Assembly: GCF_013409935.1 (NCBI RefSeq) | Contig: NZ_JACCCO010000001.1 | Location: forward strand, 3,162,001-3,226,000 | Direction of reading: 5' to 3' | Source: Streptosporangium sandarakinum | GTDB taxonomy: Bacteria; Actinomycetota; Actinomycetes; Streptosporangiales; Streptosporangiaceae | DNA: 64,000 nucleotides | In this document: one piece after another, positions 1 to 64,000 of the stretch | How positions within the stretch are numbered: position 1 is the first letter of the stretch | Layout of the letters: every line of letters begins with the position of its first letter | Position numbers and translations under genes: made by a program | The notes under the pieces: generated by a model | Told to the model about the DNA's origin: nothing | Database searches by the model: none | Seen by the model: only the letters and a program-made list of their open reading frames with translations

Positions 1-442
1 GCTCCGGCAGGCGTGCGCGAACCTGTCCGAGTCGGCCGCTCAGCTCAGGATGACGATCGAGATCGCGGCCCAGCGTCACTGGCGGGACATGGACGTCAGG
101 CTCGGCGCCGTCCAGGAGCACGCGACGGCCACGGGTCTGCACGCCGCGCAGGTGTCTCTGACGGCTCCCGAGGAGGTGGCGTCCGCCGCGCTGGCCCTGG
201 CCGAGTCGGCCGGCCGGAGCGCCGCCGCCGCGGTGAAGTCCATCGACCTGGCCTTCCAGGACGGCGTCTGCCTGGGCGGCCAGATGAGGAGTGCCCCGGA
301 CCTGCGCGACCTCGACGCCCGTCTCGCCGCCTTCCAGCTCGCCGCCAGGCGCGAGGTGACCGGCGGCCCGGAGGCGGGGAGCACGCCGGACCCCGGCACG
401 GGACGCCGCCGGGACGGGGAGGTGACGCGCCGCACGGAGTGA
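1..442 (+). CDS. C-terminal part of an unrecognised helical protein (5' end outside window)
   Basis: The frame is open from base 2 to the TGA ending at 442, without a ribosome site at the first internal ATG (base 50), so the true start lies upstream of the window. The visible ~146 residues are Ala/Glu/Arg-rich and predicted helical (for example a segment around LALAESAGRSAAAAVKSIDL), with a charged low-complexity tail. I see no catalytic motif, signal peptide or membrane segment, and do not recognise the family. It converges on the nSTAND-type gene that ends 38 bases further on. A link to the neighbouring RiPP genes is possible but unsupported. Confidence 0.55.
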   Translation, partial: LRQACANLSESAAQLRMTIEIAAQRHWRDMDVRLGAVQEHATATGLHAAQVSLTAPEEVASAALALAESAGRSAAAAVKSIDLAFQDGVCLGGQMRSAPDLRDLDARLAAFQLAARREVTGGPEAGSTPDPGTGRRRDGEVTRRTE

Positions 443-479
443 GGGCGGCACGGAGTGATCGCCGTGCGACTCCGCGTCG

Positions 480-2531
480 TCACCGCCCCGGATCGTCATG
501 GTACGGCTCACCCGGCTCCGAGGCCGCCAGCAGTCCCAGGGCGACCTCGCGCCGGTGGGGTGGCAGCGGCGCACCAGCGGCCGTCAGCGCCCGGCCCGCG
601 AGGTCGGCGGCGCCGACCCGGTCTCCCTCCGCCGCCCGTGCCCGCGCGCCGTACAGCAGTACGGAACCCTCGTGCGGCGCGTCGGCGAGCACGGCGGCCA
701 ACTCGCCGTCGGCGGCCCCGAAGTCGTGCAGCGTGGCCAGCGCGAAGGCGCGGGCCGCCCGGGTGACGGGCTCCGCGCGGTGCGGCACCCGGTCCAGATC
801 GCGTAGCGCCTCCTCGGCCTCGCCGAGGTCGGCGAGGATCTCCCCGCGCACGCGCAGGGCGTCCGGCGTGTTCCCGTCGACGGCCAGCACCCCGTTGAGC
901 ACCGCCACGGCCGCCCGTGGGCGACCCAGCTCCCCGAGCGCCCACCCGAGCTGGGTCTGCACCGTCAGGTCGTTGGGCACCCGCTCGACGGCCGCACGCA
1001 GCAGGGTGAGGGCGAGCGCCCCGTCCCCCTGCCGTAGGTGTAGCCGACCGGCCGCCGCCAGCAGCCGCCCCACCGCGGAGGTGTCTCCCAGGGCCTCGAA
1101 CATGGTCGTGGCCGTGTCGTAGGACCGGACGGCCTCCTCCAGGTCGCCCTCCTCGCAGGCGATGTTGCCGAGCAGGGACCACGCCTCGGCGCGCGGGCGC
1201 AGATCGTCGTCACCGGCTTCCAGGATCCTCCGGACGTGCCCGCGCGCGAGCGCGGCCTCCCCCTCGGCGAGGGCTTGGACCGCGGCGTGCAGCAGCGCCG
1301 CGGAGGACGTCGGCGCCGGAGGAACCGCCGGAACCGGGCCGCCGACGACGAGCCCGCGGACGACCGCGGCGAGACGGTCGTCGTACAGCGCGTACTCCCG
1401 CGAGCCGGACGCCCCTCCCTCGGACCGGAGGAGGTGGAGGGCGGCCAGTGCCCGCAGCACGGAACCGGGCACGCCGGCTGCCTCCGCCTCCCGTTCGCCG
1501 ACCCGCGCGCGTCCGGGGAAGCCTGCGGTGAGTGTCCGTCCCAGCCAGTTGAGCAGCCGTTCGGGGTACAGGTCATGGTCGGTGGCGATCCCGGAGACGA
1601 CGCGCCGCCAGGTGTCGCCGAGGAACCGCTCGGCGCCGCCCTCCCGGCGCAGGTGTGGTCCGGTGACGACGTCGGCGCCGGAGAACGTCTCCCACAGCGA
1701 GGAACACGCCGTCTGGACCAGCGCCGGGTGCACCGTGTCGGTCGGAGAGGCGACCGGTCTTCCCATGTCGTCGAGGAGCGTCACCGAGCGGAGGTCGTCG
1801 ACCAGTTCCTCCGCCGCGCCGGGCGCGAAGGGACGGCCCCGGGTCTCCGAGGGGCCGCGGACCGCCCGCGTCGCCGCGTCGCGATCCAAGGGCGCCAGGA
1901 CGACCTTCGAGCCCGCGGCCGTCCCGAACCGGGCACGGTAGGGCTCGAAGAGATCGGTGAACTCCTCTCGGCCCGCGAGCAGCAGGTGCAGTCCCGGATG
2001 GTCGTCCAGGGCGGCGGCGAGTTCGTCGACGAACGCGCCGACGTGCCGTCGGCGGTCCTCGCGGTCGTCGAACAGCTCCTCCATCTGGTCGATGGCGGCC
2101 ATCAGCGGGCCGGAGGCGGCGGAGCGGCCGGCGATCGCCTCGTATCTGCGCAGGTGCCCGGAGATCGTCATCGCGGCCAGCCGGGCCGGTGACTCGTGGG
2201 GGGACCAGGAGGCCAGCAGCGCGAGGACGTAGGGGTTGTGCTCGGGCATTGCCGCGACGGGGAAGGAGGAGGCGTACGTCAGGCGGCCGACGGGAAGGAT
2301 CCGCAGTCGCTCCGACGCCAGCAGCGGACAGACGCCGGCGTTCAGCAGCGAGGTCTTGCCGACCCCCGGCCCCCCCGTGAGAACGGTCAGCCGGTCGGCC
2401 TTCCAGAGTCTGGCGACCTGCCGGGACTCCCGTTCCCGCCCGAAGAACAGGCGGCTCTCCTCGGTGCGGAACGCGCGCAGGCCGATGTAGGGACCGTGGT
2501 CCACGGTATTGATCAGAGTCTCAACGGTCAC
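480..2531 (-). CDS. nSTAND-type ATPase with C-terminal TPR repeats
   Basis: 683 residues from a GTG start. The N-terminus has the nSTAND1 signature (GPYIGLRAF...RLFFGRERE, residues ~13-36), then a Walker A loop GGPGVGKTSLLN (~53-64) and a Walker B-like stretch AAIDQMEELFDD (~145-156), giving a STAND-class NTPase module of about 400 residues. The C-terminal ~250 residues are helical Ala/Leu-rich repeats with TPR spacing (for example GNIACEEGDLEEAVRSYDTA). STAND proteins act as ligand-triggered switches: the TPR part would bind a partner and the NTPase would oligomerise. It follows the precursor gene on the same strand after 277 bp and may belong to the RiPP locus. The usual TIR-like FxsC is not visible here, so this ATPase may fill that slot; this is inference. 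Cytoplasmic. Confidence 0.8.
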   Translation of the reverse strand: MTVETLINTVDHGPYIGLRAFRTEESRLFFGRERESRQVARLWKADRLTVLTGGPGVGKTSLLNAGVCPLLASERLRILPVGRLTYASSFPVAAMPEHNPYVLALLASWSPHESPARLAAMTISGHLRRYEAIAGRSAASGPLMAAIDQMEELFDDREDRRRHVGAFVDELAAALDDHPGLHLLLAGREEFTDLFEPYRARFGTAAGSKVVLAPLDRDAATRAVRGPSETRGRPFAPGAAEELVDDLRSVTLLDDMGRPVASPTDTVHPALVQTACSSLWETFSGADVVTGPHLRREGGAERFLGDTWRRVVSGIATDHDLYPERLLNWLGRTLTAGFPGRARVGEREAEAAGVPGSVLRALAALHLLRSEGGASGSREYALYDDRLAAVVRGLVVGGPVPAVPPAPTSSAALLHAAVQALAEGEAALARGHVRRILEAGDDDLRPRAEAWSLLGNIACEEGDLEEAVRSYDTATTMFEALGDTSAVGRLLAAAGRLHLRQGDGALALTLLRAAVERVPNDLTVQTQLGWALGELGRPRAAVAVLNGVLAVDGNTPDALRVRGEILADLGEAEEALRDLDRVPHRAEPVTRAARAFALATLHDFGAADGELAAVLADAPHEGSVLLYGARARAAEGDRVGAADLAGRALTAAGAPLPPHRREVALGLLAASEPGEPYHDDPGR

Positions 2532-2808
2532 ATCGATCCCATCCGGTGCAATACAACCACTCGTCGACCGAATCCTGCGTCACTGCCGAAATAGTGGGGC
2601 GGTGGCCTGAGTGACCAAATGGAATGTGTGCACGAGTTTTACGCATCCTTGCTGCCGCCTCATCCGCGCACGCCCATCGGGGGCGCGGATTCCGCCGTTT
2701 CGCGGACGGACGACGGCACGCCGACTCGGCCGACCGCGGAACGGGCATCGACCGCACCCTCATCACCCACTTGTCATCGACGGGATCTCGTCCGCGGCGC
2801 GCGGGGCG

Positions 2809-2979
2809 TCACACGGACGACTGATGACCCGCGACCGGATCGGCGTCCCGTTCCTCGATCTCCATGAGCCTGCGAAGCGCGTGCGCCAAGGCGGTCTCGT
2901 CGAGCCTGTCGAGATCTCTCAGGGAAAGCCCTGAGACGTCGATGAGGCCACTGTCCCGCGTGGCGGCGTCATCCCACAT
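2809..2979 (-). CDS. fxsA: FxSxx-COOH-class RiPP precursor peptide with His in place of Phe (fxsA-like)
   Basis: 56 residues from ATG 2979, which has GGGAG five bases upstream; an in-frame GTG at 2994 (61 residues) is the alternative. The leader GLIDVSGLSLRDLDRLDETALAHALRRL matches in type the conserved FxsA leader (GLIDV-GLSL-DL-LDE-ALA-ALRR). The C-terminus is ..DPVAGHQSSV. The family is defined by a terminal Phe-x-Ser-x-x motif, in which FxsB-type enzymes join the aromatic ring to the Ser beta carbon. Here the aromatic position is His (codon CAT, 2824-2826). TTT or TTC would need at least two base changes, so one sequencing error does not explain it. It lies divergent from the fxsT-type gene and upstream of the nSTAND gene. 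Class assignment is strong; the product is unknown. Confidence 0.85.
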   Translation of the reverse strand: MWDDAATRDSGLIDVSGLSLRDLDRLDETALAHALRRLMEIEERDADPVAGHQSSV

Positions 2980-3187
2980 AGGCGCTCCCGTCACCTTCGT
3001 TCCCGGTGCTCCGCCCCTCTATCTTCGCACGCCGTCCGACCATGGTCACGCGCCCGTTTGTGCATGTCCGAATTCAACCGAATGTCACGGATAAATTCAC
3101 TTATAACGATTAATCATGTCATTCCGGACAACAGGAACGGCATCCTCGATATTCCCCCACAGCAGACACCGATGAAACGTCCGCCTC

Positions 3188-3226
3188 TTCGACGATCGGG
3201 GGGTGGCGCGCTTAGGATGGTCATTG
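3188..3226 (+). promoter_or_regulatory. Putative promoter giving a leaderless fxsT mRNA
   Basis: The hexamer TAGGAT at 3213-3218 fits the actinobacterial TAnnnT -10 element and ends 8 bases before GTG 3226. A weak -35 candidate TTCGAC lies at 3188-3193 with a long 19-base spacer. The AGGA within the same stretch could instead act as a ribosome site. The upstream 200 bp are clearly AT-richer than the surrounding genes, as expected for the divergent fxsA/fxsT control region. Confidence 0.4.
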
Positions 3227-5763
3227 TGAAGGCTGAACACGGGCGTATTCCACACGTTTGGGGCAAAGTACCCCAGCGCAACATGAACTTCACGGGAAGG
3301 GAAGACCTTCTCTCCCGTCTGCGCGAAGGCATCACGATGGACGTCACCGCCGTTCTGCCTCACGCGCTGCACGGCATCGGCGGCGTCGGGAAGACCCAGC
3401 TCGCCGTCGAGTACGCCTACCGCTACCAGGGCGACTACGAGCTCGTCTGGTGGATCTCCGCCGACCAGCCCCTCCTCGTGCGCTCGTCGCTCGCCGCCCT
3501 GGCGCCCCACCTCAAGCTGCCCTCGGCGGCGGTGACCGGTATCGAGGACGCCGCCGCCGCCGTCCTCGACGCGCTGCGCCGGGGCGAGCCCTACTCCCGG
3601 TGGCTGCTCATCTTCGACAACGCCGACCAGCCCGAGGACATCAACGAGATCATCCCCCGAGGCCCCGGGCACGTGCTGATCACCTCGCGCAACCACCGGT
3701 GGGAAGGGGTCGTCGACACGCTCGCCGTCGACGTCTTCGATCGGGCGGAGAGCGTGGAGTTCCTCAGCCGCCGCGTGCCCAAGGCCATCAGCACCGTCGA
3801 CGCGGGCCGCCTGGCCGACGAGCTGGGCGACCTGCCTCTGGCGTTGGAGCAGGCCGGCGCCCTGCAGGCCGAGACGGGGATGTCCGTCGACGAGTACCTC
3901 CGGCTGCTCACCGAGAAGACCAGCCAGCTACTGGCCGAGAGCAAGCCCTCGGAGTACCCCCTGTCGATGACCGCGGCGTGGTCGCTGTCGGTGGAGCGGC
4001 TGAAAGAGCAGCTCCCCGAGGCGGTCGAGCTGCTGCGCTGCTGCGCGTTCTTCGGCGCCGAGCCCATCCCCCGCGACGTGTTCCGGCCGCTGTCCGGCGA
4101 CACGGCCGACGTGGACGACCCGCAGGCCGCCGGCGCACTGCGCCGCATCCTCGGCAACCCCATCCTGCTCAGCAGGGCCATCCGGGAACTCGGCCGGTTC
4201 GCCCTGGCCCGCATCGACTCCCCCAGCCGGACCATCCAGGTGCACCGGCTGATCCAGGCGCTGATCCGCGACGAGCTGACCGCCCGGGAGCAGGCCCGCT
4301 ACCGCGGCGAGGTCCACCTCCTGCTCGCCGCCGGTGCCCCGCTCGACCCCGACGACACGGCCAACTGGCCGCGATACGCCGACCTCCTCGCCCACGTGAC
4401 GCCCGCGCTGGTGCCGGAGAGCAGGAACCCGACCGTCCGGCGGATGGCACTCGACCTCCTCCGCTACCTGTTCGTCTCCGGCGGCTACCAGTCGGCGCGT
4501 GCCTTCGCGCAGCAGTTCCTGCAGCGCTGGCGGGCCGATTCGGGTTCCGACCACCCCGACGTGCTGTCCGCGCAGCGGCACCTGGGCGACGTCCTGCGCG
4601 AGCTGGGCGAGTACCGCGAGGCGTACGACCTCAACAGCAGGACGCTGGAGCAGATGACGCGGGTCCTGGGCCCGGACCACCCGCAGACGCTGGTGGTCAC
4701 CAACATCCACGCCGCCGACCTGCGCGCCCGCGGCGACTTCGCCGCGGCCCTGGAGGTCGACGAGGAGGCCCGGCGGCGGCACGAGGCGGTGCTCGGCCCG
4801 GTCCACCCCTGGACGCTCAACATGATGAACAACCTCGCGGTCGACCACGGCCTGATCAGCCGGTACCAGCGGGCCCGCGAGCTGCACGAGGACACTTACC
4901 TCCTCCAGCAGCAGAACGTCGGCGTCAACGGCGTCAGCAGGACCGACGTGCTCTCCTCCTGGAACGGCCTGTCCCGGGTGGTGCGGCTGTGCGGCGACTA
5001 CCCCGAGGCCCGCGACCTCGGTGAGGACGCCCACGCCTACGGTGTGCAGGAGCTCGGTGCCGAGCATCCCTGGACACTCCGCACCGCCAAGGACCTGTCC
5101 ATCGCGCTGCGGCGGACCGGCCGGATCCCGGAGGCCATCGAGCTGGCCCGGGACATTCTCTCCCGCTACGAGCGGATCTTCGGCAAGGACCACCCGGACA
5201 CCCTCGCCGCCGCGATGAGCCTGGCCAACGCGCTGCGCAGCAACGGCGACATCGACGACGCCTTCCACCTCGCCGAGGACACCCTCGACCGCTACCCCGC
5301 CGTCTACGGCGCGGACCATCCCTACCACCACGGCTGCGCCGGCAACCTGGCCGTACTGCGCCGGGTGCGGGGCGACGTGATCGGCGCCCGCGACCTCGAC
5401 CGGGCCTCACTCGCCGCCCTGGACGCCCGGCTCTCGCGTGACCATCACTACAGCCTCACCGTCGCGACCAACCTCGCCACCGACCTGGTCATGCTGGGGG
5501 AGCTGGACGAGGCCATCCCGCTGCGGCGCGACACCCTGGAGCGGCTGCGGACCATCCTCGGCCGCGAGCACCCCGTCGCACTGGCCGGCGCGGCGAACCT
5601 CGTCGCCGACCTGTACCGGGCGGGCGCCGAGGGGGAGGCGAAGAGCCTCTCGGAGGAGACCCTGGACGCCTACGCCCGGACCCTCGGACCCGACCATCCG
5701 GACACCAGGGTCGCCCTGGAAGGCAGGCACCTCGACCTCGACTTCGACCCCCCGCCGATCTGA
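3226..5763 (+). CDS. fxsT: FxSxx-COOH system NB-ARC/tetratricopeptide repeat protein (fxsT-like)
   Basis: 845 residues. It begins with the characteristic IPHVWGKVPQRNMNFTGRE motif of this family, then a Walker A HGIGGVGKTQLA (Lys ~56), Walker B WLLIFDNAD (~127-135), and an NB-ARC/winged-helix part to ~residue 400. The C-terminal half carries nine kinesin-light-chain-like TPRs marked by G-x-x-HP-x-TL (for example LGPDHPQTL, LGPVHPWTL, FGKDHPDTL). Such proteins are regularly encoded beside fxsA and fxsB and are thought to be STAND-type sensors or scaffolds; their precise role is not known to me. GTG 3226 is chosen because the family's conserved N-terminus begins a few residues later. ATG 3217 is possible. 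Upstream in-frame codons back to 3058 are AT-rich and look non-coding. Divergent from the precursor gene. Confidence 0.88.
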   Translation: MKAEHGRIPHVWGKVPQRNMNFTGREDLLSRLREGITMDVTAVLPHALHGIGGVGKTQLAVEYAYRYQGDYELVWWISADQPLLVRSSLAALAPHLKLPSAAVTGIEDAAAAVLDALRRGEPYSRWLLIFDNADQPEDINEIIPRGPGHVLITSRNHRWEGVVDTLAVDVFDRAESVEFLSRRVPKAISTVDAGRLADELGDLPLALEQAGALQAETGMSVDEYLRLLTEKTSQLLAESKPSEYPLSMTAAWSLSVERLKEQLPEAVELLRCCAFFGAEPIPRDVFRPLSGDTADVDDPQAAGALRRILGNPILLSRAIRELGRFALARIDSPSRTIQVHRLIQALIRDELTAREQARYRGEVHLLLAAGAPLDPDDTANWPRYADLLAHVTPALVPESRNPTVRRMALDLLRYLFVSGGYQSARAFAQQFLQRWRADSGSDHPDVLSAQRHLGDVLRELGEYREAYDLNSRTLEQMTRVLGPDHPQTLVVTNIHAADLRARGDFAAALEVDEEARRRHEAVLGPVHPWTLNMMNNLAVDHGLISRYQRARELHEDTYLLQQQNVGVNGVSRTDVLSSWNGLSRVVRLCGDYPEARDLGEDAHAYGVQELGAEHPWTLRTAKDLSIALRRTGRIPEAIELARDILSRYERIFGKDHPDTLAAAMSLANALRSNGDIDDAFHLAEDTLDRYPAVYGADHPYHHGCAGNLAVLRRVRGDVIGARDLDRASLAALDARLSRDHHYSLTVATNLATDLVMLGELDEAIPLRRDTLERLRTILGREHPVALAGAANLVADLYRAGAEGEAKSLSEETLDAYARTLGPDHPDTRVALEGRHLDLDFDPPPI

Positions 5764-5779
5764 TCCGGACCCGCCGGAT

Positions 5780-5815
5780 CCGGCCCGGTCCGCCCTGACG
5801 GGCGGGCCGGGCCGG
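5780..5815. terminator. Bidirectional terminator hairpin between convergent fxsT and hydroxylase genes
   Basis: Two 16-base arms (5780-5795 and 5800-5815) pair fully with one G-U and a TGAC loop. The hairpin starts 17 bases after the fxsT stop and lies 85 bases beyond the end of the hydroxylase gene on the other strand. It has no U-tract, which is usual for actinobacterial I-shaped terminators. Confidence 0.8.
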
Positions 5816-5900
5816 TCGTGTGTGCCGGGTGGTGGCCGCGCGGGCGGACAACCGTGCGGACGACCGGGGCGCGCCGTGCGGGCGGTTCGTGCCGGGCCGG

Positions 5901-7259
5901 TCAGGGCGAGCCGTTGCGCAGGCGCCAGTGCCGTCGGTGCCGCTCGGCGGCGCGGCGGGCGAGCCCGAGCGCCGGGTCCGGCACCGGCTCCCCACGCCAG
6001 CCGGCCAGCGTCCGGTTCATCGAGGAGACGAACGCCGTCCCCTCGGGGGTCAGCGCCCCGCTCGCCGTGAGCGTCCGCACGACCTCGGCCGCGGCGTCCC
6101 GCCAGCGGACGAACTCGGCGTTCGCCCTGATCGCCGCGTTCCCGTGTTCGTGAAGGCGCTGCCTGCGCCAGAACCCGGCCACCCCCAGGTGTGCGTAGAC
6201 CCCCTGCAGCAGACCGCTCACCGGCCGGGGGTCGTCGCGCCACGGCGCGTAGTACCGCGCCCCGGTGTCCGGCAGGGTCAGCGGGACCAGGTCGAGCAAC
6301 GCCGTGAGCTTGGCGTGCTGCACCTCGTGGGCCAGCGTCACGGCCAGCACCCGGTCGTCCTCCGGAGCGGAGAGCGCCACGCAACCGAACGTCTCCCGGG
6401 ACGACACGCTCACCTGCCCGGCCGTCGGCGGAGCCAGCGGTGCCAGCACCCTGACGATCTCGCCGATCTCCGCGGCGACGGTCCAGTGGTGCTTGACGAG
6501 CAGCTGCCACGCTCCGTCGAGGAGTACCTGCCACCTCGCGGCCTCGGCTGCCGTCAGTCGGCCGGCCGCGGTCGTCGCCGCGGGCAGGCAGTGCGCGTCC
6601 ACGTCGTCGAGGAGCAGCTCGATCCCGCTTCCTCCCGCCTCGGCCGACAGCCTGCGCACGCCGTGCCAGCCCGGGGCCTCGGCCCGGTGGTCCGGCGGCA
6701 CCCGGACGCGGTCGTCACCGGCCACGATCTCCGCCCCGCCGCGCGGCGCGACCCGCACGACCGCGCGGTCACCGCCCCCGCCGGAGGCCAGGACGGCGCG
6801 GCCGAGAGTGGGCAGCGCGACGACCCCCTCATGGACGGGCACCTCGACGACGGCCGCGACACCCGCCCTGATCGCCGTCGCGGCGGCGACGGCCGCGAGG
6901 TCCGCGGGGACAGCCGGAACGGCCGGGCCCGGCCGCGTGGGCCCGCCGTCCGGAGCCGCCGCCCCACCGTGCAGGGCGCGCAGCGTACGGCGGGCCCACG
7001 CGCCCGTGCCCGGATGCCGGATCACCGCTTCGGCCTCCGCAGGCGCGTGGGCCTGCACGTCCGCGAGCAGGTCGTAGGCCCGGCGGGTTCGGGCGGCCTG
7101 GGGATGGCGGGTCCCGGCCGCGGCGTCCACGACCCCGCGGATCAGCAGGATGTGCCTGCTGTGCTGGGCTGCGGCCAGGTCACGGACCGCGGCACCGCCG
7201 CCTCCCGCCGCGAGAGCCCGGAAGACGGCCTCGCTCAGGCGGTGCGCGCCGAGGTTCAT
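5901..7259 (-). CDS. HExxH-type alpha-ketoglutarate-dependent peptide beta-hydroxylase
   Basis: 452 residues, ATG start overlapping the fxsB stop (ATGA), so translation is coupled to the maturase. The HEVQH motif at residues 311-315, followed by a conserved-looking block TGARYYAPWRDDPRP (~332-346) and GLLQGVYAHLGVAGFW, matches the aKG-HExxH peptide hydroxylase family that accompanies FxsB-type radical SAM enzymes. Members studied as fusions with radical SAM domains use Fe(II) and 2-oxoglutarate to hydroxylate a beta carbon of the cross-linked peptide. The HExxH supplies metal ligands and the enzyme is not a protease. The N-terminal ~300 residues are Ala-rich and probably contain the peptide-binding part. 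Cytoplasmic. Family call is firm; the residue hydroxylated in this HQS core is inference. Confidence 0.85.
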   Translation of the reverse strand: MNLGAHRLSEAVFRALAAGGGGAAVRDLAAAQHSRHILLIRGVVDAAAGTRHPQAARTRRAYDLLADVQAHAPAEAEAVIRHPGTGAWARRTLRALHGGAAAPDGGPTRPGPAVPAVPADLAAVAAATAIRAGVAAVVEVPVHEGVVALPTLGRAVLASGGGGDRAVVRVAPRGGAEIVAGDDRVRVPPDHRAEAPGWHGVRRLSAEAGGSGIELLLDDVDAHCLPAATTAAGRLTAAEAARWQVLLDGAWQLLVKHHWTVAAEIGEIVRVLAPLAPPTAGQVSVSSRETFGCVALSAPEDDRVLAVTLAHEVQHAKLTALLDLVPLTLPDTGARYYAPWRDDPRPVSGLLQGVYAHLGVAGFWRRQRLHEHGNAAIRANAEFVRWRDAAAEVVRTLTASGALTPEGTAFVSSMNRTLAGWRGEPVPDPALGLARRAAERHRRHWRLRNGSP

Positions 7260-8494
7260 GGGCGGCCCAGCCGTACGGCCAGGTCCGCCTCAACGGTCCG
7301 CTTCACATGGGTGACCAGGCGGAACAGGTCCGGACAGTAGACCGACGGATTGGCGAAACCGGTGCCCGAGCGGTAGCGGTGCGCGTACAGCCCCGCCCCG
7401 CACACCCGGTGCACCGGGCATGCCCGGCACGTCGCCGACAGTGCCCCGGCCCCGAGTTGCCTGGCCACCACCGCCGGCAGCGACAGCACCGCGTCGAAGG
7501 GGTCGCGGTCCACGTGCAGGCCGGTGTGCGGAGCTCCGTGGTAGGCGGACTTCAGCACGTCGGACTGCTCGATGCTTCCGTCGGTCTCGACGACCAGCAC
7601 GCCCACCGGTGAGAGCCCGATCGCCTCGCTGGTGGAGGCCCCGCCGAAGAGGAGGTGGAGGATCTCACCGAACAGGCGCACCCGCGTCCTCTGCCGGGGC
7701 TCCCGGTACCACCGGTCGAAGACCGCGACGAGCCAGTCCCCGTACGGTGTGGCGGAGCGGTCCGGGCCGCGGCCGGGCGGCGGGGCGTCCCAGTTTCCGT
7801 GGGGAAGTAATAGGTCGACGACCGGCGGCCGGAACTCCGTCAGCGCCTCGTAGGTGTCCAGTGGGTCGTTGCGCAGGTCGACGGCGCACAGCAGGCCGAC
7901 GAACAGGTGCCGGTGACGGGGGCTCGTCAGCCGTTCGAGGGCGGCCCGCACGGACGCGTGGCTGCCGCCGCCGTCCGCGCGGCGGCGGTGCCGGTCGTGC
8001 GCCTCTGCCGTGCCGTCCAGGCTGACCCCCACCCGGACGCCGAGCTCGTCGAACAGGCGGAGGTAGTCCTCGGTGAGGCGGACCGCGTTGGTCTGGACGA
8101 CCACGTCCGTCCGCGCGGTCGGGCCGACCTCTGCGCGCAGGGCGTCCACCAGGCGGCGGATCGTCGCGGGCCCGGCGAGCAGGGGCTCACCGCCGTGCAG
8201 CACGACACGGACCGCGGTCAGACCGTGGGACCGTACGTGCTCGGCGACGCGGGCGGCGACCCGGTCGGCGATCCGCGGGGACATCCGGACGGGGCGGGAA
8301 CGCCACGTCTGGTCCGCCATTTCGTAGACGTAGCAGTAATCGCACGCGAGGTCGCACCGGCTGTGGACTTTGACGATGAACTCCCGGAAGGGGGTGGGAC
8401 GCCAGCCCGCCGCGGTCAGGGCCGGAACGTCCAGTGTCGCGGGCCATTCCTTCCCGCCCTCCGCGAGGAAGGGCCGCTGGGCACGTATGGCCAC
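7256..8494 (-). CDS. fxsB: FxsB-type radical SAM/SPASM cyclophane-forming maturase
   Basis: 412 residues from GTG 8494 (AGAGG about ten bases upstream). Upstream in-frame codons to 8575 are Gly/Arg/Ser-rich and look non-coding. The radical SAM cluster CDLACDYC (Cys47, Cys51, Cys54) follows FREFIVKVHSR, typical of FxsB. HGGEPLL and later radical SAM motifs are present. The C-terminal SPASM region holds CRACPVHRVCGAG and a further Cys in SVYCPDL, ligands for auxiliary [4Fe-4S] clusters. The family installs three-residue cyclophanes by joining an aromatic ring to the beta carbon of the residue two places on (FxS). Here its only visible substrate has HxS. Its stop codon overlaps the start of the hydroxylase. 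The precursor gene lies 4.3 kb away on the same strand, separated by the opposed fxsT gene. Confidence 0.9.
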   Translation of the reverse strand: MAIRAQRPFLAEGGKEWPATLDVPALTAAGWRPTPFREFIVKVHSRCDLACDYCYVYEMADQTWRSRPVRMSPRIADRVAARVAEHVRSHGLTAVRVVLHGGEPLLAGPATIRRLVDALRAEVGPTARTDVVVQTNAVRLTEDYLRLFDELGVRVGVSLDGTAEAHDRHRRRADGGGSHASVRAALERLTSPRHRHLFVGLLCAVDLRNDPLDTYEALTEFRPPVVDLLLPHGNWDAPPPGRGPDRSATPYGDWLVAVFDRWYREPRQRTRVRLFGEILHLLFGGASTSEAIGLSPVGVLVVETDGSIEQSDVLKSAYHGAPHTGLHVDRDPFDAVLSLPAVVARQLGAGALSATCRACPVHRVCGAGLYAHRYRSGTGFANPSVYCPDLFRLVTHVKRTVEADLAVRLGRP

Positions 8495-8701
8495 GCGCGA
8501 TCCGCCTCTCGTCCGTGCTCCGTCCGAGCGGCCGGGTTCGCCGCCGTCCTGTCCGTTCTGTTTCGAGGATCGCAAAACTCAGAGTCAGACACAATACGCG
8601 AAAATTCATCAAAACCCGACGGTCTTCCCTTTCCGTAAAGGTTACCTCTTTCCCGCCGCGCTTCCCGCGGACCACGGAAACCATGGGAAAGGAGAATCGG
8701 A
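8495..8701. other. AT-rich spacer upstream of fxsB
   Basis: No gene on either strand. The stretch 8576-8700 is much lower in GC than its surroundings and probably holds the minus-strand fxsB promoter. I could not fix convincing -35/-10 elements. Confidence 0.4.
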
Positions 8702-8752
8702 ATGACCGCTTTTCCGGCATTTGGCAGCCGAAATACCGGCGGCGTTTCGTGA
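8702..8752 (+). CDS. Possible 16-codon ORF with strong ribosome site, divergent from fxsB
   Basis: AAAGGAG lies seven bases before ATG 8702; the frame reads MTAFPAFGSRNTGGVS and stops at 8752. It contains an F-G-S triplet, formally an FxS, but lacks the conserved FxsA leader and the C-terminal position. It could be a leader peptide, a remnant 5' end of a gene removed by the deletions next door, or chance. Low confidence that it encodes a functional peptide. Confidence 0.22.
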   Translation: MTAFPAFGSRNTGGVS

Positions 8753-8989
8753 CGAGGCCGCCCGGGTTCCGGGGCCGCGGAGATCACGGCGGCGCCCCGC
8801 GCGACGGCCCCGGGAGCAGGAGGCCGCTCACCACGCCCGGCAGGGCCGCGCGGCGGGCCGGTCCCGCCTCGCCGACCGGCGCGGCGAGCATCCCCAGCCG
8901 GAGCTGGTCCAGACGCCGGGCCGCCCGGTCGCGCAACTCGTCCAGCTCGCCGAACTGGATGGAGTCGGTCGGGCGGCTCTTGGCGCAGG

Positions 8990-9337
8990 CGGGTTCCTGT
9001 GGGCGTGCGGCATGGGGATGTCGCCGGACAGCAGGTTGAACAGCGTGGGGATGTCGCTGGAGCCCTGGATGCTGGCGTGCCCGCGCAGTGCCTGGATGCC
9101 GCCGCCGGGACGGCCCATGTTGCCCAGCAGCAGTTGCAGGACGCAGGCGGCGCGGATGAACTGCGAGCCGTCGCTGTGCTGGATCCAGCCCACCGCGTAG
9201 ACGAACTCGGCGGTCCGCTCCGGGCCGGAGTTCTCCACCGGGTGCCGGCAGACCTCGGCGAACAGCTCCCGCGGGATGCCGCAGATCCGCTCGACCATCT
9301 CCGGGGTGTAGCGGGCGTAGTGGCGACGGAAAACAAC
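8990..9337 (-). pseudogene. Internal fragment of formate dehydrogenase alpha subunit
   Basis: About 115 residues on the minus strand (FRRHYARYTPEMVERICGI, EFVYAVGWIQHSDGSQFIRA, GNMGRPGGGIQALRGHASIQ, LFNLLSGDIPMPHAH) match the molybdopterin domain of the large FDH subunit (FdnG/FdoG type, normally ~1000 residues). There is no FDH-like sequence on either side. The frame continues into unrelated Pro/Arg-rich codons after residue HAHRN, and upstream it abuts the broken ccmC region. Downstream another minus-strand frame (~8830-8990, IQFGELDELRDRAARRLDQL) looks coding-like, possibly another fragment or a frameshifted tail. A relict, not expressed as an enzyme. Confidence 0.85.
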
Positions 9338-9362
9338 TGACAAAGGTCTCCCGCCCCGGGGT

Positions 9363-10157
9363 GTGGCGGATTGTGACGCCGGAGCCGCCGGACTGGAGTG
9401 GGGGCGGCAGACGAAGGCCGCCTTCACGGCCTCACCGAGCGCACCCGGCTGGAGCGGAACATTGCCTCACCGCGACACGTGCCACCACTCCGCGGTCGCC
9501 GCCCTGGCGGCCTCCGCCGCCCTGGTGACCGGTCTCGTCCTCGCGCCCGCCGACGCGGTGCAGGGCGAGGCGCAGCGTCTCATGTACGTGCACGTCCCGG
9601 CGGCCTGGACCGCCTACGCCGCGTTCACCGTCACGGCGGTCTCGGGCCTGGCCGTCCTGGCCCGCCGCGGCACGGTGTGAGACCGGGTGGGCCGGGCCGC
9701 CGCGGAGCTCGGCGCGGGGATGACGGCCCTCGCCGTGGCGCTGGGCATGATCTGGGGGCGGCCGGTGTGGGGCGTCTGGTGGACGTGGGACCCGCGCCTG
9801 GTCGCCACGCTCGCCATGCTGCTGGCCTTCCTCACCTGCCTGGCGGTGCGGCGGTGGCACGGCGACGCCGCCCGCGGGGCCCGGGGCGCGGCCGTCGCGG
9901 GGGTGGCGGGCTTCGCGATGGTGCCCGTCACGCACTTCTCCGTCCTGTGGTGGCGGACGCTGCACCAGCCTCCCTCGGTGCTGCGCCCGCCCGGGGACGT
10001 GCCGGTGGACCCGCCGATGCTGGCCGCCCTGGCCGCCGGGGTCCTGGCGTTCACCCTGCTCGGATGCCTGGTGGTCGCCCGGCGGGTCCGCGCGCTGGAC
10101 GCCGCGGCGGCCCCGGCGGAACACGTCAGCCGCGCCGCGCTGGGGAGGGCCGCGTGA
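9363..10157 (+). pseudogene. ccmC: ccmC, haem exporter/transfer protein, interrupted by in-frame TGA
   Basis: The two halves lie in one reading frame and together make a CcmC. The first contains LAPADAVQGEAQRLMYVHVPAAW, the second RPVWGVWWTWDPRLVATL, the tryptophan-rich haem-handling WWD motif, plus further hydrophobic helices. They are separated by TGA at 9678-9680 in a context (RRGTV*DRVGRAAAE) where the family usually has Trp (WDRL), so TGG to TGA is the likely change. The 5' end is also uncertain: no good ribosome site, GTG 9363 or TTG 9462 are candidates. No ccmA or ccmB precede it; the FDH fragment sits where they would be. CcmC would hand haem to CcmE at the outer face of the membrane. 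Likely non-functional unless the stop is read through or is a sequencing error. Confidence 0.85.
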
Positions 10158-10246
10158 CCGGCTGGGGATGGGTGTGGGCCGGCTACCTGCTCACCGCCGC
10201 CACCTGGGCGGCGTACCTGCTCCGATCGGGTCGGCGGCCGTCGTGA
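10154..10246 (+). CDS. ccmD: CcmD-like small membrane protein
   Basis: 30 residues, GTG start overlapping the ccmC stop (GTGA) and stop overlapping the ccmE start. The sequence MTGWGWVWAGYLLTAATWAA.. is one membrane helix followed by a basic RSGRRPS tail, as in CcmD, which holds CcmC and CcmE together. Called from position in the operon, size and topology; such short proteins have little sequence signature. Confidence 0.75.
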   Translation: MTGWGWVWAGYLLTAATWAAYLLRSGRRPS

Positions 10247-10704
10247 TCCCGCCCCGCCGGTGGCTCCGGCGCCCGCCGTCCGCTCCGTGGACGCGGCGCC
10301 GCCCGCTCCCGGACCGGGTACGGCGCCGCCTGCCGCTGCTGCTCGTCGGCGTCGCCGCGCTCACCCTCGGTGCCCTGGCGTTCTCCGGGATCGGGGACGG
10401 GATGGTGTACTACCGCACGCCCACCGAACTCGCCGGGCACGACGCCGGGCAGACCGGCCGGCTGCGGGTCGGCGGGCTGGTGCTGCCGCACTCGGTGCGG
10501 GCCGAGGGGGACGCCCTCCGCTTCCGGCTGAGCGACGGCGTCGGCGCCGTGGAGGTGCTGCACCGGGGCGAGGTGCCGCCGGTGTTCCGCGAGGGGCAGG
10601 GAGCCGTGGCCGAGGGCGTGCTCGGTCCCGGCGGCGTGTTCCGCTCGGACCGCCTGATGGTCAAACACTCCGACGAGTACCGCGCCGCGGAGCCGGCCCG
10701 GTGA
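10243..10704 (+). CDS. ccmE: Cytochrome c maturation haem chaperone CcmE
   Basis: 153 residues, GTG start inside the ccmD stop (GTGA). An Arg-rich N-terminus and one membrane anchor (LPLLLVGVAALTLGALAFSG) are followed by an OB-fold periplasm-side domain with GLVLPHSV and the C-terminal haem-attachment motif VKHSDEYR (His142, Tyr146). CcmE binds haem covalently through that His and carries it to CcmF/H. The key residues are intact, unlike ccmC and ccmH around it. Stop overlaps the ccmF start. Confidence 0.9.
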   Translation: MIPPRRWLRRPPSAPWTRRRPLPDRVRRRLPLLLVGVAALTLGALAFSGIGDGMVYYRTPTELAGHDAGQTGRLRVGGLVLPHSVRAEGDALRFRLSDGVGAVEVLHRGEVPPVFREGQGAVAEGVLGPGGVFRSDRLMVKHSDEYRAAEPAR

Positions 10705-12938
10705 AGTGCCTGCTGGGAACGCTCGCGCTCTGGGCCGGCGCGGCGGGTTCGGTGGTCGCCGCCCTCGCCTGGGCCGGTCTCGCCGGGCGCCGTACGGCGG
10801 TGGCCGCCACGGCGGCGGCGTCCGGCTGCGCGGCGGCGGCGTTCGCCGTCCTGGAATGGGCCCTGCTCACCCGTGACTTCCAGGTCGGATTCGTGGCCCG
10901 CAACGGCGGGCGGGGCGTCCCGTCCTACTACACCTTCACCAGCCTCTGGTCGGCCGTCGAGGGCTCGCTGGCGCTGTGGGCGCTCGCGCTCACCGGGTGC
11001 GCCCTCGTCGCCGGGCTCGGCCGGGACGAGGGACCGCACCGGCGGATCGCGATGGCCGTGCTCATGACGCTGTGCGCGTGCTTCCTCGCCCTCGTCCCGC
11101 TGGCCGCGAACCCCTTCCGGGAGGTCGCCGCGCCCCCCGCGGACGGCCCCGGGCCCAATCCCCTGCTGCGCGGCCACCCCCTCATGGGGATCCATCCGCC
11201 GCTGCTGTACCTCGGCTACCTCGCCCTGGCCGTGCCGTTCGCCCTCGGGGTCGCGAGCCTGGTCGCGGGGCGCGCCGGGCGTCCGGTGGTGCGGGCGATG
11301 CGGCGGTGGACGCTCGCCGCCTGGGCCGCGCTGACCGCCGGCATCGTGCTGGGCGCCTGGTGGTCCTACGGCGTGCTCGGCTGGGGCGGCTACTGGGAGT
11401 GGGACCCGGTGGAGAACGCCTCGATCGTCCCGTGGTTCACCGCGACGGCGTCCCTGCACTCACTGGCCGTACGGGACCGCCACGGCTCGCTGGGGCCGTG
11501 GTCCGCGGCGCTCGCGACGGCGGGGTTCCCGCTGGCACTGCTGGGGACGTTCCTCACCCGCGGCGGGGCGGTCGCCAGCGTCCACTCCTTCACCCGGTCC
11601 GCCGTGGGCCCGCCGCTGCTGGGCATCCTCACCGCGACCCTCATCGCGACCTGCGGCCTGCTGGTGTGGCGGGCCGGGCGGCTCCGCCGGGCCGGGGAGG
11701 TCCCCGGCGGTGACGGCCATGGGACGCCGGTCGGGGACGCCTCCGGTGACGGCCGAGGGGCGTTGGCCGGGGGTGCACACGGTGACGGCCATGGGACGCC
11801 GGTCGGGAACGCCTGCGGTGACGGTCGCGGAACGTTGGTCGGGGCCGGTGTCGCGCTGCTGGCCACCCTGGCGTTCACCGTGCTCCTCGGCACCCTGTAC
11901 CCGCTGGTCGTGAAGGTCCTCGTCGGGGCGGACGTCGCCGTCGGCCCGCCGTACTTCAACCGGGTGACCGTCCCGCTCGCCCTGGCGCTGCTCGTGCTCA
12001 TGGCGGTGGCCCCGCTCGTCCCCCCGAACCGGGCGCGGCCGCCGCTGCGACGGCTGGCCTGGCCGGTCGCGGCGGGCGCGACGACCGTCGCGGCCCTCGG
12101 CTTCGGCGGGTTCAGCGGCTTCGGCGGCTTCGCCGGACCCGGTGGATTCAGCGGCTCCGGTGGTTTCGGCGGTCACGGCGGCGGTCACGGGCCCCTGCCG
12201 CTGGTCGCCTTCGGGCTCGGGGCGTTCGTCCTCGCGGCCACCGCGCTCCGCGTCCGCGAGGTCGCCGGGCGGCACGGCCCTGCCGCGCCGGTCCGCGCGT
12301 CCGTCCGGCGGCGACTGGGCGGCTCCATCGTCCACGCGGGGGTCGCGCTGGCCGCCGTGGCGATCGCCGGCTCCACGGCGTACACCCACGACGCGTGGGG
12401 ACGCCTGGAACCGGGGGACACCCTGCGGGCCGGCGGGTACGTCCTGCGGCTCGACGGCGTGGAACGGCGGCGCGACGCCGACGCCATGTCCGTCGCCGCG
12501 CGGGTGAGCGTCTTCGAGGACGGCCGCCCGGCCGGGACCCTGCGCCCGTCGATCACCTTCTACCCGGCGAGCGGCGCACCCCCGGTCGGCGCCCCCGCCG
12601 TGCGCACCGGGCCGCTGGCCGACCTCTACATCACCGTCTCGGAGGTGGATCCGGCGGACGGTACGGCGGTGCTGCGCGCGGCCGTCAACCCGCTGATGGC
12701 CCTGCTGTGGACATCCGGAGCCGTGATGGTGCTCGGCGCCCTGGCGGCCCTGCCCCGCCCCGGGGCGCGGCGTCTGCGGCGTTCACGGCATCCTCGGTGG
12801 GCGCGGCGCCCGCGGCAGGCGCGGCGGATGCCGTCCGCGCGGATCGGCGGGACCGAGGCACCCTCCGTGGCGGTGCGGGAGGACCCGGGCGGACCCGGCG
12901 TGGACAGCCGCGAGGCCGTGGGAGGGCCGGCCCGGTGA
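10701..12938 (+). CDS. ccmF: Cytochrome c haem lyase subunit CcmF
   Basis: 745 residues, GTG start overlapping the ccmE stop. Many membrane helices and the WWD haem-binding motif GWGGYWEWDPVENAS (~227-241) identify CcmF, which with CcmH joins haem to apocytochromes. PLLYLGYLALAVPFALG and FLTRGG are further family blocks. Two unusual low-complexity insertions sit between helices: a 72-bp tandem duplication encoding GDGHGTPVG-type repeats (~residues 336-381) and a Gly/Phe-rich stretch GFGGFSGFGGF.. (~468-496). The reading frame is intact. The operon is compact and all genes overlap by four bases. Confidence 0.9.
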   Translation: MKCLLGTLALWAGAAGSVVAALAWAGLAGRRTAVAATAAASGCAAAAFAVLEWALLTRDFQVGFVARNGGRGVPSYYTFTSLWSAVEGSLALWALALTGCALVAGLGRDEGPHRRIAMAVLMTLCACFLALVPLAANPFREVAAPPADGPGPNPLLRGHPLMGIHPPLLYLGYLALAVPFALGVASLVAGRAGRPVVRAMRRWTLAAWAALTAGIVLGAWWSYGVLGWGGYWEWDPVENASIVPWFTATASLHSLAVRDRHGSLGPWSAALATAGFPLALLGTFLTRGGAVASVHSFTRSAVGPPLLGILTATLIATCGLLVWRAGRLRRAGEVPGGDGHGTPVGDASGDGRGALAGGAHGDGHGTPVGNACGDGRGTLVGAGVALLATLAFTVLLGTLYPLVVKVLVGADVAVGPPYFNRVTVPLALALLVLMAVAPLVPPNRARPPLRRLAWPVAAGATTVAALGFGGFSGFGGFAGPGGFSGSGGFGGHGGGHGPLPLVAFGLGAFVLAATALRVREVAGRHGPAAPVRASVRRRLGGSIVHAGVALAAVAIAGSTAYTHDAWGRLEPGDTLRAGGYVLRLDGVERRRDADAMSVAARVSVFEDGRPAGTLRPSITFYPASGAPPVGAPAVRTGPLADLYITVSEVDPADGTAVLRAAVNPLMALLWTSGAVMVLGALAALPRPGARRLRRSRHPRWARRPRQARRMPSARIGGTEAPSVAVREDPGGPGVDSREAVGGPAR
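11709..11845 (+). repeat. 72-bp tandem repeat inside ccmF
   Basis: Copy one 11709-11780, copy two 11781 to about 11845, beginning with the same GGTGACGGCCATGGGACGCC. The unit is a multiple of three and keeps the frame, encoding a Gly/His/Asp-rich loop between membrane helices. Confidence 0.85.
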
Positions 12939-13618
12939 ATCCGACGGACCCGACAGGGCCGGTGGACCCCACAGACCCGATGGGCCCGGCGAACCCGGCT
13001 GATCCGGCAGGCCCGGGAAGTCTCGCGGACCCGGCCGGTCCGGTGGGCACGGTGGATCCGCCGGCCCCGGCCGGTCCCTCGCGGAGATGGCGTTATCCCG
13101 CGCTGCTCCTGGTCGCCGCGGCGGTGATGGCCCTGTCGGCGGTCCTCGCCCGCGGTCTCGCGCGCGGACCGGCGGAACCGGCGGTGCCCGCCGACCGGCC
13201 GGCCCCGAAGCTGTCCGGCACCACCCTGGACGGCACGCGGTTCACACTCGGCGAGCTGCGGGGGCACGTCGTGCTCGTGAACGTCTGGGCGTCCTGGTGC
13301 GAGTCGTGCCGAGAGGAGTTCCCGCTCGTCGTGGAGACCGCACGGCGGCTCGGCCCGCGAGGACTGCGGATCGTGGGGGTGGACACCCGCGACACCCGGG
13401 AGGCCGCCCGGCTGTTCCTGCGCGAGTCCGGCGTGACCGACGTGAGCGTCCCTGTCCAGCTCTTCGACCCGGACGGCCGGCTGGCCCTCGAACTCGGCGT
13501 GCTCGGCGTGCCGGAGACCTTCCTGGTCGGCCGGGACGGCCGGATCGCCGACCGCGTGCTCGGCCCGGTGACACAGCGGTGGATCGACCGCGCCGTACTG
13601 CCCCGGCTCACGCGATGA
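12935..13618 (+). CDS. ccmG: Thioredoxin-like cytochrome c maturation protein CcmG/DsbE
   Basis: 227 residues, GTG start overlapping the ccmF stop. The thioredoxin fold carries NVWASWCESCREEFP (Cys122, Cys125), and the C-terminal VPETFLVGRDGRI has the cis-Pro region. It would reduce the apocytochrome CxxCH pair before haem attachment. A membrane anchor (YPALLLVAAAVMALSAVLA, ~53-71) is preceded by a ~48-residue cytoplasmic tail of near-repeats (PTDPTGPVDPTDPMGP-like), which is not usual for CcmG. Frame intact; stop overlaps the ccmH start. Confidence 0.88.
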   Translation: MNPTDPTGPVDPTDPMGPANPADPAGPGSLADPAGPVGTVDPPAPAGPSRRWRYPALLLVAAAVMALSAVLARGLARGPAEPAVPADRPAPKLSGTTLDGTRFTLGELRGHVVLVNVWASWCESCREEFPLVVETARRLGPRGLRIVGVDTRDTREAARLFLRESGVTDVSVPVQLFDPDGRLALELGVLGVPETFLVGRDGRIADRVLGPVTQRWIDRAVLPRLTR

Positions 13619-13914
13619 GACGCCGCCCCGCGCCTTCGGGCCGCACCGCGGCGTGCCGCTCCACGTCCCCGGATCACATCGTGGACCGCCCCGTGAGACG
13701 CCGGCTCGCGGTCGCGGGGCTGATCGTTCTCGTGGCGCTCGCCTGCGCGGCGGTGTGGCGTGCCGGCCGGAGCGAACCGGCCCTCGGCGAGCGCGTCATG
13801 GAGGTGGCCGCGATGCTGCGCTGCCCCGACTGCCAGGGGCTGTCCGCCGCCGAGTCGCCGTCGAAGCTGGCCGGGGCCATGCGCGCGGAGATCGGCCGCC
13901 GGCTGACCCGGGGC
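13615..13914 (+). pseudogene. ccmH: ccmH, truncated at 3' end by a deletion
   Basis: ATG overlaps the ccmG stop. About 100 residues remain: membrane helix LAVAGLIVLVALACAAVW and the redox motif LRCPDCQGLSAAESPSKLAGAMRAEIGRRL (Cys70, Cys73). Immediately after RRLTRG the sequence becomes the reverse complement of the truncated 3' part of qcrB. The open frame runs on to 14043 through this antisense material as meaningless Arg/Ser/Thr codons. CcmH normally continues with a second helix and often a TPR domain. The protein could be made but would lack its end. Confidence 0.88.
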
Positions 13915-15004
13915 CGGTCGAGCACCTGGTGCCGGTCCCGGTCGCCGGTCAGGCGCCGGTCCACCCAGGGCCAGACGTACATGAGGAGGATGACGACCGT
14001 GGGGAAGAACACACCGGGCAGGAACGGCGACGGGACGAGATAGCCGAAGACCCGGAGCTCCACGGCGGGGAAGATGCGGAGCATCCCGTCCACCCAGCCG
14101 AGGTACCAGTCCGGCTGGGCGGGCGCGGTCACCGCCGCCGGCTCGTACGGCCCCCACACCCAGACCGGGTTGATCTGGGCGAAGCCCCCGAAGCCGAAGA
14201 CCACCGCGAGCACCGCGCACAGCAGGGCCAGGGACCGGATGCCGTAGGTCGGCCAGAGCTTCGACCCGACCACGTTGTGGTCGTTGCGCCCGGGGCCGGG
14301 GAACTGCGCGTGCTTCTGCCTGATGATCACCGCCAGGTGGACGCCGAGCAGGGCCGCGATGAGCACCGGGATGAGGAGGACGTGCAGGATGTAGAGCCGG
14401 GGGATGATCAGGTCGGCCGGGAACTCGCCGCCGAAGAGCAGGAACTGGACCACGGCCCCACCACCGGTATCGACAGCGCGATCGCCGACGCGACTCTCAG
14501 GCCGCTTCCGGACAGCAGGTCGTCGGGGAGCGAGTACCCGGCGAAGGACGTGGCCATCCCGAGGACGAACATCGTCAGCCCGGTCACCCAGTTGATCTCC
14601 CGGGGCTTGCGGAACGCGCCGGTGAAGAAGATCCGGCACATGTGGACGATGATCGCTCCGATGAAGAACAGCGCCGACCAGTGGTGGGCCTGCCGCATCA
14701 GCAGGCCGGCTCGCACGTCCCAGCTCAGCTCGACGGTCGAGGCGTAGGCGGCCGACACGGTGGTCCCGCGCAGCGGCGCGTAGCCGCCGCTGTAGACGCG
14801 GTCGGCCATGCTCGCGTCGTAGAAGAACGTCAGGAAGACACCGGTGGCGACGAGCGCCACGAAGGAGTAGAGGGCGATCTCGCCCAGCATGAACGTCCAG
14901 TGGTCCGGGAAGACCTTGGCCAGCGCCAGCCGGAGTTGCGGCGCGATCCGCAGCCGGGCGTCCAGCCAGCCCATGCTCCGCCGCACCAGCCACCGCGTGA
15001 TCAT
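13915..15004 (-). pseudogene. qcrB: qcrB, cytochrome b of the bc1 complex, frameshifted and 3'-truncated
   Basis: ATG 15004 overlaps the qcrA stop. The N-terminal part (ITRWLVRRSMGWLDARL, FPDHWTFMLGEIALYSF, QAHHWSALFFIGAIIVHM, FTGAFRKPREINW) has the haem-ligating His residues of cytochrome b. At about 14449-14452 one base is missing from an expected TGGGTCC: the frame breaks after SIPVVGPW and resumes as VQFLLFGGEFP in another frame. The rest reads IIPRLYILHVLLIPVL, then PDWYLGWVDGMLRIFP, ending at VDRRLTGDRDRHQVLDRP. Beyond that it joins truncated ccmH. Usual length is ~540 residues; about 360 codons remain. Quinol oxidation by this complex should be lost. Confidence 0.9.
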
Positions 15005-15855
15005 GTCTTCCTCCAGTAGCCGGGACCGGGCGGGCCCGAGAGGCCGCCCCGGGCGACGAGCGTCCCGTCGGCGCCCACCCCGAGCGGCAGCTGCGGCAGC
15101 GGCCGGGCGGCAGGTCCGGCGACCGGCCTGGCCCCGCCGAGGACGTCGAAGAGCGACTGGTGGCAGGGGCACAGGAGCTGCTGGGTCTGCTTGACGTACA
15201 GCCCGACCGGGCAGCCGGCGTGGGTGCAGAGCTTGGAGTAGGCCACCAGGCCGTCGACGGCCCAGTTCTCCCGCCCGGGGGGCAGCTCCAGGTCGGCCGG
15301 GTCCACCCGGATGAGCAGCACCGCCGCGTCGCCGATCCCGGCCCGTCCCTCGGGGAACACCGTGACCACGCCGCCTTCGGCGACATCGCCGGGCCGTACC
15401 GGCCGGCCCCTGTCGTTCACGACGCGGGCGCCCGCCCGCCAGGGGGTGTCGGCGAGGGCGCGCCACGGGTTCGGGCCGCGCGCCAGCAGCGACCGGATCG
15501 GGAAGAGCGCGGCCAGGCCCAGCACGCCGAGCGCGAGGGTCAGCATCCTGCGGGGCAGCGCCGTCCGGGTGAGGGGGGCCTCGTCGCGGGCGAACTCCGA
15601 GGCCAGGGCGCGGCGTTCGGGCAGCGGCGAGATCATCGGCTCCCGCTCCTCCACGAACGGCCCCTGGGGCAGGAGCGTGTGCGCCCAGAGGGCGAATCCC
15701 ACCGCGAGCCCGGCGAACGCCACCAGGAGGCCGAGCCCGAGCAGCTGGGTGTCGTCGCCGAGGACGTACATCGCGGCGAAGAAGGCGGCGGCGAGGGCGG
15801 CCACCCCGAACGCGACGGCGACGTGGCGCTCCGCCCGGCGCCGGGGCCCGCTCAC
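15001..15855 (-). CDS. qcrA: Rieske iron-sulfur subunit of the bc1 complex
   Basis: 284 residues, GTG start overlapping the qcrC stop. Three hydrophobic segments near the N-terminus fit the three-helix actinobacterial QcrA. The Rieske ligands are CTHAGC (Cys210, His212) and CPCHQS (Cys229, His232), with Cys215/Cys231 for the disulfide. It would carry electrons from quinol to the cytochrome c subunit at the outer membrane face. Intact here, though its partner qcrB is broken. Confidence 0.9.
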   Translation of the reverse strand: MSGPRRRAERHVAVAFGVAALAAAFFAAMYVLGDDTQLLGLGLLVAFAGLAVGFALWAHTLLPQGPFVEEREPMISPLPERRALASEFARDEAPLTRTALPRRMLTLALGVLGLAALFPIRSLLARGPNPWRALADTPWRAGARVVNDRGRPVRPGDVAEGGVVTVFPEGRAGIGDAAVLLIRVDPADLELPPGRENWAVDGLVAYSKLCTHAGCPVGLYVKQTQQLLCPCHQSLFDVLGGARPVAGPAARPLPQLPLGVGADGTLVARGGLSGPPGPGYWRKT

Positions 15856-16796
15856 CGCGCCCTCTTCCCGAGGAGGCGGATGACGATCAGCAGCAGGCCG
15901 ATGCCGAAGACCCACGCCACGAGGCCCTCGGCCACCGGCCCGACCCCGCCCAGCTTCGCCCCGCCCCGGTCGTCCGTACGGCGCAGCGCGAGGATGTAAC
16001 CGATGATCGAGTTCACCTCCGCGTCGCTCAGCGTCCCCTGTGAGAACCGGGGCATCGTCCCGGGGCCGATCCGGATCGCCTCGGCGATCTGGGTGGGTGA
16101 GGGGTACATGAGCGACGGCGCGTAGCGCCCGTCGGGCAGCGCCGCACCCACCGCGCTCGCGGAGTGGCAGGAGGCGCAGTTCTGCAGGTAGAGGGTGGCG
16201 CCCAGCCGCACGTCGCCCGGGGCGACGCGTGGCATCGGCTCGCCCCTGCCGAGGGTGGACACGTAGGCGATCAGCGCGTCGATGTCGTGGCGGCCGAAGG
16301 CCGGCTTGCCGCGCCGCGGCACGGCGTCGGGCGCGGGCAGCGGCATCCGGCCGCTGGAGACCTGGTAGTCCACGTCGGCCGGCCCGGCGTCGCGCAGGCT
16401 CGGGCCGTTCTGGCTGCCCCCGCCGTCCTGGCCGTGGCAGCCGGCGCAGGTCGCCCGGTACAGCTGCCGCCCGCGGGCGAACGGGTCGCTCGCGGCGGGG
16501 GACGGGACCGGCCCCGGGGACGGCGGCCACGGCTCGCCCCGCGCCCCGGGTGCCGAGGACCGCGGCCACGGCTCGCTCCGCGCTCCGGCGTCCGCCGGCC
16601 CGCCGGACAGCGCGCCCGCGCCCGCGGCGGCCGCCGCCAGGAGCAGCGCGCCCCGGGCGGCGTGTTTCACGGTGTGCTTCGCGGCGTGCCGTACGGCCTG
16701 CTCCAGGGTGTGCCGGGCCGCGCCCCGGGCGGTGCCCCGAACGGTCCGCCGGGTGACGCGCCGGGCGGGTCCCGGCCGGTGGTCGTGGTACCGCAT
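15852..16796 (-). CDS. qcrC: Dihaem cytochrome c subunit of the bc1 complex
   Basis: 314 residues. Two CxxCH haem sites, CAGCH (117-121) and CASCH (206-210), with distal Met candidates in SGRMPLP and GTMPRF, a long basic N-terminus before a signal/anchor helix (GALLLAAAAAGAGALSG), and a C-terminal helix (GLVAWVFGIGLLLIVIRLLG), the layout of actinobacterial QcrC. It passes electrons directly to cytochrome oxidase in a supercomplex. The N-terminal 45 residues contain many short Arg/His/Ala near-repeats. Reading frame intact. Haem attachment would depend on the adjacent, damaged ccm operon. Confidence 0.9.
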   Translation of the reverse strand: MRYHDHRPGPARRVTRRTVRGTARGAARHTLEQAVRHAAKHTVKHAARGALLLAAAAAGAGALSGGPADAGARSEPWPRSSAPGARGEPWPPSPGPVPSPAASDPFARGRQLYRATCAGCHGQDGGGSQNGPSLRDAGPADVDYQVSSGRMPLPAPDAVPRRGKPAFGRHDIDALIAYVSTLGRGEPMPRVAPGDVRLGATLYLQNCASCHSASAVGAALPDGRYAPSLMYPSPTQIAEAIRIGPGTMPRFSQGTLSDAEVNSIIGYILALRRTDDRGGAKLGGVGPVAEGLVAWVFGIGLLLIVIRLLGKRAR

Positions 16797-16799
16797 CGG

Positions 16800-17237
16800 T
16801 CACCTCAACGTGAACAGGTAGGCGGTGATGTCCCGCGCGTCCTCCTCGGTCACCCCGAGGTTCGGCATCGCGTTGCCGGGCACGACGCCCTGCGGGTCGC
16901 GGAGCCAGCGCCGCAGGTTCGGCGCGTTGTTCTGCAGCACCCCCGCGATGTAGCTCCGCCGGCCGAACGCGGTGAGCGGCGGCCCCACCGTCCCCTCCGC
17001 GCCCTGCACGCCGGGGATGGTGTGGCAGGAGGAGCAGCCGTACACGCTGATGAGCCGCTGCCCGCGCTCGGGGTCGCCGCCCTGCACCTCCGGCGGCGGG
17101 AAGCCGGACCGGCCGCCGCCCGCGCCGCACCCGGCGAGCGGACCGGCGGCGAGCGCGCACAGCGCCGCCAGTGCCGCCAGGGCCGCCAGGGCCTCCGCCC
17201 GCCGTGCCCCCGGCCCCGCCGGCCCCGCCGGTCTCAT
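16800..17237 (-). CDS. Monohaem c-type cytochrome lipoprotein
   Basis: 145 residues, ATG start overlapping the ctaG stop (ATGA). A signal sequence with lipobox-like LAGC (~residues 35-38) is followed by one haem site CSSCH and a downstream Met in NAMPNLGV. It resembles the small cytochrome c encoded inside caa3-type oxidase clusters and probably shuttles electrons between the bc1 part and the oxidase. The frame is intact; it lies three bases before the start of qcrC in operon order. Confidence 0.85.
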   Translation of the reverse strand: MRPAGPAGPGARRAEALAALAALAALCALAAGPLAGCGAGGGRSGFPPPEVQGGDPERGQRLISVYGCSSCHTIPGVQGAEGTVGPPLTAFGRRSYIAGVLQNNAPNLRRWLRDPQGVVPGNAMPNLGVTEEDARDITAYLFTLR

Positions 17238-17801
17238 GAGCGCGCCTCCCCGGAGGGGACCCGCTCGGGGACCTCCGGCACGCGCGGCGGCGCGGCCGTG
17301 CCGTCCTCCCCAGCGGATCCGCCCATCCACCGCAGGAACAGGGCGATCATCACGGCGAAGTAGACCAGGTCGGCCGGCACCCACATGACCAGGCCGGCGA
17401 GCTGCTGGTCGGTGAGCGGGTCCACGCCGATCCCGGCCGCCTCGGCGGCCTGCAGCGGGTACAGCGGGGCCCGCGCCAGGGTGAGGACCGCGCCCAGCGC
17501 CGCCGCGGGCAGCATGGTCACGAACAGGTAGAGCAGCGCGACGGGCCCGCCGATCCGGTGCCTGCCCGGGGTCAGCAGGTGCCACCACAGCAGCCAGGCC
17601 GCGCCGAGGAAGCACAGGTGCTCGATCACGTGCACCGGCTCGACGGCCAGGGCGAGGTCGTAGGGGACCGGCAGGTGCCAGAACCACAGCACCACGGTGT
17701 GCAGCAGCCAGGCGGTGACCGGCAGGTAGAGCAGGCGCAGCAACCGCGAGCACGTCCCACTTCCACGGCCCGGCGCCGCCGCCGTGGGCGAGGAGCGTCA
17801 T
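17234..17801 (-). pseudogene. ctaG: ctaG-type oxidase assembly factor with internal deletion
   Basis: ATG 17801 overlaps the stop of the preceding gene in the unshifted frame and starts MTLLAHGGGAGPWKWDVL, the typical CtaG N-terminus. After ~18 residues the sequence switches frame into LLRLLYLPVTAWLLHTVVLWFWHLP...IEHLCFLGAAWLLWWHL, which belongs more than 100 residues further on in the family (usual ~280-300 residues). So a deletion of about 100 codons that is not a multiple of three removed the first helices. The C-terminal 169 codons remain open from ATG 17743. CtaG delivers copper to caa3-type oxidases; this copy should be inactive. Confidence 0.82.
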
Positions 17802-18264
17802 GTCTGGACGCATTGCGGCAGCATCACCACGGCGAGGCCCCCATCAGGATCATGAGCACGGAGAACACGTTCAGCCAGAACCCGATCTGGAGCATGAAAC
17901 GGACCCGGTCCGACTTCCTCCCCGGGGGTTCGGGCGGGTCGCGCCGCCACAGCAGCAGATCCACGACGAGCGCGGCCGCCACGACGACGGCGGGCAGCCC
18001 GGTGGCGACGGCGGCGAAGACGACCACCGGGATCCCGCCGATGAGGCCGCCGCCATCGACGCAGGTCAGCTCGACCACGCTCCACGCGAAGACGATGTGG
18101 AGGGACCACGCGATCACCCCGCCCAGCACCGCGAACCACAGCGGTCCCGGCCGGGTACGGCGGGCCTTCCCAGGCTTCCCGGGCTCCCCGGGCCTCCCGG
18201 ACGTTCGGGCCTCCCCGGGGCGTCCCCCGGAGCCCGGGGTGGCGGATTCGGTCTGCTCGGACAT
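17798..18264 (-). pseudogene. Small oxidase-cluster membrane protein with one-base frameshift near its end
   Basis: From ATG 18264 the frame gives 146 residues (three or four membrane helices, e.g. GGLIGGIPVVVFAAVATGLP) and stops at 17824 as MGASPW. In the other frame the sequence continues LAVVMLPQCVQT and its TGA overlaps the ctaG ATG by four bases, exactly the junction style of this operon. Loss of one G from a run (C-run 17838-17842 on the plus strand) explains both. The N-terminus is a Gly/Pro/Arg-rich near-repeat (GRPGEARTSGRPGEPGKPGK). Only the last ~10 residues are affected, so function may survive. Function unknown; such proteins occur commonly beside ctaE. Confidence 0.7.
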
Positions 18265-18269
18265 GGCTC

Positions 18270-18899
18270 TCACAGGTGCGGGCTGAGGTAGATGGTGAAG
18301 AGGATGGTGATCCAGACGGCGTCGACGAAGTGCCAGTAGAACGCCACGAGCCTGACCCGTTCGTGGTGCCGGCTGCCGAGCTTGCCGGCCAGCGCCGCGA
18401 TCGTGACGAAGACCAGCATCACCAGGCCGACGATCACGTGCAGGCCGTGGAAGCCGGTGATGACGTAGAACAGCGAGCCGTAGACGTTGGTGGACCAGAC
18501 GAACTCGCCCAGCTTGGTGGCGTACTCGGTGGCCTGCAGGCCCAGGAACGCCGCGCCGAGCGCGAGGGTGAACGCCAGCCCCGCCCGCAGTTGCGCGGTA
18601 CGGCCGCGCCGTACGGCCAGGTCGGCCCAGACCATCGGGCCGCTGCTGGAGAGCAGCAGGACGGTCATGATCAGCGGTTTGGACAGCTCGGGGTCCTTGA
18701 TCCCGCCGGGCGGCCAGGGGCCGGCCGTGGAGAACCGGATGTAGAAGTAGGAGCCCAGCAGGCAGGCGAAGATCGTCGCCTCGGTGGTGATGAACAGCAC
18801 CATGCCCCACCAGGCCGGGGTCCGCCCGCTGGGCGGCTTGCCGTGCGGCGGCGCCGGCCCGACGGGCCGGATGGGAACCCACTCCCCCGTGGCGGTCAT
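18270..18899 (-). CDS. ctaE: Cytochrome c oxidase subunit III
   Basis: 209 residues, ATG start overlapping the ctaD stop (ATGA). Family blocks: WWGMVLFITTEATIFACLLGSYFYIR, LQATEYATKLGEF, GFHGLHVIVGLVML and FYWHFVDAVWITIL near the C-terminus. Subunit III surrounds and stabilises subunit I in the membrane. Frame intact. Confidence 0.92.
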   Translation of the reverse strand: MTATGEWVPIRPVGPAPPHGKPPSGRTPAWWGMVLFITTEATIFACLLGSYFYIRFSTAGPWPPGGIKDPELSKPLIMTVLLLSSSGPMVWADLAVRRGRTAQLRAGLAFTLALGAAFLGLQATEYATKLGEFVWSTNVYGSLFYVITGFHGLHVIVGLVMLVFVTIAALAGKLGSRHHERVRLVAFYWHFVDAVWITILFTIYLSPHL

Positions 18900-20918
18900 G
18901 CCCCTGCCCCCTTCTCCGTCTTCTCCTTCTCGGCCTCCTGCTCGGCCGCCGCGTCCCGCTCGGCCGTCTCCCGGGCCTTCTCCCCGGGGGCGTGGCCGGC
19001 CTCGCGCCTGCTCCACCGCGGCCACAGCCACCGGCCGATGACGAGGACGGCGACCACGCCGGCCGCCACCGCCAGGACGTACACGCCGAGCAGCAGCCCC
19101 AGCACCGCGAGGAACAGGCTGACCGCGGTGAAGAACGGGACCGGCGTGTGCTCGGGCATCTCCAGGGCCACCTCGGGCTCGGCGTCGAGCTCGCTGGTCA
19201 CCAGCAGCTCGTGCCCCTCGGCCAGCACCCGGTCCTTGAAGCGCGCCCCCTCGGCGAAGGAGTCCAGGCTCCCCTGGTCCCACAGCGGGTGCACGCTGTG
19301 CACGGTCGGGATCACCGGGAAGTTGTACGGGCGCGGCGGGGAGGCCGTGGCCCATTCGAGGGTCTCCCCGCCCCACGGGTCGGGCGGGGCCTGCGCCCCT
19401 TTCCACAGGCTGTGCGCGAACGTGCCCAGCGTGACGAGCAGCCCGGCGAGCAGCAGGTACGCGCCGAGGCTGGAGAGCAGGTTCCACAGGTCCCAGTCCA
19501 GGCCGCCGGGGTAGGTGTACACCCGGCGCGGCATGCCGAGCAGCCCGGAGATGTGCATGGGGAAGAAGGTGAGGTTGAACCCGGCGAAGACCAGCCAGAA
19601 GGACCACTGCCCGCCCCGGACGCCCGTCAGCCTCCCGGTCGTCTTCGGCCACCAGTAGAAGACGCCGCCGATCACCGGGAAGACGGCGCCGCCGAACAGC
19701 ACGTAGTGGAAGTGCGCCACCACGAAGTAGGAGTCGGTGACCTGCTGGTCGAACGGCACGATGCCGAACATGACGCCGGTGACCCCGCCTATCACGAACA
19801 CGACGAGGAAGCCCATCGCCCACATCATCGGCACCCCGAGCACGACCCGGCCCATGAGCATGGTGCCCACCCAGGCGAACATCTGGATGCCCGAGGGGAT
19901 CGTGACGATCATGCTGGCCGCGGAGAAGAAGGTCAGCGAGAGCTGCGGCAGCCCCACGGCGAACATGTGGTGCACCCACACGCCGAAGCTGATGATCCCC
20001 ACCGCGACCATGGCCAGCACGAGCAACGGGTAGGCCATGATCGGCCGCCGGGAGAAGGTCGGGATGATCGCCGAGACGATGCCGAGCGCGGGCAGCACGA
20101 TGATGTACACGTCGGGGTGGCCGAACAGCCAGAACAGGTGCTGCCACAGCACCACGTCCCCGCCCGCGTCCGGCTGGAAGAACCGGGTGCCGAACCTCCG
20201 GTCCAGGAACAGCATGGCGTTCGCCGTGTTGAGCGGCGGCAACGCGAAGATCAGCAGGAACGCGGTCACCACGAGCGCCCAGACGAAGATCGGTACCCGG
20301 TTGAGCGTCATGCCCGGGGCCCGCAGCTTGAGGGAGGTCGCGATGAAGTTGATCGATCCGGAGGTGGTGGAGACGCCGAGGAAGAGCAGCCCCAGCGAGT
20401 ACACGTCCATGTTGATGCCGGGCTGGTACTTCGGCCCGGTGAGCGGGACGTAGGCGAACCAGCCGCCGTTGGGCGCCCGGCCGAAGAGCAGGCTGGAGAA
20501 CAGGATCACGCCCGCGAACGTGAAGACCCAGTAGGTGAAGGCGTTGAGCCGGGGGAAGGCCATGTCGCGCGTGCCGAGCAGGAGCGGCAGCAGGAAGTTG
20601 CCGAACCCGAACGACATCGGCGTCGCGAACAGGAAGATCATCGCCGTGCCGTGCAGCGTGAACAGCTGGTTGTACGCCTCGGGGGGCGAGCAGATCCCCG
20701 TTCGGCGTGATGAGCTGGGTGCGCAGGGCGGTGGCGTCCAGTCCGGCCAGCGCGAAGAACACCGCCGCGGTGACCAGGTAGCGCCGGCCGATCCGCTTGT
20801 GGTCGACGGTGGTGACCCAGGCCCGCAGGCCGTGCTCCTCCGGCCAGTGCCGCCCGACCCGCCCGCCGGCCGTCTCCTCGGTGACGCCGTACGCGTGGGT
20901 GGCGTTGTCGATGCTCAT
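18896..20918 (-). pseudogene. ctaD: ctaD, oxidase subunit I, frameshifted by an extra base in a C-run
   Basis: The start is at 20918 (MSIDNATHAYGVTEETAGG.., WVTTVDHKRIGRRYLVTA). After LITPNGDLLAP the expected EAYNQLFT... is found only in the next frame. The run of six G at 20681-20686 on the plus strand is one longer than needed. From there the downstream frame is open to 18896 and has every subunit I hallmark: HPDVYIIVLPALG (CuB His and the cross-linked Tyr), WVHHMFAVG, HFHYVLFGG (haem ligands). The C-terminal ~100 residues are Ala/Glu-rich. Either a true frameshift or an assembly error in a homopolymer. Catalytic residues themselves are preserved. Confidence 0.85.
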
Positions 20919-20927
20919 CCCGGTCCC

Positions 20928-21998
20928 CTAGCGCAGCGTCTCGAGGTAGGCGATGAGCGCCTGCAACTGTTCCGAACCCAGCGGCTGCGGCGGCATCCTG
21001 TTGCCGGGCTTGATCGTCTGGGAGTTGGAGATCCAGCCGCCGAGGTAGCCGCGGGTGTTGGGCACGGTGCCCGCCGCGAGGTACCTCCGGCTCGCCAGGT
21101 GGGTGAGGTCGGGGCCGATCCGCCCGTTCGCGGTGGTCCCGCGTACGGCGTGGCAGGAGGCGCAGGAGCCCGATTCGAGCACCCGCAGCCCCTGGGCCGC
21201 CAGGCCCCCGGGCGGGGCCGGCGCGGGCCGGGCCTGCCCGGTGAGCCAGGCGGCGAACTCGGCCGGCGGCTGGGCCACGACGTGGAAGGCCATCCGGGCG
21301 TGCTGGAGCCCGCAGTACTCCGCGCGCTGTCCCCGGTAGACGCCGGGACGGTCGGTGCGCAGCCACAGGTGGTTCGTCCGGCCCGCGACGAGGTCGGTCT
21401 TCACGTTGAGCTGCGGCGCCCAGAAGCTGTGGTTGACGTCGGCGGTGCGCAGCCTCAGGTGGACGGTCCGCCCGGTCGGCATGTGGATCTCGTTGGCGGT
21501 GACGACCCCGGAGCCGGGATAGCTCACCTCCCACCACCACTGGTGGCCGAGGAGGTCGATGGTGAGCTGGTCGGGGTCCTTGGGGTCCCCGATGGCGCGC
21601 AGCGTGGGCAGGCTGATCACGTAGACGAGGACCAGGACGATGGCGGGCAGGATGATGCCGGTGATCGTCACGTACCGCTGCCCGGTGTCCATCCGGGCCC
21701 GCACCCCCGGCCGGCGGCGGCGGGTCGCCGCCCACAGCACGAGGACCACGATCACGGCGGTGACGAACAGCGAGATGCCGAACATGAGCCACCACAGCCC
21801 CGCCACCCGCCTGGCGCCGTCACCGTACGGCGTCAGCGTCGACTGACCGGACCCCGAGCAGGCGGAGAGGGGAAGGACCGCGAGCGCGATCCACGGCCAC
21901 CTCGCCGAACGCGGCGGGAGGGGCCGTGGCCACGCCGGAAGGGGCCGGGAGCGTGCTGGGAGGGGCCGTGGCCGTACCGGCCGCCGTCTCGCCATCAC
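20928..21998 (-). CDS. ctaC: caa3-type oxidase subunit II with cytochrome c domain; one CuA cysteine lost
   Basis: 356 residues. A Pro/Arg-rich N-terminus leads to a lipobox (LPLSACSG), then two membrane helices and the cupredoxin domain (GHQWWWEVSYP, VNHSFWAPQLNVKTD). The CuA loop reads GQRAEYCGLQHARM; the family has GQCAE(F/Y)CG-x2-H-x2-M, so the first Cys is Arg (codon CGC, minus strand, 21324-21326; TGC to CGC is one transition). The C-terminal cytochrome c domain has CASCH and a distal Met in GNRMPPQ. Without that Cys the binuclear CuA centre should not form. First gene of the oxidase operon, ten bases before ctaD. Confidence 0.88.
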   Translation of the reverse strand: MMARRRPVRPRPLPARSRPLPAWPRPLPPRSARWPWIALAVLPLSACSGSGQSTLTPYGDGARRVAGLWWLMFGISLFVTAVIVVLVLWAATRRRRPGVRARMDTGQRYVTITGIILPAIVLVLVYVISLPTLRAIGDPKDPDQLTIDLLGHQWWWEVSYPGSGVVTANEIHMPTGRTVHLRLRTADVNHSFWAPQLNVKTDLVAGRTNHLWLRTDRPGVYRGQRAEYCGLQHARMAFHVVAQPPAEFAAWLTGQARPAPAPPGGLAAQGLRVLESGSCASCHAVRGTTANGRIGPDLTHLASRRYLAAGTVPNTRGYLGGWISNSQTIKPGNRMPPQPLGSEQLQALIAYLETLR

Positions 21999-22235
21999 CC
22001 GTCCCCGCTCGCGTCCGTCCGCGTCCGGACGGAGAAACCGAGCCCGCGGCTTTCCGCCCGAGGCGCCGGCGGGAGGAGGTCACCGGACCGGCGAACGGAC
22101 GTACGGACGTCCGCGACCCGGCGGTGAACGGCGCACCGATCCCTGATTACGTTCAGTAGTCAGTGATACCAGACATGTCCGCGTCCGGCCGTGAAGGACC
22201 CACCCGGGTGCGTACCGGGTCCCCGGCCCGGGAAC

Positions 22236-22315
22236 GGGCGTCGTCTGGACGTCGGGCCGGCCGAGGGGATGGGCGTCGTCTAGACGTCGGGCCGGCCGAG
22301 GGGATGGGCGTCGTC
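22236..22315. repeat. 35-bp tandem repeat at the 3' end of the marR gene
   Basis: Copies at 22236-22270 and 22271-22305 differ by one base; a partial third follows to 22315. The middle copy encodes the last residues and stop codon of the MarR protein; the outer copy lies just past the stop, so a slippage duplication of the gene end is visible. Confidence 0.85.
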
Positions 22316-22798
22316 CACCGGCGGCTCGCCGCCCGCCTCGTTGAAGGCGGTCATCGCCGAGATGAGGGCGTGGCGCTGCTCGGCGGACATCCGGGAGACG
22401 ATGCCGGCGATCTCCTCGCGGCGCCGGGCGGTGACCTCGTCGACGATGCGCCGCCCCTCCGGGGTGAGGCGCATCAGGGTCTCCCGCCGGTTCCGCGGGT
22501 TGACCTCGCGGACCACCAGCCGGGAGGCGGCGAGGCGGTCGGCCATCCGCATCGCCGTCGAGGGGTTGACGTTGAGCCGTTCGGCCATCGTGACGAGCTT
22601 GGTCTCCCCGTGGCTCGTCAGGATGACGAGCATGCGGAACTGCGGCAGGGTGATCCGGTCCTCGACGGCGCCGAGGGATCGGGCGGCGATGGCGACGAGC
22701 AGGCGTGAGCCGGTGAGCACCGCGGAGATGACCGCGGAGGGGTCGTCCTCCCCGTCCGCGTCCGCCCGGTTCGCCCGGTTCGCCTGATGATCCGACAT
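22280..22798 (-). CDS. MarR-family transcriptional regulator
   Basis: 172 residues from ATG 22798. Winged-helix core with TLPQFRMLVILTSHGETKLVTMAERLNVNPSTAMRMADRLAASRLV and the wing RNRRETLMRLTPEGRRIVDEV, as in MarR proteins that bind DNA as dimers and respond to phenolic or similar ligands. It is on the same strand as, and ends 281 bp upstream of, the oxidase subunit II gene. The gap holds short direct TCAGT repeats (22153-22157 and 22160-22164) but no clear operator. The terminal codons lie in a 35-bp tandem repeat. Confidence 0.9.
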   Translation of the reverse strand: MSDHQANRANRADADGEDDPSAVISAVLTGSRLLVAIAARSLGAVEDRITLPQFRMLVILTSHGETKLVTMAERLNVNPSTAMRMADRLAASRLVVREVNPRNRRETLMRLTPEGRRIVDEVTARRREEIAGIVSRMSAEQRHALISAMTAFNEAGGEPPVDDAHPLGRPDV

Positions 22799-23017
22799 AT
22801 GGTCTGTTCTACACGGCGCCTCCGTCAGCCCCGCTCCCACCTGGCCCGTTCCGCCACGGGTGCGGCCGGCCGTCCCGGAGTCGCCACCCTGGAGCCGCCA
22901 CTCTGAAGCCGCGGCCCGCCGTCCCGGTGCCGCCGCCCATCGCTCCCGCGGCGCCGCGGGCTCCGGCGGCGCCGCGGGCCCGGCCCGTCGCGTCCGCCCG
23001 GATCCCCGGAAGCGCCG

Positions 23018-23410
23018 TCACCCGTCCTCTCGGGACGGCGCCAGGTGCTCGGCGGCCTCGTCGACCGTCGTGTACGCCCGGATCTCCCGCGTCAGCCCGG
23101 TGAGCGCGAGCAGGCGGGCGAAGCGCGGCCGGACCCCGCTGAGCACCAGCCGCCCGCCGGCCGCCCGCACGCCGCGCAGCCCGCCCACCAGGACGCTCAG
23201 TCCCGACGAGTCGCAGAAGAGGAGATCCTCGGTGTCGATGACGATGTGCGGCGGGGTGATGAGCGCCATCGCCTCCGAGAGGCGGGCCCGCAGGAGAGGC
23301 GCCGCGGCGAGGTCGAGCTCTCCGGCCAGCCGCAGGACGACGACGTCGCCGCGAAGTCCGGTGGTCACGGAGAAGGCGGCAGGTCGACCGTGGCCCGTTC
23401 TTTCCCGCAC
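23018..23410 (-). CDS. STAS-domain anti-sigma factor antagonist
   Basis: 130 residues from GTG 23410 (AGAGGA just upstream); further upstream in-frame codons lack family similarity. The STAS fold is recognisable: FSVTTGLRGDVVVLRLAGELDLAAAPLLRARL, then IVIDTEDLLFCDSSGLSVLVGG with the phosphorylatable Ser in DSSG. Such proteins bind kinase-type anti-sigma factors, freeing a sigma factor when dephosphorylated. No cognate kinase or sigma gene is adjacent; the nearest candidate phosphatase is 23 kb away (45905-47443). Confidence 0.85.
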   Translation of the reverse strand: MRERTGHGRPAAFSVTTGLRGDVVVLRLAGELDLAAAPLLRARLSEAMALITPPHIVIDTEDLLFCDSSGLSVLVGGLRGVRAAGGRLVLSGVRPRFARLLALTGLTREIRAYTTVDEAAEHLAPSREDG

Positions 23411-23715
23411 GACATCCTCTTCGCCCGCTCGCCGGGGCGGTGGTCGCCCTCGCGAGCGGCCCTTCATCCGGTTCGCCCAAGCCCGTCGGCACACGGCCCG
23501 AGCAGCTTGCCGACCCATCATTGCACAGTGCAATGGATGTCGGAAAAGGCGTCCTGGCCGCGCCACAACCCCCAGCGCAGGTCCATTGACCAGCGGGTTC
23601 ACGTTTTTCGCGGCTTTTTACCATATCTGGCCGGGCGAGGGAGAAGCGGTATCCACCGGATAACGATTGGCTGGCAACGCCATCCCGCCGGTGCCGGCGG
23701 CCGTCTCAGAGAAGC
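23411..23715. other. Divergent intergenic region with a palindrome
   Basis: No gene on either strand. It separates the STAS gene (minus) from a small plus-strand gene and becomes AT-rich after 23590. It carries the CATTGCAC palindrome described separately. Confidence 0.5.
23519..23535. promoter_or_regulatory. Perfect 17-bp palindrome CATTGCAC-A-GTGCAATG
   Basis: Eight-base arms around a single A. It lies 109 bp upstream of the STAS gene start and 181 bp upstream of the plus-strand gene. Symmetry and AT content fit a dimeric repressor operator. The regulator is not identified. Confidence 0.5.
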
Positions 23716-24123
23716 ATGAAGATGCTGATGCTTCGGCTGGCCCACGCCCTGCGCATGATGCGGGCGCGGACTCTGACGAGCCACCTCCCGGCCACATCTC
23801 TGGAGTATCTGTACGTTCATTTCGGCCGCGAGATCCTGGCCCGGGCCGCCATGGACCGGGCCCTGTCCGACGCGATCGCCCGCGAGGTCGCCGTCATCGA
23901 CGAGACCCTGCGGCGGGAGGGCGCCCGCCCCGGCCCCGTGGAGCTGCGCTCCTTCCTCATGGGGTACGGCCAGGGCGTGATCGACTCGGCCGTGATCCGC
24001 CCCGACCTCGTCGCCCAGGACACGAGCTGCGACAGCCCCTACCCCAGCTCGGTCGTACGGCTGGGCGCGCTCAGCCAGAAGGCGTTCGCCGACGGCCTGC
24101 TGCGACTCCGGCCGGGGATCTGA
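23716..24123 (+). CDS. Hypothetical protein of 135 residues
   Basis: ATG 23716 is used; the second Met (codon 3) is equally possible. The protein has a basic N-terminus (MKMLMLRLAHALRMMRARTL) and then a predicted helical domain with EYLYVHFGREILARAAMDRAL and ELRSFLMGYGQGVIDSAVI, without signal peptidase site or catalytic motif. I do not recognise the family. GC skew and codon use look like real coding sequence. Divergent from the STAS gene; the following cupin gene starts 128 bp on. Confidence 0.7.
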   Translation: MKMLMLRLAHALRMMRARTLTSHLPATSLEYLYVHFGREILARAAMDRALSDAIAREVAVIDETLRREGARPGPVELRSFLMGYGQGVIDSAVIRPDLVAQDTSCDSPYPSSVVRLGALSQKAFADGLLRLRPGI

Positions 24124-24251
24124 CGAACCGGCTCGGCCAGGAAACGCCCATATGCCGCCGGGGGGGAAAGAACCGAGAAAACCCCTAGTGTCTATTTCCG
24201 GCGGGCCGGATCCGGCCCGCCGGAGATCGACGGACCTGGCGAGGAAATCTC

Positions 24252-24740
24252 ATGACATATCCAGAACCGCGTTATCTAGGCGCCGACGGGGAGATCAGCG
24301 CCACCTACCGCCCGGCCGATCACGAGCCCGAGTTGACCTACCACTCCGGCAACACCGTCCACTACCTCGCGACCGGGGCGACCACCAACGGCCGGTTCGG
24401 CCTCTACCGGTGGGAGATGGGCCCGCAGCCGAGCGGCCCGAGCGCGCACTTCCACCGGTCGATCTCCGAATCGTTCTTCATCCTCACCGGGAGCGTGCGG
24501 ATCTACGACGGCACCCGCTGGATCGACACGGCCCCCGGGGACTTCGTCCACGTGCCCGAGGGCGGGATCCACGCCTTCCGCAACGAGTCGGGCCGGCCCG
24601 CGTCGATGCTGCTGCACTTCGCGCCCGGAGCGCCGAGGGAGGGCTACTTCGAGGGGCTCGCGGAGTTCGCCGTGTCGGGCCGGCCCACCGACGAGGAGCT
24701 GACGGAGTTCTACTTCCGCCACGACACGTTCTGGGTTTGA
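24252..24740 (+). CDS. Cupin-domain protein
   Basis: 162 residues; ATG 24252 has GAGGAAA six bases upstream. Single cupin: motif 1 GPSAHFHRSISESFFILTGSVRIYDG (two His and one Glu as metal ligands) and motif 2 GDFVHVPEGGIHAFRNES with the third His. Small monocupins of this kind are isomerases, dioxygenases or ligand-binding proteins; substrate unknown. A hairpin directly after the stop (24749-24764) probably ends the transcript. Confidence 0.88.
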   Translation: MTYPEPRYLGADGEISATYRPADHEPELTYHSGNTVHYLATGATTNGRFGLYRWEMGPQPSGPSAHFHRSISESFFILTGSVRIYDGTRWIDTAPGDFVHVPEGGIHAFRNESGRPASMLLHFAPGAPREGYFEGLAEFAVSGRPTDEELTEFYFRHDTFWV

Positions 24741-24748
24741 ACTCCTCC

Positions 24749-24764
24749 CCGGCCTGAAGGCCGG
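24749..24764. terminator. Hairpin after cupin gene, possibly a relict IS200/IS605-type end
   Basis: CCGGCCT-GA-AGGCCGG, seven paired bases, begins eight bases after the stop. The phrase CTCCCCGGCCTGAAGGCCGG resembles hairpin ends that I associate with IS200/IS605-family elements in high-GC actinomycetes, but no transposase lies nearby. Terminator is the simpler reading. Confidence 0.5.
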
Positions 24765-25040
24765 AGCACCGGCCCGCATTTCGGTGGACGCGCCCGGCCG
24801 GCCGGTGGCGCGGCACGGCCGGTGCCGACCGCCTGACGGATCGGCGACAGGCGTTCACGCCGTCGCGGCGGGTCAGCGGCGGGTCAACCCGCCACCCGGC
24901 TCGGACCGGTGATACGCCGCGGAGGCGAGGGCCCGGTCAAGCGTCTGGCCGGGGTGCGAAGCGGCGGGATGTCCCACCTCTCGCGGGTCGTCGCGAGGGA
25001 GTAGAAAAAGTGCCGATCACCGCCGATACCGGGGGCCGCG
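24765..25040. other. Non-coding spacer before the beta-propeller gene
   Basis: No convincing gene. Short Arg/Pro-rich open frames here lack ribosome sites. I see no repeat; promoter elements for the downstream gene could not be fixed. Confidence 0.4.
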
Positions 25041-26417
25041 ATGCTGCGCGAGCGGATGAAGAACACATTGGGGATCGGCCGGCGCCCGGCGCGCGTCCGG
25101 CGGGGGCGGCGTCGGCCCTGGGCATGCCGGGCCCTGGTCGCGCTCCTGGCCATGACGCCGGCGGCGCCCGCCTCCGCGGACCCCGGCGGCCGGAACCTGG
25201 TCTATGTCACCAACTACGCCGACGGCACCATCTCGGTGATCGATGACGCGGCCCGCCGGGTCGTCCGCACCTTCCGCGTCGGCGGCAGTCCGGGCAGGAT
25301 CGCCGCCGGTCCCGACGGCCGCCGTCTTTACGTCACCGACTTCGTCTCCGGGAGGCTGTCGGTGATCGACACCGTCACCGGTACCGTGGCCGCCTCCGTC
25401 CCCGTCGGCAAGGCCCCCTTCGGCGTGGCCGTCAGTCCCGACGGCCGGCGGGCCTACGTCGCCGACTTCGGCGGGGGCGGCCTGTCGGTGGTCGACACCG
25501 CCACCGACACGCTCACCGGCACCGTCGACACGGGCGTCACCCCCGTGGAGGTGGCGCTCAGCCCCGACGGCCGGCGCGCCTACGTCACCGACTTCGAATC
25601 GGGGACGGTGGCCGTGGTCGACACCGCCGCCGTCGCGGTGGTCGGCACCCTCAGCGTCGGCGGCGGCCCCTGGGGGGCGCGGGTCTCCCCCGACGGGCGG
25701 CGGTTGTACGTCACCGAGCTGCAGCAGAGCGTCGTGAGGGTGATCGACATCGCGACGGGTGAGACCGTCGCCGAGCTGGACGTCGGCAAAAGTCCTCGTG
25801 TCGTCAGGTTCAGCCCCGACGGCGCCCGTGCCTACGTCGGCAGCGCCTACTTCAACACCGTCTCGGTGATCGACACCGCGGCCCTGAAGGTCATCGCCGT
25901 CATCGAGGTCGGTGACGGTCCGCGGGTGGTGGCCGTCACCCCCGACGGCTCCCGGATGTATGTGGCCAACCAGGTGTCCGACACCGTCTCGGTGGTCGAT
26001 ATCGCCACCAACACCGTCGTGGCGGCCATTCCCGTCGGCGACCAGCCCCTCGGCGTGGTCATCGCCCACCGCCCGGCCACCACCGGGGGCGTCCCGGTCT
26101 CCCGGCCGACCCACTCGGGCCCCAGGCGGAGTCCCGGTACGGTCACCGGGCGGAACCACGGTACGGTCACCGGCCGGGAACAGCACGCGGCGGCCACCGC
26201 CGCGCACGTTCGCACCGTCCGGCACGACGGCCGCGCCCTCTGCGCGGTCGACGTCTCGTCACGCCGCCTGCTCCGGCGTCGTGACGCGCCGCCCGGAGTT
26301 CTTCACGGCCGGCGCGCGACCGCCTCGCGCTCCTCGATCCGCCGCTCGGCCCAGTCGGCCCACTCGCGCTGCATGGCGTTGAAGCGCAGCCCCCACTCCA
26401 GGGCCAGCCGACCGTAG
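25041..26417 (+). CDS. Secreted seven-bladed YVTN beta-propeller protein
   Basis: Up to 458 residues. A signal peptide (RALVALLAMTPAAPASA, ~29-45) is followed by seven YVTN-type blades, each YVT/A-x-G-x-V-S-V-I/V-D plus P-DGRR-x-Y: NYADGTISVID, DFVSGRLSVID, DFGGGGLSVVD, DFESGTVAVVD, ELQQSVVRVID, SAYFNTVSVID, QVSDTVSVVD. The last blade ends near residue 345. Such propellers are surface or exported binding proteins, partner unknown. The remaining ~110 codons are Arg/Ser/Thr-rich, include short GTVTGR repeats and run 115 bp into the opposed padR gene, so the natural stop was probably lost by a frameshift or extension. ATG 25056 is another possible start. Confidence 0.8.
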   Translation: MLRERMKNTLGIGRRPARVRRGRRRPWACRALVALLAMTPAAPASADPGGRNLVYVTNYADGTISVIDDAARRVVRTFRVGGSPGRIAAGPDGRRLYVTDFVSGRLSVIDTVTGTVAASVPVGKAPFGVAVSPDGRRAYVADFGGGGLSVVDTATDTLTGTVDTGVTPVEVALSPDGRRAYVTDFESGTVAVVDTAAVAVVGTLSVGGGPWGARVSPDGRRLYVTELQQSVVRVIDIATGETVAELDVGKSPRVVRFSPDGARAYVGSAYFNTVSVIDTAALKVIAVIEVGDGPRVVAVTPDGSRMYVANQVSDTVSVVDIATNTVVAAIPVGDQPLGVVIAHRPATTGGVPVSRPTHSGPRRSPGTVTGRNHGTVTGREQHAAATAAHVRTVRHDGRALCAVDVSSRRLLRRRDAPPGVLHGRRATASRSSIRRSAQSAHSRCMALKRSPHSRASRP

Positions 26418-26842
26418 AACGCCAGGTCGTCCTCCTCGGCCGAGACGGCGTCGCTCAGCGCCGCGAGGTCGCGCTCGGCCCCCGCGGCCGTCTCCGCCAG
26501 CCGCCGCAGGTAGGCGCGCGCCTGTCCGGGCTCGACCTGCCCCAGGAAGAAGACGCGCAGGAGCGTGTCGCTGCGACCCGACCGCGTCGGCGCGACCTCG
26601 GTCAGCCAGTGCCGGAGCTCGGCGCGGCCGGTGTCGGCGATGGCGTACTCCTTGCGGCCCCGCGGCCCCTCGGCGACCACCTCCACCAGCCCGGCGTCCG
26701 CCAGGCGGCCCAGCTCGGCGTAGACCTGGCTCTGGGTGGCGGGCCACACGTTGGCCAGCGAGACGTTGAAGATCTTCAGCAGGTCGTAGCCGCTGGCGGG
26801 CCCTGCGGCCAGGAGACCCAGCAGCGCGTGTCGAAGGCTCAT
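26303..26842 (-). CDS. PadR-family transcriptional regulator
   Basis: 179 residues. The N-terminal winged helix has MSLRHALLGLLAAGPASGYDLLKIFN and ATQSQVYAELGRLADAGLVE with the PadR wing GRKEYAIADTGRAELRHWL. The C-terminal half is the dimerising helical PadR_C/Vir-like domain (ERDLAALSDAVSAEED). Divergent from a membrane-protein gene with a 88-bp gap carrying matched inverted elements, so it probably represses that gene and itself. Its 3' end is overlapped by the propeller gene's tail. Confidence 0.92.
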   Translation of the reverse strand: MSLRHALLGLLAAGPASGYDLLKIFNVSLANVWPATQSQVYAELGRLADAGLVEVVAEGPRGRKEYAIADTGRAELRHWLTEVAPTRSGRSDTLLRVFFLGQVEPGQARAYLRRLAETAAGAERDLAALSDAVSAEEDDLAFYGRLALEWGLRFNAMQREWADWAERRIEEREAVARRP

Positions 26843-26855
26843 GCCCTCACCCTAT

Positions 26856-26914
26856 ATTCCTACATTGACATGTCACAACAGGAGGTTCTATTCTCGACCT
26901 GTCTAAATAGGAAT
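26856..26914. promoter_or_regulatory. PadR-type operator region with inverted ATTCCTA/TAGGAAT boxes
   Basis: ATTCCTA at 26856-26862 and its reverse complement TAGGAAT at 26908-26914 bracket the divergent start region. A perfect TGACATGTCA palindrome lies at 26866-26875, and TGTCA recurs after the right box. AT-rich against a very GC-rich background. The layout fits autoregulated PadR control of both genes. Confidence 0.6.
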
Positions 26915-26930
26915 GTCAGGAGAGCCCCAA

Positions 26931-27506
26931 ATGGCCCGCAGTCTGCTCGGTTTCCTCCCGTGGATCGCCTACGCCGTCGTCGCCACGAGCGACGAGTGGC
27001 GCTACGGCGCGATCCTCGGGCTCGTCATCGCCGTGGGAGTGATCGTCATCGACCGCCGGGCGGGCAGGACCTGGGACCAGATGGTGATCGAGGTCAGCGC
27101 GGCGGCGTTCTTCCTGCCGATCACCGTGATCTCCTTCGTGAGTCCCGACTCCCCGCTCATGCCGTACGGCCCGGCCCTGGTCAACGCCTGGCTCGCGCTC
27201 ACCGCCTGGGGGTCGCTGGCCGTCCGGCGGCCGTTCACCCTGGGCATCGCCCGCCGGACGACCCCGCCGGAGGTGTGGCGGACCCCGCTGTTCCTCCGGG
27301 TCAACGTCGTCATCACCATGGTGTGGGGGGCGGCCTTCACCGTCGCCGCCGTCGCGCTCGCCGTCCTGCTGCACGAGGCCCCGCACGCCACCGCCGCCGT
27401 CGTCGCCGTCAAGATCCTCAGCTTCGCCGTCCCGGCGGTCTTCACGGTCCGCTACCCGAAGGCCGTCGCCGCCCGGCACCTCCGGCCCGCCGGCCACACC
27501 GCCTGA
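26931..27506 (+). CDS. Integral membrane protein, probable PadR target
   Basis: 191 residues from ATG 26931, which has AGGAG eight bases upstream; ATG 26913 overlaps the operator and is less likely. Hydrophobic segments include LLGFLPWIAYAVVA, AILGLVIAVGVIVI, AAAFFLPITVISFV, VNVVITMVWGAAFTVAAVALAVLL and AVVAVKILSFAVPAVF, giving five or six helices with no transport signature. It has the look of small septation-protein-A-like or DUF membrane proteins; function unknown. Confidence 0.8.
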   Translation: MARSLLGFLPWIAYAVVATSDEWRYGAILGLVIAVGVIVIDRRAGRTWDQMVIEVSAAAFFLPITVISFVSPDSPLMPYGPALVNAWLALTAWGSLAVRRPFTLGIARRTTPPEVWRTPLFLRVNVVITMVWGAAFTVAAVALAVLLHEAPHATAAVVAVKILSFAVPAVFTVRYPKAVAARHLRPAGHTA

Positions 27507-27692
27507 TCCACACCATCCGAACCGATCCGCCGGTCGCGTCGAGTCCTGGATCCCCGACGGGAACGGCCGACCCGGTCGGCGGCGCGCCCGCCACTCCCAC
27601 GAACGCCGCGTTGAGCGACCCGACGATCACTCTCCGATACGATCGGATTCCTGTCATGATCATCGGAACACGGTCTCGACGTGGGGAGAGAC

Positions 27693-28532
27693 GTGAAGAA
27701 CCACAACCGGGCGAGCCTCGCCCACCAGGTCGGATACGCCCTCCGCCGCCCCGGGCGGATCCCCCGGCACCTCAGGCGCGTGACCAGGAACGCCTGGCTC
27801 CGGCTGAGCACCTCCGACCATGTCGGCTACTACCGCGCCATCATGAGGTCCGAGGCCGCCCGCGGCGCCCACGCGGCCACCGGCAGCAGGTCGCACCGGC
27901 GCTGGCTGGCCATCGGGCAGATGCAGTTCGACTACCTCGTACGGCACGGCCTCGCGCCCGGTCACCGCATGCTGGAGATCGGCTGCGGCAACCTGCGCGC
28001 GGGACGCCTGTTCATCGGCCACCTCGACACCGGCGACTACTACGGCGTGGACATCTCCCCCGACATCCTGTTCGCCGCCCAGGACGTCGTCGCCGACTAC
28101 GGCCTGCGCGAGAAGCTCCCCCACCTCACAGTGATCAAGGATCTGCGCTTCGAGTTCCTGCCCGACGCGATGTTCGACGTGGTGCACGCGCACAGCGTGT
28201 TCTCCCACTCCCCGCCGGAGGTGATCGAGGAGTGTTTCGAGCACATCGGACGGATCATGAAGCCGGGCGGCTGGTTCGACTTCACCTTCGACCGCACCGA
28301 GGGGCAGGAGCACCAGGTCCTCGGTGAGGACTTCTACTACCGCACCGGGACCCTGGTCGCCCTCGCCGAGAAGCACGGCCTGCGGGCGACGTTCATGGAC
28401 GACTGGGAGAGGCTCCCCCACAAGCAGTCCAAGATCCGCGTCACGCTCCCGGACCGCGTCGCCGCCGACACCCCCCGTCCGGGCGTCGCGACGGTTCCTC
28501 CCCAGGCTCCCGCCGCCGAGGTCCAGCGCTGA
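27693..28532 (+). CDS. SAM-dependent class I methyltransferase
   Basis: 279 residues from GTG 27693 (GGGAGAG four bases before it; GTG 27681 is an alternative). The Rossmann motif HRMLEIGCGNLRAGRL (SAM loop GCGNLRAG), acidic motif II YYGVDISPDILFAA and DVVHAHSVFSHSPPEVIEECFEHIGRIMKPGGWFDF mark a class I enzyme. The ~75-residue N-terminus is basic (ALRRPGRIPRHLRRVTRNAWLRL) and could bind nucleic acid or membrane. Substrate unknown; similar enzymes occur in glycan and natural-product contexts. Stands alone between the membrane protein and a convergent AraC gene. Confidence 0.85.
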   Translation: MKNHNRASLAHQVGYALRRPGRIPRHLRRVTRNAWLRLSTSDHVGYYRAIMRSEAARGAHAATGSRSHRRWLAIGQMQFDYLVRHGLAPGHRMLEIGCGNLRAGRLFIGHLDTGDYYGVDISPDILFAAQDVVADYGLREKLPHLTVIKDLRFEFLPDAMFDVVHAHSVFSHSPPEVIEECFEHIGRIMKPGGWFDFTFDRTEGQEHQVLGEDFYYRTGTLVALAEKHGLRATFMDDWERLPHKQSKIRVTLPDRVAADTPRPGVATVPPQAPAAEVQR

Positions 28533-28540
28533 CGGACCCG

Positions 28541-28555
28541 GCCCGGAAACCGGGC
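28541..28555. terminator. Short hairpin between convergent methyltransferase and AraC genes
   Basis: GCCCGG-AAA-CCGGGC, six paired bases, in the 37-bp gap between two converging stops; likely serves both. Confidence 0.55.
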
Positions 28556-28569
28556 TCGCCGGGCGGCGC

Positions 28570-29400
28570 TCAGGCCACGGCCCGGCGATAGGCGCCCGGA
28601 GTGACTCCGTAGCAGCGGACGAACCACCGGGTCAGATGCCCCTGGTCGGTGAACCCGGTCTCCGCCGCGACGTCGGCGATCGGCGCGCCGCCCGCCAGCA
28701 GCTCGCGGGCCGCCCGCAGACGGAGCTGCCGCCGGTAGTCGCTCGGTGCCATGCCGTACACCGCCTGGAAGGCGCGGTAGACGGCGAAGCGGCTGGAGCC
28801 GGCCGTCGCGGCCAGCTCGTCGGCGGTCATGTCGGTCCGGTGGTCCGCCCGCAGCGCCTCGGCCGCCCGCGCGGCGAGGACGGCCGCCCCGCGGGAGGCC
28901 GGCTCCCGACGGCTCCGCCCGGAGCCGGAGGCTGCGGCGCGGCCGGCCATGGCGCGGACGGCGGCGTCGAGCAGCTCGTCACGGAGCAGCGCGGGGGCGC
29001 CGCCGAGCAGCGCCGCGTGCAGCCTGCGCAGCGCCGCCGCGAGGACCGGGTCGTGGACGACCGGGTCGGGGAACAGGGGCAGGCCCACCGGGCGGCCCGC
29101 GGCGTCGGACAGCGCGCCGGCGACGAGTTCGGGGGCGAGGTGGACGATCCGGTAGGTGAAGCCCAACTCGTCGCCCGCCCGGCCGTCGTGCGGCTCGTCG
29201 GGGTTGAACGCCAGCACCATCCCCGCCGTGCTCCGGTGTCCCCCGCCCCGGCAGGTGAACGCCTGCACCCCCGCGTCGGTGACCCCGAAAGAGTAGGTCT
29301 CGTGACTGTGCCGGTGGTAGGTGTGCCGCTCGAAGTGGGCGTGCATCGCCTCCAGCCCCGGGCGGGGTGACCTCCAGTACCGGGACCAGTCACGCGGCAT
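28570..29400 (-). CDS. AraC-family transcriptional regulator
   Basis: 276 residues from ATG 29400. N-terminal cupin-like sensor (HFERHTYHRHSHETYSFGVTDAG, LAFNPDEPHDGRAGDELGFTYRIVHL) and C-terminal pair of AraC helix-turn-helix motifs (MTADELAATAGSSRFAVYRAFQAVYGMAPSDYRRQLRLRAARELL and PIADVAAETGFTDQGHLTRWFVRCYGVTPGAYR). Divergent from a DUF2000 gene starting 66 bp away, a common pairing, so it probably controls that gene. Confidence 0.92.
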   Translation of the reverse strand: MPRDWSRYWRSPRPGLEAMHAHFERHTYHRHSHETYSFGVTDAGVQAFTCRGGGHRSTAGMVLAFNPDEPHDGRAGDELGFTYRIVHLAPELVAGALSDAAGRPVGLPLFPDPVVHDPVLAAALRRLHAALLGGAPALLRDELLDAAVRAMAGRAAASGSGRSRREPASRGAAVLAARAAEALRADHRTDMTADELAATAGSSRFAVYRAFQAVYGMAPSDYRRQLRLRAARELLAGGAPIADVAAETGFTDQGHLTRWFVRCYGVTPGAYRRAVA

Positions 29401-29465
29401 GCGTCCATTGTCCCGCCGCACGAGCGTCCAAGACCCGCCGGGGACCATGCGGCCAGGCTGTGCCC

Positions 29466-29876
29466 ATGCGTCTCGATACGAAGCTCGGCATCGTGGTCCG
29501 TGAGGACCTCGCCGTCTGGCAGAAGCTCAACGTCACCGCCTTCCTGGCGAGCGGGGTGGCCGCCGGAGGGCCGCGGGTGACGGGCGAGCCGTACGCCGAC
29601 GGGTCGGGCAACACCTACCTCGCCATGTTCCGCCAGCCCGTCCTCGTCTACGCGGCCGACGCCCCGGGCCTGGCCGCCGCCCACTCCCGGGCGCTGACCC
29701 GCGGCCTCGACGTGGCCCTCTACACCGAGGAGCTGTTCAAGACCGACAACGACGACGACAACCGGGCGGCGGTGCTCGACGTGCCGGCCGAGGAGCTGCG
29801 CCTGGTCGGCATCGCGGTCCACGGGCCACGGAACGCCGTCGACAAGACCCTCAAGGGGCTTCGGCTGCACCCGTGA
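29466..29876 (+). CDS. DUF2000-family protein
   Basis: 136 residues from ATG 29466; the leader upstream belongs to the AraC control region. Typical DUF2000 start (DTKLGIVVREDLAVWQKLNVTAFLASG) and FRQPVLVYAADAPGL, ending VGIAVHGPRNAVDKTLKGLRLHP. These proteins have a peptidyl-tRNA-hydrolase-like fold but no established function. Its last 26 bases overlap the convergent MFS transporter gene. Confidence 0.85.
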   Translation: MRLDTKLGIVVREDLAVWQKLNVTAFLASGVAAGGPRVTGEPYADGSGNTYLAMFRQPVLVYAADAPGLAAAHSRALTRGLDVALYTEELFKTDNDDDNRAAVLDVPAEELRLVGIAVHGPRNAVDKTLKGLRLHP

Positions 29877-31110
29877 GCCGCACCGCGGCGGGCCCGGTCC
29901 GGCCGGTCGGCCCCGTCCGCTCGGCCCACCGCACGGCCGGGCCCGTCGCCAGGCCCGCCAGCAGGAACAGCCCGCCCAGCGCGAGCCAGCCCGGGGCGCC
30001 CCAGCCCACGACCATCGTGGTGAGCAGCAGGGGACCGAGCATCCTGGCGACCGCCGTACCGGCGCCGAAGAAGCCCTGGTACTGACCCTGCCGGTCCGCC
30101 GGGGCCAGACCGAACCCGATCTCCCAGGCCCCCGGCGCCTGCATCATCTCGCCGACCACCTGCAGGCAGGCGGCCACCACCAGGATCGCCCCGGCAGCCC
30201 AGGCCGAGGGGACGGCCGCCGACAACGCGAACACCGCGCACGAGGCGAGCATCGTCGCGCCGGCCCGCCGTACCGACCGGGCCGCGGAGGCGAGATCGGT
30301 CACCCCGCGGGCCATCCGCACCTGGAACAGCACCACGCCCACCGTGTTCAGCACCAGCAGCGCCGAGACCGTCCAGCCCGGCGCCCGGGTGTGCTGGGCG
30401 ATCCACAGCGGGACGACCAGGCTGAGCATCGGCATGTACAGCAGCATGACCGTGTTCAGCAGGGTGACCAGGGCGTACGGCCGGTCGCGCAGTACGGCCA
30501 GCGCGGGCTCGCCGGGTGGGGCGGGCGGCGCGGGCGGCACCGGGGGGAGGCGGAGCAGCACCAGCGCCGCCACCAGGAAGCTCGCCGCGTCCATCGCGAA
30601 CACCGCCAGGTACGCCTCGCGCGTCCCGGCGTACAGGGCCAGCCCGCCGAGCGCCGCGCCGACCGCCAGCCCGGCGTTCACCGTGGCCTGGAGATACGCG
30701 CGGACCCGCGTCCGCTCCTCGGGTCCGACCAGCGCGGCGAGCAGCGCCTGGCGGGCCGCCGCGAGGCCGCACTGGCAGCACCCGTACAGGCAGGCCGCCA
30801 CGACGAACGCGCCGAACGACCCGGCGAGGAGGAATCCGGCGACCGCCGCGCCGGTCGCCACGGCCAGCAGCACGGCGACCCCCCGGGGCCCCCGCCGGTC
30901 GGCCAGGTGTCCGAGCGGGACCCCCGCGGCGAACCCGGCGGCCCAGCCAAGGGTCAGGCCGAACCCGACCTGCTCGGGGGACAGCCCCGCGACACGGGTG
31001 AAGTACAGCGCCGAGCACACGTAGTACGCGCCGTCACCGAAGGAGTTGGCGAGCTGCGCCAGCGCCAGGACGCGCGGCGCCCCGGGGGGCGGGATGATCC
31101 GGCCGGACAT
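29851..31110 (-). CDS. MFS transporter
   Basis: 419 residues with about 12 hydrophobic helices. The loop 2-3 signature appears as GVPLGHLADRRGPRGVAVLLA, with the second-half counterpart less clear. A Pro-rich central loop (PPVPPAPPAPPGEPA) separates two six-helix halves. Probably a drug or metabolite exporter; substrate cannot be read from sequence. It follows the DsbA-type gene on the same strand by 13 bp, so the two are likely co-transcribed. Confidence 0.9.
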   Translation of the reverse strand: MSGRIIPPPGAPRVLALAQLANSFGDGAYYVCSALYFTRVAGLSPEQVGFGLTLGWAAGFAAGVPLGHLADRRGPRGVAVLLAVATGAAVAGFLLAGSFGAFVVAACLYGCCQCGLAAARQALLAALVGPEERTRVRAYLQATVNAGLAVGAALGGLALYAGTREAYLAVFAMDAASFLVAALVLLRLPPVPPAPPAPPGEPALAVLRDRPYALVTLLNTVMLLYMPMLSLVVPLWIAQHTRAPGWTVSALLVLNTVGVVLFQVRMARGVTDLASAARSVRRAGATMLASCAVFALSAAVPSAWAAGAILVVAACLQVVGEMMQAPGAWEIGFGLAPADRQGQYQGFFGAGTAVARMLGPLLLTTMVVGWGAPGWLALGGLFLLAGLATGPAVRWAERTGPTGRTGPAAVRLTGAAEAP

Positions 31111-31123
31111 GTTCGCCTCCTGC

Positions 31124-31741
31124 TCAACGGGTGATCGGCGGGCGGGTACGGCTCCGCTTCAGCTCGAAGAACCCGTCGACGCCGGTGACGAGCAGCACGC
31201 CGTCCCAGAGCCGCCCGGCGTCCTCGCCACGCGGGATCGGGCTCACCACCGGCCCGAAGAAGGCGTTGACCGTGCCGTCCGGACCGTGCACGTGGATCGC
31301 GGGGGTGCCGAGGTCCTCGCCGACCGGGCCGAGGGCGGCGCGGTTGGCGGCTTCCAGCTCCCCGTCCAGTTCGGCCGTCTCGGCGGCGTCGGCGAACTCG
31401 GCGGGCAGGCCGGCCTCGGTCAGCGCGGCGAGGTAGAGGTCGCGGCCCGGCGGCGTCCTGTCGTGGTGGATGCGGGTGCCGAGCGCGGTGTAGAGGTCGC
31501 GCGTGGCGGCGGCGCCGTACTTCCGCTCGACCGCGAGCGCCACCCGCGCCGGGCCCCACGCCTGGGCGAGCCACTCGACGTACCACTCCTCCAGCCCCTC
31601 GCGGCCCTCGTTCAGCACCGCCAGGCTCATCACGCGGAAGCGGACCTCCACCTCGCGGACCCGCTCGACCTCCAGCAGCCACCGGGAGGCGATCCAGGCC
31701 CAGGGGCACTTGGGGTCGAACCACATGTCGACCGTCGTCAT
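31124..31741 (-). CDS. DsbA-family, mycothiol-dependent nitroreductase-like protein
   Basis: 205 residues from ATG 31741. Thioredoxin-like DsbA fold starting MTTVDMWFDPKCPWAWIASRW. The family's mycobacterial member has CPWC; here the second Cys is Ala (CPWA), so any chemistry would be monothiol with mycothiol. The C-terminal half has LGTPAIHVHGPDGTVNAFFGPVVSPIP with the cis-Pro. Cytoplasmic. Probably heads an operon with the MFS gene and is divergent from the MocR-type regulator. Confidence 0.85.
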   Translation of the reverse strand: MTTVDMWFDPKCPWAWIASRWLLEVERVREVEVRFRVMSLAVLNEGREGLEEWYVEWLAQAWGPARVALAVERKYGAAATRDLYTALGTRIHHDRTPPGRDLYLAALTEAGLPAEFADAAETAELDGELEAANRAALGPVGEDLGTPAIHVHGPDGTVNAFFGPVVSPIPRGEDAGRLWDGVLLVTGVDGFFELKRSRTRPPITR

Positions 31742-31797
31742 CTCGTCTTCCTCCTCGTCGGGTGCGGGTCGGTCTCGCTTGCCGATCACGTTCGACA

Positions 31798-31830
31798 CTT
31801 ACGTTATGGAGCCGATTGGCTCGCTGTAAG
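31798..31830. promoter_or_regulatory. Nested inverted repeats in the MocR/DsbA divergent region
   Basis: GAGCC-GATT-GGCTC forms the inner dyad and CTTAC...GTAAG the outer dyad (31798-31802 and 31826-31830), spanning 33 bp between the two divergent starts. Plausible binding site for the MocR-type regulator. Confidence 0.5.
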
Positions 31831-31887
31831 ATCCAATATCCGGCGAATCGATCAGGCCAATCCGACGAGAGACGAGAAAGGACGCGG

Positions 31888-33420
31888 ATGGACGTCCACG
31901 TGACCCTGACCGGGCACGGCGACCTGGCCGCTCGCATCTACCGGCAGCTCCGCGAGGCCGTCCTGGACGGCAGGCTCCGGCCGGGCGAGCGGTTGCCGCC
32001 CACGCGCGAACTGGCCCGGCGGCTGGAGGTCTCCCGCAACACGGTGTCGATCGCCTACGACCGGCTGACGGCGGAGGGCTTCCTCGTCGGCAGGGTCGGA
32101 GCGGGCACCTTCGTGTGCGACGAGCCGCCCGGCCGGACGCTCTCGAGGAGCGCGCCCACGGGCGGCGGCGTGCGCCCCCGCGCCTTCTGGCGGTCCGCCG
32201 CGCCGGAACCGGGGACCGGGACGGCCGCCTTTCCGGAGCCGGGAGCCGGGACGGTGGCCCCGCCGGAACCGGGGACCGGGGTGGCCGTCCCGCGGGAACC
32301 GGGGGCCGGGACGGCGGCCCCGCCGCCCTACGACTTCCGGGTGGGCGTCCCCGACACGGGGCTGTTCCCTCTGGAGACCTGGCGCCGCCTCCTCGCCCGC
32401 GAGCTCCGCGCCGCCCTGGTCCGGCCCGCCGGGTACGCCGACCCGGCCGGGTACCCCGGGCTGCGCGAGGCGATCGCCCGGTACGCGGGCGTGTCCCGTT
32501 CGGTGCGGGCCGGCGCCACCGACGTGCTGGTCACCGCCGGCGCCCAGCAGGCTCTGGACCTCGTCGGGCGGGTGCTGATCGAGCCCGGTGACCTGGTCGC
32601 GGTCGAGGAGCCGGGCTACCCCCCGGCGCGGGCGCTGCTGCGGTCGCTGGGCGCCCGCGTCACCGGGGTGCCCGTCGACGCCGAGGGGCTGGTCGTCTCC
32701 GCCCTCCCCGACGCCGCCCGCCTGGTCTACGTGACGCCCTCCCACCAGTTCCCGCTCGGCACGCCGATGTCCCTCGCCCGCCGCGCCGCGCTGCTGGAGT
32801 GGGCCGCGCGGCGAGGCGCGGTGGTCGTCGAGGACGACTACGACAGCGAGTTCCGGTTCGAGGACCGTCCGCTGGAGCCGCTGCAGAGCCTCGACCGGGG
32901 CGGCCACGTCGTCTACGTCGGGTCCTTCTCCAAGACGCTGCTGCCCACGCTGCGCCTCGGCTTCCTGGTGGCCCCGGCCTCGCTGCGGCCCGCGCTGCGC
33001 GCCGCCCGGCGGCTCACCGACTGGCACGGCGAACCGTCCGCGCAGGCGGCCCTGACGAGGTTTCTCGACGAGGGGCTGATGGGACGGCACATCCGCCGGG
33101 CGACGCGCGAGTACGCGGCCCGCCGGGAGCGGATCGTCGCCGCGCTCCGGCGGGACTTCGCCGGGCTGCTCGACCCGGTGCCCTCCGTGGCGGGCCTGCA
33201 CCTGTGCGCCCGGGTCTCCACCGGCGTACGGCTGGACGCCGGCGAGGTGGTCTCCCGCGCCAGGGTGGCCGGGATCGCGGTGGAGTCACTGGCCGGGTAC
33301 TGCGGTGAGACGCCCGCCCAGGCGGGGCTGGTGATCGGCTACGGCGCGATCACGCCGGAACGGATCGCGCCCGGGATGCGGCGGCTCGCGGAGATCGTCC
33401 GGGCCGCCGTCCGGGACTGA
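31888..33420 (+). CDS. MocR/PdxR-type regulator (GntR wHTH fused to aminotransferase fold)
   Basis: 510 residues from ATG 31888 (GAAAGGA upstream). GntR winged helix: IYRQLREAVLDGRLRPGERLPPTRELARRLEVSRNTVSIAYDRL. A linker of four imperfect PEPGxGTxAP repeats (~107-147) joins it to a type I aminotransferase domain with FPLETWRRLL, VEDDYDSEFRF and SFSKTLLPTLRLG (PLP Lys ~349). MocR proteins bind PLP and activate or repress vitamin B6, GABA or amino-acid genes. No pdx genes are nearby; the divergent DsbA/MFS pair is the probable target. Confidence 0.92.
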   Translation: MDVHVTLTGHGDLAARIYRQLREAVLDGRLRPGERLPPTRELARRLEVSRNTVSIAYDRLTAEGFLVGRVGAGTFVCDEPPGRTLSRSAPTGGGVRPRAFWRSAAPEPGTGTAAFPEPGAGTVAPPEPGTGVAVPREPGAGTAAPPPYDFRVGVPDTGLFPLETWRRLLARELRAALVRPAGYADPAGYPGLREAIARYAGVSRSVRAGATDVLVTAGAQQALDLVGRVLIEPGDLVAVEEPGYPPARALLRSLGARVTGVPVDAEGLVVSALPDAARLVYVTPSHQFPLGTPMSLARRAALLEWAARRGAVVVEDDYDSEFRFEDRPLEPLQSLDRGGHVVYVGSFSKTLLPTLRLGFLVAPASLRPALRAARRLTDWHGEPSAQAALTRFLDEGLMGRHIRRATREYAARRERIVAALRRDFAGLLDPVPSVAGLHLCARVSTGVRLDAGEVVSRARVAGIAVESLAGYCGETPAQAGLVIGYGAITPERIAPGMRRLAEIVRAAVRD

Positions 33421-33445
33421 CGGCGGGCGGCTCCCGGAGTTCCGG

Positions 33446-33534
33446 GTCCCCGGGTGAGCGGTCCTCGGGAGGAGCGGTCCCCGGGTGAGCGGTCCTCGGG
33501 AGGAGCGGTCCCCGGGTGAGCGGTCCTCGGGAGG
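33446..33534. repeat. 31-bp tandem repeat, about three copies
   Basis: Units start at 33456, 33487 and 33518 and are identical where complete (GAGCGGTCCTCGGGAGGAGC...). It lies between convergent genes and is non-coding. Confidence 0.9.
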
Positions 33535-33592
33535 GCTCCCGGGTGGGCGGTGGGCCGCCACGCCACCGGGAGACCTCCCGAACCCGGATTCC

Positions 33593-34870
33593 CTACCCGG
33601 CCTGCTCCAGCAGCTTCTCGGTCGCGACCAGCCGTACGCAGACGGTCAGCCCGGTGATCGCCAGCTCCAGCTCCGCCAGGTCCGGATAGGTCGGCGCGAT
33701 CCGGATCGTGCTGTCGCGGGGGTCGTCCCCGTACGGGTGGGTGGCGCCCGCGGGGGTCAGCGCGATGCCCGCCTCGCCCGCCCGGCGCACGACCTCGCGC
33801 GCGCAGCCAGGGAGGACGTCGAGCGTGACGAAGTAGCCGCCCGCCGGGGTGGTCCACGAGGCCAGGCCGGTGCCGCCGAGCTCCTTGGTGAGAACCGTCT
33901 CCACCAGGTCGAACCTCGGCCGGAGCAGCTCGGCGTGGCGGCGCATGTGCGCGAGGACGCCGTCGGTGTCGCCGAAGAACTCCACGTGTCGAAGGTGGTT
34001 GAGCTTGTCGGGGCCGATGGTGCGCTTGGCGGTGTTCTTCAGCGTCCAGGCGACGTTCGCCTCGGACGAGCCGAAGAAGGCGACGCCGCCGCCGCTGAAG
34101 GTGACCTTCGAGGTGGATCCGAACACGAAGGCGCGATCGGGATGGCCGTGCTCGGCGCAGAGCGCCAGGACGTCGGCGATCTCCACCGGCGTGTCCGTGA
34201 GGTGGTGGACGGCGTAGGCGTTGTCCCAGAAGATCCGGAAGTCGGGCGCCGCCGCGGGCATCGCCGCCAGGCGCCGCACCGTCTCGTCGGAGTAGGAGAT
34301 CCCGCTGGGGTTGCTGTACTTCGGTATGCACCAGATCCCCTTGATCTGGGCGTCCTCACGCACCAGGCGCTCCACGACGTCCATGTCGGGACCGTCGGCG
34401 GTCATCGGAACGGAGATCATCTCGATGCCGAAGCGCTCGCACAGGGCGAAGTGGCGGTCGTACCCGGGGACCGGGCACAGGAAGGCGATCCGCGGCTCGT
34501 CCACCCAGCGGCGGTCGGCGCCCGGGACCCGGTCGAGCAGCGCGTGCACGATGGAGTCGTGCATCAGCGCGAGGCTGGAGTTTCCGGCCGCGATGAGCTG
34601 CCCGGCCGGGACCTGTAGCGGTCCGCTGAAGATCTCCCGGAGCTCGGGGAGCCCCTGGAGCCCGCCGTAGTTGCGGCAGTCGGTCCCGTCGGCGGCGGTG
34701 TGGCCGCCGGGCAGGGTGAGCATCCGGTCGGCGAGGTCGAGCTGGCGCGCCGACGGCTTGCCCCTCGTGAGGTCGAGGGAGAGCGAGCGCGCCCTGAGCG
34801 CCTCGTAGTCGCGCAGGGCGCTGTCACGCCGGGCGGCGAGCTCGCCGGGGTCCGAAGCGGGAATCGTCAC
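33593..34870 (-). CDS. Class I/II aminotransferase (subgroup Ic aspartate aminotransferase type)
   Basis: 425 residues, GTG start at 34870. The N-terminus LDLTRGKPSARQLDLADRML is the hallmark of the Corynebacterium-type (Ic) aspartate aminotransferases. PLP site: FGSTSKVTFSGGGVAFF (Lys ~248), with PKYSNPSGISYSD and the C-terminal Arg in STIRIAPTYPDL. It would interconvert aspartate/2-oxoglutarate and oxaloacetate/glutamate or a related amino acid. Stand-alone gene, well conserved, no signs of decay. Confidence 0.88.
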   Translation of the reverse strand: MTIPASDPGELAARRDSALRDYEALRARSLSLDLTRGKPSARQLDLADRMLTLPGGHTAADGTDCRNYGGLQGLPELREIFSGPLQVPAGQLIAAGNSSLALMHDSIVHALLDRVPGADRRWVDEPRIAFLCPVPGYDRHFALCERFGIEMISVPMTADGPDMDVVERLVREDAQIKGIWCIPKYSNPSGISYSDETVRRLAAMPAAAPDFRIFWDNAYAVHHLTDTPVEIADVLALCAEHGHPDRAFVFGSTSKVTFSGGGVAFFGSSEANVAWTLKNTAKRTIGPDKLNHLRHVEFFGDTDGVLAHMRRHAELLRPRFDLVETVLTKELGGTGLASWTTPAGGYFVTLDVLPGCAREVVRRAGEAGIALTPAGATHPYGDDPRDSTIRIAPTYPDLAELELAITGLTVCVRLVATEKLLEQAG

Positions 34871-34974
34871 GTGGTTCCTCCGCCTGACGGTCGCGGGTGG
34901 GGCTTCGCACGAAAGGATAGGAGATCGCCACGGCCGGATCGCGGCATTCGCCGCCCGTCCGGGAGCTCGGCGGC

Positions 34975-35118
34975 TTCCCGGGACGCCGTGCGCCGTCCTC
35001 GGGTGTCCGGGGACGTCTCCGCGACGTTCCCACGCGTCGTCCTCGGGTGCCCGGCGGTTCCCCGGGACGCCGTGCGCCGTCCTCGGGTGTCCGGGGACGT
35101 CTCCGCGACGTTCCCGCG
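34975..35118. repeat. Two-copy ~60-bp direct repeat, 84-bp period
   Basis: The block beginning GGGACGCCGTGCGCCGTCCT occurs at about 34979 and again at 35063 with the same downstream CCGGGGACGTCTCCGCGACG. Non-coding, directly after the secreted nuclease stop on the minus strand. Confidence 0.85.
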
Positions 35119-35129
35119 CGTCTCCGTGC

Positions 35130-35879
35130 TCAGCGGCACTGGGCCAGCATGGCCGTCCTGTCGGCCCGCCTGACCGGGAGGCCGTACTTCAGCGCGACCT
35201 GCGCGAAGCGGACGACGTAGGCGCAGCGGATCCGGTGGGACGGCGGCAGCCAGGTGGCCGGCCCCGAGCCGCCCTTGGCCTGGTTGGCGGCGCCGTACAC
35301 CGGTATGAGGTTGAGCGGGTCGTTGGCGATGCGGATCCGCTTGGACAGCGGCCACCGGGAGGCGCCCATCCGCCACTCGTAGGACAGCGGTATCACGTGG
35401 TCGACCTGGACCACGTCGGCCCGCTCCCTGCGCCACCGGATCGTCCTGCCGGTGTAGGGGTCGCGCAGCCGCATCGCCACGACGACGCAGCGCGACCCCT
35501 TCCGGCGCGTGATGTCGTCGCCGTCGCGGGCGAGGACGTCGTCGCGGGTCCGGCAGCCGTTGCGCGCGTACGGCACGCCCCTGGCACGGTCGCTCCAGTT
35601 CTCGCCGAACCTCGTCCGGCTGTACCCCTTCACCGGCCCGACCCTGCCGACCCGCAGCCCGCTGATCAGCCTGCGCGCCGCCGCCCGGTCCCGCGTGGAC
35701 AGGACCGGGGCCAGTCCCGGCCGCACGCCCCGGGGGTTGTCGAGCGGGACGGCCCTCGCCCGGGTGCCGCTCCGCGCCGACGTCCCGGCGTCGCTTTCCG
35801 CCCGGGTGCCGGACTGTCCCGCCAGCGAGAACATCACGGCCGCGCCGAGAACGGCGGCGACCACCCCCCGTGTGCCCAC
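35130..35879 (-). CDS. Secreted HNH-type nuclease (DUF1524/GmrSD C-terminal-like)
   Basis: 249 residues from GTG 35879. A signal peptide (VVAAVLGAAVMFSLAGQSGTRA) is followed by a domain with ARNGCRTRDDVLARDG, VVQVDHVIPLSYEWRMGA (the conserved D-H-V-x-P-L of DUF1524 HNH proteins) and NDPLNLIPVYGAANQAKGGSGPATWLPP, ending YVVRFAQVALKYGLPV. Extracellular DNases of this type are common in actinomycetes. Stand-alone. Catalytic His/Asn are present. Confidence 0.88.
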   Translation of the reverse strand: MGTRGVVAAVLGAAVMFSLAGQSGTRAESDAGTSARSGTRARAVPLDNPRGVRPGLAPVLSTRDRAAARRLISGLRVGRVGPVKGYSRTRFGENWSDRARGVPYARNGCRTRDDVLARDGDDITRRKGSRCVVVAMRLRDPYTGRTIRWRRERADVVQVDHVIPLSYEWRMGASRWPLSKRIRIANDPLNLIPVYGAANQAKGGSGPATWLPPSHRIRCAYVVRFAQVALKYGLPVRRADRTAMLAQCR

Positions 35880-36148
35880 CTATGCCTCCGGAGCGAGTGA
35901 CAGGCCCAGAAGTTCTCGGGCTACCCGCGTCCGTACGGATCACACGAACTGTTTCATCACTTCTGGCACGCTCGGCGGTGAGTCATCCGGAACGCCTGGT
36001 CAACCGCGGATGTCCCGTGCGTCAGGAGTGTCCGGTGAGCAGTACGAGCCGCGAGGCACGGCGACCGCGACCCGGTCACGACCGCCCGGCGCGGCCGGGA
36101 CCCCGTTCCGCGGCTCCTCACCGCGGCGGAGAACCGGCAGGACGGAAC

Positions 36149-37117
36149 CTAGAGCCAGCCCTTCTTCTTGAAGACCACGTACAGGGCGGCCGAGGCCACG
36201 ATGATGGCCGCGGTGGAGGCCCAGAAGCCGGCCGGGTGACCGTAGCCGGGATACGGCACGTTCTGGCCGTAGTAACCGGTGATCATCGTGGGCACCGCGA
36301 CGATGGCCGCCCAGCTCGTGATCTTCTTCATGATGTCGTTGAGCCGGAACCCCTGCTGGTTCATGTGGGCCTCGCGCACGTTGCCCACCAGCTCGCGCAG
36401 CGAGTCCGTCCACTCCGCGACGCGCAGCGCGTGGTCGTGGACGTCCTGGTAGTAGGGGGTCAGCACGGGGTCGAGGGTCTCCACGTTCCGGCGCAGCAGG
36501 CTGCCCACGACCTCCCGCGTCGGGACCGCCATCCGCCGGAACCGCACCAGTTCCTTGCGCATCTCGTAGGTCTGGCGCTGGATGTGCGCGCGGTCGCCGG
36601 GCTGCTCGTCGAAGAGCTCGTCCTCCAGGTCCTCGACCCGGTCGTCCAATTTCTGGAGCACCTCGAAGTAGCCGTCCACCACGTGGTCGAGCAGGCCGTG
36701 CAGCAGGTACTGCACTCCGTACTTGGCCATCGCGCCGTTGGCGTCCCAGCGCCTGACGACCTCGTCGATGTCGAACTCCGGACTGTCCCTCACGGTGACC
36801 AGCGCGTTCTTCGTGACGAAGACCGACAGCCCGACGAGGTCGAGCCGCCCGCGTACCGACTTCGCCCCGTAGACCGTGAGGAACAGGTGGCTGTCGTAGA
36901 TGTCCAGCTTGGGACGCTGGTGGCTGTGCAGGGCGTCCTCGACGGCCAGCTCGTGCAGGCCGAGCTCCTCGCTGATCTTCGCCAGGTCGGCGGGGGTGGG
37001 GGAGCACAGGTCGAACCACACCGTGGCGGACGGGTCACAGACGTGGTCGGAGACCTCGTCCACGGGGAAGCCCTCCGCTTCCAGGACGCCGTCGCGGTAC
37101 AGGCGGGTACGGTTCAT
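36149..37117 (-). CDS. corA: CorA-family divalent metal transporter with altered GMN motif
   Basis: 322 residues from ATG 37117. Large N-terminal cytoplasmic domain (VWFDLCSPTPADLAKISEELGLHELAVEDALHSHQRPKLDIYDSHLF), long helix, then two C-terminal membrane helices. The selectivity loop reads YYGQNVPYPGYG; the family norm is YGMNF, so Met is Gln and the following residues differ. It ends with the positively charged FKKKGWL. It may transport another divalent ion or act as an efflux-type CorA. A second CorA with intact YGMNF is at the window end. Confidence 0.88.
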   Translation of the reverse strand: MNRTRLYRDGVLEAEGFPVDEVSDHVCDPSATVWFDLCSPTPADLAKISEELGLHELAVEDALHSHQRPKLDIYDSHLFLTVYGAKSVRGRLDLVGLSVFVTKNALVTVRDSPEFDIDEVVRRWDANGAMAKYGVQYLLHGLLDHVVDGYFEVLQKLDDRVEDLEDELFDEQPGDRAHIQRQTYEMRKELVRFRRMAVPTREVVGSLLRRNVETLDPVLTPYYQDVHDHALRVAEWTDSLRELVGNVREAHMNQQGFRLNDIMKKITSWAAIVAVPTMITGYYGQNVPYPGYGHPAGFWASTAAIIVASAALYVVFKKKGWL

Positions 37118-37424
37118 GGCCGTCAACGGTAGCCCGCGCCCCGGTAAAGCGGCACCACCCCCGTGGACCCGTCCCCGGCGGCTCCTCGCATCCCGGCGGT
37201 GTCCGTCCGGCTCCGCGCATCCCGGCGGCACCGCCCCGGGCCCTTCCCGCGTCCGCCGTCGTTGCCTTCCTGACGACTCCCGCCGGCGTTCCCGCCCTGG
37301 TCGGCCCCGGAAACCCCGGCCGCGTCGGCGTTCCGGCGACTCCCGGCGTCCCGGCCGCGCGCATAATCCCGCCTCCCCGGGGCAGAGGCGGTGGCACCAC
37401 AGACGCAGCCCGAAGTGAGGTCAA
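37118..37424. other. Divergent spacer between corA and the membrane-protein gene
   Basis: 307 bp, very GC-rich, with no gene, no repeat of note and no clear promoter that I can defend. Confidence 0.4.
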
Positions 37425-37994
37425 ATGATAGTTCTGGGACTCCTCATGATCGTGCTCGCGGGCGCTGCCGTGATCGCGGTTTCCTGGGACGAGACCGCCA
37501 CGGCGACCACCCCCGCGTCGTTCACGGTCTTCGACCAGACGATCCAGCTCTCCCAGCTGGAGTTCTTCTTCGCCGGCGCCATCACCGGCGCCGTGTTCCT
37601 GCTCGGCCTTTCGATGATCTTCAGTGGGATGCGTCGCGCCGCCGAGAAGCGCCGCCGTTTCCGCGAGACCAAGCTGGAGACGCGTGACCGCGTCGCCCGC
37701 CTGGAGGCCGAGAAGCGGGAGCTGGAGCGCAAGCTGGAAGAGACCCCCGCCACCACGACCGCCACCACGACCACGACCACGACCGACGCCCACGTGCCCG
37801 CGCGCCGGACCCCGGTGTCCGACCGCGACGGCGACGGCGTCGCCGACCGCGCCCCGGTGTTCGACCGGGACCGCGACGGCATCGACGACCGGAACGAGCC
37901 GACCGCTCCGCACCCCCGGATCGACGTGCCCCGGCAGTCCAGCGACGACCGGCTGGTGGCCGGCCGCCACGGGCGCCACGAGAACACCCGGTGA
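37425..37994 (+). CDS. Membrane protein with coiled coil and Asp-rich calcium-loop-like tail
   Basis: 189 residues. Two membrane helices (VLGLLMIVLAGAAVIAVSW and FFFAGAITGAVFLLGLSMIF) separated by ~25 residues, a charged coiled coil (RRAAEKRRRFRETKLETRDRV.., ~70-106), a Thr-rich run and then an Asp-rich segment DRDGDGVADRAP..DRDRDGIDDRNE. The last matches DxDxDGxxD calcium loops of thrombospondin type 3/dockerin style. The first part resembles LapA-like proteins. Function unknown; a stand-alone gene. Confidence 0.75.
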   Translation: MIVLGLLMIVLAGAAVIAVSWDETATATTPASFTVFDQTIQLSQLEFFFAGAITGAVFLLGLSMIFSGMRRAAEKRRRFRETKLETRDRVARLEAEKRELERKLEETPATTTATTTTTTTDAHVPARRTPVSDRDGDGVADRAPVFDRDRDGIDDRNEPTAPHPRIDVPRQSSDDRLVAGRHGRHENTR

Positions 37995-38112
37995 CCATGC
38001 CCCGATCTGGTTCACCGCGGCGTCCTCGCCGGTGCGGCACGCAGGCCGTACCGGCGAGGACGCGTTCCGGCGGGGACGCAGGCGACCCGCTCGCCCGGCG
38101 ATAGCTCGGCGG

Positions 38113-39486
38113 TCACCGCTGGGCGAGCCGGGTCTCCCCCCGGGACGCGCCGGCCTTATTCCCGGGGAGCCCAGACTCTCCGGGGTCGCCGGCACTCCCG
38201 TGGGCACCGGACTCCCCGGCCCCGGAGCCCTCCCCGGCACCGCCGGCGCTCTTCCCGGGACCCCCGGCGCCCTCGACGCTCTCCCCGGAATCCCCGGAAT
38301 CCCCGGTTTCCCCGGTGCTCTCCCCCGATCCGGCCCGGTCCTTCCTCCGGCCGTGCAGGAGCGTCATCGCCCCGCCCGCGACCAGCCCCCAGAAGGCCGC
38401 CCCCACCCCGAACAGCGTGAACCCCGAGGCGGTGACCACGAAGGTCGCCACCGCCGCCTCCCGGCGCTCCGGGTCCGCCACGGCCGCGGTGACCGCCGAG
38501 GCCAGCGCGCCGAGCAGGGCCAGGCCCGCGACGGCCTCGATCAGCACGGGGGGCGAGAGCAGCACCAGCGCGGTCGCCAGGCCGGAGCCGAGGCCGAGGA
38601 CGATCATCGATCCCCCGGCGGTGACCGAGGCGATCCACCGGCGTCCCGGGTCGGGGTCGGCGTCGGGACCGGCGGCGAGCGCGGCGGTGATGGCCGCCAG
38701 GTTCACCGCGTGACCGCCCAGGGGCGCCCCGGCCACGGTCGCCAGGCCGGTGCCGACGAGGATGCCGCCCAGCCGCGGGCGGTAACCGTACCCGGCGAGT
38801 ACGGCCATGCCGGGCACGTTCTGCGAGGCCATGGTGACCAGGAACAGCGGAAGCGCGATGCTCACCATGGCCTGCACGCCGAAGGACGGCACGGTCGGCA
38901 CGACCACCGGGCGCACGTCCACCGCGCCGAGGCCGGGGCCGGTGAGCGCGATCGCCGCGACCGCGACCAGCAGCGCCCCCGGGACCGCCCACATGCGGGC
39001 GAACCTGCTCAGCAGCGCCCAGGTCAGCACGACCGGGACGGCCATCGCCGGGATCTCCGCGAGCGCGCGGACCGGCGCGACGCACAGACCGAGCAGCACC
39101 CCGGCGAGCATGGCGCCGGCGATCGGGGCGGGGATGGCGGCGATCCAGCGCCCCAGCACGGGGAAGAGCCCGGCGGCGACGACCAGCAGTCCGCACACCG
39201 CGAACGCGCCGACCGCGGCGGGGAAGCCGCCCTGCACCGCACCGGTCGCGGCCAGCAGCGCCGCGCCCGGGGTGGACCAGGCGATGGTGATCGGCATCCG
39301 CCGCCGCAGACCCAGCCAGATCGCCACCACGCCGTTGGCCAGGCAGAGCGCGAGCAGCCCCGACGCCGCCTGCCGCTCGTCGGCGCCCACCGCCCGCAGG
39401 CCGGCCAGGACGACGGTGAAGGAGCTGGCGAAGCCGACGATCCCGGTGACGACCCCGGCCGTCACCGGTTGCAGAAGGCGTGTCAT
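38113..39486 (-). CDS. benE: BenE-family (benzoate/H+ symporter-like) transporter
   Basis: 457 residues from ATG 39486. About 12 hydrophobic helices, beginning MTRLLQPVTAGVVTGIVGFASSFTVVLAGLRAVGA, with TMASQNVPGMAVLAGYGYRP and AGAPLGGHAVNLAAITAALAAG, all typical BenE blocks. The last ~75 residues are a hydrophilic Gly/Ser/Glu repeat tail (GESTGETGDSGDSGESVEG..), not part of the family. Divergent from an XRE-cupin regulator with a shared operator (39517-39536), so expression is probably ligand-controlled. Substrate benzoate-like by family; not shown. Confidence 0.88.
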   Translation of the reverse strand: MTRLLQPVTAGVVTGIVGFASSFTVVLAGLRAVGADERQAASGLLALCLANGVVAIWLGLRRRMPITIAWSTPGAALLAATGAVQGGFPAAVGAFAVCGLLVVAAGLFPVLGRWIAAIPAPIAGAMLAGVLLGLCVAPVRALAEIPAMAVPVVLTWALLSRFARMWAVPGALLVAVAAIALTGPGLGAVDVRPVVVPTVPSFGVQAMVSIALPLFLVTMASQNVPGMAVLAGYGYRPRLGGILVGTGLATVAGAPLGGHAVNLAAITAALAAGPDADPDPGRRWIASVTAGGSMIVLGLGSGLATALVLLSPPVLIEAVAGLALLGALASAVTAAVADPERREAAVATFVVTASGFTLFGVGAAFWGLVAGGAMTLLHGRRKDRAGSGESTGETGDSGDSGESVEGAGGPGKSAGGAGEGSGAGESGAHGSAGDPGESGLPGNKAGASRGETRLAQR

Positions 39487-39516
39487 CTGGTGGTCCTCTC
39501 CCGGTGTGCGGGCCGA

Positions 39517-39536
39517 TCGTTCCGTAAACGGAACGA
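39517..39536. promoter_or_regulatory. Operator: 20-bp perfect palindrome TCGTTCCGTAAACGGAACGA
   Basis: Nine-base arms around AA, in the 72-bp gap between the BenE-type gene and the divergent XRE-cupin regulator. Such GTTCCGT-like dyads are what XRE-cupin repressors bind, and the placement covers both promoters. Confidence 0.8.
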
Positions 39537-39558
39537 CGGCGTGTTGCACGATATCCCC

Positions 39559-40176
39559 ATGAAGCCCGGCACACCAGTCCCCCGCCCTGCGCTCGACGCG
39601 GGCGTCCAGGAGGTCGGATCACGGATCCGCAGGCTGCGCGAGGAGCGCGGCGTCTCCCTGTCCGAGCTGGCCCGGCGCGCCGGCGTGGGCAAGGCGACGC
39701 TCTCCGGCTTGGAGAACGGCACCCGCAATCCGACCCTGGAGACGCTCTGGGCCGTCACCGCCGAGCTGGGCGTGCCGCTGGCGCTGGCCCTGGGCGCGGA
39801 CGCGGCCGGGCGGGGCCCCGGGGAGACGGCGCCCTCCGGCGCCGCGGGCGCGGTCATCCACGGCGCCGCCGTACAGGCCGAGCTGCTGGAGGTCTTCCAG
39901 GACGAGGCGGTCACCTACGAGCTCTACCGGCTGACGGTCCGGGCGGGGACCGTCCAGACCTCCCCCGCCCACCACGCGGGCGTCACCGAGCACATCACCG
40001 TCTTCTGCGGCACCCTCCGCGCGGGCCCGGCGGACGCGCCCCTGGTCGCCGGGCCGGGTGAGCATGTGAGCTGGACGTCCGACGTCCCGCACACCTACGC
40101 GGCGGCCGGCGACGAGGACGTCCGCGCGAGCCTGCTCATCCGCTACCCGCGCCGCCCGCCGGCCCCCGGGCGGTGA
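39559..40176 (+). CDS. XRE-family regulator with C-terminal cupin sensor
   Basis: 205 residues from ATG 39559. HTH: VGSRIRRLREERGVSLSELARRAGVGKATLSGLENGTRNPTLETLWAVTAELGV. The C-terminal cupin (EHITVFCGTLRAGPADAPLVAGPGEHVSWTSDVPHTYAA) would sense a small molecule. A common partner of BenE transporters; its palindromic operator lies just upstream. It probably represses both genes until the substrate appears. Confidence 0.92.
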   Translation: MKPGTPVPRPALDAGVQEVGSRIRRLREERGVSLSELARRAGVGKATLSGLENGTRNPTLETLWAVTAELGVPLALALGADAAGRGPGETAPSGAAGAVIHGAAVQAELLEVFQDEAVTYELYRLTVRAGTVQTSPAHHAGVTEHITVFCGTLRAGPADAPLVAGPGEHVSWTSDVPHTYAAAGDEDVRASLLIRYPRRPPAPGR

Positions 40177-40235
40177 CCGCCGGCGGACGGGCCCGGAAGG
40201 CACCCGGAGAGGACTCCGGAGGTTCCCGGCGCCCG

Positions 40236-40979
40236 TCAGCGGACGGGGGTGAAGGGCTCGGCGAAGTGGGCGGTGGCGATCAGCCCGTTCTCCGCCCTGA
40301 CCCGCTCCAGCAGTTCGACCCGGGTCGCCGCGGCCTGCTCGGGGTCGGCGTCGTAGAGGTAGGGCACCTTCGGGTCGGCGAGCTGCACCGGGTGCAGCAC
40401 CACGTCGCCGGTCAGCGTCAGCTCCCCCACCTGGACGACCTGGTGACCCGGGGTGTGCCCGGGCGCGTGGAGCACCCGGATGCCGGGCAGCACCTCGGCG
40501 GGGCCGTCCACCACCCGCACCCGCTCGCCCAGCGGCCGGACCACGTGGTCGAGGACCGCCTCGGAGGCGGTGTCGACCTCCGCCCGCTGCAGGAGGTGAC
40601 GGGCGTTGGGGAAGGCGGGCACACCGCCGACCACCGCTCCGCTCGCGTGGTCGCTGTGCAGGTGCGTGATCACCACCGCGTCCACCTCCTCGGGGGTCAC
40701 CCCCACCCGCGTCAGCTCCGCGCCGAGCGCTCCGGGCGCCGGCGCCCAGCTCGCCGCGGGGGAGTCCTCGGGACCGACCCCGGTGTCCACCAGCACGGTA
40801 CGGCCGGCCGCGTCGCGCAGCAGGTAGCAGTGGAAGTGCAGGATCCACTCGGCGTCCTCGTGGACGCCCCCGGGGAACAGCTCCGGCAGCGGACGCCGGA
40901 CGTCACCGCCCATCGGTCCCACGGCGTCGCACAGCGGGAACACCTCGACTCCCGCGACGATCCTCGGCTCGTGCCGCAT
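40236..40979 (-). CDS. MBL-fold metallo-hydrolase
   Basis: 247 residues from ATG 40979. Metal motif VITHLHSDHASG, with later ligand His in LHAPGHTPGHQV and Asp in LTLTGDVVLHP, plus the terminal ATAHFAEPF. N-terminal strand FHCYLLRDAAGRTVLVDTGVGPED is typical. A soluble two-zinc hydrolase, possibly lactonase- or glyoxalase-II-like; substrate not predictable. Convergent with the XRE gene. Confidence 0.9.
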   Translation of the reverse strand: MRHEPRIVAGVEVFPLCDAVGPMGGDVRRPLPELFPGGVHEDAEWILHFHCYLLRDAAGRTVLVDTGVGPEDSPAASWAPAPGALGAELTRVGVTPEEVDAVVITHLHSDHASGAVVGGVPAFPNARHLLQRAEVDTASEAVLDHVVRPLGERVRVVDGPAEVLPGIRVLHAPGHTPGHQVVQVGELTLTGDVVLHPVQLADPKVPYLYDADPEQAAATRVELLERVRAENGLIATAHFAEPFTPVR

Positions 40980-41142
40980 CCGGCCTCCTGCTCCCATGTT
41001 CCAGCGGATTCCCAGAGATACCGGACATCCGTCCCCGCTCACCACCCCCGGCGCGAATTCCGGGACCCGCCGGCCTCCGGGCCGCTTCGCCGGGAACACG
41101 ACCGGCCGGAGGCCGATCCCGGGGGCTTCGGTGCGGCGGCTC

Positions 41143-41700
41143 TCACCGCCCGCCGGACCGGCTCCGATGGTCACCATCCGGCCACCGGTCTCCGGAGCCC
41201 AGCGAACGCCGCAGGTCCTTGGTGAGAAGTACGAGGTGGAGCGGGTCGGTCGGGCTGCTTTCGAACTCGGCGATACGCGTGTAGAACCCGCGGACCGCCT
41301 CGTTCTCACAGTGGATCAGCAACGCCCTGACGCCTATCTGGTCGGCCACGTTCCCCACCCTGCGCAGCGCGTCGGCCACCAGTGCGCGTCCCAGCCCGAC
41401 TCCCTGGGCGGCGCGGTCGACCCCCAGACGCGTCAGGAGTATGACGGGCTGGTCGTGCCGGCCCACGCCTTTGAGCAGCCGTTCCGGGGCGGATGGCGCC
41501 GTCATGCTTCCGGCGGCCAGAGCGTAGTAGCCCACGACCCGTTCGGCATCGAGGTCTTCCACGACGTAGACACGGGAGGTGCCGGCGGTGTGCGCCATTC
41601 GACCGTACCGCCGGAGCCAGTCACTCTGTGCCGGAGAGCCGCAGTCGAACTCCTCCATCCGGTGGCTCCTCCGCAGGAGCTGCAGGGGAGCAAGCTTCAC
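41143..41700 (-). CDS. GNAT-family acetyltransferase toxin
   Basis: 185 residues, GTG start overlapping the antitoxin stop (GTGA). Typical TacT/AtaT-type layout: FDCGSPAQSDWLRRYGRMAHTAGTSRVYVV, VVGYYALAAGSM, ILLTRLGVDRAAQGVGLGRALVADAL (acetyl-CoA loop Q-x-x-G-x-G) and RALLIHCENEAVRGFYTRIAEFESS. Such toxins acetylate aminoacyl-tRNA and stop translation. The last ~20 residues are Arg/Gly-rich. Paired with a DUF1778 antitoxin. Confidence 0.9.
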   Translation of the reverse strand: MKLAPLQLLRRSHRMEEFDCGSPAQSDWLRRYGRMAHTAGTSRVYVVEDLDAERVVGYYALAAGSMTAPSAPERLLKGVGRHDQPVILLTRLGVDRAAQGVGLGRALVADALRRVGNVADQIGVRALLIHCENEAVRGFYTRIAEFESSPTDPLHLVLLTKDLRRSLGSGDRWPDGDHRSRSGGR

Positions 41701-41969
41701 AGCAGCTCGTCGAGGATCGTGGGAGTGTCGAGGAGTTCACGAAGTTTCGGGAGATCCCGCGCCGGCCGATCCGACAACGCGTCGAAGGCCGCCCACTGCT
41801 CCTCGCTCAGCCTGAAGACGGTTCGGTCGGCCAGAGCGTGCTCCGCTGCGACGGTCGCGGCATCCAGGATGAACGCTGAGACGGACCTGCCCTCGGCCGC
41901 GCTCGCCGCCTCGAACAGCTGCTTCCGCTCCGCGTCGACCCGGAGGTTGATGCGCTCGTCCTTCGCCAT
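41697..41969 (-). CDS. DUF1778 (TacA-type) antitoxin
   Basis: 90 residues from ATG 41969. The N-terminal ribbon-helix-helix AKDERINLRVDAERKQLFEAASAAEGRSVSAFILDAATVAAEHAL and the C-terminal toxin-neutralising tail (FRLSEEQWAAFDALSDRPARDLPKLRELLDTPTIL) are characteristic. It binds the toxin and its own promoter, and its stop overlaps the toxin start. Confidence 0.92.
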   Translation of the reverse strand: MAKDERINLRVDAERKQLFEAASAAEGRSVSAFILDAATVAAEHALADRTVFRLSEEQWAAFDALSDRPARDLPKLRELLDTPTILDELL

Positions 41970-41970
41970 G

Positions 41971-41991
41971 ACAACAGTGTACGTACGTTGT
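41971..41991. promoter_or_regulatory. Putative toxin-antitoxin operator
   Basis: ACAAC (41971-41975) and GTTGT (41987-41991) frame a GTACGTAC palindrome immediately upstream of the antitoxin ATG, as expected for RHH autoregulation. Confidence 0.55.
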
Positions 41992-42087
41992 GCATACATA
42001 CGGCGGACGCTACTCGGCGCATCAACAATCCGCATGCGATCCATCACAGATAGTTGAAGAAGCCGGACGGGCTGGTTCCCGAAGGCC

Positions 42088-42177
42088 CGCCTCGAATGGC
42101 TGCCCGGCCGCGGCCACTTCCCCTGGGTGGACGACCCGCCCCGGACCGCTCAGGCCATCCGGGCGGCCCTGGCCTGA
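42088..42177 (+). pseudogene. C-terminal fragment of an alpha/beta hydrolase
   Basis: 29 codons reading RLEWLPGRGHFPWVDDPPRT.. to a TGA, the usual end of alpha/beta hydrolases with the catalytic His in GHFPW. No upstream part of the enzyme is present; it directly abuts the toxin-antitoxin promoter region. A relict. Confidence 0.7.
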
Positions 42178-42195
42178 GAGCGGCGCGGCCGAGGA

Positions 42196-42759
42196 CTACC
42201 GGGGCCAGCCGGCGATGGTCTCGGCCTTGATGGGGTCCACGTGGCAGCGGAAGGGCACGCGCCCGGCGTCGAGGAGGCAGACCCGCACGTCCACCCGGGT
42301 GATCTCGCCGTCCGACGACAGCCGGAAGGGGGCGCTCGCCCGGCAGGTGGTGCTCGGCCGCGCCCATCCGGTGCCGCCGCCCGCGTAGTGGAACCTGGCG
42401 CGGACGTAGGCGCAGTGGCCACGGTGGGCGTCGCGGTCGCGGAGCGCACCCGACACGACGAACGTCTCGGCGGAGAAGTCGCTCACCCACACGTCCGCCG
42501 CGGCGTGGCCGGAGTGCCCCGCGGCCGACCGGACCGGCCCCCAGTGGTACTTCGTGCCCGCGGGCGCGACGGCCCGCACGGCGCTCACGGACGCCGCGGA
42601 GGCGGTGGTCCGTACGGCGTTCGCGGACGCCGCGGAGGGGGCGGGAGCCGTGGCCCCAGACGAACCGGTGGAGCCGGTGGAGCCGGTGGACGCGGCGGCG
42701 GGCAGGCCGGCCGCGAGCACGAACGCCAGCGCCCCGCCGATGACGGTGATCTTCCTCAT
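42196..42759 (-). CDS. Secreted protein of unknown function
   Basis: 187 residues from ATG 42759. Signal peptide MRKITVIGGALAFVLAAGLPAAAS, a short Ser/Thr/Gly and Ala-rich stretch (~25-65), then a ~120-residue domain with four Cys (GHCAYVRARF, TTCRASAPF, VRVCLLDAG, PFRCHVDP), probably two disulfides. It has the look of small extracellular beta-sandwich proteins common in actinomycetes; not assignable further. Confidence 0.8.
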   Translation of the reverse strand: MRKITVIGGALAFVLAAGLPAAASTGSTGSTGSSGATAPAPSAASANAVRTTASAASVSAVRAVAPAGTKYHWGPVRSAAGHSGHAAADVWVSDFSAETFVVSGALRDRDAHRGHCAYVRARFHYAGGGTGWARPSTTCRASAPFRLSSDGEITRVDVRVCLLDAGRVPFRCHVDPIKAETIAGWPR

Positions 42760-43050
42760 GTCCCCTACAGATAGTCCGCCCGACTTGCAGAGCCCTTGTG
42801 CTCCGCTGAACGGCTTCGTCCCTTCGTCGTGGCCCCGACGGCTCATCCTCATCGCCCGTGCCTCCCGCGGGACGGTGACGGCCGGGGGCCGTCGGCTCCA
42901 TGTCGGCCGGGGGAGGCCGGCGCGAGGACGCGTGCCCGCCGTACGGTCCCGCTCAGGGGTCGGGGCCGCGCGGGGAGCGGGCGTTTTCCTGGCGGAGGCG
43001 CCCTGCGGCTACGCTGCGCCGGTAAGGCCGTCTTCGTCGATTGGTTTCCG

Positions 43051-43899
43051 GTGAGCCTCGCAGACATCGTCGAACACCTCATCTGCCCGGTCTGCGGGGA
43101 CGGGCTCGGCCTCGGTGACCGGGTGCTCCGCTGCCCCCGGGGGCACGCCTTCGACATCGCCCGGCAGGGGTACGTCAGCCTGCTGACCGGTTCCCAGGCG
43201 CCCGGCACGGCCGACAGCGCCGCCATGGTGGCGGCCAGGGACTCCTTCCTCGGAGCGGGGCACTTCGCGCCGCTGGTGGAGGCCGTCGCCGCGGCCTGCC
43301 GTACCGGTACGGGAGCGGCGGACGTGCGGGTGGTGATGGACGCGGGCGCGGGGACGGGCCACTACCTCGCCGGGGCGCTGGACCGGCTGCCCGGGGCGGC
43401 CGGCATCGCGCTGGACGTCTCCAAGAACGCGATCAGGCGGGCGGCGCGGGCGCATTCCCGGCTGGGGGCGGTGGTGGCCGACGTGTGGCGGCCGCTGCCC
43501 GTCCGCGACGGCGCGGCCGACGTGATCCTCAACGTGTTCGCCCCCCGCAACGGGCCGGAGTTCGCCCGGGTGCTCGGGCCCGGAGGGTCGCTGGTCGTGG
43601 TCACCCCCACGCCGCGGCACCTGCGGCCGCTGGTGGAACGGCTGGGCCTGCTGTCGGTGGACGAGGACAAGGAGCGGCGGGTGGCCGCGAGCCTGGACGG
43701 CCGGTTCGCCGAGTCGGAGCGGAGCGTCCACGAGTTCGAGATGGCGCTGGACCGCGCGGCGGTGGAGGCCGTGGTGGGCATGGGGCCGAGCGCCTGGCAC
43801 ACCGATCCGGAGAATATGCGGCGGGAAATTGCGAAACTGCCGGAAACGAACTACGTGACGGCTTCTTTTCGCATGTCTATCTTCCGGCGGAACCCATGA
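43051..43899 (+). CDS. RlmA/TlrB-type 23S rRNA guanine-N1 methyltransferase
   Basis: 282 residues from GTG 43051. An N-terminal zinc-binding part (HLICPVCGDGLGLGDRVLRCPRGHAFDIARQGYVSLL: three Cys and one His) leads to a Rossmann methyltransferase (VVMDAGAGTGHYLAGAL, VVADVWRPLPVRDGAADVILNVFAPRN) and a C-terminal FEMALDRAAVEAVVGMGPSAWH. The family methylates G745 or G748 in 23S rRNA helix 35 and, in producers (TlrB), gives tylosin resistance. Which guanine is not decidable here. No antibiotic cluster adjoins it. Confidence 0.9.
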   Translation: MSLADIVEHLICPVCGDGLGLGDRVLRCPRGHAFDIARQGYVSLLTGSQAPGTADSAAMVAARDSFLGAGHFAPLVEAVAAACRTGTGAADVRVVMDAGAGTGHYLAGALDRLPGAAGIALDVSKNAIRRAARAHSRLGAVVADVWRPLPVRDGAADVILNVFAPRNGPEFARVLGPGGSLVVVTPTPRHLRPLVERLGLLSVDEDKERRVAASLDGRFAESERSVHEFEMALDRAAVEAVVGMGPSAWHTDPENMRREIAKLPETNYVTASFRMSIFRRNP

Positions 43900-43912
43900 G
43901 CAAGGGTGCGGC

Positions 43913-43957
43913 TTGACAGCAGCCTAAGGGGCGCATGTTACTTAAGTGACATATAGT
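43913..43957 (+). promoter_or_regulatory. Putative promoter and dyad upstream of the S9 peptidase
   Basis: A consensus -35 TTGACA at 43913-43918 with TGTTAC 17 bases on (weak -10), overlapping a 14-bp near-palindrome GTTACTTAAGTGAC (43937-43950) that could bind a repressor. AT-rich island in a GC-rich gap. Confidence 0.4.
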
Positions 43958-44072
43958 CCGAAATTGCCACACATTAGCCACGCGAAACACGGGGCGAACC
44001 GACATACTGGACGGCAATCCGGCGATCCCTGCGCCTGGATCGTAGCCATGCCATGACGGAGGGAAGCGCCGT

Positions 44073-45839
44073 ATGCAGGCCGAGGAACGCTGGCAGACCA
44101 GGTTCCGGGCACCGCGCGCGACGCTGCCCGCGTGGGCGCCCCAGGCCCCCGCGCGGGCGGTCTACCGCAGCAACGCCTCGGGCACCTGGGAGGTCTACGC
44201 CTGGGACCGCTCGGCGGGCTCCGTCCGCCAGGCGACCTCCCGCCCCAAGGGCACCTCGCACGGCGCGATCGACCCCTCCGGCCGGTGGATCTGGTGGTTC
44301 TCCGACACCGACGGCGACGAGTGGGGCCGGTGGATGCGCCAGCCCTTCGGCGGCGGCCCCGACGAGCCGGTCGACCTCCCGCCCGGCACCCCGGCCGGGC
44401 TGGCCCTGTCCGCGACGGGTGACGCGGTGGTCGGCATGGCCCGGCCCGGTGAGGGCTTCACGATCCACCTCGTCCGGCCCGGCCACCCCGCGCGGGTGAT
44501 CTACGAGCACGCCGAGGCCGCCTCCGTCGCCGCCATGTCGCTGGACGGCTCGCTGATCGCGATCAGCCACAGCGAGCACGGCGACGCCCGCCACCCGGCG
44601 CTGCGCGTGCTCCGCCCGAACGGCGAGACCGTCGGCGAGCTGCACGACGGCCCCGGCCGGGGCGTCCTCGGCCTGCGCTTCGCCCCGCTCCCCGGCGACC
44701 GCAGGCTGCTCGCCCTGCACGAGCGCAGGGGACGCCGCGAGCCGCTGGTCTGGGACCCCGAGAGCGACGAGCAGCGTGAGATCTGGCTGCGCGACCCCGG
44801 CGAGATCACCGCCGAGTGGTACGGCGACGCCCGCTCCCTGCTCATCGTCCGCGCCAACCGCGGCCGCACCTACCTGCACCGTTACGACCTGGCGGGCGGC
44901 CGCCTCTTCCCGGTCGAGACCCGGCTCGGCGTGATCGACGCCGCCGTCCCCCGGCCCGACGGCTCGGTGGAGTACTCCTGGTCCAGCGGCGCCCACCCGC
45001 CGGTGATCCGCTCCAGCAACGGCAACGTGGTGATCAGCCACGGCGGGCCGACCCCGCCCCCGTCCGTCCCGGTCCAGGACCTCGACGTGACGGGTCCCGG
45101 CGGGCGCGTCCACGCCCTGGTGTCCCGTCCCGAGCGCGGCTCCGGGCCGCTCCCGGCGGTCTTCCTGCTGCACGGCGGGCCTGGCAAGCACGACGACGAC
45201 TCGTTCCTGCCGCAGGTGGCCGCGTGGGTGGACCTCGGCCTCGCGGTCGTCCGGGTCAACTACCGCGGCTCCACCGGGTACGGTTCGGCCTGGCGGGACG
45301 CCCTGACCGGCGACGTCGGCCACATCGAACTGTCCGATGTCGCGGCCGTCCGGGACGCCCTGGTGGCACAGGGGGTCATCGACCCCGAACGCCTGGTGCT
45401 GGCCGGCGCCTCCTGGGGCGGCTACCTCACGCTGCTCGGCCTCGGCACCCAGCCCGGGACGTGGGCGGCGGGCGTCGCGGCGGTGCCGCTCACCGACCAC
45501 CTGGCCGCCTACGAGTCCGAGCCGGAGGCGCTGCGGGCCTACCACCGCGCGCTGTTCGGCGGCCCGCCCGACGAGCACCCCGAGCGCTACGCCGTCAGCT
45601 CCCCGATCACCTACGTCGACCGGGTCGAGGCGCCGGTGCTGATCCTGGCCGGGGAGAACGACCCGCGCTGCCCCATCGGCCAGGTCGAGAGCTACGTCAC
45701 CAGGCTGGCCGAGCGCGGGCACGAGCACGAGGTCCACCGGTACGACGCGGGCCACGGCTCACTGGTCGTCGCCGAGCGGATCGCGCAGATGGCGCTCCAG
45801 CTCGACTTCGTCCGGAAACACGTCAAGCTGGACGACTGA
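44073..45839 (+). CDS. S9-family prolyl oligopeptidase-type serine peptidase
   Basis: 588 residues from ATG 44073 (GGAGGG upstream). N-terminal beta-propeller (GTWEVYAWDRSAGSVRQATS, PSGRWIWWFSDTDGDEWG, repeated later) and C-terminal alpha/beta hydrolase with LVLAGASWGGYLTLLGL (Ser ~447), ILAGENDPRCP (Asp ~530) and YDAGHGSL (His ~564). LVSRPERGSGPLPAVFLLHGGPGKHDDD is the oxyanion region. Cytosolic peptidases or acylaminoacyl peptidases of this type cut short peptides. No signal peptide. Confidence 0.92.
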   Translation: MQAEERWQTRFRAPRATLPAWAPQAPARAVYRSNASGTWEVYAWDRSAGSVRQATSRPKGTSHGAIDPSGRWIWWFSDTDGDEWGRWMRQPFGGGPDEPVDLPPGTPAGLALSATGDAVVGMARPGEGFTIHLVRPGHPARVIYEHAEAASVAAMSLDGSLIAISHSEHGDARHPALRVLRPNGETVGELHDGPGRGVLGLRFAPLPGDRRLLALHERRGRREPLVWDPESDEQREIWLRDPGEITAEWYGDARSLLIVRANRGRTYLHRYDLAGGRLFPVETRLGVIDAAVPRPDGSVEYSWSSGAHPPVIRSSNGNVVISHGGPTPPPSVPVQDLDVTGPGGRVHALVSRPERGSGPLPAVFLLHGGPGKHDDDSFLPQVAAWVDLGLAVVRVNYRGSTGYGSAWRDALTGDVGHIELSDVAAVRDALVAQGVIDPERLVLAGASWGGYLTLLGLGTQPGTWAAGVAAVPLTDHLAAYESEPEALRAYHRALFGGPPDEHPERYAVSSPITYVDRVEAPVLILAGENDPRCPIGQVESYVTRLAERGHEHEVHRYDAGHGSLVVAERIAQMALQLDFVRKHVKLDD

Positions 45840-45904
45840 CGTCCCGCTCCGCCGTACCGGCGCCCCTCCGGCGGGTGCGCCCGGCCGGCACGCGGAGCCG
45901 GGGC

Positions 45905-47443
45905 TCAGCGGGCGCGCAGGACCACGATCGCCATGTCGTCGGCGCTCGGGTCGGGCGCGAAGTCCTGTACGGCGCGGCGGATCCGCTCGGCGACCGCCCG
46001 CGCCGACAGCCCCACGCACTCGGCGAACAGCTTGGCCAGCCCGCCGTCGTCGTCGAGCAGCCTGCCGTCCCGGCGCCGCTCGGTCACCCCGTCGGTCACC
46101 GCCAGCAGGACGTCGCCCGGGTCGAGGTGGACCGTCTCGGCCTTGAAGGTCGCCTCGGGGAAGACGCCCAGCAGCGACTGGGAGGTCACCACCGTCTCCA
46201 CCAGGCCGCTCGGCCGCAGCCGCAGCGCCTCCGGATGACCGGCCGAGACCAGTGACGCGTCGAACCCGGACGCGGCCGGCACGAGCTCCCCGTGCAGCAG
46301 CGTCAGGAAGCGCGCCCGGTCGCCCTCGTCCAGGATCGCCTGGTTGAGCCGGTCGAGGACGGCGGCTATGCCGTACCCCTCGCGGGCGAGCAGGCGCAGG
46401 GTGTGCCGGGCCAGGCCGGTGACCGCGGCGGCCTCGGGACCGGTGCCGCAGACGTCGCCGACCGCGAAGCGCCAGGCGCCGTCGCGGGCCGCGAACAGGT
46501 CGTAGAAGTCGCCGCCCACCTCGTTGGTCTCGCCGGCGGGCTCGTAGACCACCGCGGGGTCGAGGCCGGGGATCTCGCCGGGCTCACCGGGCGGGAGCAG
46601 GCTGCGCTGGAGCGCGCGGTTGGCCGCCGCCTGCGTGGCGTACAGCCGGGCGTTGTCCAGTGCCAGGGCGGCGCGGCGGCCGATGTCCTCGGCGTACTGG
46701 AAGGCGTCCTCGGCGAAGCGGTCGGGCCGGCCCAGGCACATCACGCCCAGGGCGCGCCCCCGGGCCAGGAGCGGGATCACCAGCATCTGGGAGTCGCCGA
46801 CCTGGAGGGTGCCGCCGGCCTGCGGGATCCGTACCGTGTCCAGCTCGTCGCGCAGCGCGTCGATGCGGCGCTCGTCGGCGTGCCACACGTACGCCGGGCG
46901 CTGCGGGCCGCCGTCGTCACCCCAGGTGTAGACGGCGCACCAACTGGCCAGCCGGGGCACCACGATCTGCGAGATGATCGCCGGCACCATGCCCGGGTCG
47001 AGGGTGCCGGCCAGCAGATCGCTGGCGTTGGCCAGGAAGCCCATCCACAGCGGGCCCCTGCTCGGCTCCCCGATCTCCCACTCCCCGGTCGCCGGGCCGC
47101 CGGCCTCGGGCAGCCGCAGCCGCACCCAATGAGTACGGGTCTGACCTGCGAAGGTGACTCCCCACTCCTCCACAGGTACGGTGGGAGCGGCAGGGGTTTT
47201 CTCCGGAACACCCCGCTGCCGGACCTCGATCTGGACGCTGTCTCCCAGGTGGCTCCAGACGACCTCGAATGGTTCGTCGATCACCTGCGAGGAGAGCTCT
47301 CCCGCCAGGTGCTCGGCCGATGCCATCACGGACACGGCGGCCCAGGCGGTCATCACCTCCGTGGTGAACCGTCTGGCGGCGAGGACGGCCGTGTCTGCTG
47401 GGGCGAACGCCGCAGCCAGGACGGCTCGGGGAGCATTAGTCAT
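45905..47443 (-). CDS. GAF-PP2C (SpoIIE-type) protein phosphatase with N-terminal ATPase-like domain
   Basis: 512 residues from ATG 47443. The N-terminal ~130 residues resemble the HATPase_c_2 anti-sigma kinase domain but lack its clear nucleotide motifs. A GAF domain follows (ISQIVVPRLASWCAVYTW.., MLVIPLLARGRALGVMCLG), then a PP2C SpoIIE domain (ANRALQRSLLPPGEPGEIPGL, NEVGGDFYDLF, GDVCGTGPEAAAVT, LAVTDGVTER) with the metal-binding Asp residues. It would dephosphorylate an anti-sigma antagonist such as a STAS protein. Divergent from the HAMP-array kinase, suggesting one signalling module. Confidence 0.92.
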   Translation of the reverse strand: MTNAPRAVLAAAFAPADTAVLAARRFTTEVMTAWAAVSVMASAEHLAGELSSQVIDEPFEVVWSHLGDSVQIEVRQRGVPEKTPAAPTVPVEEWGVTFAGQTRTHWVRLRLPEAGGPATGEWEIGEPSRGPLWMGFLANASDLLAGTLDPGMVPAIISQIVVPRLASWCAVYTWGDDGGPQRPAYVWHADERRIDALRDELDTVRIPQAGGTLQVGDSQMLVIPLLARGRALGVMCLGRPDRFAEDAFQYAEDIGRRAALALDNARLYATQAAANRALQRSLLPPGEPGEIPGLDPAVVYEPAGETNEVGGDFYDLFAARDGAWRFAVGDVCGTGPEAAAVTGLARHTLRLLAREGYGIAAVLDRLNQAILDEGDRARFLTLLHGELVPAASGFDASLVSAGHPEALRLRPSGLVETVVTSQSLLGVFPEATFKAETVHLDPGDVLLAVTDGVTERRRDGRLLDDDGGLAKLFAECVGLSARAVAERIRRAVQDFAPDPSADDMAIVVLRAR

Positions 47444-47564
47444 TGCTTCGTGCCTATCACACTTGACGGCGGCATGGGGTAATTCGAAGGCGGGACTCGG
47501 GGTTGCGCACCGTGACAGACTGGGATGACTCACGGATGCGCCCCCCGGGAGTCAAGGAGGTCTC

Positions 47565-51758
<4,194 letters not shown>

Positions 51759-51761
51759 TCG

Positions 51762-52394
51762 ATGTCCGACCGGGCGAAGATCCTCCTGGTTGACGACCGG
51801 GAAGAGAACCTGATCGCGCTCGAGGCCATCCTCAGCTCGCTCGACCTCGTGCCCGTCCGAGCGAGGTCGGGCGAGGAGGCGCTGAAGGCCCTGCTCAACA
51901 CGGAGTTCGCGCTCATCCTCCTGGACGTCCGTATGCCCGGCATGGACGGGTTCGAGACCGCCTCCCACATCAAGCGGCGCGAACGCACCCGTAACATCCC
52001 GATCATCTTCCTGACCGTCGTCGACAGCGCCCCCGACTACGCCTTCCGCAGCTACGCCGCCGGCGCCGTCGACTACCTCACCAAGCCGTTCGACCCGTGG
52101 GTGCTGCGGGCGAAGGTCGCGGTGTTCGTCGAGCTCTACAACATGAACCGCCGCCTGGCCGAGCAGGCGTCCATGCTCCGCGACCGGCTCGCCGGTGAAC
52201 TGCCCCCGGGCGACGCCGCCGACCAGGCGGCCGTGCTCCCGGAGCTGTCGAGGCGTCTGGCCGCGGTGGAGGACGAGTTCATCCGGGTCGGCGAGCTGGC
52301 CCGCAAAACCGGTGACCCCAGTCTCACCGGCGCGCTGGCCGACCTCTCCCACCGCCTGGACCACCTCCGCGCCGGCCTCGACGCGCTCTCCTGA
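51762..52394 (+). CDS. Response regulator with coiled-coil output
   Basis: 210 residues. Receiver domain ILLVDDREENLIALEAIL, LILLDVRMPGMDGFETAS (phospho-Asp), IIFLTVVDS and YLTKPFDPWVLRAKVAVFVELY, then a helical C-terminal part (RRLAEQASMLRDRLAGELPP.., VEDEFIRVGELARKTGD) without DNA-binding motif. It probably relays phosphate from the hybrid kinase, three bases upstream, to a protein partner rather than to DNA. The gene ends 15 bp before the left inverted repeat. Confidence 0.92.
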   Translation: MSDRAKILLVDDREENLIALEAILSSLDLVPVRARSGEEALKALLNTEFALILLDVRMPGMDGFETASHIKRRERTRNIPIIFLTVVDSAPDYAFRSYAAGAVDYLTKPFDPWVLRAKVAVFVELYNMNRRLAEQASMLRDRLAGELPPGDAADQAAVLPELSRRLAAVEDEFIRVGELARKTGDPSLTGALADLSHRLDHLRAGLDALS

Positions 52395-52408
52395 CCACCT
52401 GCCGGGCT

Positions 52409-52812
52409 GGGGCTTTTCCTGCTCCTCGGGGCATTTTTCTGGTGTTGGGCGGGTTGGTGGTTGCCGGGGTGGTGGTTGCCGGGGTGGTCGTTTGTGCGCG
52501 CTGCGGTGGGTGGGTGTTCCGGCCGGCGTTGTGGCTGGGCTCTGGTGTTTTCCGGCCTCCGGCCTGGCCTCGGGCGCGGTGGTTTCTGGCGTTTTGAAGC
52601 CGGCCGGAACACCCACCCACCTCCGCGCCATGACTTGCCCGGCCGCACGGCCCGCTCGCCGTAGCTTCTCCCTTTCCGCCCGCCCATGGTTCCCGCCGCC
52701 GCTGAAGCGACCCTTGCTCCCGGCCCAAGGCGGGTCGCCGTAGCCTTGCGGCCACACTGGCAGGGGAGAGCGCAGGGCCGGGCGCCGTAGCCTCTCCCTT
52801 TCGGCCCGCTCA
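52409..52812. repeat. Left arm of a ~400-bp inverted repeat flanking the merR gene
   Basis: The reverse complement of 52409-52812 matches 53805-54192 almost base for base over its outer ~300 bp; toward one end the copy has a short extra repeat (about 16 bp). It contains its own 23-bp arms (GGTGGGTGGGTGTTCCGGCC...) that pair with each other. No gene is supported in it: Arg/Pro-rich open frames there are shadows of the repeat. No transposase and no target duplication were seen. Confidence 0.9.
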
Positions 52813-52885
52813 CGGTCCCCACCCATCTTGAGAAGAAATCCGAGGGGCGAGGAAGTAAGAGGCGAGAGCGGGCGGAAGGCCGGGC

Positions 52886-52924
52886 TTGAACCTCTCGTCG
52901 CGTGAGGTCCTAGCGTTGCTGACG
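52886..52924 (+). promoter_or_regulatory. MerR-type autoregulated promoter with 19-bp spacer
   Basis: -35 TTGAAC (52886-52891) and -10 TAGCGT (52911-52916) are separated by 19 bp, the long spacer MerR activators need. The spacer region holds a dyad ACCTC (52890-52894)/GAGGT (52904-52908). The -10 ends eight bases before GTG 52924, so the mRNA is probably leaderless. Confidence 0.75.
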
Positions 52925-53700
52925 TGATCGGGGAAGACGCCACCGCGCGCTGGTGGAGCATCGGTGAGCTGGCTCGGGCCAGCGGGGTCACGGTGCGCAC
53001 GCTGCGGCACTACGACGAGATCGGCGTGCTGCGATCCGGCGAGCGCGCCACGTCCGGCCATCGCCGGTACACCGCGGCTGACCTACGGCGGCTGTACCGG
53101 GTGCGGTCACTGCGTGCGCTGGGCATGTCGCTGGATGAGATCAAGGAGGTGCTCGCGTCCTCGCCGGAGGACCCGGCGGCGATGCGGGCTCTCCTGAGAA
53201 CCCAGCTGCGGCAGCTGACGTTCCAGGCGGAACAGACTCAACAGCTGATCGAACAGATTCATGGGTTGCTGCGACAGCTCGACGAGGCGTCGATGCCCGA
53301 TCCGGACCAGTTCATGACGACCCTGGAGATGATCTCGATGTTGGAGACCTACTTCACGCAAGAGCAACGCGAGGAACTCGCCCGTCGCCGCGGCGAGCTG
53401 GGCGCCGAGGCCGTCGAGGAGGCCAAGACCCACTTCGTCGAGCTGGTCGAGCAACTCCTGAGGCACGTGCAGGACGGCACCCCTGCCGACGATCCGCAGG
53501 TGCAGGAACTCGTCCGGCGCTGGGACGAGCTGGCCACCCCCTTCCACGCCGAAGACGCCAGGGGAGAACAGACCAAGGCGGCGGCCCGGCGAATGTGGCA
53601 GGAGCACCGCGACCAGCTCAGTGCCCGCCTGCCCTGGCCAGCCGAGAAGATGGCCGAACTCCTGGCGTATCTGGAACGCGCACGGACCACCGCCCACTGA
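52924..53700 (+). CDS. MerR-family regulator of the TipA type
   Basis: 258 residues from GTG 52924. N-terminal HTH SIGELARASGVTVRTLRHYDEIGVLRSGERATSGHRRYTAADLRRLYRVRSLRALGMSLDEIKEVL, a long coiled coil (LLRTQLRQLTFQAEQTQQLIEQIHGL) and a C-terminal ~130-residue helical domain (TQEQREELARRRGELGAEAVEEAKTHFVELVEQLL.., FHAEDARGEQTKAAARRMW) like the TipAS antibiotic-binding domain. TipAS proteins bind thiopeptides and activate their own and resistance promoters. The gene is bracketed by inverted repeats and likely autoregulated. Confidence 0.9.
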   Translation: MIGEDATARWWSIGELARASGVTVRTLRHYDEIGVLRSGERATSGHRRYTAADLRRLYRVRSLRALGMSLDEIKEVLASSPEDPAAMRALLRTQLRQLTFQAEQTQQLIEQIHGLLRQLDEASMPDPDQFMTTLEMISMLETYFTQEQREELARRRGELGAEAVEEAKTHFVELVEQLLRHVQDGTPADDPQVQELVRRWDELATPFHAEDARGEQTKAAARRMWQEHRDQLSARLPWPAEKMAELLAYLERARTTAH

Positions 53701-53804
53701 GCGGTCCGTCGCCGCAGCCGCTCACCGTAGGACCGCGTTCCTGCTCCCCGGACGGCACCCTGGGAGACCCGAGTTCCTGCTCGAAGGGAAAGGGGCGGGG
53801 GCCA

Positions 53805-54192
53805 TGAGCGGGCCGAAAGGGAGAGGCTACGGCGCCCGGCCCTGCGCTCTCCCCTGCCAGTGTGGCCGCAAGGCTACGGCGACCCGCCTTGGGCCGGGAG
53901 CAAGGGTCGCTTCAGCGGCGGCGGGAACCATGGGCGGGCGGAAAGGGAGAAGCTACGGCGAGCGGGCCGTGCGGCCGGGCAAGTCATGGCGCGGAGGTGG
54001 GTGGGTGTTCCGGCCGGCTTCAAAACGCCAGAAACCACCGCGCCCGAGGCCAGGCCGGAGGCCGGAAAACACCAGAGCCCGGCCACAACGCCGGCCGGAA
54101 CACCCACCCACCGCAGCGCGCACCACCCACCGACCCGGCGACCACCGACCCGCCCAACACCAGAAAAATGCCCCGAAGAGCGGAAAAGCCCC
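53805..54192. repeat. Right arm of the inverted repeat flanking merR
   Basis: Plus-strand copy of the left arm, 388 bp. It includes the paired 23-bp arms 53996-54018 and 54090-54112. It ends GGAAAAGCCCC, matching GGGGCTTTTCC at the left outer edge. No target-site duplication is evident in the flanks. Non-coding. Confidence 0.9.
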
Positions 54193-54324
54193 AATCGAAA
54201 CACCCGCCGCAGTACGCACAAACGACCGGTGCGGCAATCGCCGAATCACTCAAACCTGAGGGAAAAGCACCAGCCTGAACGGCCGCACGGGCCGGACTTC
54301 GCGATGCGGACCGTCGCGCCCGCG

Positions 54325-55977
54325 CTAGCGGCGGGCGCGTTCGAGGGCGTCCCAGAAGCCTCGGCGGAGGGCGTGGCGGACCTCGTCATGGAGGAGGAAG
54401 TCGATCGGCAGGGAGGAGCCCTGAAGGAGACGCGCCTCAAGGTCGGAGGGCATCCGAGGCTTGCGGGCCAGCACGGCCTCCAGCCACAGGGCGGGGGCGT
54501 CCTTGGCGACGGACTCGCCGAAGTCGTAGCCCTCCTTGTGCGCGGCCTTGACCGCGTCGGCGAGGGTGGTGGCGACGCCCGCGGGCATGCTCTGGATCGG
54601 CACCGGAGCCGCCTGGGGACCGGTGTAGGCGGACTGGTAACCGGACATGCCTCCGGTCCCGTTCGACGTGTACGGCGAGGCGGCGGGCAACGGGCTGGTC
54701 GGCCCGTTGGGGGTCGAGGCCGCCGGGAGCGAGGCCGGGGCGGGCGGGGAGGCGGGAGCCGGGGGCGGGGAGGCGGGAGCCGGGGGCGGAGTGGCGGGAG
54801 CCTGCGACCGGGGCGCCGCGGCGGGCGGGAGGGAAGAGGAGGACGGCTCCTGGGGGTAACCGGAGTAGGACGGCGGTGCGGGCTGGGAGGTCTGGGCGTG
54901 GCTCGCCCGGCTCCTCCTTTGCGGAAGGGGGGCGGGGGCCGGAGCGCCGCCCGCGCCGGTGTTCAGGCCGTCGCCCGCGGCGCCGATGCCCTGTCCGCCG
55001 CCCGCGGAACCGCCCGGCGTACCGGTGTTCAGGCCGCTGCCCGCCGTACCGCCGCCCTGCGCACCACTGTTCAGGCCGCTGCCCGCCGTACCGGAACCCG
55101 GGCCGGCGCCGAAGCCGCCACCCGCCGTGCCGGGGTTCATGCCGCTGCTCGGGGTGGTGTCGTCCAGGCCGGTCGTGCCACCGCCCAGGCCGCCGGCCGA
55201 CGTACCGGAGCCCAGGCCGCCCGGACCGCCCGTGCCACCGTTGCCGCCGCTGCCGCCCAGGCCGGCCGGGCCATCGCCAAGGCCGGCCGTGCCGCCGCTC
55301 AGGCCGTTCGGGCCGCCGTTCGGCGTACCGGAGCCCAGGCCGCCTGTGCCGCCGCTCAGCGAACCGCTGGTCAGGGGTACGGTGACCTGGCCGTTTCCGG
55401 CGGCGTGGTGGCCGTTGCCGCGGGCGGGCGAGTCGGCCGCGGCGCCGTTCAGGGTGACGTAGGGCCGCAGGTGGCCGGCGCCGATCTCGATGAGGTCGTC
55501 GCATTCCTGGCGCAGCGAGCGGGACACCGCCCAGCTCCCGTCGGCGCCGATGTGCACGACGGTGACGCGGACGCCGAGGTCCTGGGCGTCGCAGACGACC
55601 TGGGCGAGGTCCTCGTCACCGCTGACCACGACGGCGTCGCAGACCGCGTTGTTGCGGGCGAGCGTCATCAGGTCGCGGTGGACCTGGGCGTCGACGCCCT
55701 CCCGGCGGCCGGGGCGGATGCGCGACAGCCGCAGCTTGAGGCCGGGGATGTCGGCCAGCGTGTCGTGCTCGGGCGTGCGCCGGCCCTCGACGGTCGCCTC
55801 GTACCAGTAGCAGCGCAGCACGGGGAGCCCGGTGCGTTCCCGGCACAGGGTGTTGAGGAGCTTCAGCAGGCCCGGGTAGTCCCAGGTGACGGCCTCGCGA
55901 TGGCGGGTCCCATGCGCGGCCATAGCGCCGTCGGCCAGCAGGTAGCCAGCGTCCACGAACAGCGCGCAGCGATCCAC
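54325..55977 (-). CDS. NYN-domain (PIN-like) putative RNase with long low-complexity linker
   Basis: 550 residues. N-terminal NYN domain with FVDAGYLLADG, GVDAQVHRDLMTLA and DAVVVSGDEDLAQVVCDAQDLGVRVTVV (acidic metal-binding residues of PIN/NYN RNases) to ~residue 175. Then ~270 residues of Gly/Ser/Thr near-repeats (SGTPNGGPNGLSGGTAGLGD-like) and Pro/Ala-rich stretches. A conserved-looking C-terminal ~110 residues (TTLADAVKAAHKEGYDFGESVAKDAPALWLEAVLARKPRMPSDLEARL) follows. Probably a ribonuclease or RNA-binding factor; substrate unknown. GC content of the linker is extreme. Confidence 0.85.
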   Translation of the reverse strand: MDRCALFVDAGYLLADGAMAAHGTRHREAVTWDYPGLLKLLNTLCRERTGLPVLRCYWYEATVEGRRTPEHDTLADIPGLKLRLSRIRPGRREGVDAQVHRDLMTLARNNAVCDAVVVSGDEDLAQVVCDAQDLGVRVTVVHIGADGSWAVSRSLRQECDDLIEIGAGHLRPYVTLNGAAADSPARGNGHHAAGNGQVTVPLTSGSLSGGTGGLGSGTPNGGPNGLSGGTAGLGDGPAGLGGSGGNGGTGGPGGLGSGTSAGGLGGGTTGLDDTTPSSGMNPGTAGGGFGAGPGSGTAGSGLNSGAQGGGTAGSGLNTGTPGGSAGGGQGIGAAGDGLNTGAGGAPAPAPLPQRRSRASHAQTSQPAPPSYSGYPQEPSSSSLPPAAAPRSQAPATPPPAPASPPPAPASPPAPASLPAASTPNGPTSPLPAASPYTSNGTGGMSGYQSAYTGPQAAPVPIQSMPAGVATTLADAVKAAHKEGYDFGESVAKDAPALWLEAVLARKPRMPSDLEARLLQGSSLPIDFLLHDEVRHALRRGFWDALERARR

Positions 55978-56030
55978 GCGACACCGCCCTTCCTACGTGG
56001 CCCGCCTTCGGCCTGAAGAAGCCAGAAAGC

Positions 56031-56067
56031 ACCCTGAGGGATCAGGCAGGCGGCCCTTCCTCAGGGT
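56031..56067. other. Nine-base inverted repeat upstream of the NYN gene
   Basis: ACCCTGAGG (56031-56039) and CCTCAGGGT (56059-56067), 19-base loop, in the divergent gap between the NYN gene and the end of the sigma factor gene. Terminator for the sigma gene or operator; undecided. Confidence 0.45.
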
Positions 56068-56236
56068 AATCAAGCAACTGATCGTCTGAGGCTGAATCCC
56101 GGCGATTCGACCCGCGCCTGACCATACGCCAGTGTGTCCACGCAGACCGTACCAGTTTGTCCTGTTATTCAGGTCTTCCATAACTGCCCGATTCGCCCCG
56201 GCCCGTTCGGCCCGTGTCCGGATTCCCGTGAGCGAT

Positions 56237-57268
56237 TCACGGCCGGGGGAGAACGCTTCCCGCCCCCGGTGATCCGCCCGGCGTACGGGCGGACGGGTCC
56301 CCGGCGCACCGGCCCGCCGGGGAGGGCGGGGACGGCGTGCCGGGTGGCGGAAAACCGGACCGCGGGCCCGGCGGCTCGCCCGCGGACGCCACCGTGAGCG
56401 CGGCGGCCAGGGTCACCGTGGCGGTCAGCGCGACGGTCGCCGCGACGGCCGCGAGGGGCCGCCACCAGGAGCCGGAAACCCGCCACCGGCGGAGCCGCCC
56501 GCGCACGCCCCTCGCCCGTTCCAGCCCGGTGAGGTAGGCGGGGAACGCCGGGCCCGCGACGAGGGGGCCGACGGCCCGGCGCAGCGCCCGGCCGACGTCG
56601 GCCAGTTCCAGGAAGGCGGCGTGGCAGCCGGCACAGCCGTCCATGTGCTCCTCCAGGGCCGCCACGGCGCGCCGGTCGAGGTCCCCTCGCAGGTGAGCGG
56701 CCATCTTCCGGAGCGTGGGGCGGCAGCCGATCCGCAGGTCGCCGGCCAGGCGGGTCCGGATGTACGCCTGGCGCAGCCCCTCCCGCGCGGTGCGGGCGAG
56801 CGCGGCCGCGCCGTCGGGGGTCAGACCCAGCAGGGGCGCGATCTCGGCCGGTCCGGCCCGCTCCGCTCCCGTGTGCCACAGGACGAGCCGCCAGCGTTCC
56901 GGCAGCGAGAAGAAGACGCGTGCCATCGGCGCGCGCTCCGGCCCGGCCAGGGCCGGGTCCGCCGGCAACGTCCCCCGGCCGGGCCGGCGCTCCCCTCGCC
57001 CGCGGTCGCGGATCGTCCGGCGGAGCGCGGCGAGCAGCCAGGGCCGGAACGCCTCTCGCGGACCGCCGCCGTCCCTGACCAGCAGCAGGAGCGCGGTGAA
57101 GGTCTCCGCGACGGCGGTCTCGGCCTCGACGGGGTCGCGGACGAGGCGGCGCGCGAGGATCCGGGCCGCCGTGGCGTGCCGTTCGTACAGCGTGCCGTAG
57201 GCCGCGGCGTTCCCGCCCCGCGTCGCGGCCAGCAGGTCGGCGTCTCCTTGAGGCCCTACCGCGCTCAT
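56237..57268 (-). CDS. ECF-like sigma factor fused to zinc-finger and membrane anti-sigma tail
   Basis: 343 residues from ATG 57268. The first ~185 residues are a sigma-70 region 2/4 pair (LYERHATAARILARRLVRDPVEAETAVAETFTALLL, LPERWRLVLWHTGAERAGPAEIAPLLGLTPDGAAALARTAREGL). Then a zf-HC2-type motif HLRGDLDRRAVAALEEHMDGCAGCHAAF (H-x3-C-x2-C) and one membrane helix (WWRPLAAVAATVALTATVTLAAAL) with a Pro/Gly-rich outer tail. So sigma and anti-sigma parts are one polypeptide, which would tether the sigma to the membrane until released. Target genes unknown. Confidence 0.88.
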   Translation of the reverse strand: MSAVGPQGDADLLAATRGGNAAAYGTLYERHATAARILARRLVRDPVEAETAVAETFTALLLLVRDGGGPREAFRPWLLAALRRTIRDRGRGERRPGRGTLPADPALAGPERAPMARVFFSLPERWRLVLWHTGAERAGPAEIAPLLGLTPDGAAALARTAREGLRQAYIRTRLAGDLRIGCRPTLRKMAAHLRGDLDRRAVAALEEHMDGCAGCHAAFLELADVGRALRRAVGPLVAGPAFPAYLTGLERARGVRGRLRRWRVSGSWWRPLAAVAATVALTATVTLAAALTVASAGEPPGPRSGFPPPGTPSPPSPAGRCAGDPSARTPGGSPGAGSVLPRP

Positions 57269-57518
57269 CGAGAACCCTCCGTTACTCTGAGTAGCAGTAT
57301 CGGTGATTCCGCACTCGGGGTGATGGCTAAACCGGGACCGCGGTTTTGCCGGGGTCGCGGTGCGGGTAAAGCCGGCCCCGGAGGCGCGGAACCCGGGTAC
57401 GGCTCAGCGGCGGCCAGGCGGGAGCGGCGGGGCGACCAGGCGGGGCTGGCGGGAGCGCCGGAGCGGGCGGGGACGGAGCGTGAAGCGGGGCGGGAACGGC
57501 GTGCCGGGGATGCCGCCC

Positions 57519-57532
57519 TAACCTTGTTGCCA
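57519..57532 (+). promoter_or_regulatory. Putative pyrE leaderless promoter (-10 TAACCT)
   Basis: TAACCT at 57519-57524 ends eight bases before ATG 57532, and no ribosome site precedes the ATG. The same geometry occurs before fxsT, merR, glpQ-like and the DUF3151 gene. Confidence 0.5.
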
Positions 57533-58068
57533 TGAGCGATCGTGAGAGCCTGCTGGCCGAGATCAAGAGCAAGGGTGTCGTGCACGGCAAGGTCGTGCTG
57601 TCCTCCGGCAAGGAGGCGGACTTCTACGTGGACATGCGGAAGGTGACCCTGGACGCGCAGGCGGCTCCGCTGGTGGGCCGGGTCATGCTGGACCTCACCG
57701 AGGACCTCGACTACGACGCGGTGGGCGGGCTCACCCTGGGGGCCGACCCGGTCGCGGCGGCCATGCTGCACGCGGCGGCGGCCCGGGGCCGCCGACTCGA
57801 CGCGTTCGTGGTGCGCAAGGCGCAGAAGGTCCACGGGCTGCAGCGCAGGATCGAGGGCCCGGACGTCGCGGGGCGGCGGGTGCTGGCGGTGGAGGACACC
57901 TCCACGACCGGCGGGTCCGCGCTGACCGCGGTGGAGGCGCTGCGCGAGGCGGGTGCCGAGGTGGTGGCGGTGGCCGTGGTCGTGGACCGGGGCGCGGCGG
58001 CGGCGGTCGCCGAGGCGGGCCTGCCGTACCGGAGCGCCTACGGCCTGGAGGAGCTCGACCTGGCCTGA
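57532..58068 (+). CDS. pyrE: Orotate phosphoribosyltransferase
   Basis: 178 residues from ATG 57532. N-terminal SSGKEADFYVDMRKVTLDA, GGLTLGADPVAAAML, and the PRPP-binding loop VLAVEDTSTTGGSALTAVEALREAGAEVV (~118-146). It converts orotate and PRPP to OMP in pyrimidine synthesis. Length and motifs are standard; stand-alone, followed by a hairpin terminator. Confidence 0.95.
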   Translation: MSDRESLLAEIKSKGVVHGKVVLSSGKEADFYVDMRKVTLDAQAAPLVGRVMLDLTEDLDYDAVGGLTLGADPVAAAMLHAAAARGRRLDAFVVRKAQKVHGLQRRIEGPDVAGRRVLAVEDTSTTGGSALTAVEALREAGAEVVAVAVVVDRGAAAAVAEAGLPYRSAYGLEELDLA

Positions 58069-58085
58069 GAGCGGCGCCCCGGCTC

Positions 58086-58118
58086 GTCACCACCGTGCCT
58101 CACCCGCATGGTGGTGAC
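58086..58118. terminator. Hairpin between convergent pyrE and dedA-like genes
   Basis: GTCACCACC (58086-58094) pairs with GGTGGTGAC (58110-58118), 15-base loop, in the 82-bp gap between converging stops. Confidence 0.6.
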
Positions 58119-58150
58119 CCCGCGTCACCGCCGGGCGTCGTCCCGCGCGG

Positions 58151-58960
58151 TCACCACTGGCCGTCGCCCCACGGGGCGGACGTGTCGCGGTGGTGCCTGC
58201 CCCGGGGGCGGGCGACACCGGCCTCGCCCTGCGGACCCTGAACGCCCGGCACACCCGGGACACCTTGGACGCCCGGGGCACCCTGGGTGCCGGGGGCGGC
58301 CGGACCGCCGGGTCCGCCGCCCCTGCGGCTCTTCACGATCTCCAGGATGATCGGGATGATCGAGATCAGGATGACGACGAGGGCGCCCGGCAGGATGTAC
58401 TTGTCGATGTCGGGCACGGCCGAGCCGACCAGCCGGCCGAAGACCAGCATGCCGTCGGTCCAGATGATGCCGCCGATGCAGTTCCACAGGAAGAACCGCT
58501 TGCGGTCCATGCCGAGCATGCCGGCGACCGGGTTGAGGAACGTCCGGACGATGGGGATGAACCGGGCGAGCACCACCGCCCTGGCCGGGCCGAACTTCTG
58601 GAAGTAGTGCTCGGCCTTGTCGACGTACTCCTTCTTGAAGAGCCTGGAGTCGGGGCGGTCGAACATCCTTCGGCCATAGGTGGCGCCGAGGTGGTGCCCG
58701 AGCTGGGCACCGGCGATGGCGCACAGGGGCGCCAGGATCAGCAGCAGGGGGAACGACAGAGGCGCGAGCCCCGGGATGGCGGCGGCGGCCTCGGCCGTGC
58801 TGAAGATGCCCGCGGCGACCAGCAGCGAGTCGCCGGGCAGGAAGAAGCCGAGCAGCAGCCCGGTCTCGGCGAAGATGATGCCGAGCACGCCGGCCGTGGC
58901 GAACGGGCCGAGCAGGCCGAGCCACCACTTGGGGTCGAGGAGGTTGTGCAGGAGGTCCAT
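58151..58960 (-). CDS. DedA-family membrane protein with collagen-like tail
   Basis: 269 residues. DedA core: IIFAETGLLLGFFLPGDSLLVAAG, LGHHLGATYGRRMF, ARFIPIVRTFLNPVAGMLGM (the conserved R-x-x-P/R-x3-N-x3-G), WTDGMLVFGRLVG and several helices. DedA proteins are undecaprenyl/phospholipid flippases and linked to membrane potential. The last ~55 residues are Gly-x-y triplets of collagen type (GVQGVPGVPGVQGPQGEAG) followed by a basic His/Arg tail, an unusual addition. Stand-alone gene, divergent from fba. Confidence 0.9.
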   Translation of the reverse strand: MDLLHNLLDPKWWLGLLGPFATAGVLGIIFAETGLLLGFFLPGDSLLVAAGIFSTAEAAAAIPGLAPLSFPLLLILAPLCAIAGAQLGHHLGATYGRRMFDRPDSRLFKKEYVDKAEHYFQKFGPARAVVLARFIPIVRTFLNPVAGMLGMDRKRFFLWNCIGGIIWTDGMLVFGRLVGSAVPDIDKYILPGALVVILISIIPIILEIVKSRRGGGPGGPAAPGTQGAPGVQGVPGVPGVQGPQGEAGVARPRGRHHRDTSAPWGDGQW

Positions 58961-59129
58961 CAGCGTGAAGCCTACCCCGCCGGGGATTACCGGCGAGGTC
59001 GTCTGGGCATGCGAAGGGACGGTGGCGGAACTATCGGGCCGGACCAGGACCCTGGATACTGGCCAAGGGCCCGGTCCGCGCCGAGCCCCGCGCCAGCCGC
59101 CTTAAGCCGTCTCGTAGGGAGATGACACC

Positions 59130-60152
<1,023 letters not shown>

Positions 60153-60335
60153 TCAGCGGCGCCGGGGCGGCTCCCGGACGACGCGTGACGTGACGGCGCC
60201 GGAACGACTCCCGGACGGTGCCCGGCGTCAGGGGAGCCGCTCCGGACGCCCGGCGCGGCGCCGGGGCGGCTCCCCGGCGCGGACAACCGGGGGTCGTTCT
60301 TCGCCAGGACCGACGGAAGAGGTAGGACTGTCCCC

Positions 60336-60755
60336 ATGGAAACGCACGAGAACCTTCTCGCCGGCCCGCCGCCGACCCGGCTGCCGGACCTGCCCGAGGC
60401 CAGGGAGGCGCTGGAATCCGGCGTCCAGGCATCCGACGTCGCCGCGCGCTTCCCCGCCTACCCGGCGGCCTGGGCCGCGCTCGCGGACGAGTACTTCGCG
60501 GGCGGCCACGCGGTGACGTCGTACGCGTTCGCGCGCACCGGCTACCACCGCGGCCTCGACCAGCTGCGCCGCGCGGGCTGGAAGGGCCACGGGCCCGTCC
60601 CCTGGGAGCACGAGCCCAACCGGGGCTTCCTGCGCTGCCTGCACGCGCTGTGCCGGGCGGCCACGGCCATCGGGGAGAAGGACGAGGCCGAACGCTGTCT
60701 GCAGTTCCTGAAGGACGCGAGCCCCGAGGCGGCCGAGGTTCTCAGCGCCCGCTGA
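60336..60755 (+). CDS. DUF3151-family protein
   Basis: 139 residues from ATG 60336. Conserved actinobacterial block [75 protein letters not shown] is all family. Small helical, TPR-like protein of unknown function, typically between fba and purA as here. A -10-like TAGGAC ends eight bases before the ATG. Terminator hairpin directly after. Confidence 0.9.
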
Positions 60756-60762
60756 CGCCGGT

Positions 60763-60791
60763 GGATCTCCCGCCGGGAGGGCGGGAGATCC
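60763..60791 (+). terminator. Terminator of the DUF3151 gene
   Basis: Perfect 12-bp stem GGATCTCCCGCC/GGCGGGAGATCC with a five-base loop, eight bases after the stop. No U-tract. Confidence 0.8.
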
Positions 60792-60821
60792 CCTTACCGG
60801 ATTCGTTCGGGTATTCTCACC

Positions 60822-60865
60822 ACGCAAGAGCCCCAGTCGCGATTGCGTCCGGGGTTTTCGTTTTT
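60822..60865 (+). promoter_or_regulatory. Candidate attenuator in the purA leader
   Basis: ACGCAA (60822-60827) pairs with TTGCGT (60843-60848), and CCCC (60831-60834, inner CGC/GCG helping) pairs with GGGG (60851-60854), followed by TTTTCGTTTTT (60855-60865). The two stems cross, so they exclude each other or make a pseudoknot, as in anti-terminator/terminator pairs. TATTCT at 60812-60817 is a possible -10. purA ATG follows at 60883 with GGGAG seven bases before it. Confidence 0.5.
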
Positions 60866-60882
60866 GCGGTGGGAGAAAAGCG

Positions 60883-62166
60883 ATGCCGGCAGTCGTTCTC
60901 GTGGGTGCCCAGTGGGGCGATGAGGGCAAGGGTAAGGCGACCGACCTTCTCGGCGACCGGGTTGACTACGTCGTCAGATACCAGGGCGGGAACAACGCCG
61001 GTCACACGGTCGTCATCGGCGACCAGAAGTACGCCCTGCACCTGCTGCCGACCGGCGTGCTCTCGCCGAACGTCGTCCCGGTGATCGGCAACGGCGTGGT
61101 CGTCGACCCGGGCGTGCTGCTGAGCGAGATCGACGGGCTCAGTGAGCGGGGCGTCTCCTCGGAGCGGCTGCTGATCTCCGCCGACGCGCACCTGATCATG
61201 CCGCACCACAAGGCCATCGACAAGGTGACCGAGCGCTTCCTCGGCAAGGCCAGGATCGGCACCACCGGCCGGGGCATCGGCCCGGCCTACGGCGACAAGG
61301 TCTACCGGATGGGCGTGCGGGTCCAGGACCTCCTCGACCCGGGCATCCTGCGGAAGAAGATCGAGGCCGCGCTGCAGGAGAAGAACCAGGTCCTCACCAA
61401 GCTCTACAACCGCCGGGCGATCGAGGCCGACAAGGTCCTGGAGGAGTACCTCGGCTACGCCGAACGCCTCAAGCCGCACATCGCCGACACCTCGCTGATC
61501 CTGAACAGGGCGCTGGACGACGGTAAGACCGTGCTGCTGGAGGGCGGTCAGGGCACGCTGCTCGACCTCGACCACGGCACGTACCCGTTCGTCACCTCCT
61601 CCTCCCCGACGAGCGGCGGCGCCTGCGCCGGCTCGGGCATCCCTCCGACCCGGCTCACCCGCGTGATCGGCATCCTGAAGGCGTACACCACCCGTGTCGG
61701 CTCCGGCCCGTTCCCCACGGAGCTGACCGACGAGATGGGCGAGTGGCTGCGCACCACCGGCGGCGAGTACGGCGTCACCACCGGCCGCAACCGCCGCTGC
61801 GGCTGGTTCGACGCGGTGATCGCCCGTTACGCCAGCCGTATCAACGGCGTCACCGACTTCTTCCTCACCAAGCTCGACGTGCTGTCGGGCCTGGAGCGGA
61901 TCCCGGTCTGCGTGGCCTACGAGGTGGACGGCGTCCGCCACGACGAGATCCCGATGACCCAGACCGACTTCCACCACGCCAAGCCGGTGTACGAGGAGTT
62001 CCCGGGCTGGCAGGAGGACATCTCCGGTGCCACGTCGTTCGACGAGCTGCCGCCCAACGCCCAGGCGTACGTCAGGGCGCTGGAGGAGATGAGCGGCGCC
62101 CGGATCTCCGCGATCGGCGTCGGGCCGGGCCGTACCCAGACGCTCCAGCTGCACTCGCTGATCTGA
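60883..62166 (+). CDS. purA: Adenylosuccinate synthetase
   Basis: 427 residues from ATG 60883. GTP loop [18 protein letters not shown] (~6-23), [59 protein letters not shown]: the complete PurA signature. It joins IMP and aspartate with GTP in AMP synthesis. Full length; leader contains a possible attenuator. Confidence 0.97.
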
Positions 62167-62195
62167 TCTCCTTTCCCTTAAGGTTCATCCCGATG

Positions 62196-62225
62196 ACGCG
62201 CGCCCGTTGCACGGCGGGCGCGTGT
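62196..62225 (+). terminator. Terminator after purA
   Basis: Eleven paired bases including one G-U: ACGCGCGCCCG (62196-62206) with CGGGCGCGTGT (62215-62225), eight-base loop, 30 bases past the stop. Confidence 0.7.
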
Positions 62226-62265
62226 CGTACGGGCGTTCGGCACGGGAGATCGGTAAGGTCCCCCC

Positions 62266-63210
62266 GTGCATGTCGAGATTCACGGCCACAGGGGGGCCCG
62301 CGGGCTCCGTCCGGAGAACACGCTTCCCGGTTTAGCCCACGCCCTGGAGCTGGGAGTCGACGCGCTGGAGTTCGACGTCGTGATGACGGCCGACCGGTGC
62401 CTGGTGCTCAGCCATGACCTGACCGTCTCCCCGGTGACCAGCGCCGACCGCGGGCCGGTCTTCCCCGGCGACCCGCTCTTCCCCTACGTCGGCAGGCCCG
62501 TCGGCGCGCTGACGCTGGCGCAGCTGCGCACCCTCGACTGCGGGGTCCGGCGCCCGCGCTCCGAGACCGACCGGTTCGCCGCGACGCAGGTGCCGGTGCC
62601 CGACACCCGGATGCCGACGTTCGGCGCCGTGCTCGGCCTGGTGGACGCCTACGGCGCGGACGACGTGCGGATGCACGTGGAGCTGAAGTCCGACCCGTCC
62701 AGGCCCGACCTCACCGCCGATCCCGTGGAGTTCACCGAGGCCGTGGTGGCCGAGCTGGCCCGCCACCGCAGGCTCGGCGGGGCGGCGATCCTCAGCTTCG
62801 ACTGGCGGATCCTGGACGTGGCCCGCTCGCTCGTCCCCGACGTCCCCCGGTACGCGCTGATCGAGCACGCCACCATGGACGCGGTCTGGCTCGCGGGCCT
62901 GCACCTGGCGGACTTCGGCGGCGACGTGCCGGCCGCCGCGGCGGCGGCCGGGGGCACCGTGCTGTCGCCCGCGCACGTCATGGTCGACGTGGAGCTGGCG
63001 CGGCAGGCGGAGAAGCACGAGCTGCCGGTGGTGCCCTGGACGGTCAACCACCCCGGCCGGGCCGCGGAGCTGCTCGACCTCGGGGTGGCCGGGATCGTGA
63101 CCGACTACCCCGACCGGATGCGCGCGCTGTGGGCGGAGCGTGGTCTGCCCGTCCCCCCGCCCGTCACCGTCCCTGCTCCGTCCCCGGCTCCGGCCCTGGC
63201 CCGCGCGTAG
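62266..63210 (+). CDS. Glycerophosphodiester phosphodiesterase (GlpQ/UgpQ type)
   Basis: 314 residues from GTG 62266; TAAGGT seven bases upstream suggests a leaderless mRNA. GDPD motifs: EIHGHRGARGLRPENTLPG, ALEFDVVMTADRCLVLSHDLTV, LKSDPSRPD, WTVNHPGRAAELLDLGVAGIVTDYPDRM. It hydrolyses glycerophosphodiesters to glycerol-3-phosphate. No signal peptide, so cytoplasmic. C-terminal Pro/Ala tail is not conserved. Confidence 0.92.
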   Translation: MHVEIHGHRGARGLRPENTLPGLAHALELGVDALEFDVVMTADRCLVLSHDLTVSPVTSADRGPVFPGDPLFPYVGRPVGALTLAQLRTLDCGVRRPRSETDRFAATQVPVPDTRMPTFGAVLGLVDAYGADDVRMHVELKSDPSRPDLTADPVEFTEAVVAELARHRRLGGAAILSFDWRILDVARSLVPDVPRYALIEHATMDAVWLAGLHLADFGGDVPAAAAAAGGTVLSPAHVMVDVELARQAEKHELPVVPWTVNHPGRAAELLDLGVAGIVTDYPDRMRALWAERGLPVPPPVTVPAPSPAPALARA

Positions 63211-63300
63211 GTCCGAAAGGCCGCCCGCGCCCTTCCCCGGCCGTACGGCGGGCGTTCCGAACCGGGGCCCGCGCCGTACGGCGCAGCCCGGCCTGTGCCG

Positions 63301-64000
63301 CTACATCCAGCCGTTGCGGCGGAAGCCCCGGTAGAGCAGCGAGCAGGCGATGACCATCGCGCCGATCACCAGCGGGTAGCCGAAGACCGAGTCGAGCTCG
63401 GGCATGTGCTTGAAGTTCATGCCGTAGATGCCGGCGATCATCGTCGGGACCGCCATGATGGCCACCCACGCGGAGATCTTCCGCATGTCCTCGTTGGCGA
63501 GGGCGTTGGAGCGGGCCAGCGCCGCCTGCAGGATCGAGTTGCACAGCTCGTTGGACGATTCGACCTGCTCGCAGACGCGGGCCAGGTGGTCGACGACGTC
63601 GCGGAAGTACTCGCGCATCTCCGAGGGGATCATGCGGCGCTGGGCCAGCGACGACATGGGCGACTGGAGCGGCGTGACGGACCGCTTCATCTCGATCATC
63701 TCGCGCTTGAGGTTGTAGATGCGGCCGATGTCGCGGGCGCTGACGTCGGCGAAGACCATGGCCTCGACGTCCTCCAGCTCGGCCTGCATCAGGTCGGCCA
63801 CGGTGAGGTACTTGTCCACGACGTGGTCGGCGATCGCGTGCAGCACGCCGGTCGGGCCGCGGTCGAGGAGGCGGGGGTCGTCCTCCAGGCGCTCGCGCAC
63901 CACCGACAGCGGGCAGAGCCCGCCGTGCCGTACGGTCACCACGAAGTCGGGCCCGACGAACATCATGATCTCGCCGGTGTCGATGATCTCGCTGGTGGCG
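63301..64000 (-). CDS. corA: CorA-family magnesium transporter (N-terminus outside window)
   Basis: The open frame runs from the stop at 63301 to the window edge; at least 233 codons are visible. C-terminal CorA: long helix and AVPTMIAGIYGMNFKHMPEL (YGMNF selectivity loop intact), two membrane helices and the final RGFRRNGWM. Upstream parts GPDFVVTVRHGGLCPL and HAIADHVVDKYLTVADLM are typical. Contrast with the GQN variant at 36149-37117. Confidence 0.92.
   Translation of the reverse strand, partial: ATSEIIDTGEIMMFVGPDFVVTVRHGGLCPLSVVRERLEDDPRLLDRGPTGVLHAIADHVVDKYLTVADLMQAELEDVEAMVFADVSARDIGRIYNLKREMIEMKRSVTPLQSPMSSLAQRRMIPSEMREYFRDVVDHLARVCEQVESSNELCNSILQAALARSNALANEDMRKISAWVAIMAVPTMIAGIYGMNFKHMPELDSVFGYPLVIGAMVIACSLLYRGFRRNGWM

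Follow-up and report, generated by a model that had tools for sequence, protein, structure and literature searches.

A cluster of four genes in Streptosporangium sandarakinum, a soil actinomycete, appears to be a genuine variant, seen more than once, within an established peptide family rather than a new kind of system. Its FxsA-type precursor carries His at the position where the FxSxx motif has Phe. The best reading of its product, whose chemistry is inferred, is a His-type triceptide in which an imidazole carbon would be bonded to the Ser beta carbon, and which would probably then be beta-hydroxylated. The cluster lies within a 64 kb stretch of the genome (termed the window), and its features are listed in Table 1.

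Table 1. Positions of the features of the locus in the window
Feature	Position	Strand	Basis
FxsA-type precursor, His variant, core VAGHQSSV-COOH	2809..2979	-	TIGR04268; same protein in S. pseudovulgare
His codon CAT, aromatic position of FxSxx motif	2824..2826	-	direct reading; CAC in S. pseudovulgare
FxsT, NB-ARC (AP-ATPase)-like + TPR protein	3058..5763	+	NF040586, 1051.6 bits
aKG-HExxH-type peptide beta-hydroxylase	5901..7259	-	TIGR04267, 174.5 bits
FxsB radical SAM/SPASM cyclophane-forming maturase	7256..8494	-	TIGR04269, 486.4 bits
nSTAND1 NTPase with TPRs, adjoins precursor gene	480..2531	-	PF20703, 123.4 bits

The precursor and its His codon

The precursor open reading frame ends in DADPVAGHQSSV, followed by the stop codon. 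It is open from a GTG at 2994; the likelier start, judged by eye, is the ATG at 2979, which has GGGAG a short way upstream. The sequence scores 45.9 bits against the FxSxx-COOH model TIGR04268 (cut-off 28) and matches 44/44 profile positions. His takes the place of the Phe that opens the C-terminal FxSxx, and the Ser two places on, the two residues after it and the stop are all present (HQSSV-stop).

The precursor, fxsB, fxsT and HExxH genes are all open, score above the cut-offs of their families (370 bits for FxsB, 300 for FxsT, 40 for the hydroxylase) and have intact motifs. Thus the FxsA leader, the FxsB enzyme and the fxsT-type gene that an earlier note on this DNA had recognized are borne out by the family models. 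In S. pseudovulgare the precursor gene shows three silent changes and no amino acid changes, and one of the silent changes is in the His codon itself (CAT/CAC). This agrees with the view of the earlier note that one read error cannot explain the His. The sole point in favour of a decaying locus or a sequence error at this codon is that His departs from the family consensus; with the His present in a second assembly under another silent codon, and with four intact genes, such an explanation is highly improbable.

FxsB could have as its true substrate a canonical FxSxx precursor encoded at another genomic site. Some relatives do have two precursors, about 10–11 kb apart in L045, L046, L050, L057, L058, L074 and L180, and the genome is ~96% complete. 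The locus had been described as having a sole precursor, and this holds in both searches: an FxsA profile of our own finds one sequence above 10 bits across the window, and of the 17 genome matches to TIGR04268 at E ≤ 1 only the VAGHQSSV precursor exceeds the cut-off (150 of the 584 first-look candidates were scored). The genome likewise has a single FxsB match at E ≤ 0.001. A second, canonical precursor is therefore very unlikely.

The FxsB maturase and the recurrence of His

FxsB of the window starts with GTG at 8494, and its second-best NCBIfam model is YhhB. It matches the ChlB radical SAM domain (PDB 9gm3, E = 2.6e-75). Six out of six near-invariant Cys residues and 95 out of 95 near-invariant columns of Phe-type FxsB are kept, and dN/dS against S. 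pseudovulgare is 0.12, compared with 0.015 for fxsT and 0.33 for the HExxH gene, the fastest-changing of the three. Of four proteins run through PADLOC, FxsB alone gave a match, weakly, to viperin models.

These figures bear on the idea that FxsB is inactive on His and that the ring step has been lost, leaving a peptide that is linear or hydroxylated only. The absence of the Phe that names the family and the rate of change of the HExxH gene are consistent with such a loss. It is nevertheless improbable, because the retention of all 95 columns and the low dN/dS of fxsB are hard to explain if the enzyme has no substrate. His also recurs beside FxsB elsewhere, although the remaining His-type enzymes, that of S. 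pseudovulgare aside, each depart from the consensus in between 2 and 6 of the same 95 columns.

A survey of 182 FxsB sequences yielded 153 FxsA-FxsB pairs that could be labelled by the residue at the aromatic position. The earlier note had proposed a count of HxSxx against FxSxx ends; His is found in 11 of the 153 pairs and Phe in 137, with Trp in two, Tyr in one and no aromatic residue in two. The residues after His vary (HQSSV, HDSSI, HDSMI, HQDST, HNESQ). The precursor lies within 600 bases of fxsB in 7/11 His rows and in 16/137 Phe rows; the seven His rows represent only a small number of lineages and do not include the window. The layout of the window (precursor more than 600 bases from fxsB, FxsT in the stretch) is that of 121/137 Phe-type rows.

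A profile of the His-type precursor gave 26 matches at E ≤ 1e-4 over 394 genomes, seven of them previously examined. Four of the 19 remaining matches, chosen because the match reached the profile end or covered nearly the whole profile, were inspected for further His lineages, and all four end in FDSSI or FQSSI. HaaT is above the cut-off in 0/148 genomes, with weaker matches at E ≤ 1e-100 in 21. Among the frames ending in HAA in the retrieved loci, none was judged by eye to be a precursor.

The FxsB tree of the 153 rows shows five changes between His and other residues, and a tree of a 69-row subset (11 His, 5 Trp/Tyr/none, 53 Phe) shows six. This suggests that the His type may have arisen several times. 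It is a suggestion only, because the AU test does not reject a single clade of all 11 His rows (log-likelihood 58.5 lower, p = 0.092). After S. pseudovulgare, the FxsB sequences that lie nearest to that of the window in the tree are of the Phe type; thus the tree gives no sign of an FxsB remade for His. Clustering of the maturase with other HxS-paired enzymes, put forward in the earlier note as supporting evidence, is to that extent not seen, but a clade of the window with L039, L087 and L088 is not rejected (2.9 lower, p = 0.48).

Two FxsB positions are weak leads to residues that go with His in the precursor. Position 139 is T or G in 11/11 His rows; in the 137 Phe rows it is D in 108, N in 11, G in 9 and T in 3. 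It ranks first of 391 columns by one His/Phe measure and second, after position 43, by another. G is also found at position 139 in the Phe-type sister group of the window, with no Asp, and the residues there in a pair of YhhB homologues are T and D; the independent pairs (two on supported branches, four on all) are too few for a test. Position 43 is Ser in 133/137 Phe rows and Gly in 4. It is Gly or Ala in L087, L088, L079, L240 and L245, and Ser in the window, L039, L247, L249, L252 and L253.

The predicted product and related systems

The product most naturally predicted is a three-residue cyclophane between His and Ser, because the locus is real, the His is conserved, no canonical precursor was found and the enzyme is intact. 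It is fairly likely that this is a working FxS triceptide cluster in which the Phe of the core has become His, with a His-Ser ring, then hydroxylation, then a role linked to FxsT. In the proposed sequence of events, FxsB, using SAM and its iron-sulphur clusters, would activate the beta carbon of Ser for bonding to a carbon of the His imidazole, of which C2 is the most likely. The H-Q-S three-residue cyclophane would close with the loss of 2 H.

The closest published rings are those of the His-Ala-Ala maturases HaaB and ScaB, which make C2(His)-Cβ(Ala) cyclophanes, and of YhhB, which makes a C2(His)-Cβ(Arg) cyclophane (PMC11002830). They share with the prediction a three-residue cyclophane through C2 of His; the rings described there end on Ala or Arg, whereas the window core offers Ser. 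FxsB could instead act without an imidazole-carbon bond, by an imidazole N-C bond, by linkage to Gln or to the remaining Ser, or by a ring-free oxidation. The bond type does vary among radical SAM/SPASM maturases, e.g. C-N in dynobactin and C-O in darobactin (PMC11002830), and so do the residues after His in the His cores. This alternative is rather unlikely, since all three of the His enzymes above bond C2 of His to a beta carbon and one of them, YhhB, is the NCBIfam model that ranks second for the window FxsB.

The reading of the earlier note thus stands as to a real locus, a conserved His and an intact enzyme. Its claim of a new product type was too strong, because His cyclophanes of related enzymes are already in print (PMC11002830). 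If an FxsB enzyme made an H-x-S ring, that would be a new variant; a literature search whose scope did not extend to the triceptide papers cited in PMC11002830 yielded no publication dealing with FxsB and His.

The earlier note also did not name the hydroxylase gene. Its product is related to PDB 22nu and to ChlH (8s5f), and the motif HEVQH is at residues 311–315 (window 6315–6329). HE..H is retained in 11/11 His-type rows and in 116/116 Phe-type rows longer than 330 residues, and a HExxH protein with an intact motif adjoins all 11 His-type FxsB. A hydroxylated His ring is therefore a testable product, although the excess of HExxH at His loci over Phe loci is not significant (11/11 against 121/137, Fisher p = 0.61; as a separate gene 11/11 against 107/137, p = 0.12), in rows that are non-independent and where some absences may reflect the ends of stretches. 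On a cyclophane that has already been formed, ChlH hydroxylates His and Asp at the beta position (PMC12636437). By analogy, the HExxH enzyme would probably hydroxylate a ring residue once the cyclophane is formed. ChlB and ChlH, although homologous, belong to a fused radical SAM-aKG-HExxH protein with a different core sequence; in the window there are two genes, which overlap by 4 bases.

The tail might later be freed by a protease and act with FxsT in a conflict-type system, where it would serve as signal or effector; this role is the weakest step of the proposal. The FxsT family match starts at residue 71 (~3268), and 3058 as the true start is uncertain. TPR_12 and TPR_10 are well above the cut-off and NB-ARC is just below it. 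FxSxx peptide systems are coupled to AP-ATPase/TPR proteins, and these and the VMAP ternary conflict systems share with the window the FxSxx peptide and the radical SAM-SPASM, zincin-like and NB-ARC/TPR proteins (PMC7159879); unlike the latter, the window has no VMAP or vWA component in the subset of neighbour genes scanned. The Haa system (HaaA/HaaB/HaaT) has a His-Ala-Ala core and HaaT, whereas the window has His-Gln-Ser and an FxsT with no match to the HaaT model NF041717 at E ≤ 0.1. A close likeness exists to the FxSxx-COOH/FxsB/FxsT systems of actinomycetes (TIGR04268, TIGR04269, NF040586), which have the leader, the enzyme and the TPR protein in common with the window and differ in the Phe that gives the motif its name.

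If the prediction holds, the products of FxsB, hitherto linked to Phe-Ser rings, extend to His-Ser rings, and the enzyme could serve as a biocatalyst for imidazole macrocycles. Related natural pairs, with enzymes ~65%–70% identical, would then be available to find what sets ring choice, e.g. the core FQSSI of the Planomonospora locus L180 against HQSSV. A bolder and rather doubtful extension is that FxsB was turned repeatedly from Phe to His, giving a beta-hydroxylated imidazole-serine cyclophane, small, charged and possibly metal-binding, that FxsT would read as a signal. Repeated change would provide a natural series for studying how one radical SAM pocket accepts benzene or imidazole.

The nSTAND1 NTPase gene is collinear in S. 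pseudovulgare, with a dN/dS of 0.19, and is a candidate member of the FxS system.

The fxs locus and the authenticity of its histidine

The locus encodes an FxsA-type precursor with His at the aromatic position, the radical SAM maturase FxsB, FxsT and an aKG-HExxH peptide beta-hydroxylase. The earlier note described the locus and the His correctly, naming the precursor, FxsB and FxsT, but missed the hydroxylase. The fxsB and hydroxylase genes overlap by 4 bases. The S. sandarakinum genome has one precursor above the cut-off of the FxSxx-COOH family model and one FxsB match (E ≤ 0.001).

Features of the fxs locus (window positions)
Feature	Position	Strand	Evidence
FxsA-type precursor	2809-2994	-	C-terminus VAGHQSSV, then stop; FxSxx-COOH family, 45.9 bits (cut-off 28), full length
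His codon CAT at motif position	2824-2826	-	read from sequence
FxsT			divergent to precursor; family match 1051.6 bits
aKG-HExxH peptide beta-hydroxylase	5901-7259	-	174.5 bits
FxsB	7256-8494	-	486.4 bits

Among named relatives, the closest one found was Streptosporangium pseudovulgare JCM 3115 (FxsB identity 98%), whose locus (L039) is collinear with the window from 1 to 8848 at 96–97% identity. Three precursor codons differ, each silently, and one of these is the His codon (CAT vs CAC). The dN/dS values, from a simple counting method on this one genome pair, are 0.015 for fxsT, 0.12 for fxsB and 0.33 for the hydroxylase, which thus evolves faster than the other two between these close species. 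Because the precursor differences are silent only, the His codon included, and dN/dS is low, a sequencing error or gene decay is a very unlikely source of the His. The nearest Phe codon is two changes from both CAT and CAC; the earlier note had likewise argued that one read error cannot explain the His. A segment of ~8.9 kb right behind fxsB in S. pseudovulgare (L039 10976-19833), carrying NuoM- and NuoN-like genes, is missing from the window at 8848.

Residues at the aromatic position in FxsA–FxsB pairs

Stretches around FxsB genes (L-numbers) were taken from the same bacterial family and from named genomes. They gave 231 FxsB reading frames above 350 bits (182 distinct); a profile built in this analysis paired 153 of the 182 with a precursor, and the other 29 were left out. 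Machine alignment assigned 135 of the pairs to Phe, 11 to His and 1 to Trp and left 6 with a gap; by eye, two of the gapped rows read as Phe, one as Tyr, one as Trp and two as having no aromatic. His thus occurs in 11/153 pairs, but this 7% is not a family-wide frequency since the sample was picked by likeness to the window FxsB.

Six of the 11 His rows have H-x-S cores: HQSSV (window, L039), HDSSI (L087), HDSMI (L088) and HQSSAAQWE (L240, L245). Four are H-x-E, i.e. HNESQ (L247, L249), HTESA (L253) and HRESQ (L252), and one is H-x-D (HQDST, L079). The Phe-type relative L180 (Planomonospora parontospora, 70% identical) has the core GFQSSI; its last six residues match those of the window except for His/Phe and Val/Ile. 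On the FxsB tree, His versus the rest takes five changes, and a single clade of His-type FxsB is compatible with the tree test (p 0.092).

Tyr was seen in L091 (QYQSAA) and L096 (TYSSSI, one precursor of a tandem of three), and Trp in L181 (GWSSF) and L229 (GWNNGF); the precursors of L117 and L246, with the endings SNDYIESPP... and SNDYAESPP... respectively, have no aromatic at the motif position. In 7/11 His-type loci (L079, L240, L245, L247, L249, L252, L253) fxsB and the precursor gene are on opposite strands and no more than 600 bases apart; few Phe-type rows share this arrangement. Six loci (L045, L046, L057, L058, L074, L180) each have two precursors and two FxsB genes, one frame HExxH-fused and the other unfused; L050 has two precursors and only one FxsB within the labelled set.

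The window and L039 FxsB keep 95/95 near-invariant columns (each ≥97% one residue across 137 Phe-type rows), among them Cys 45, 49, 52, 354, 357 and 363, as counted along the 410-residue stretch encoded by 7256-8488. The nine remaining His-type rows deviate at 2 to 6 columns. HE..H is intact in the window hydroxylase, in 11/11 His rows and in 116/116 Phe-type rows longer than 330 residues. A separate HExxH protein is present in 11/11 His versus 107/137 Phe rows (fused in 14/137, none found in 16/137); with 11 and 137 rows this difference is not significant.

Expected chemistry and possible role

The window FxsB shares homology with the radical SAM domain of ChlB (PDB 9gm3, E 2.6e-75), and YhhB is its second-best NCBIfam match (354.8 bits; third-best 119.7). 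Two annotated YhhA precursors have the C-terminus SYDRMHHRHNRS. MscB is presumably an FxsB family member. In the relevant passages of PMC11002830, MscB is described as forming a C4(Phe)-Cβ(Ser) bond, HaaB and ScaB a C2(His)-Cβ(Ala) bond, and YhhB a C2(His)-Cβ(Arg) bond. From these bonds and the YhhB likeness, FxsB would be expected to link imidazole C2 of His to Ser Cβ within HQS. The earlier note's prediction of a His-Ser ring stands, but the novelty of such a product type was overstated, as His three-residue cyclophanes are already known (HaaB, ScaB, YhhB; same passages of PMC11002830). In the literature searched, subscription triceptide papers aside, no account of an FxsB enzyme making an H-x-S ring was seen. 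According to sections of a preprint (PMC12636437), a fused enzyme uses its HExxH portion to beta-hydroxylate Asp and His after cyclophane formation; by analogy, the HExxH enzyme would be expected to hydroxylate the HQS ring, perhaps at His itself.

In the pertinent part of PMC7159879, FxSxx peptide-processing systems are linked with AP-ATPase/TPR proteins and VMAP conflict systems, and the zincin-like protein is called a peptidase, an assignment revised by work cited in PMC12636437. FxsT contains TPRs and a region resembling NB-ARC that scores just under the Pfam cut-off, and an nSTAND1-TPR protein adjoins the precursor gene. PADLOC gave weak viperin-like matches of FxsB and nothing else. A signalling or conflict role for the locus is plausible. 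To the left of the window, upstream of the fxs genes, L259 encodes an AfsR-like BTAD/NB-ARC regulator (13487-15859), with partial likeness to HaaT below the cut-off, and a TPR protein (9361-11493).
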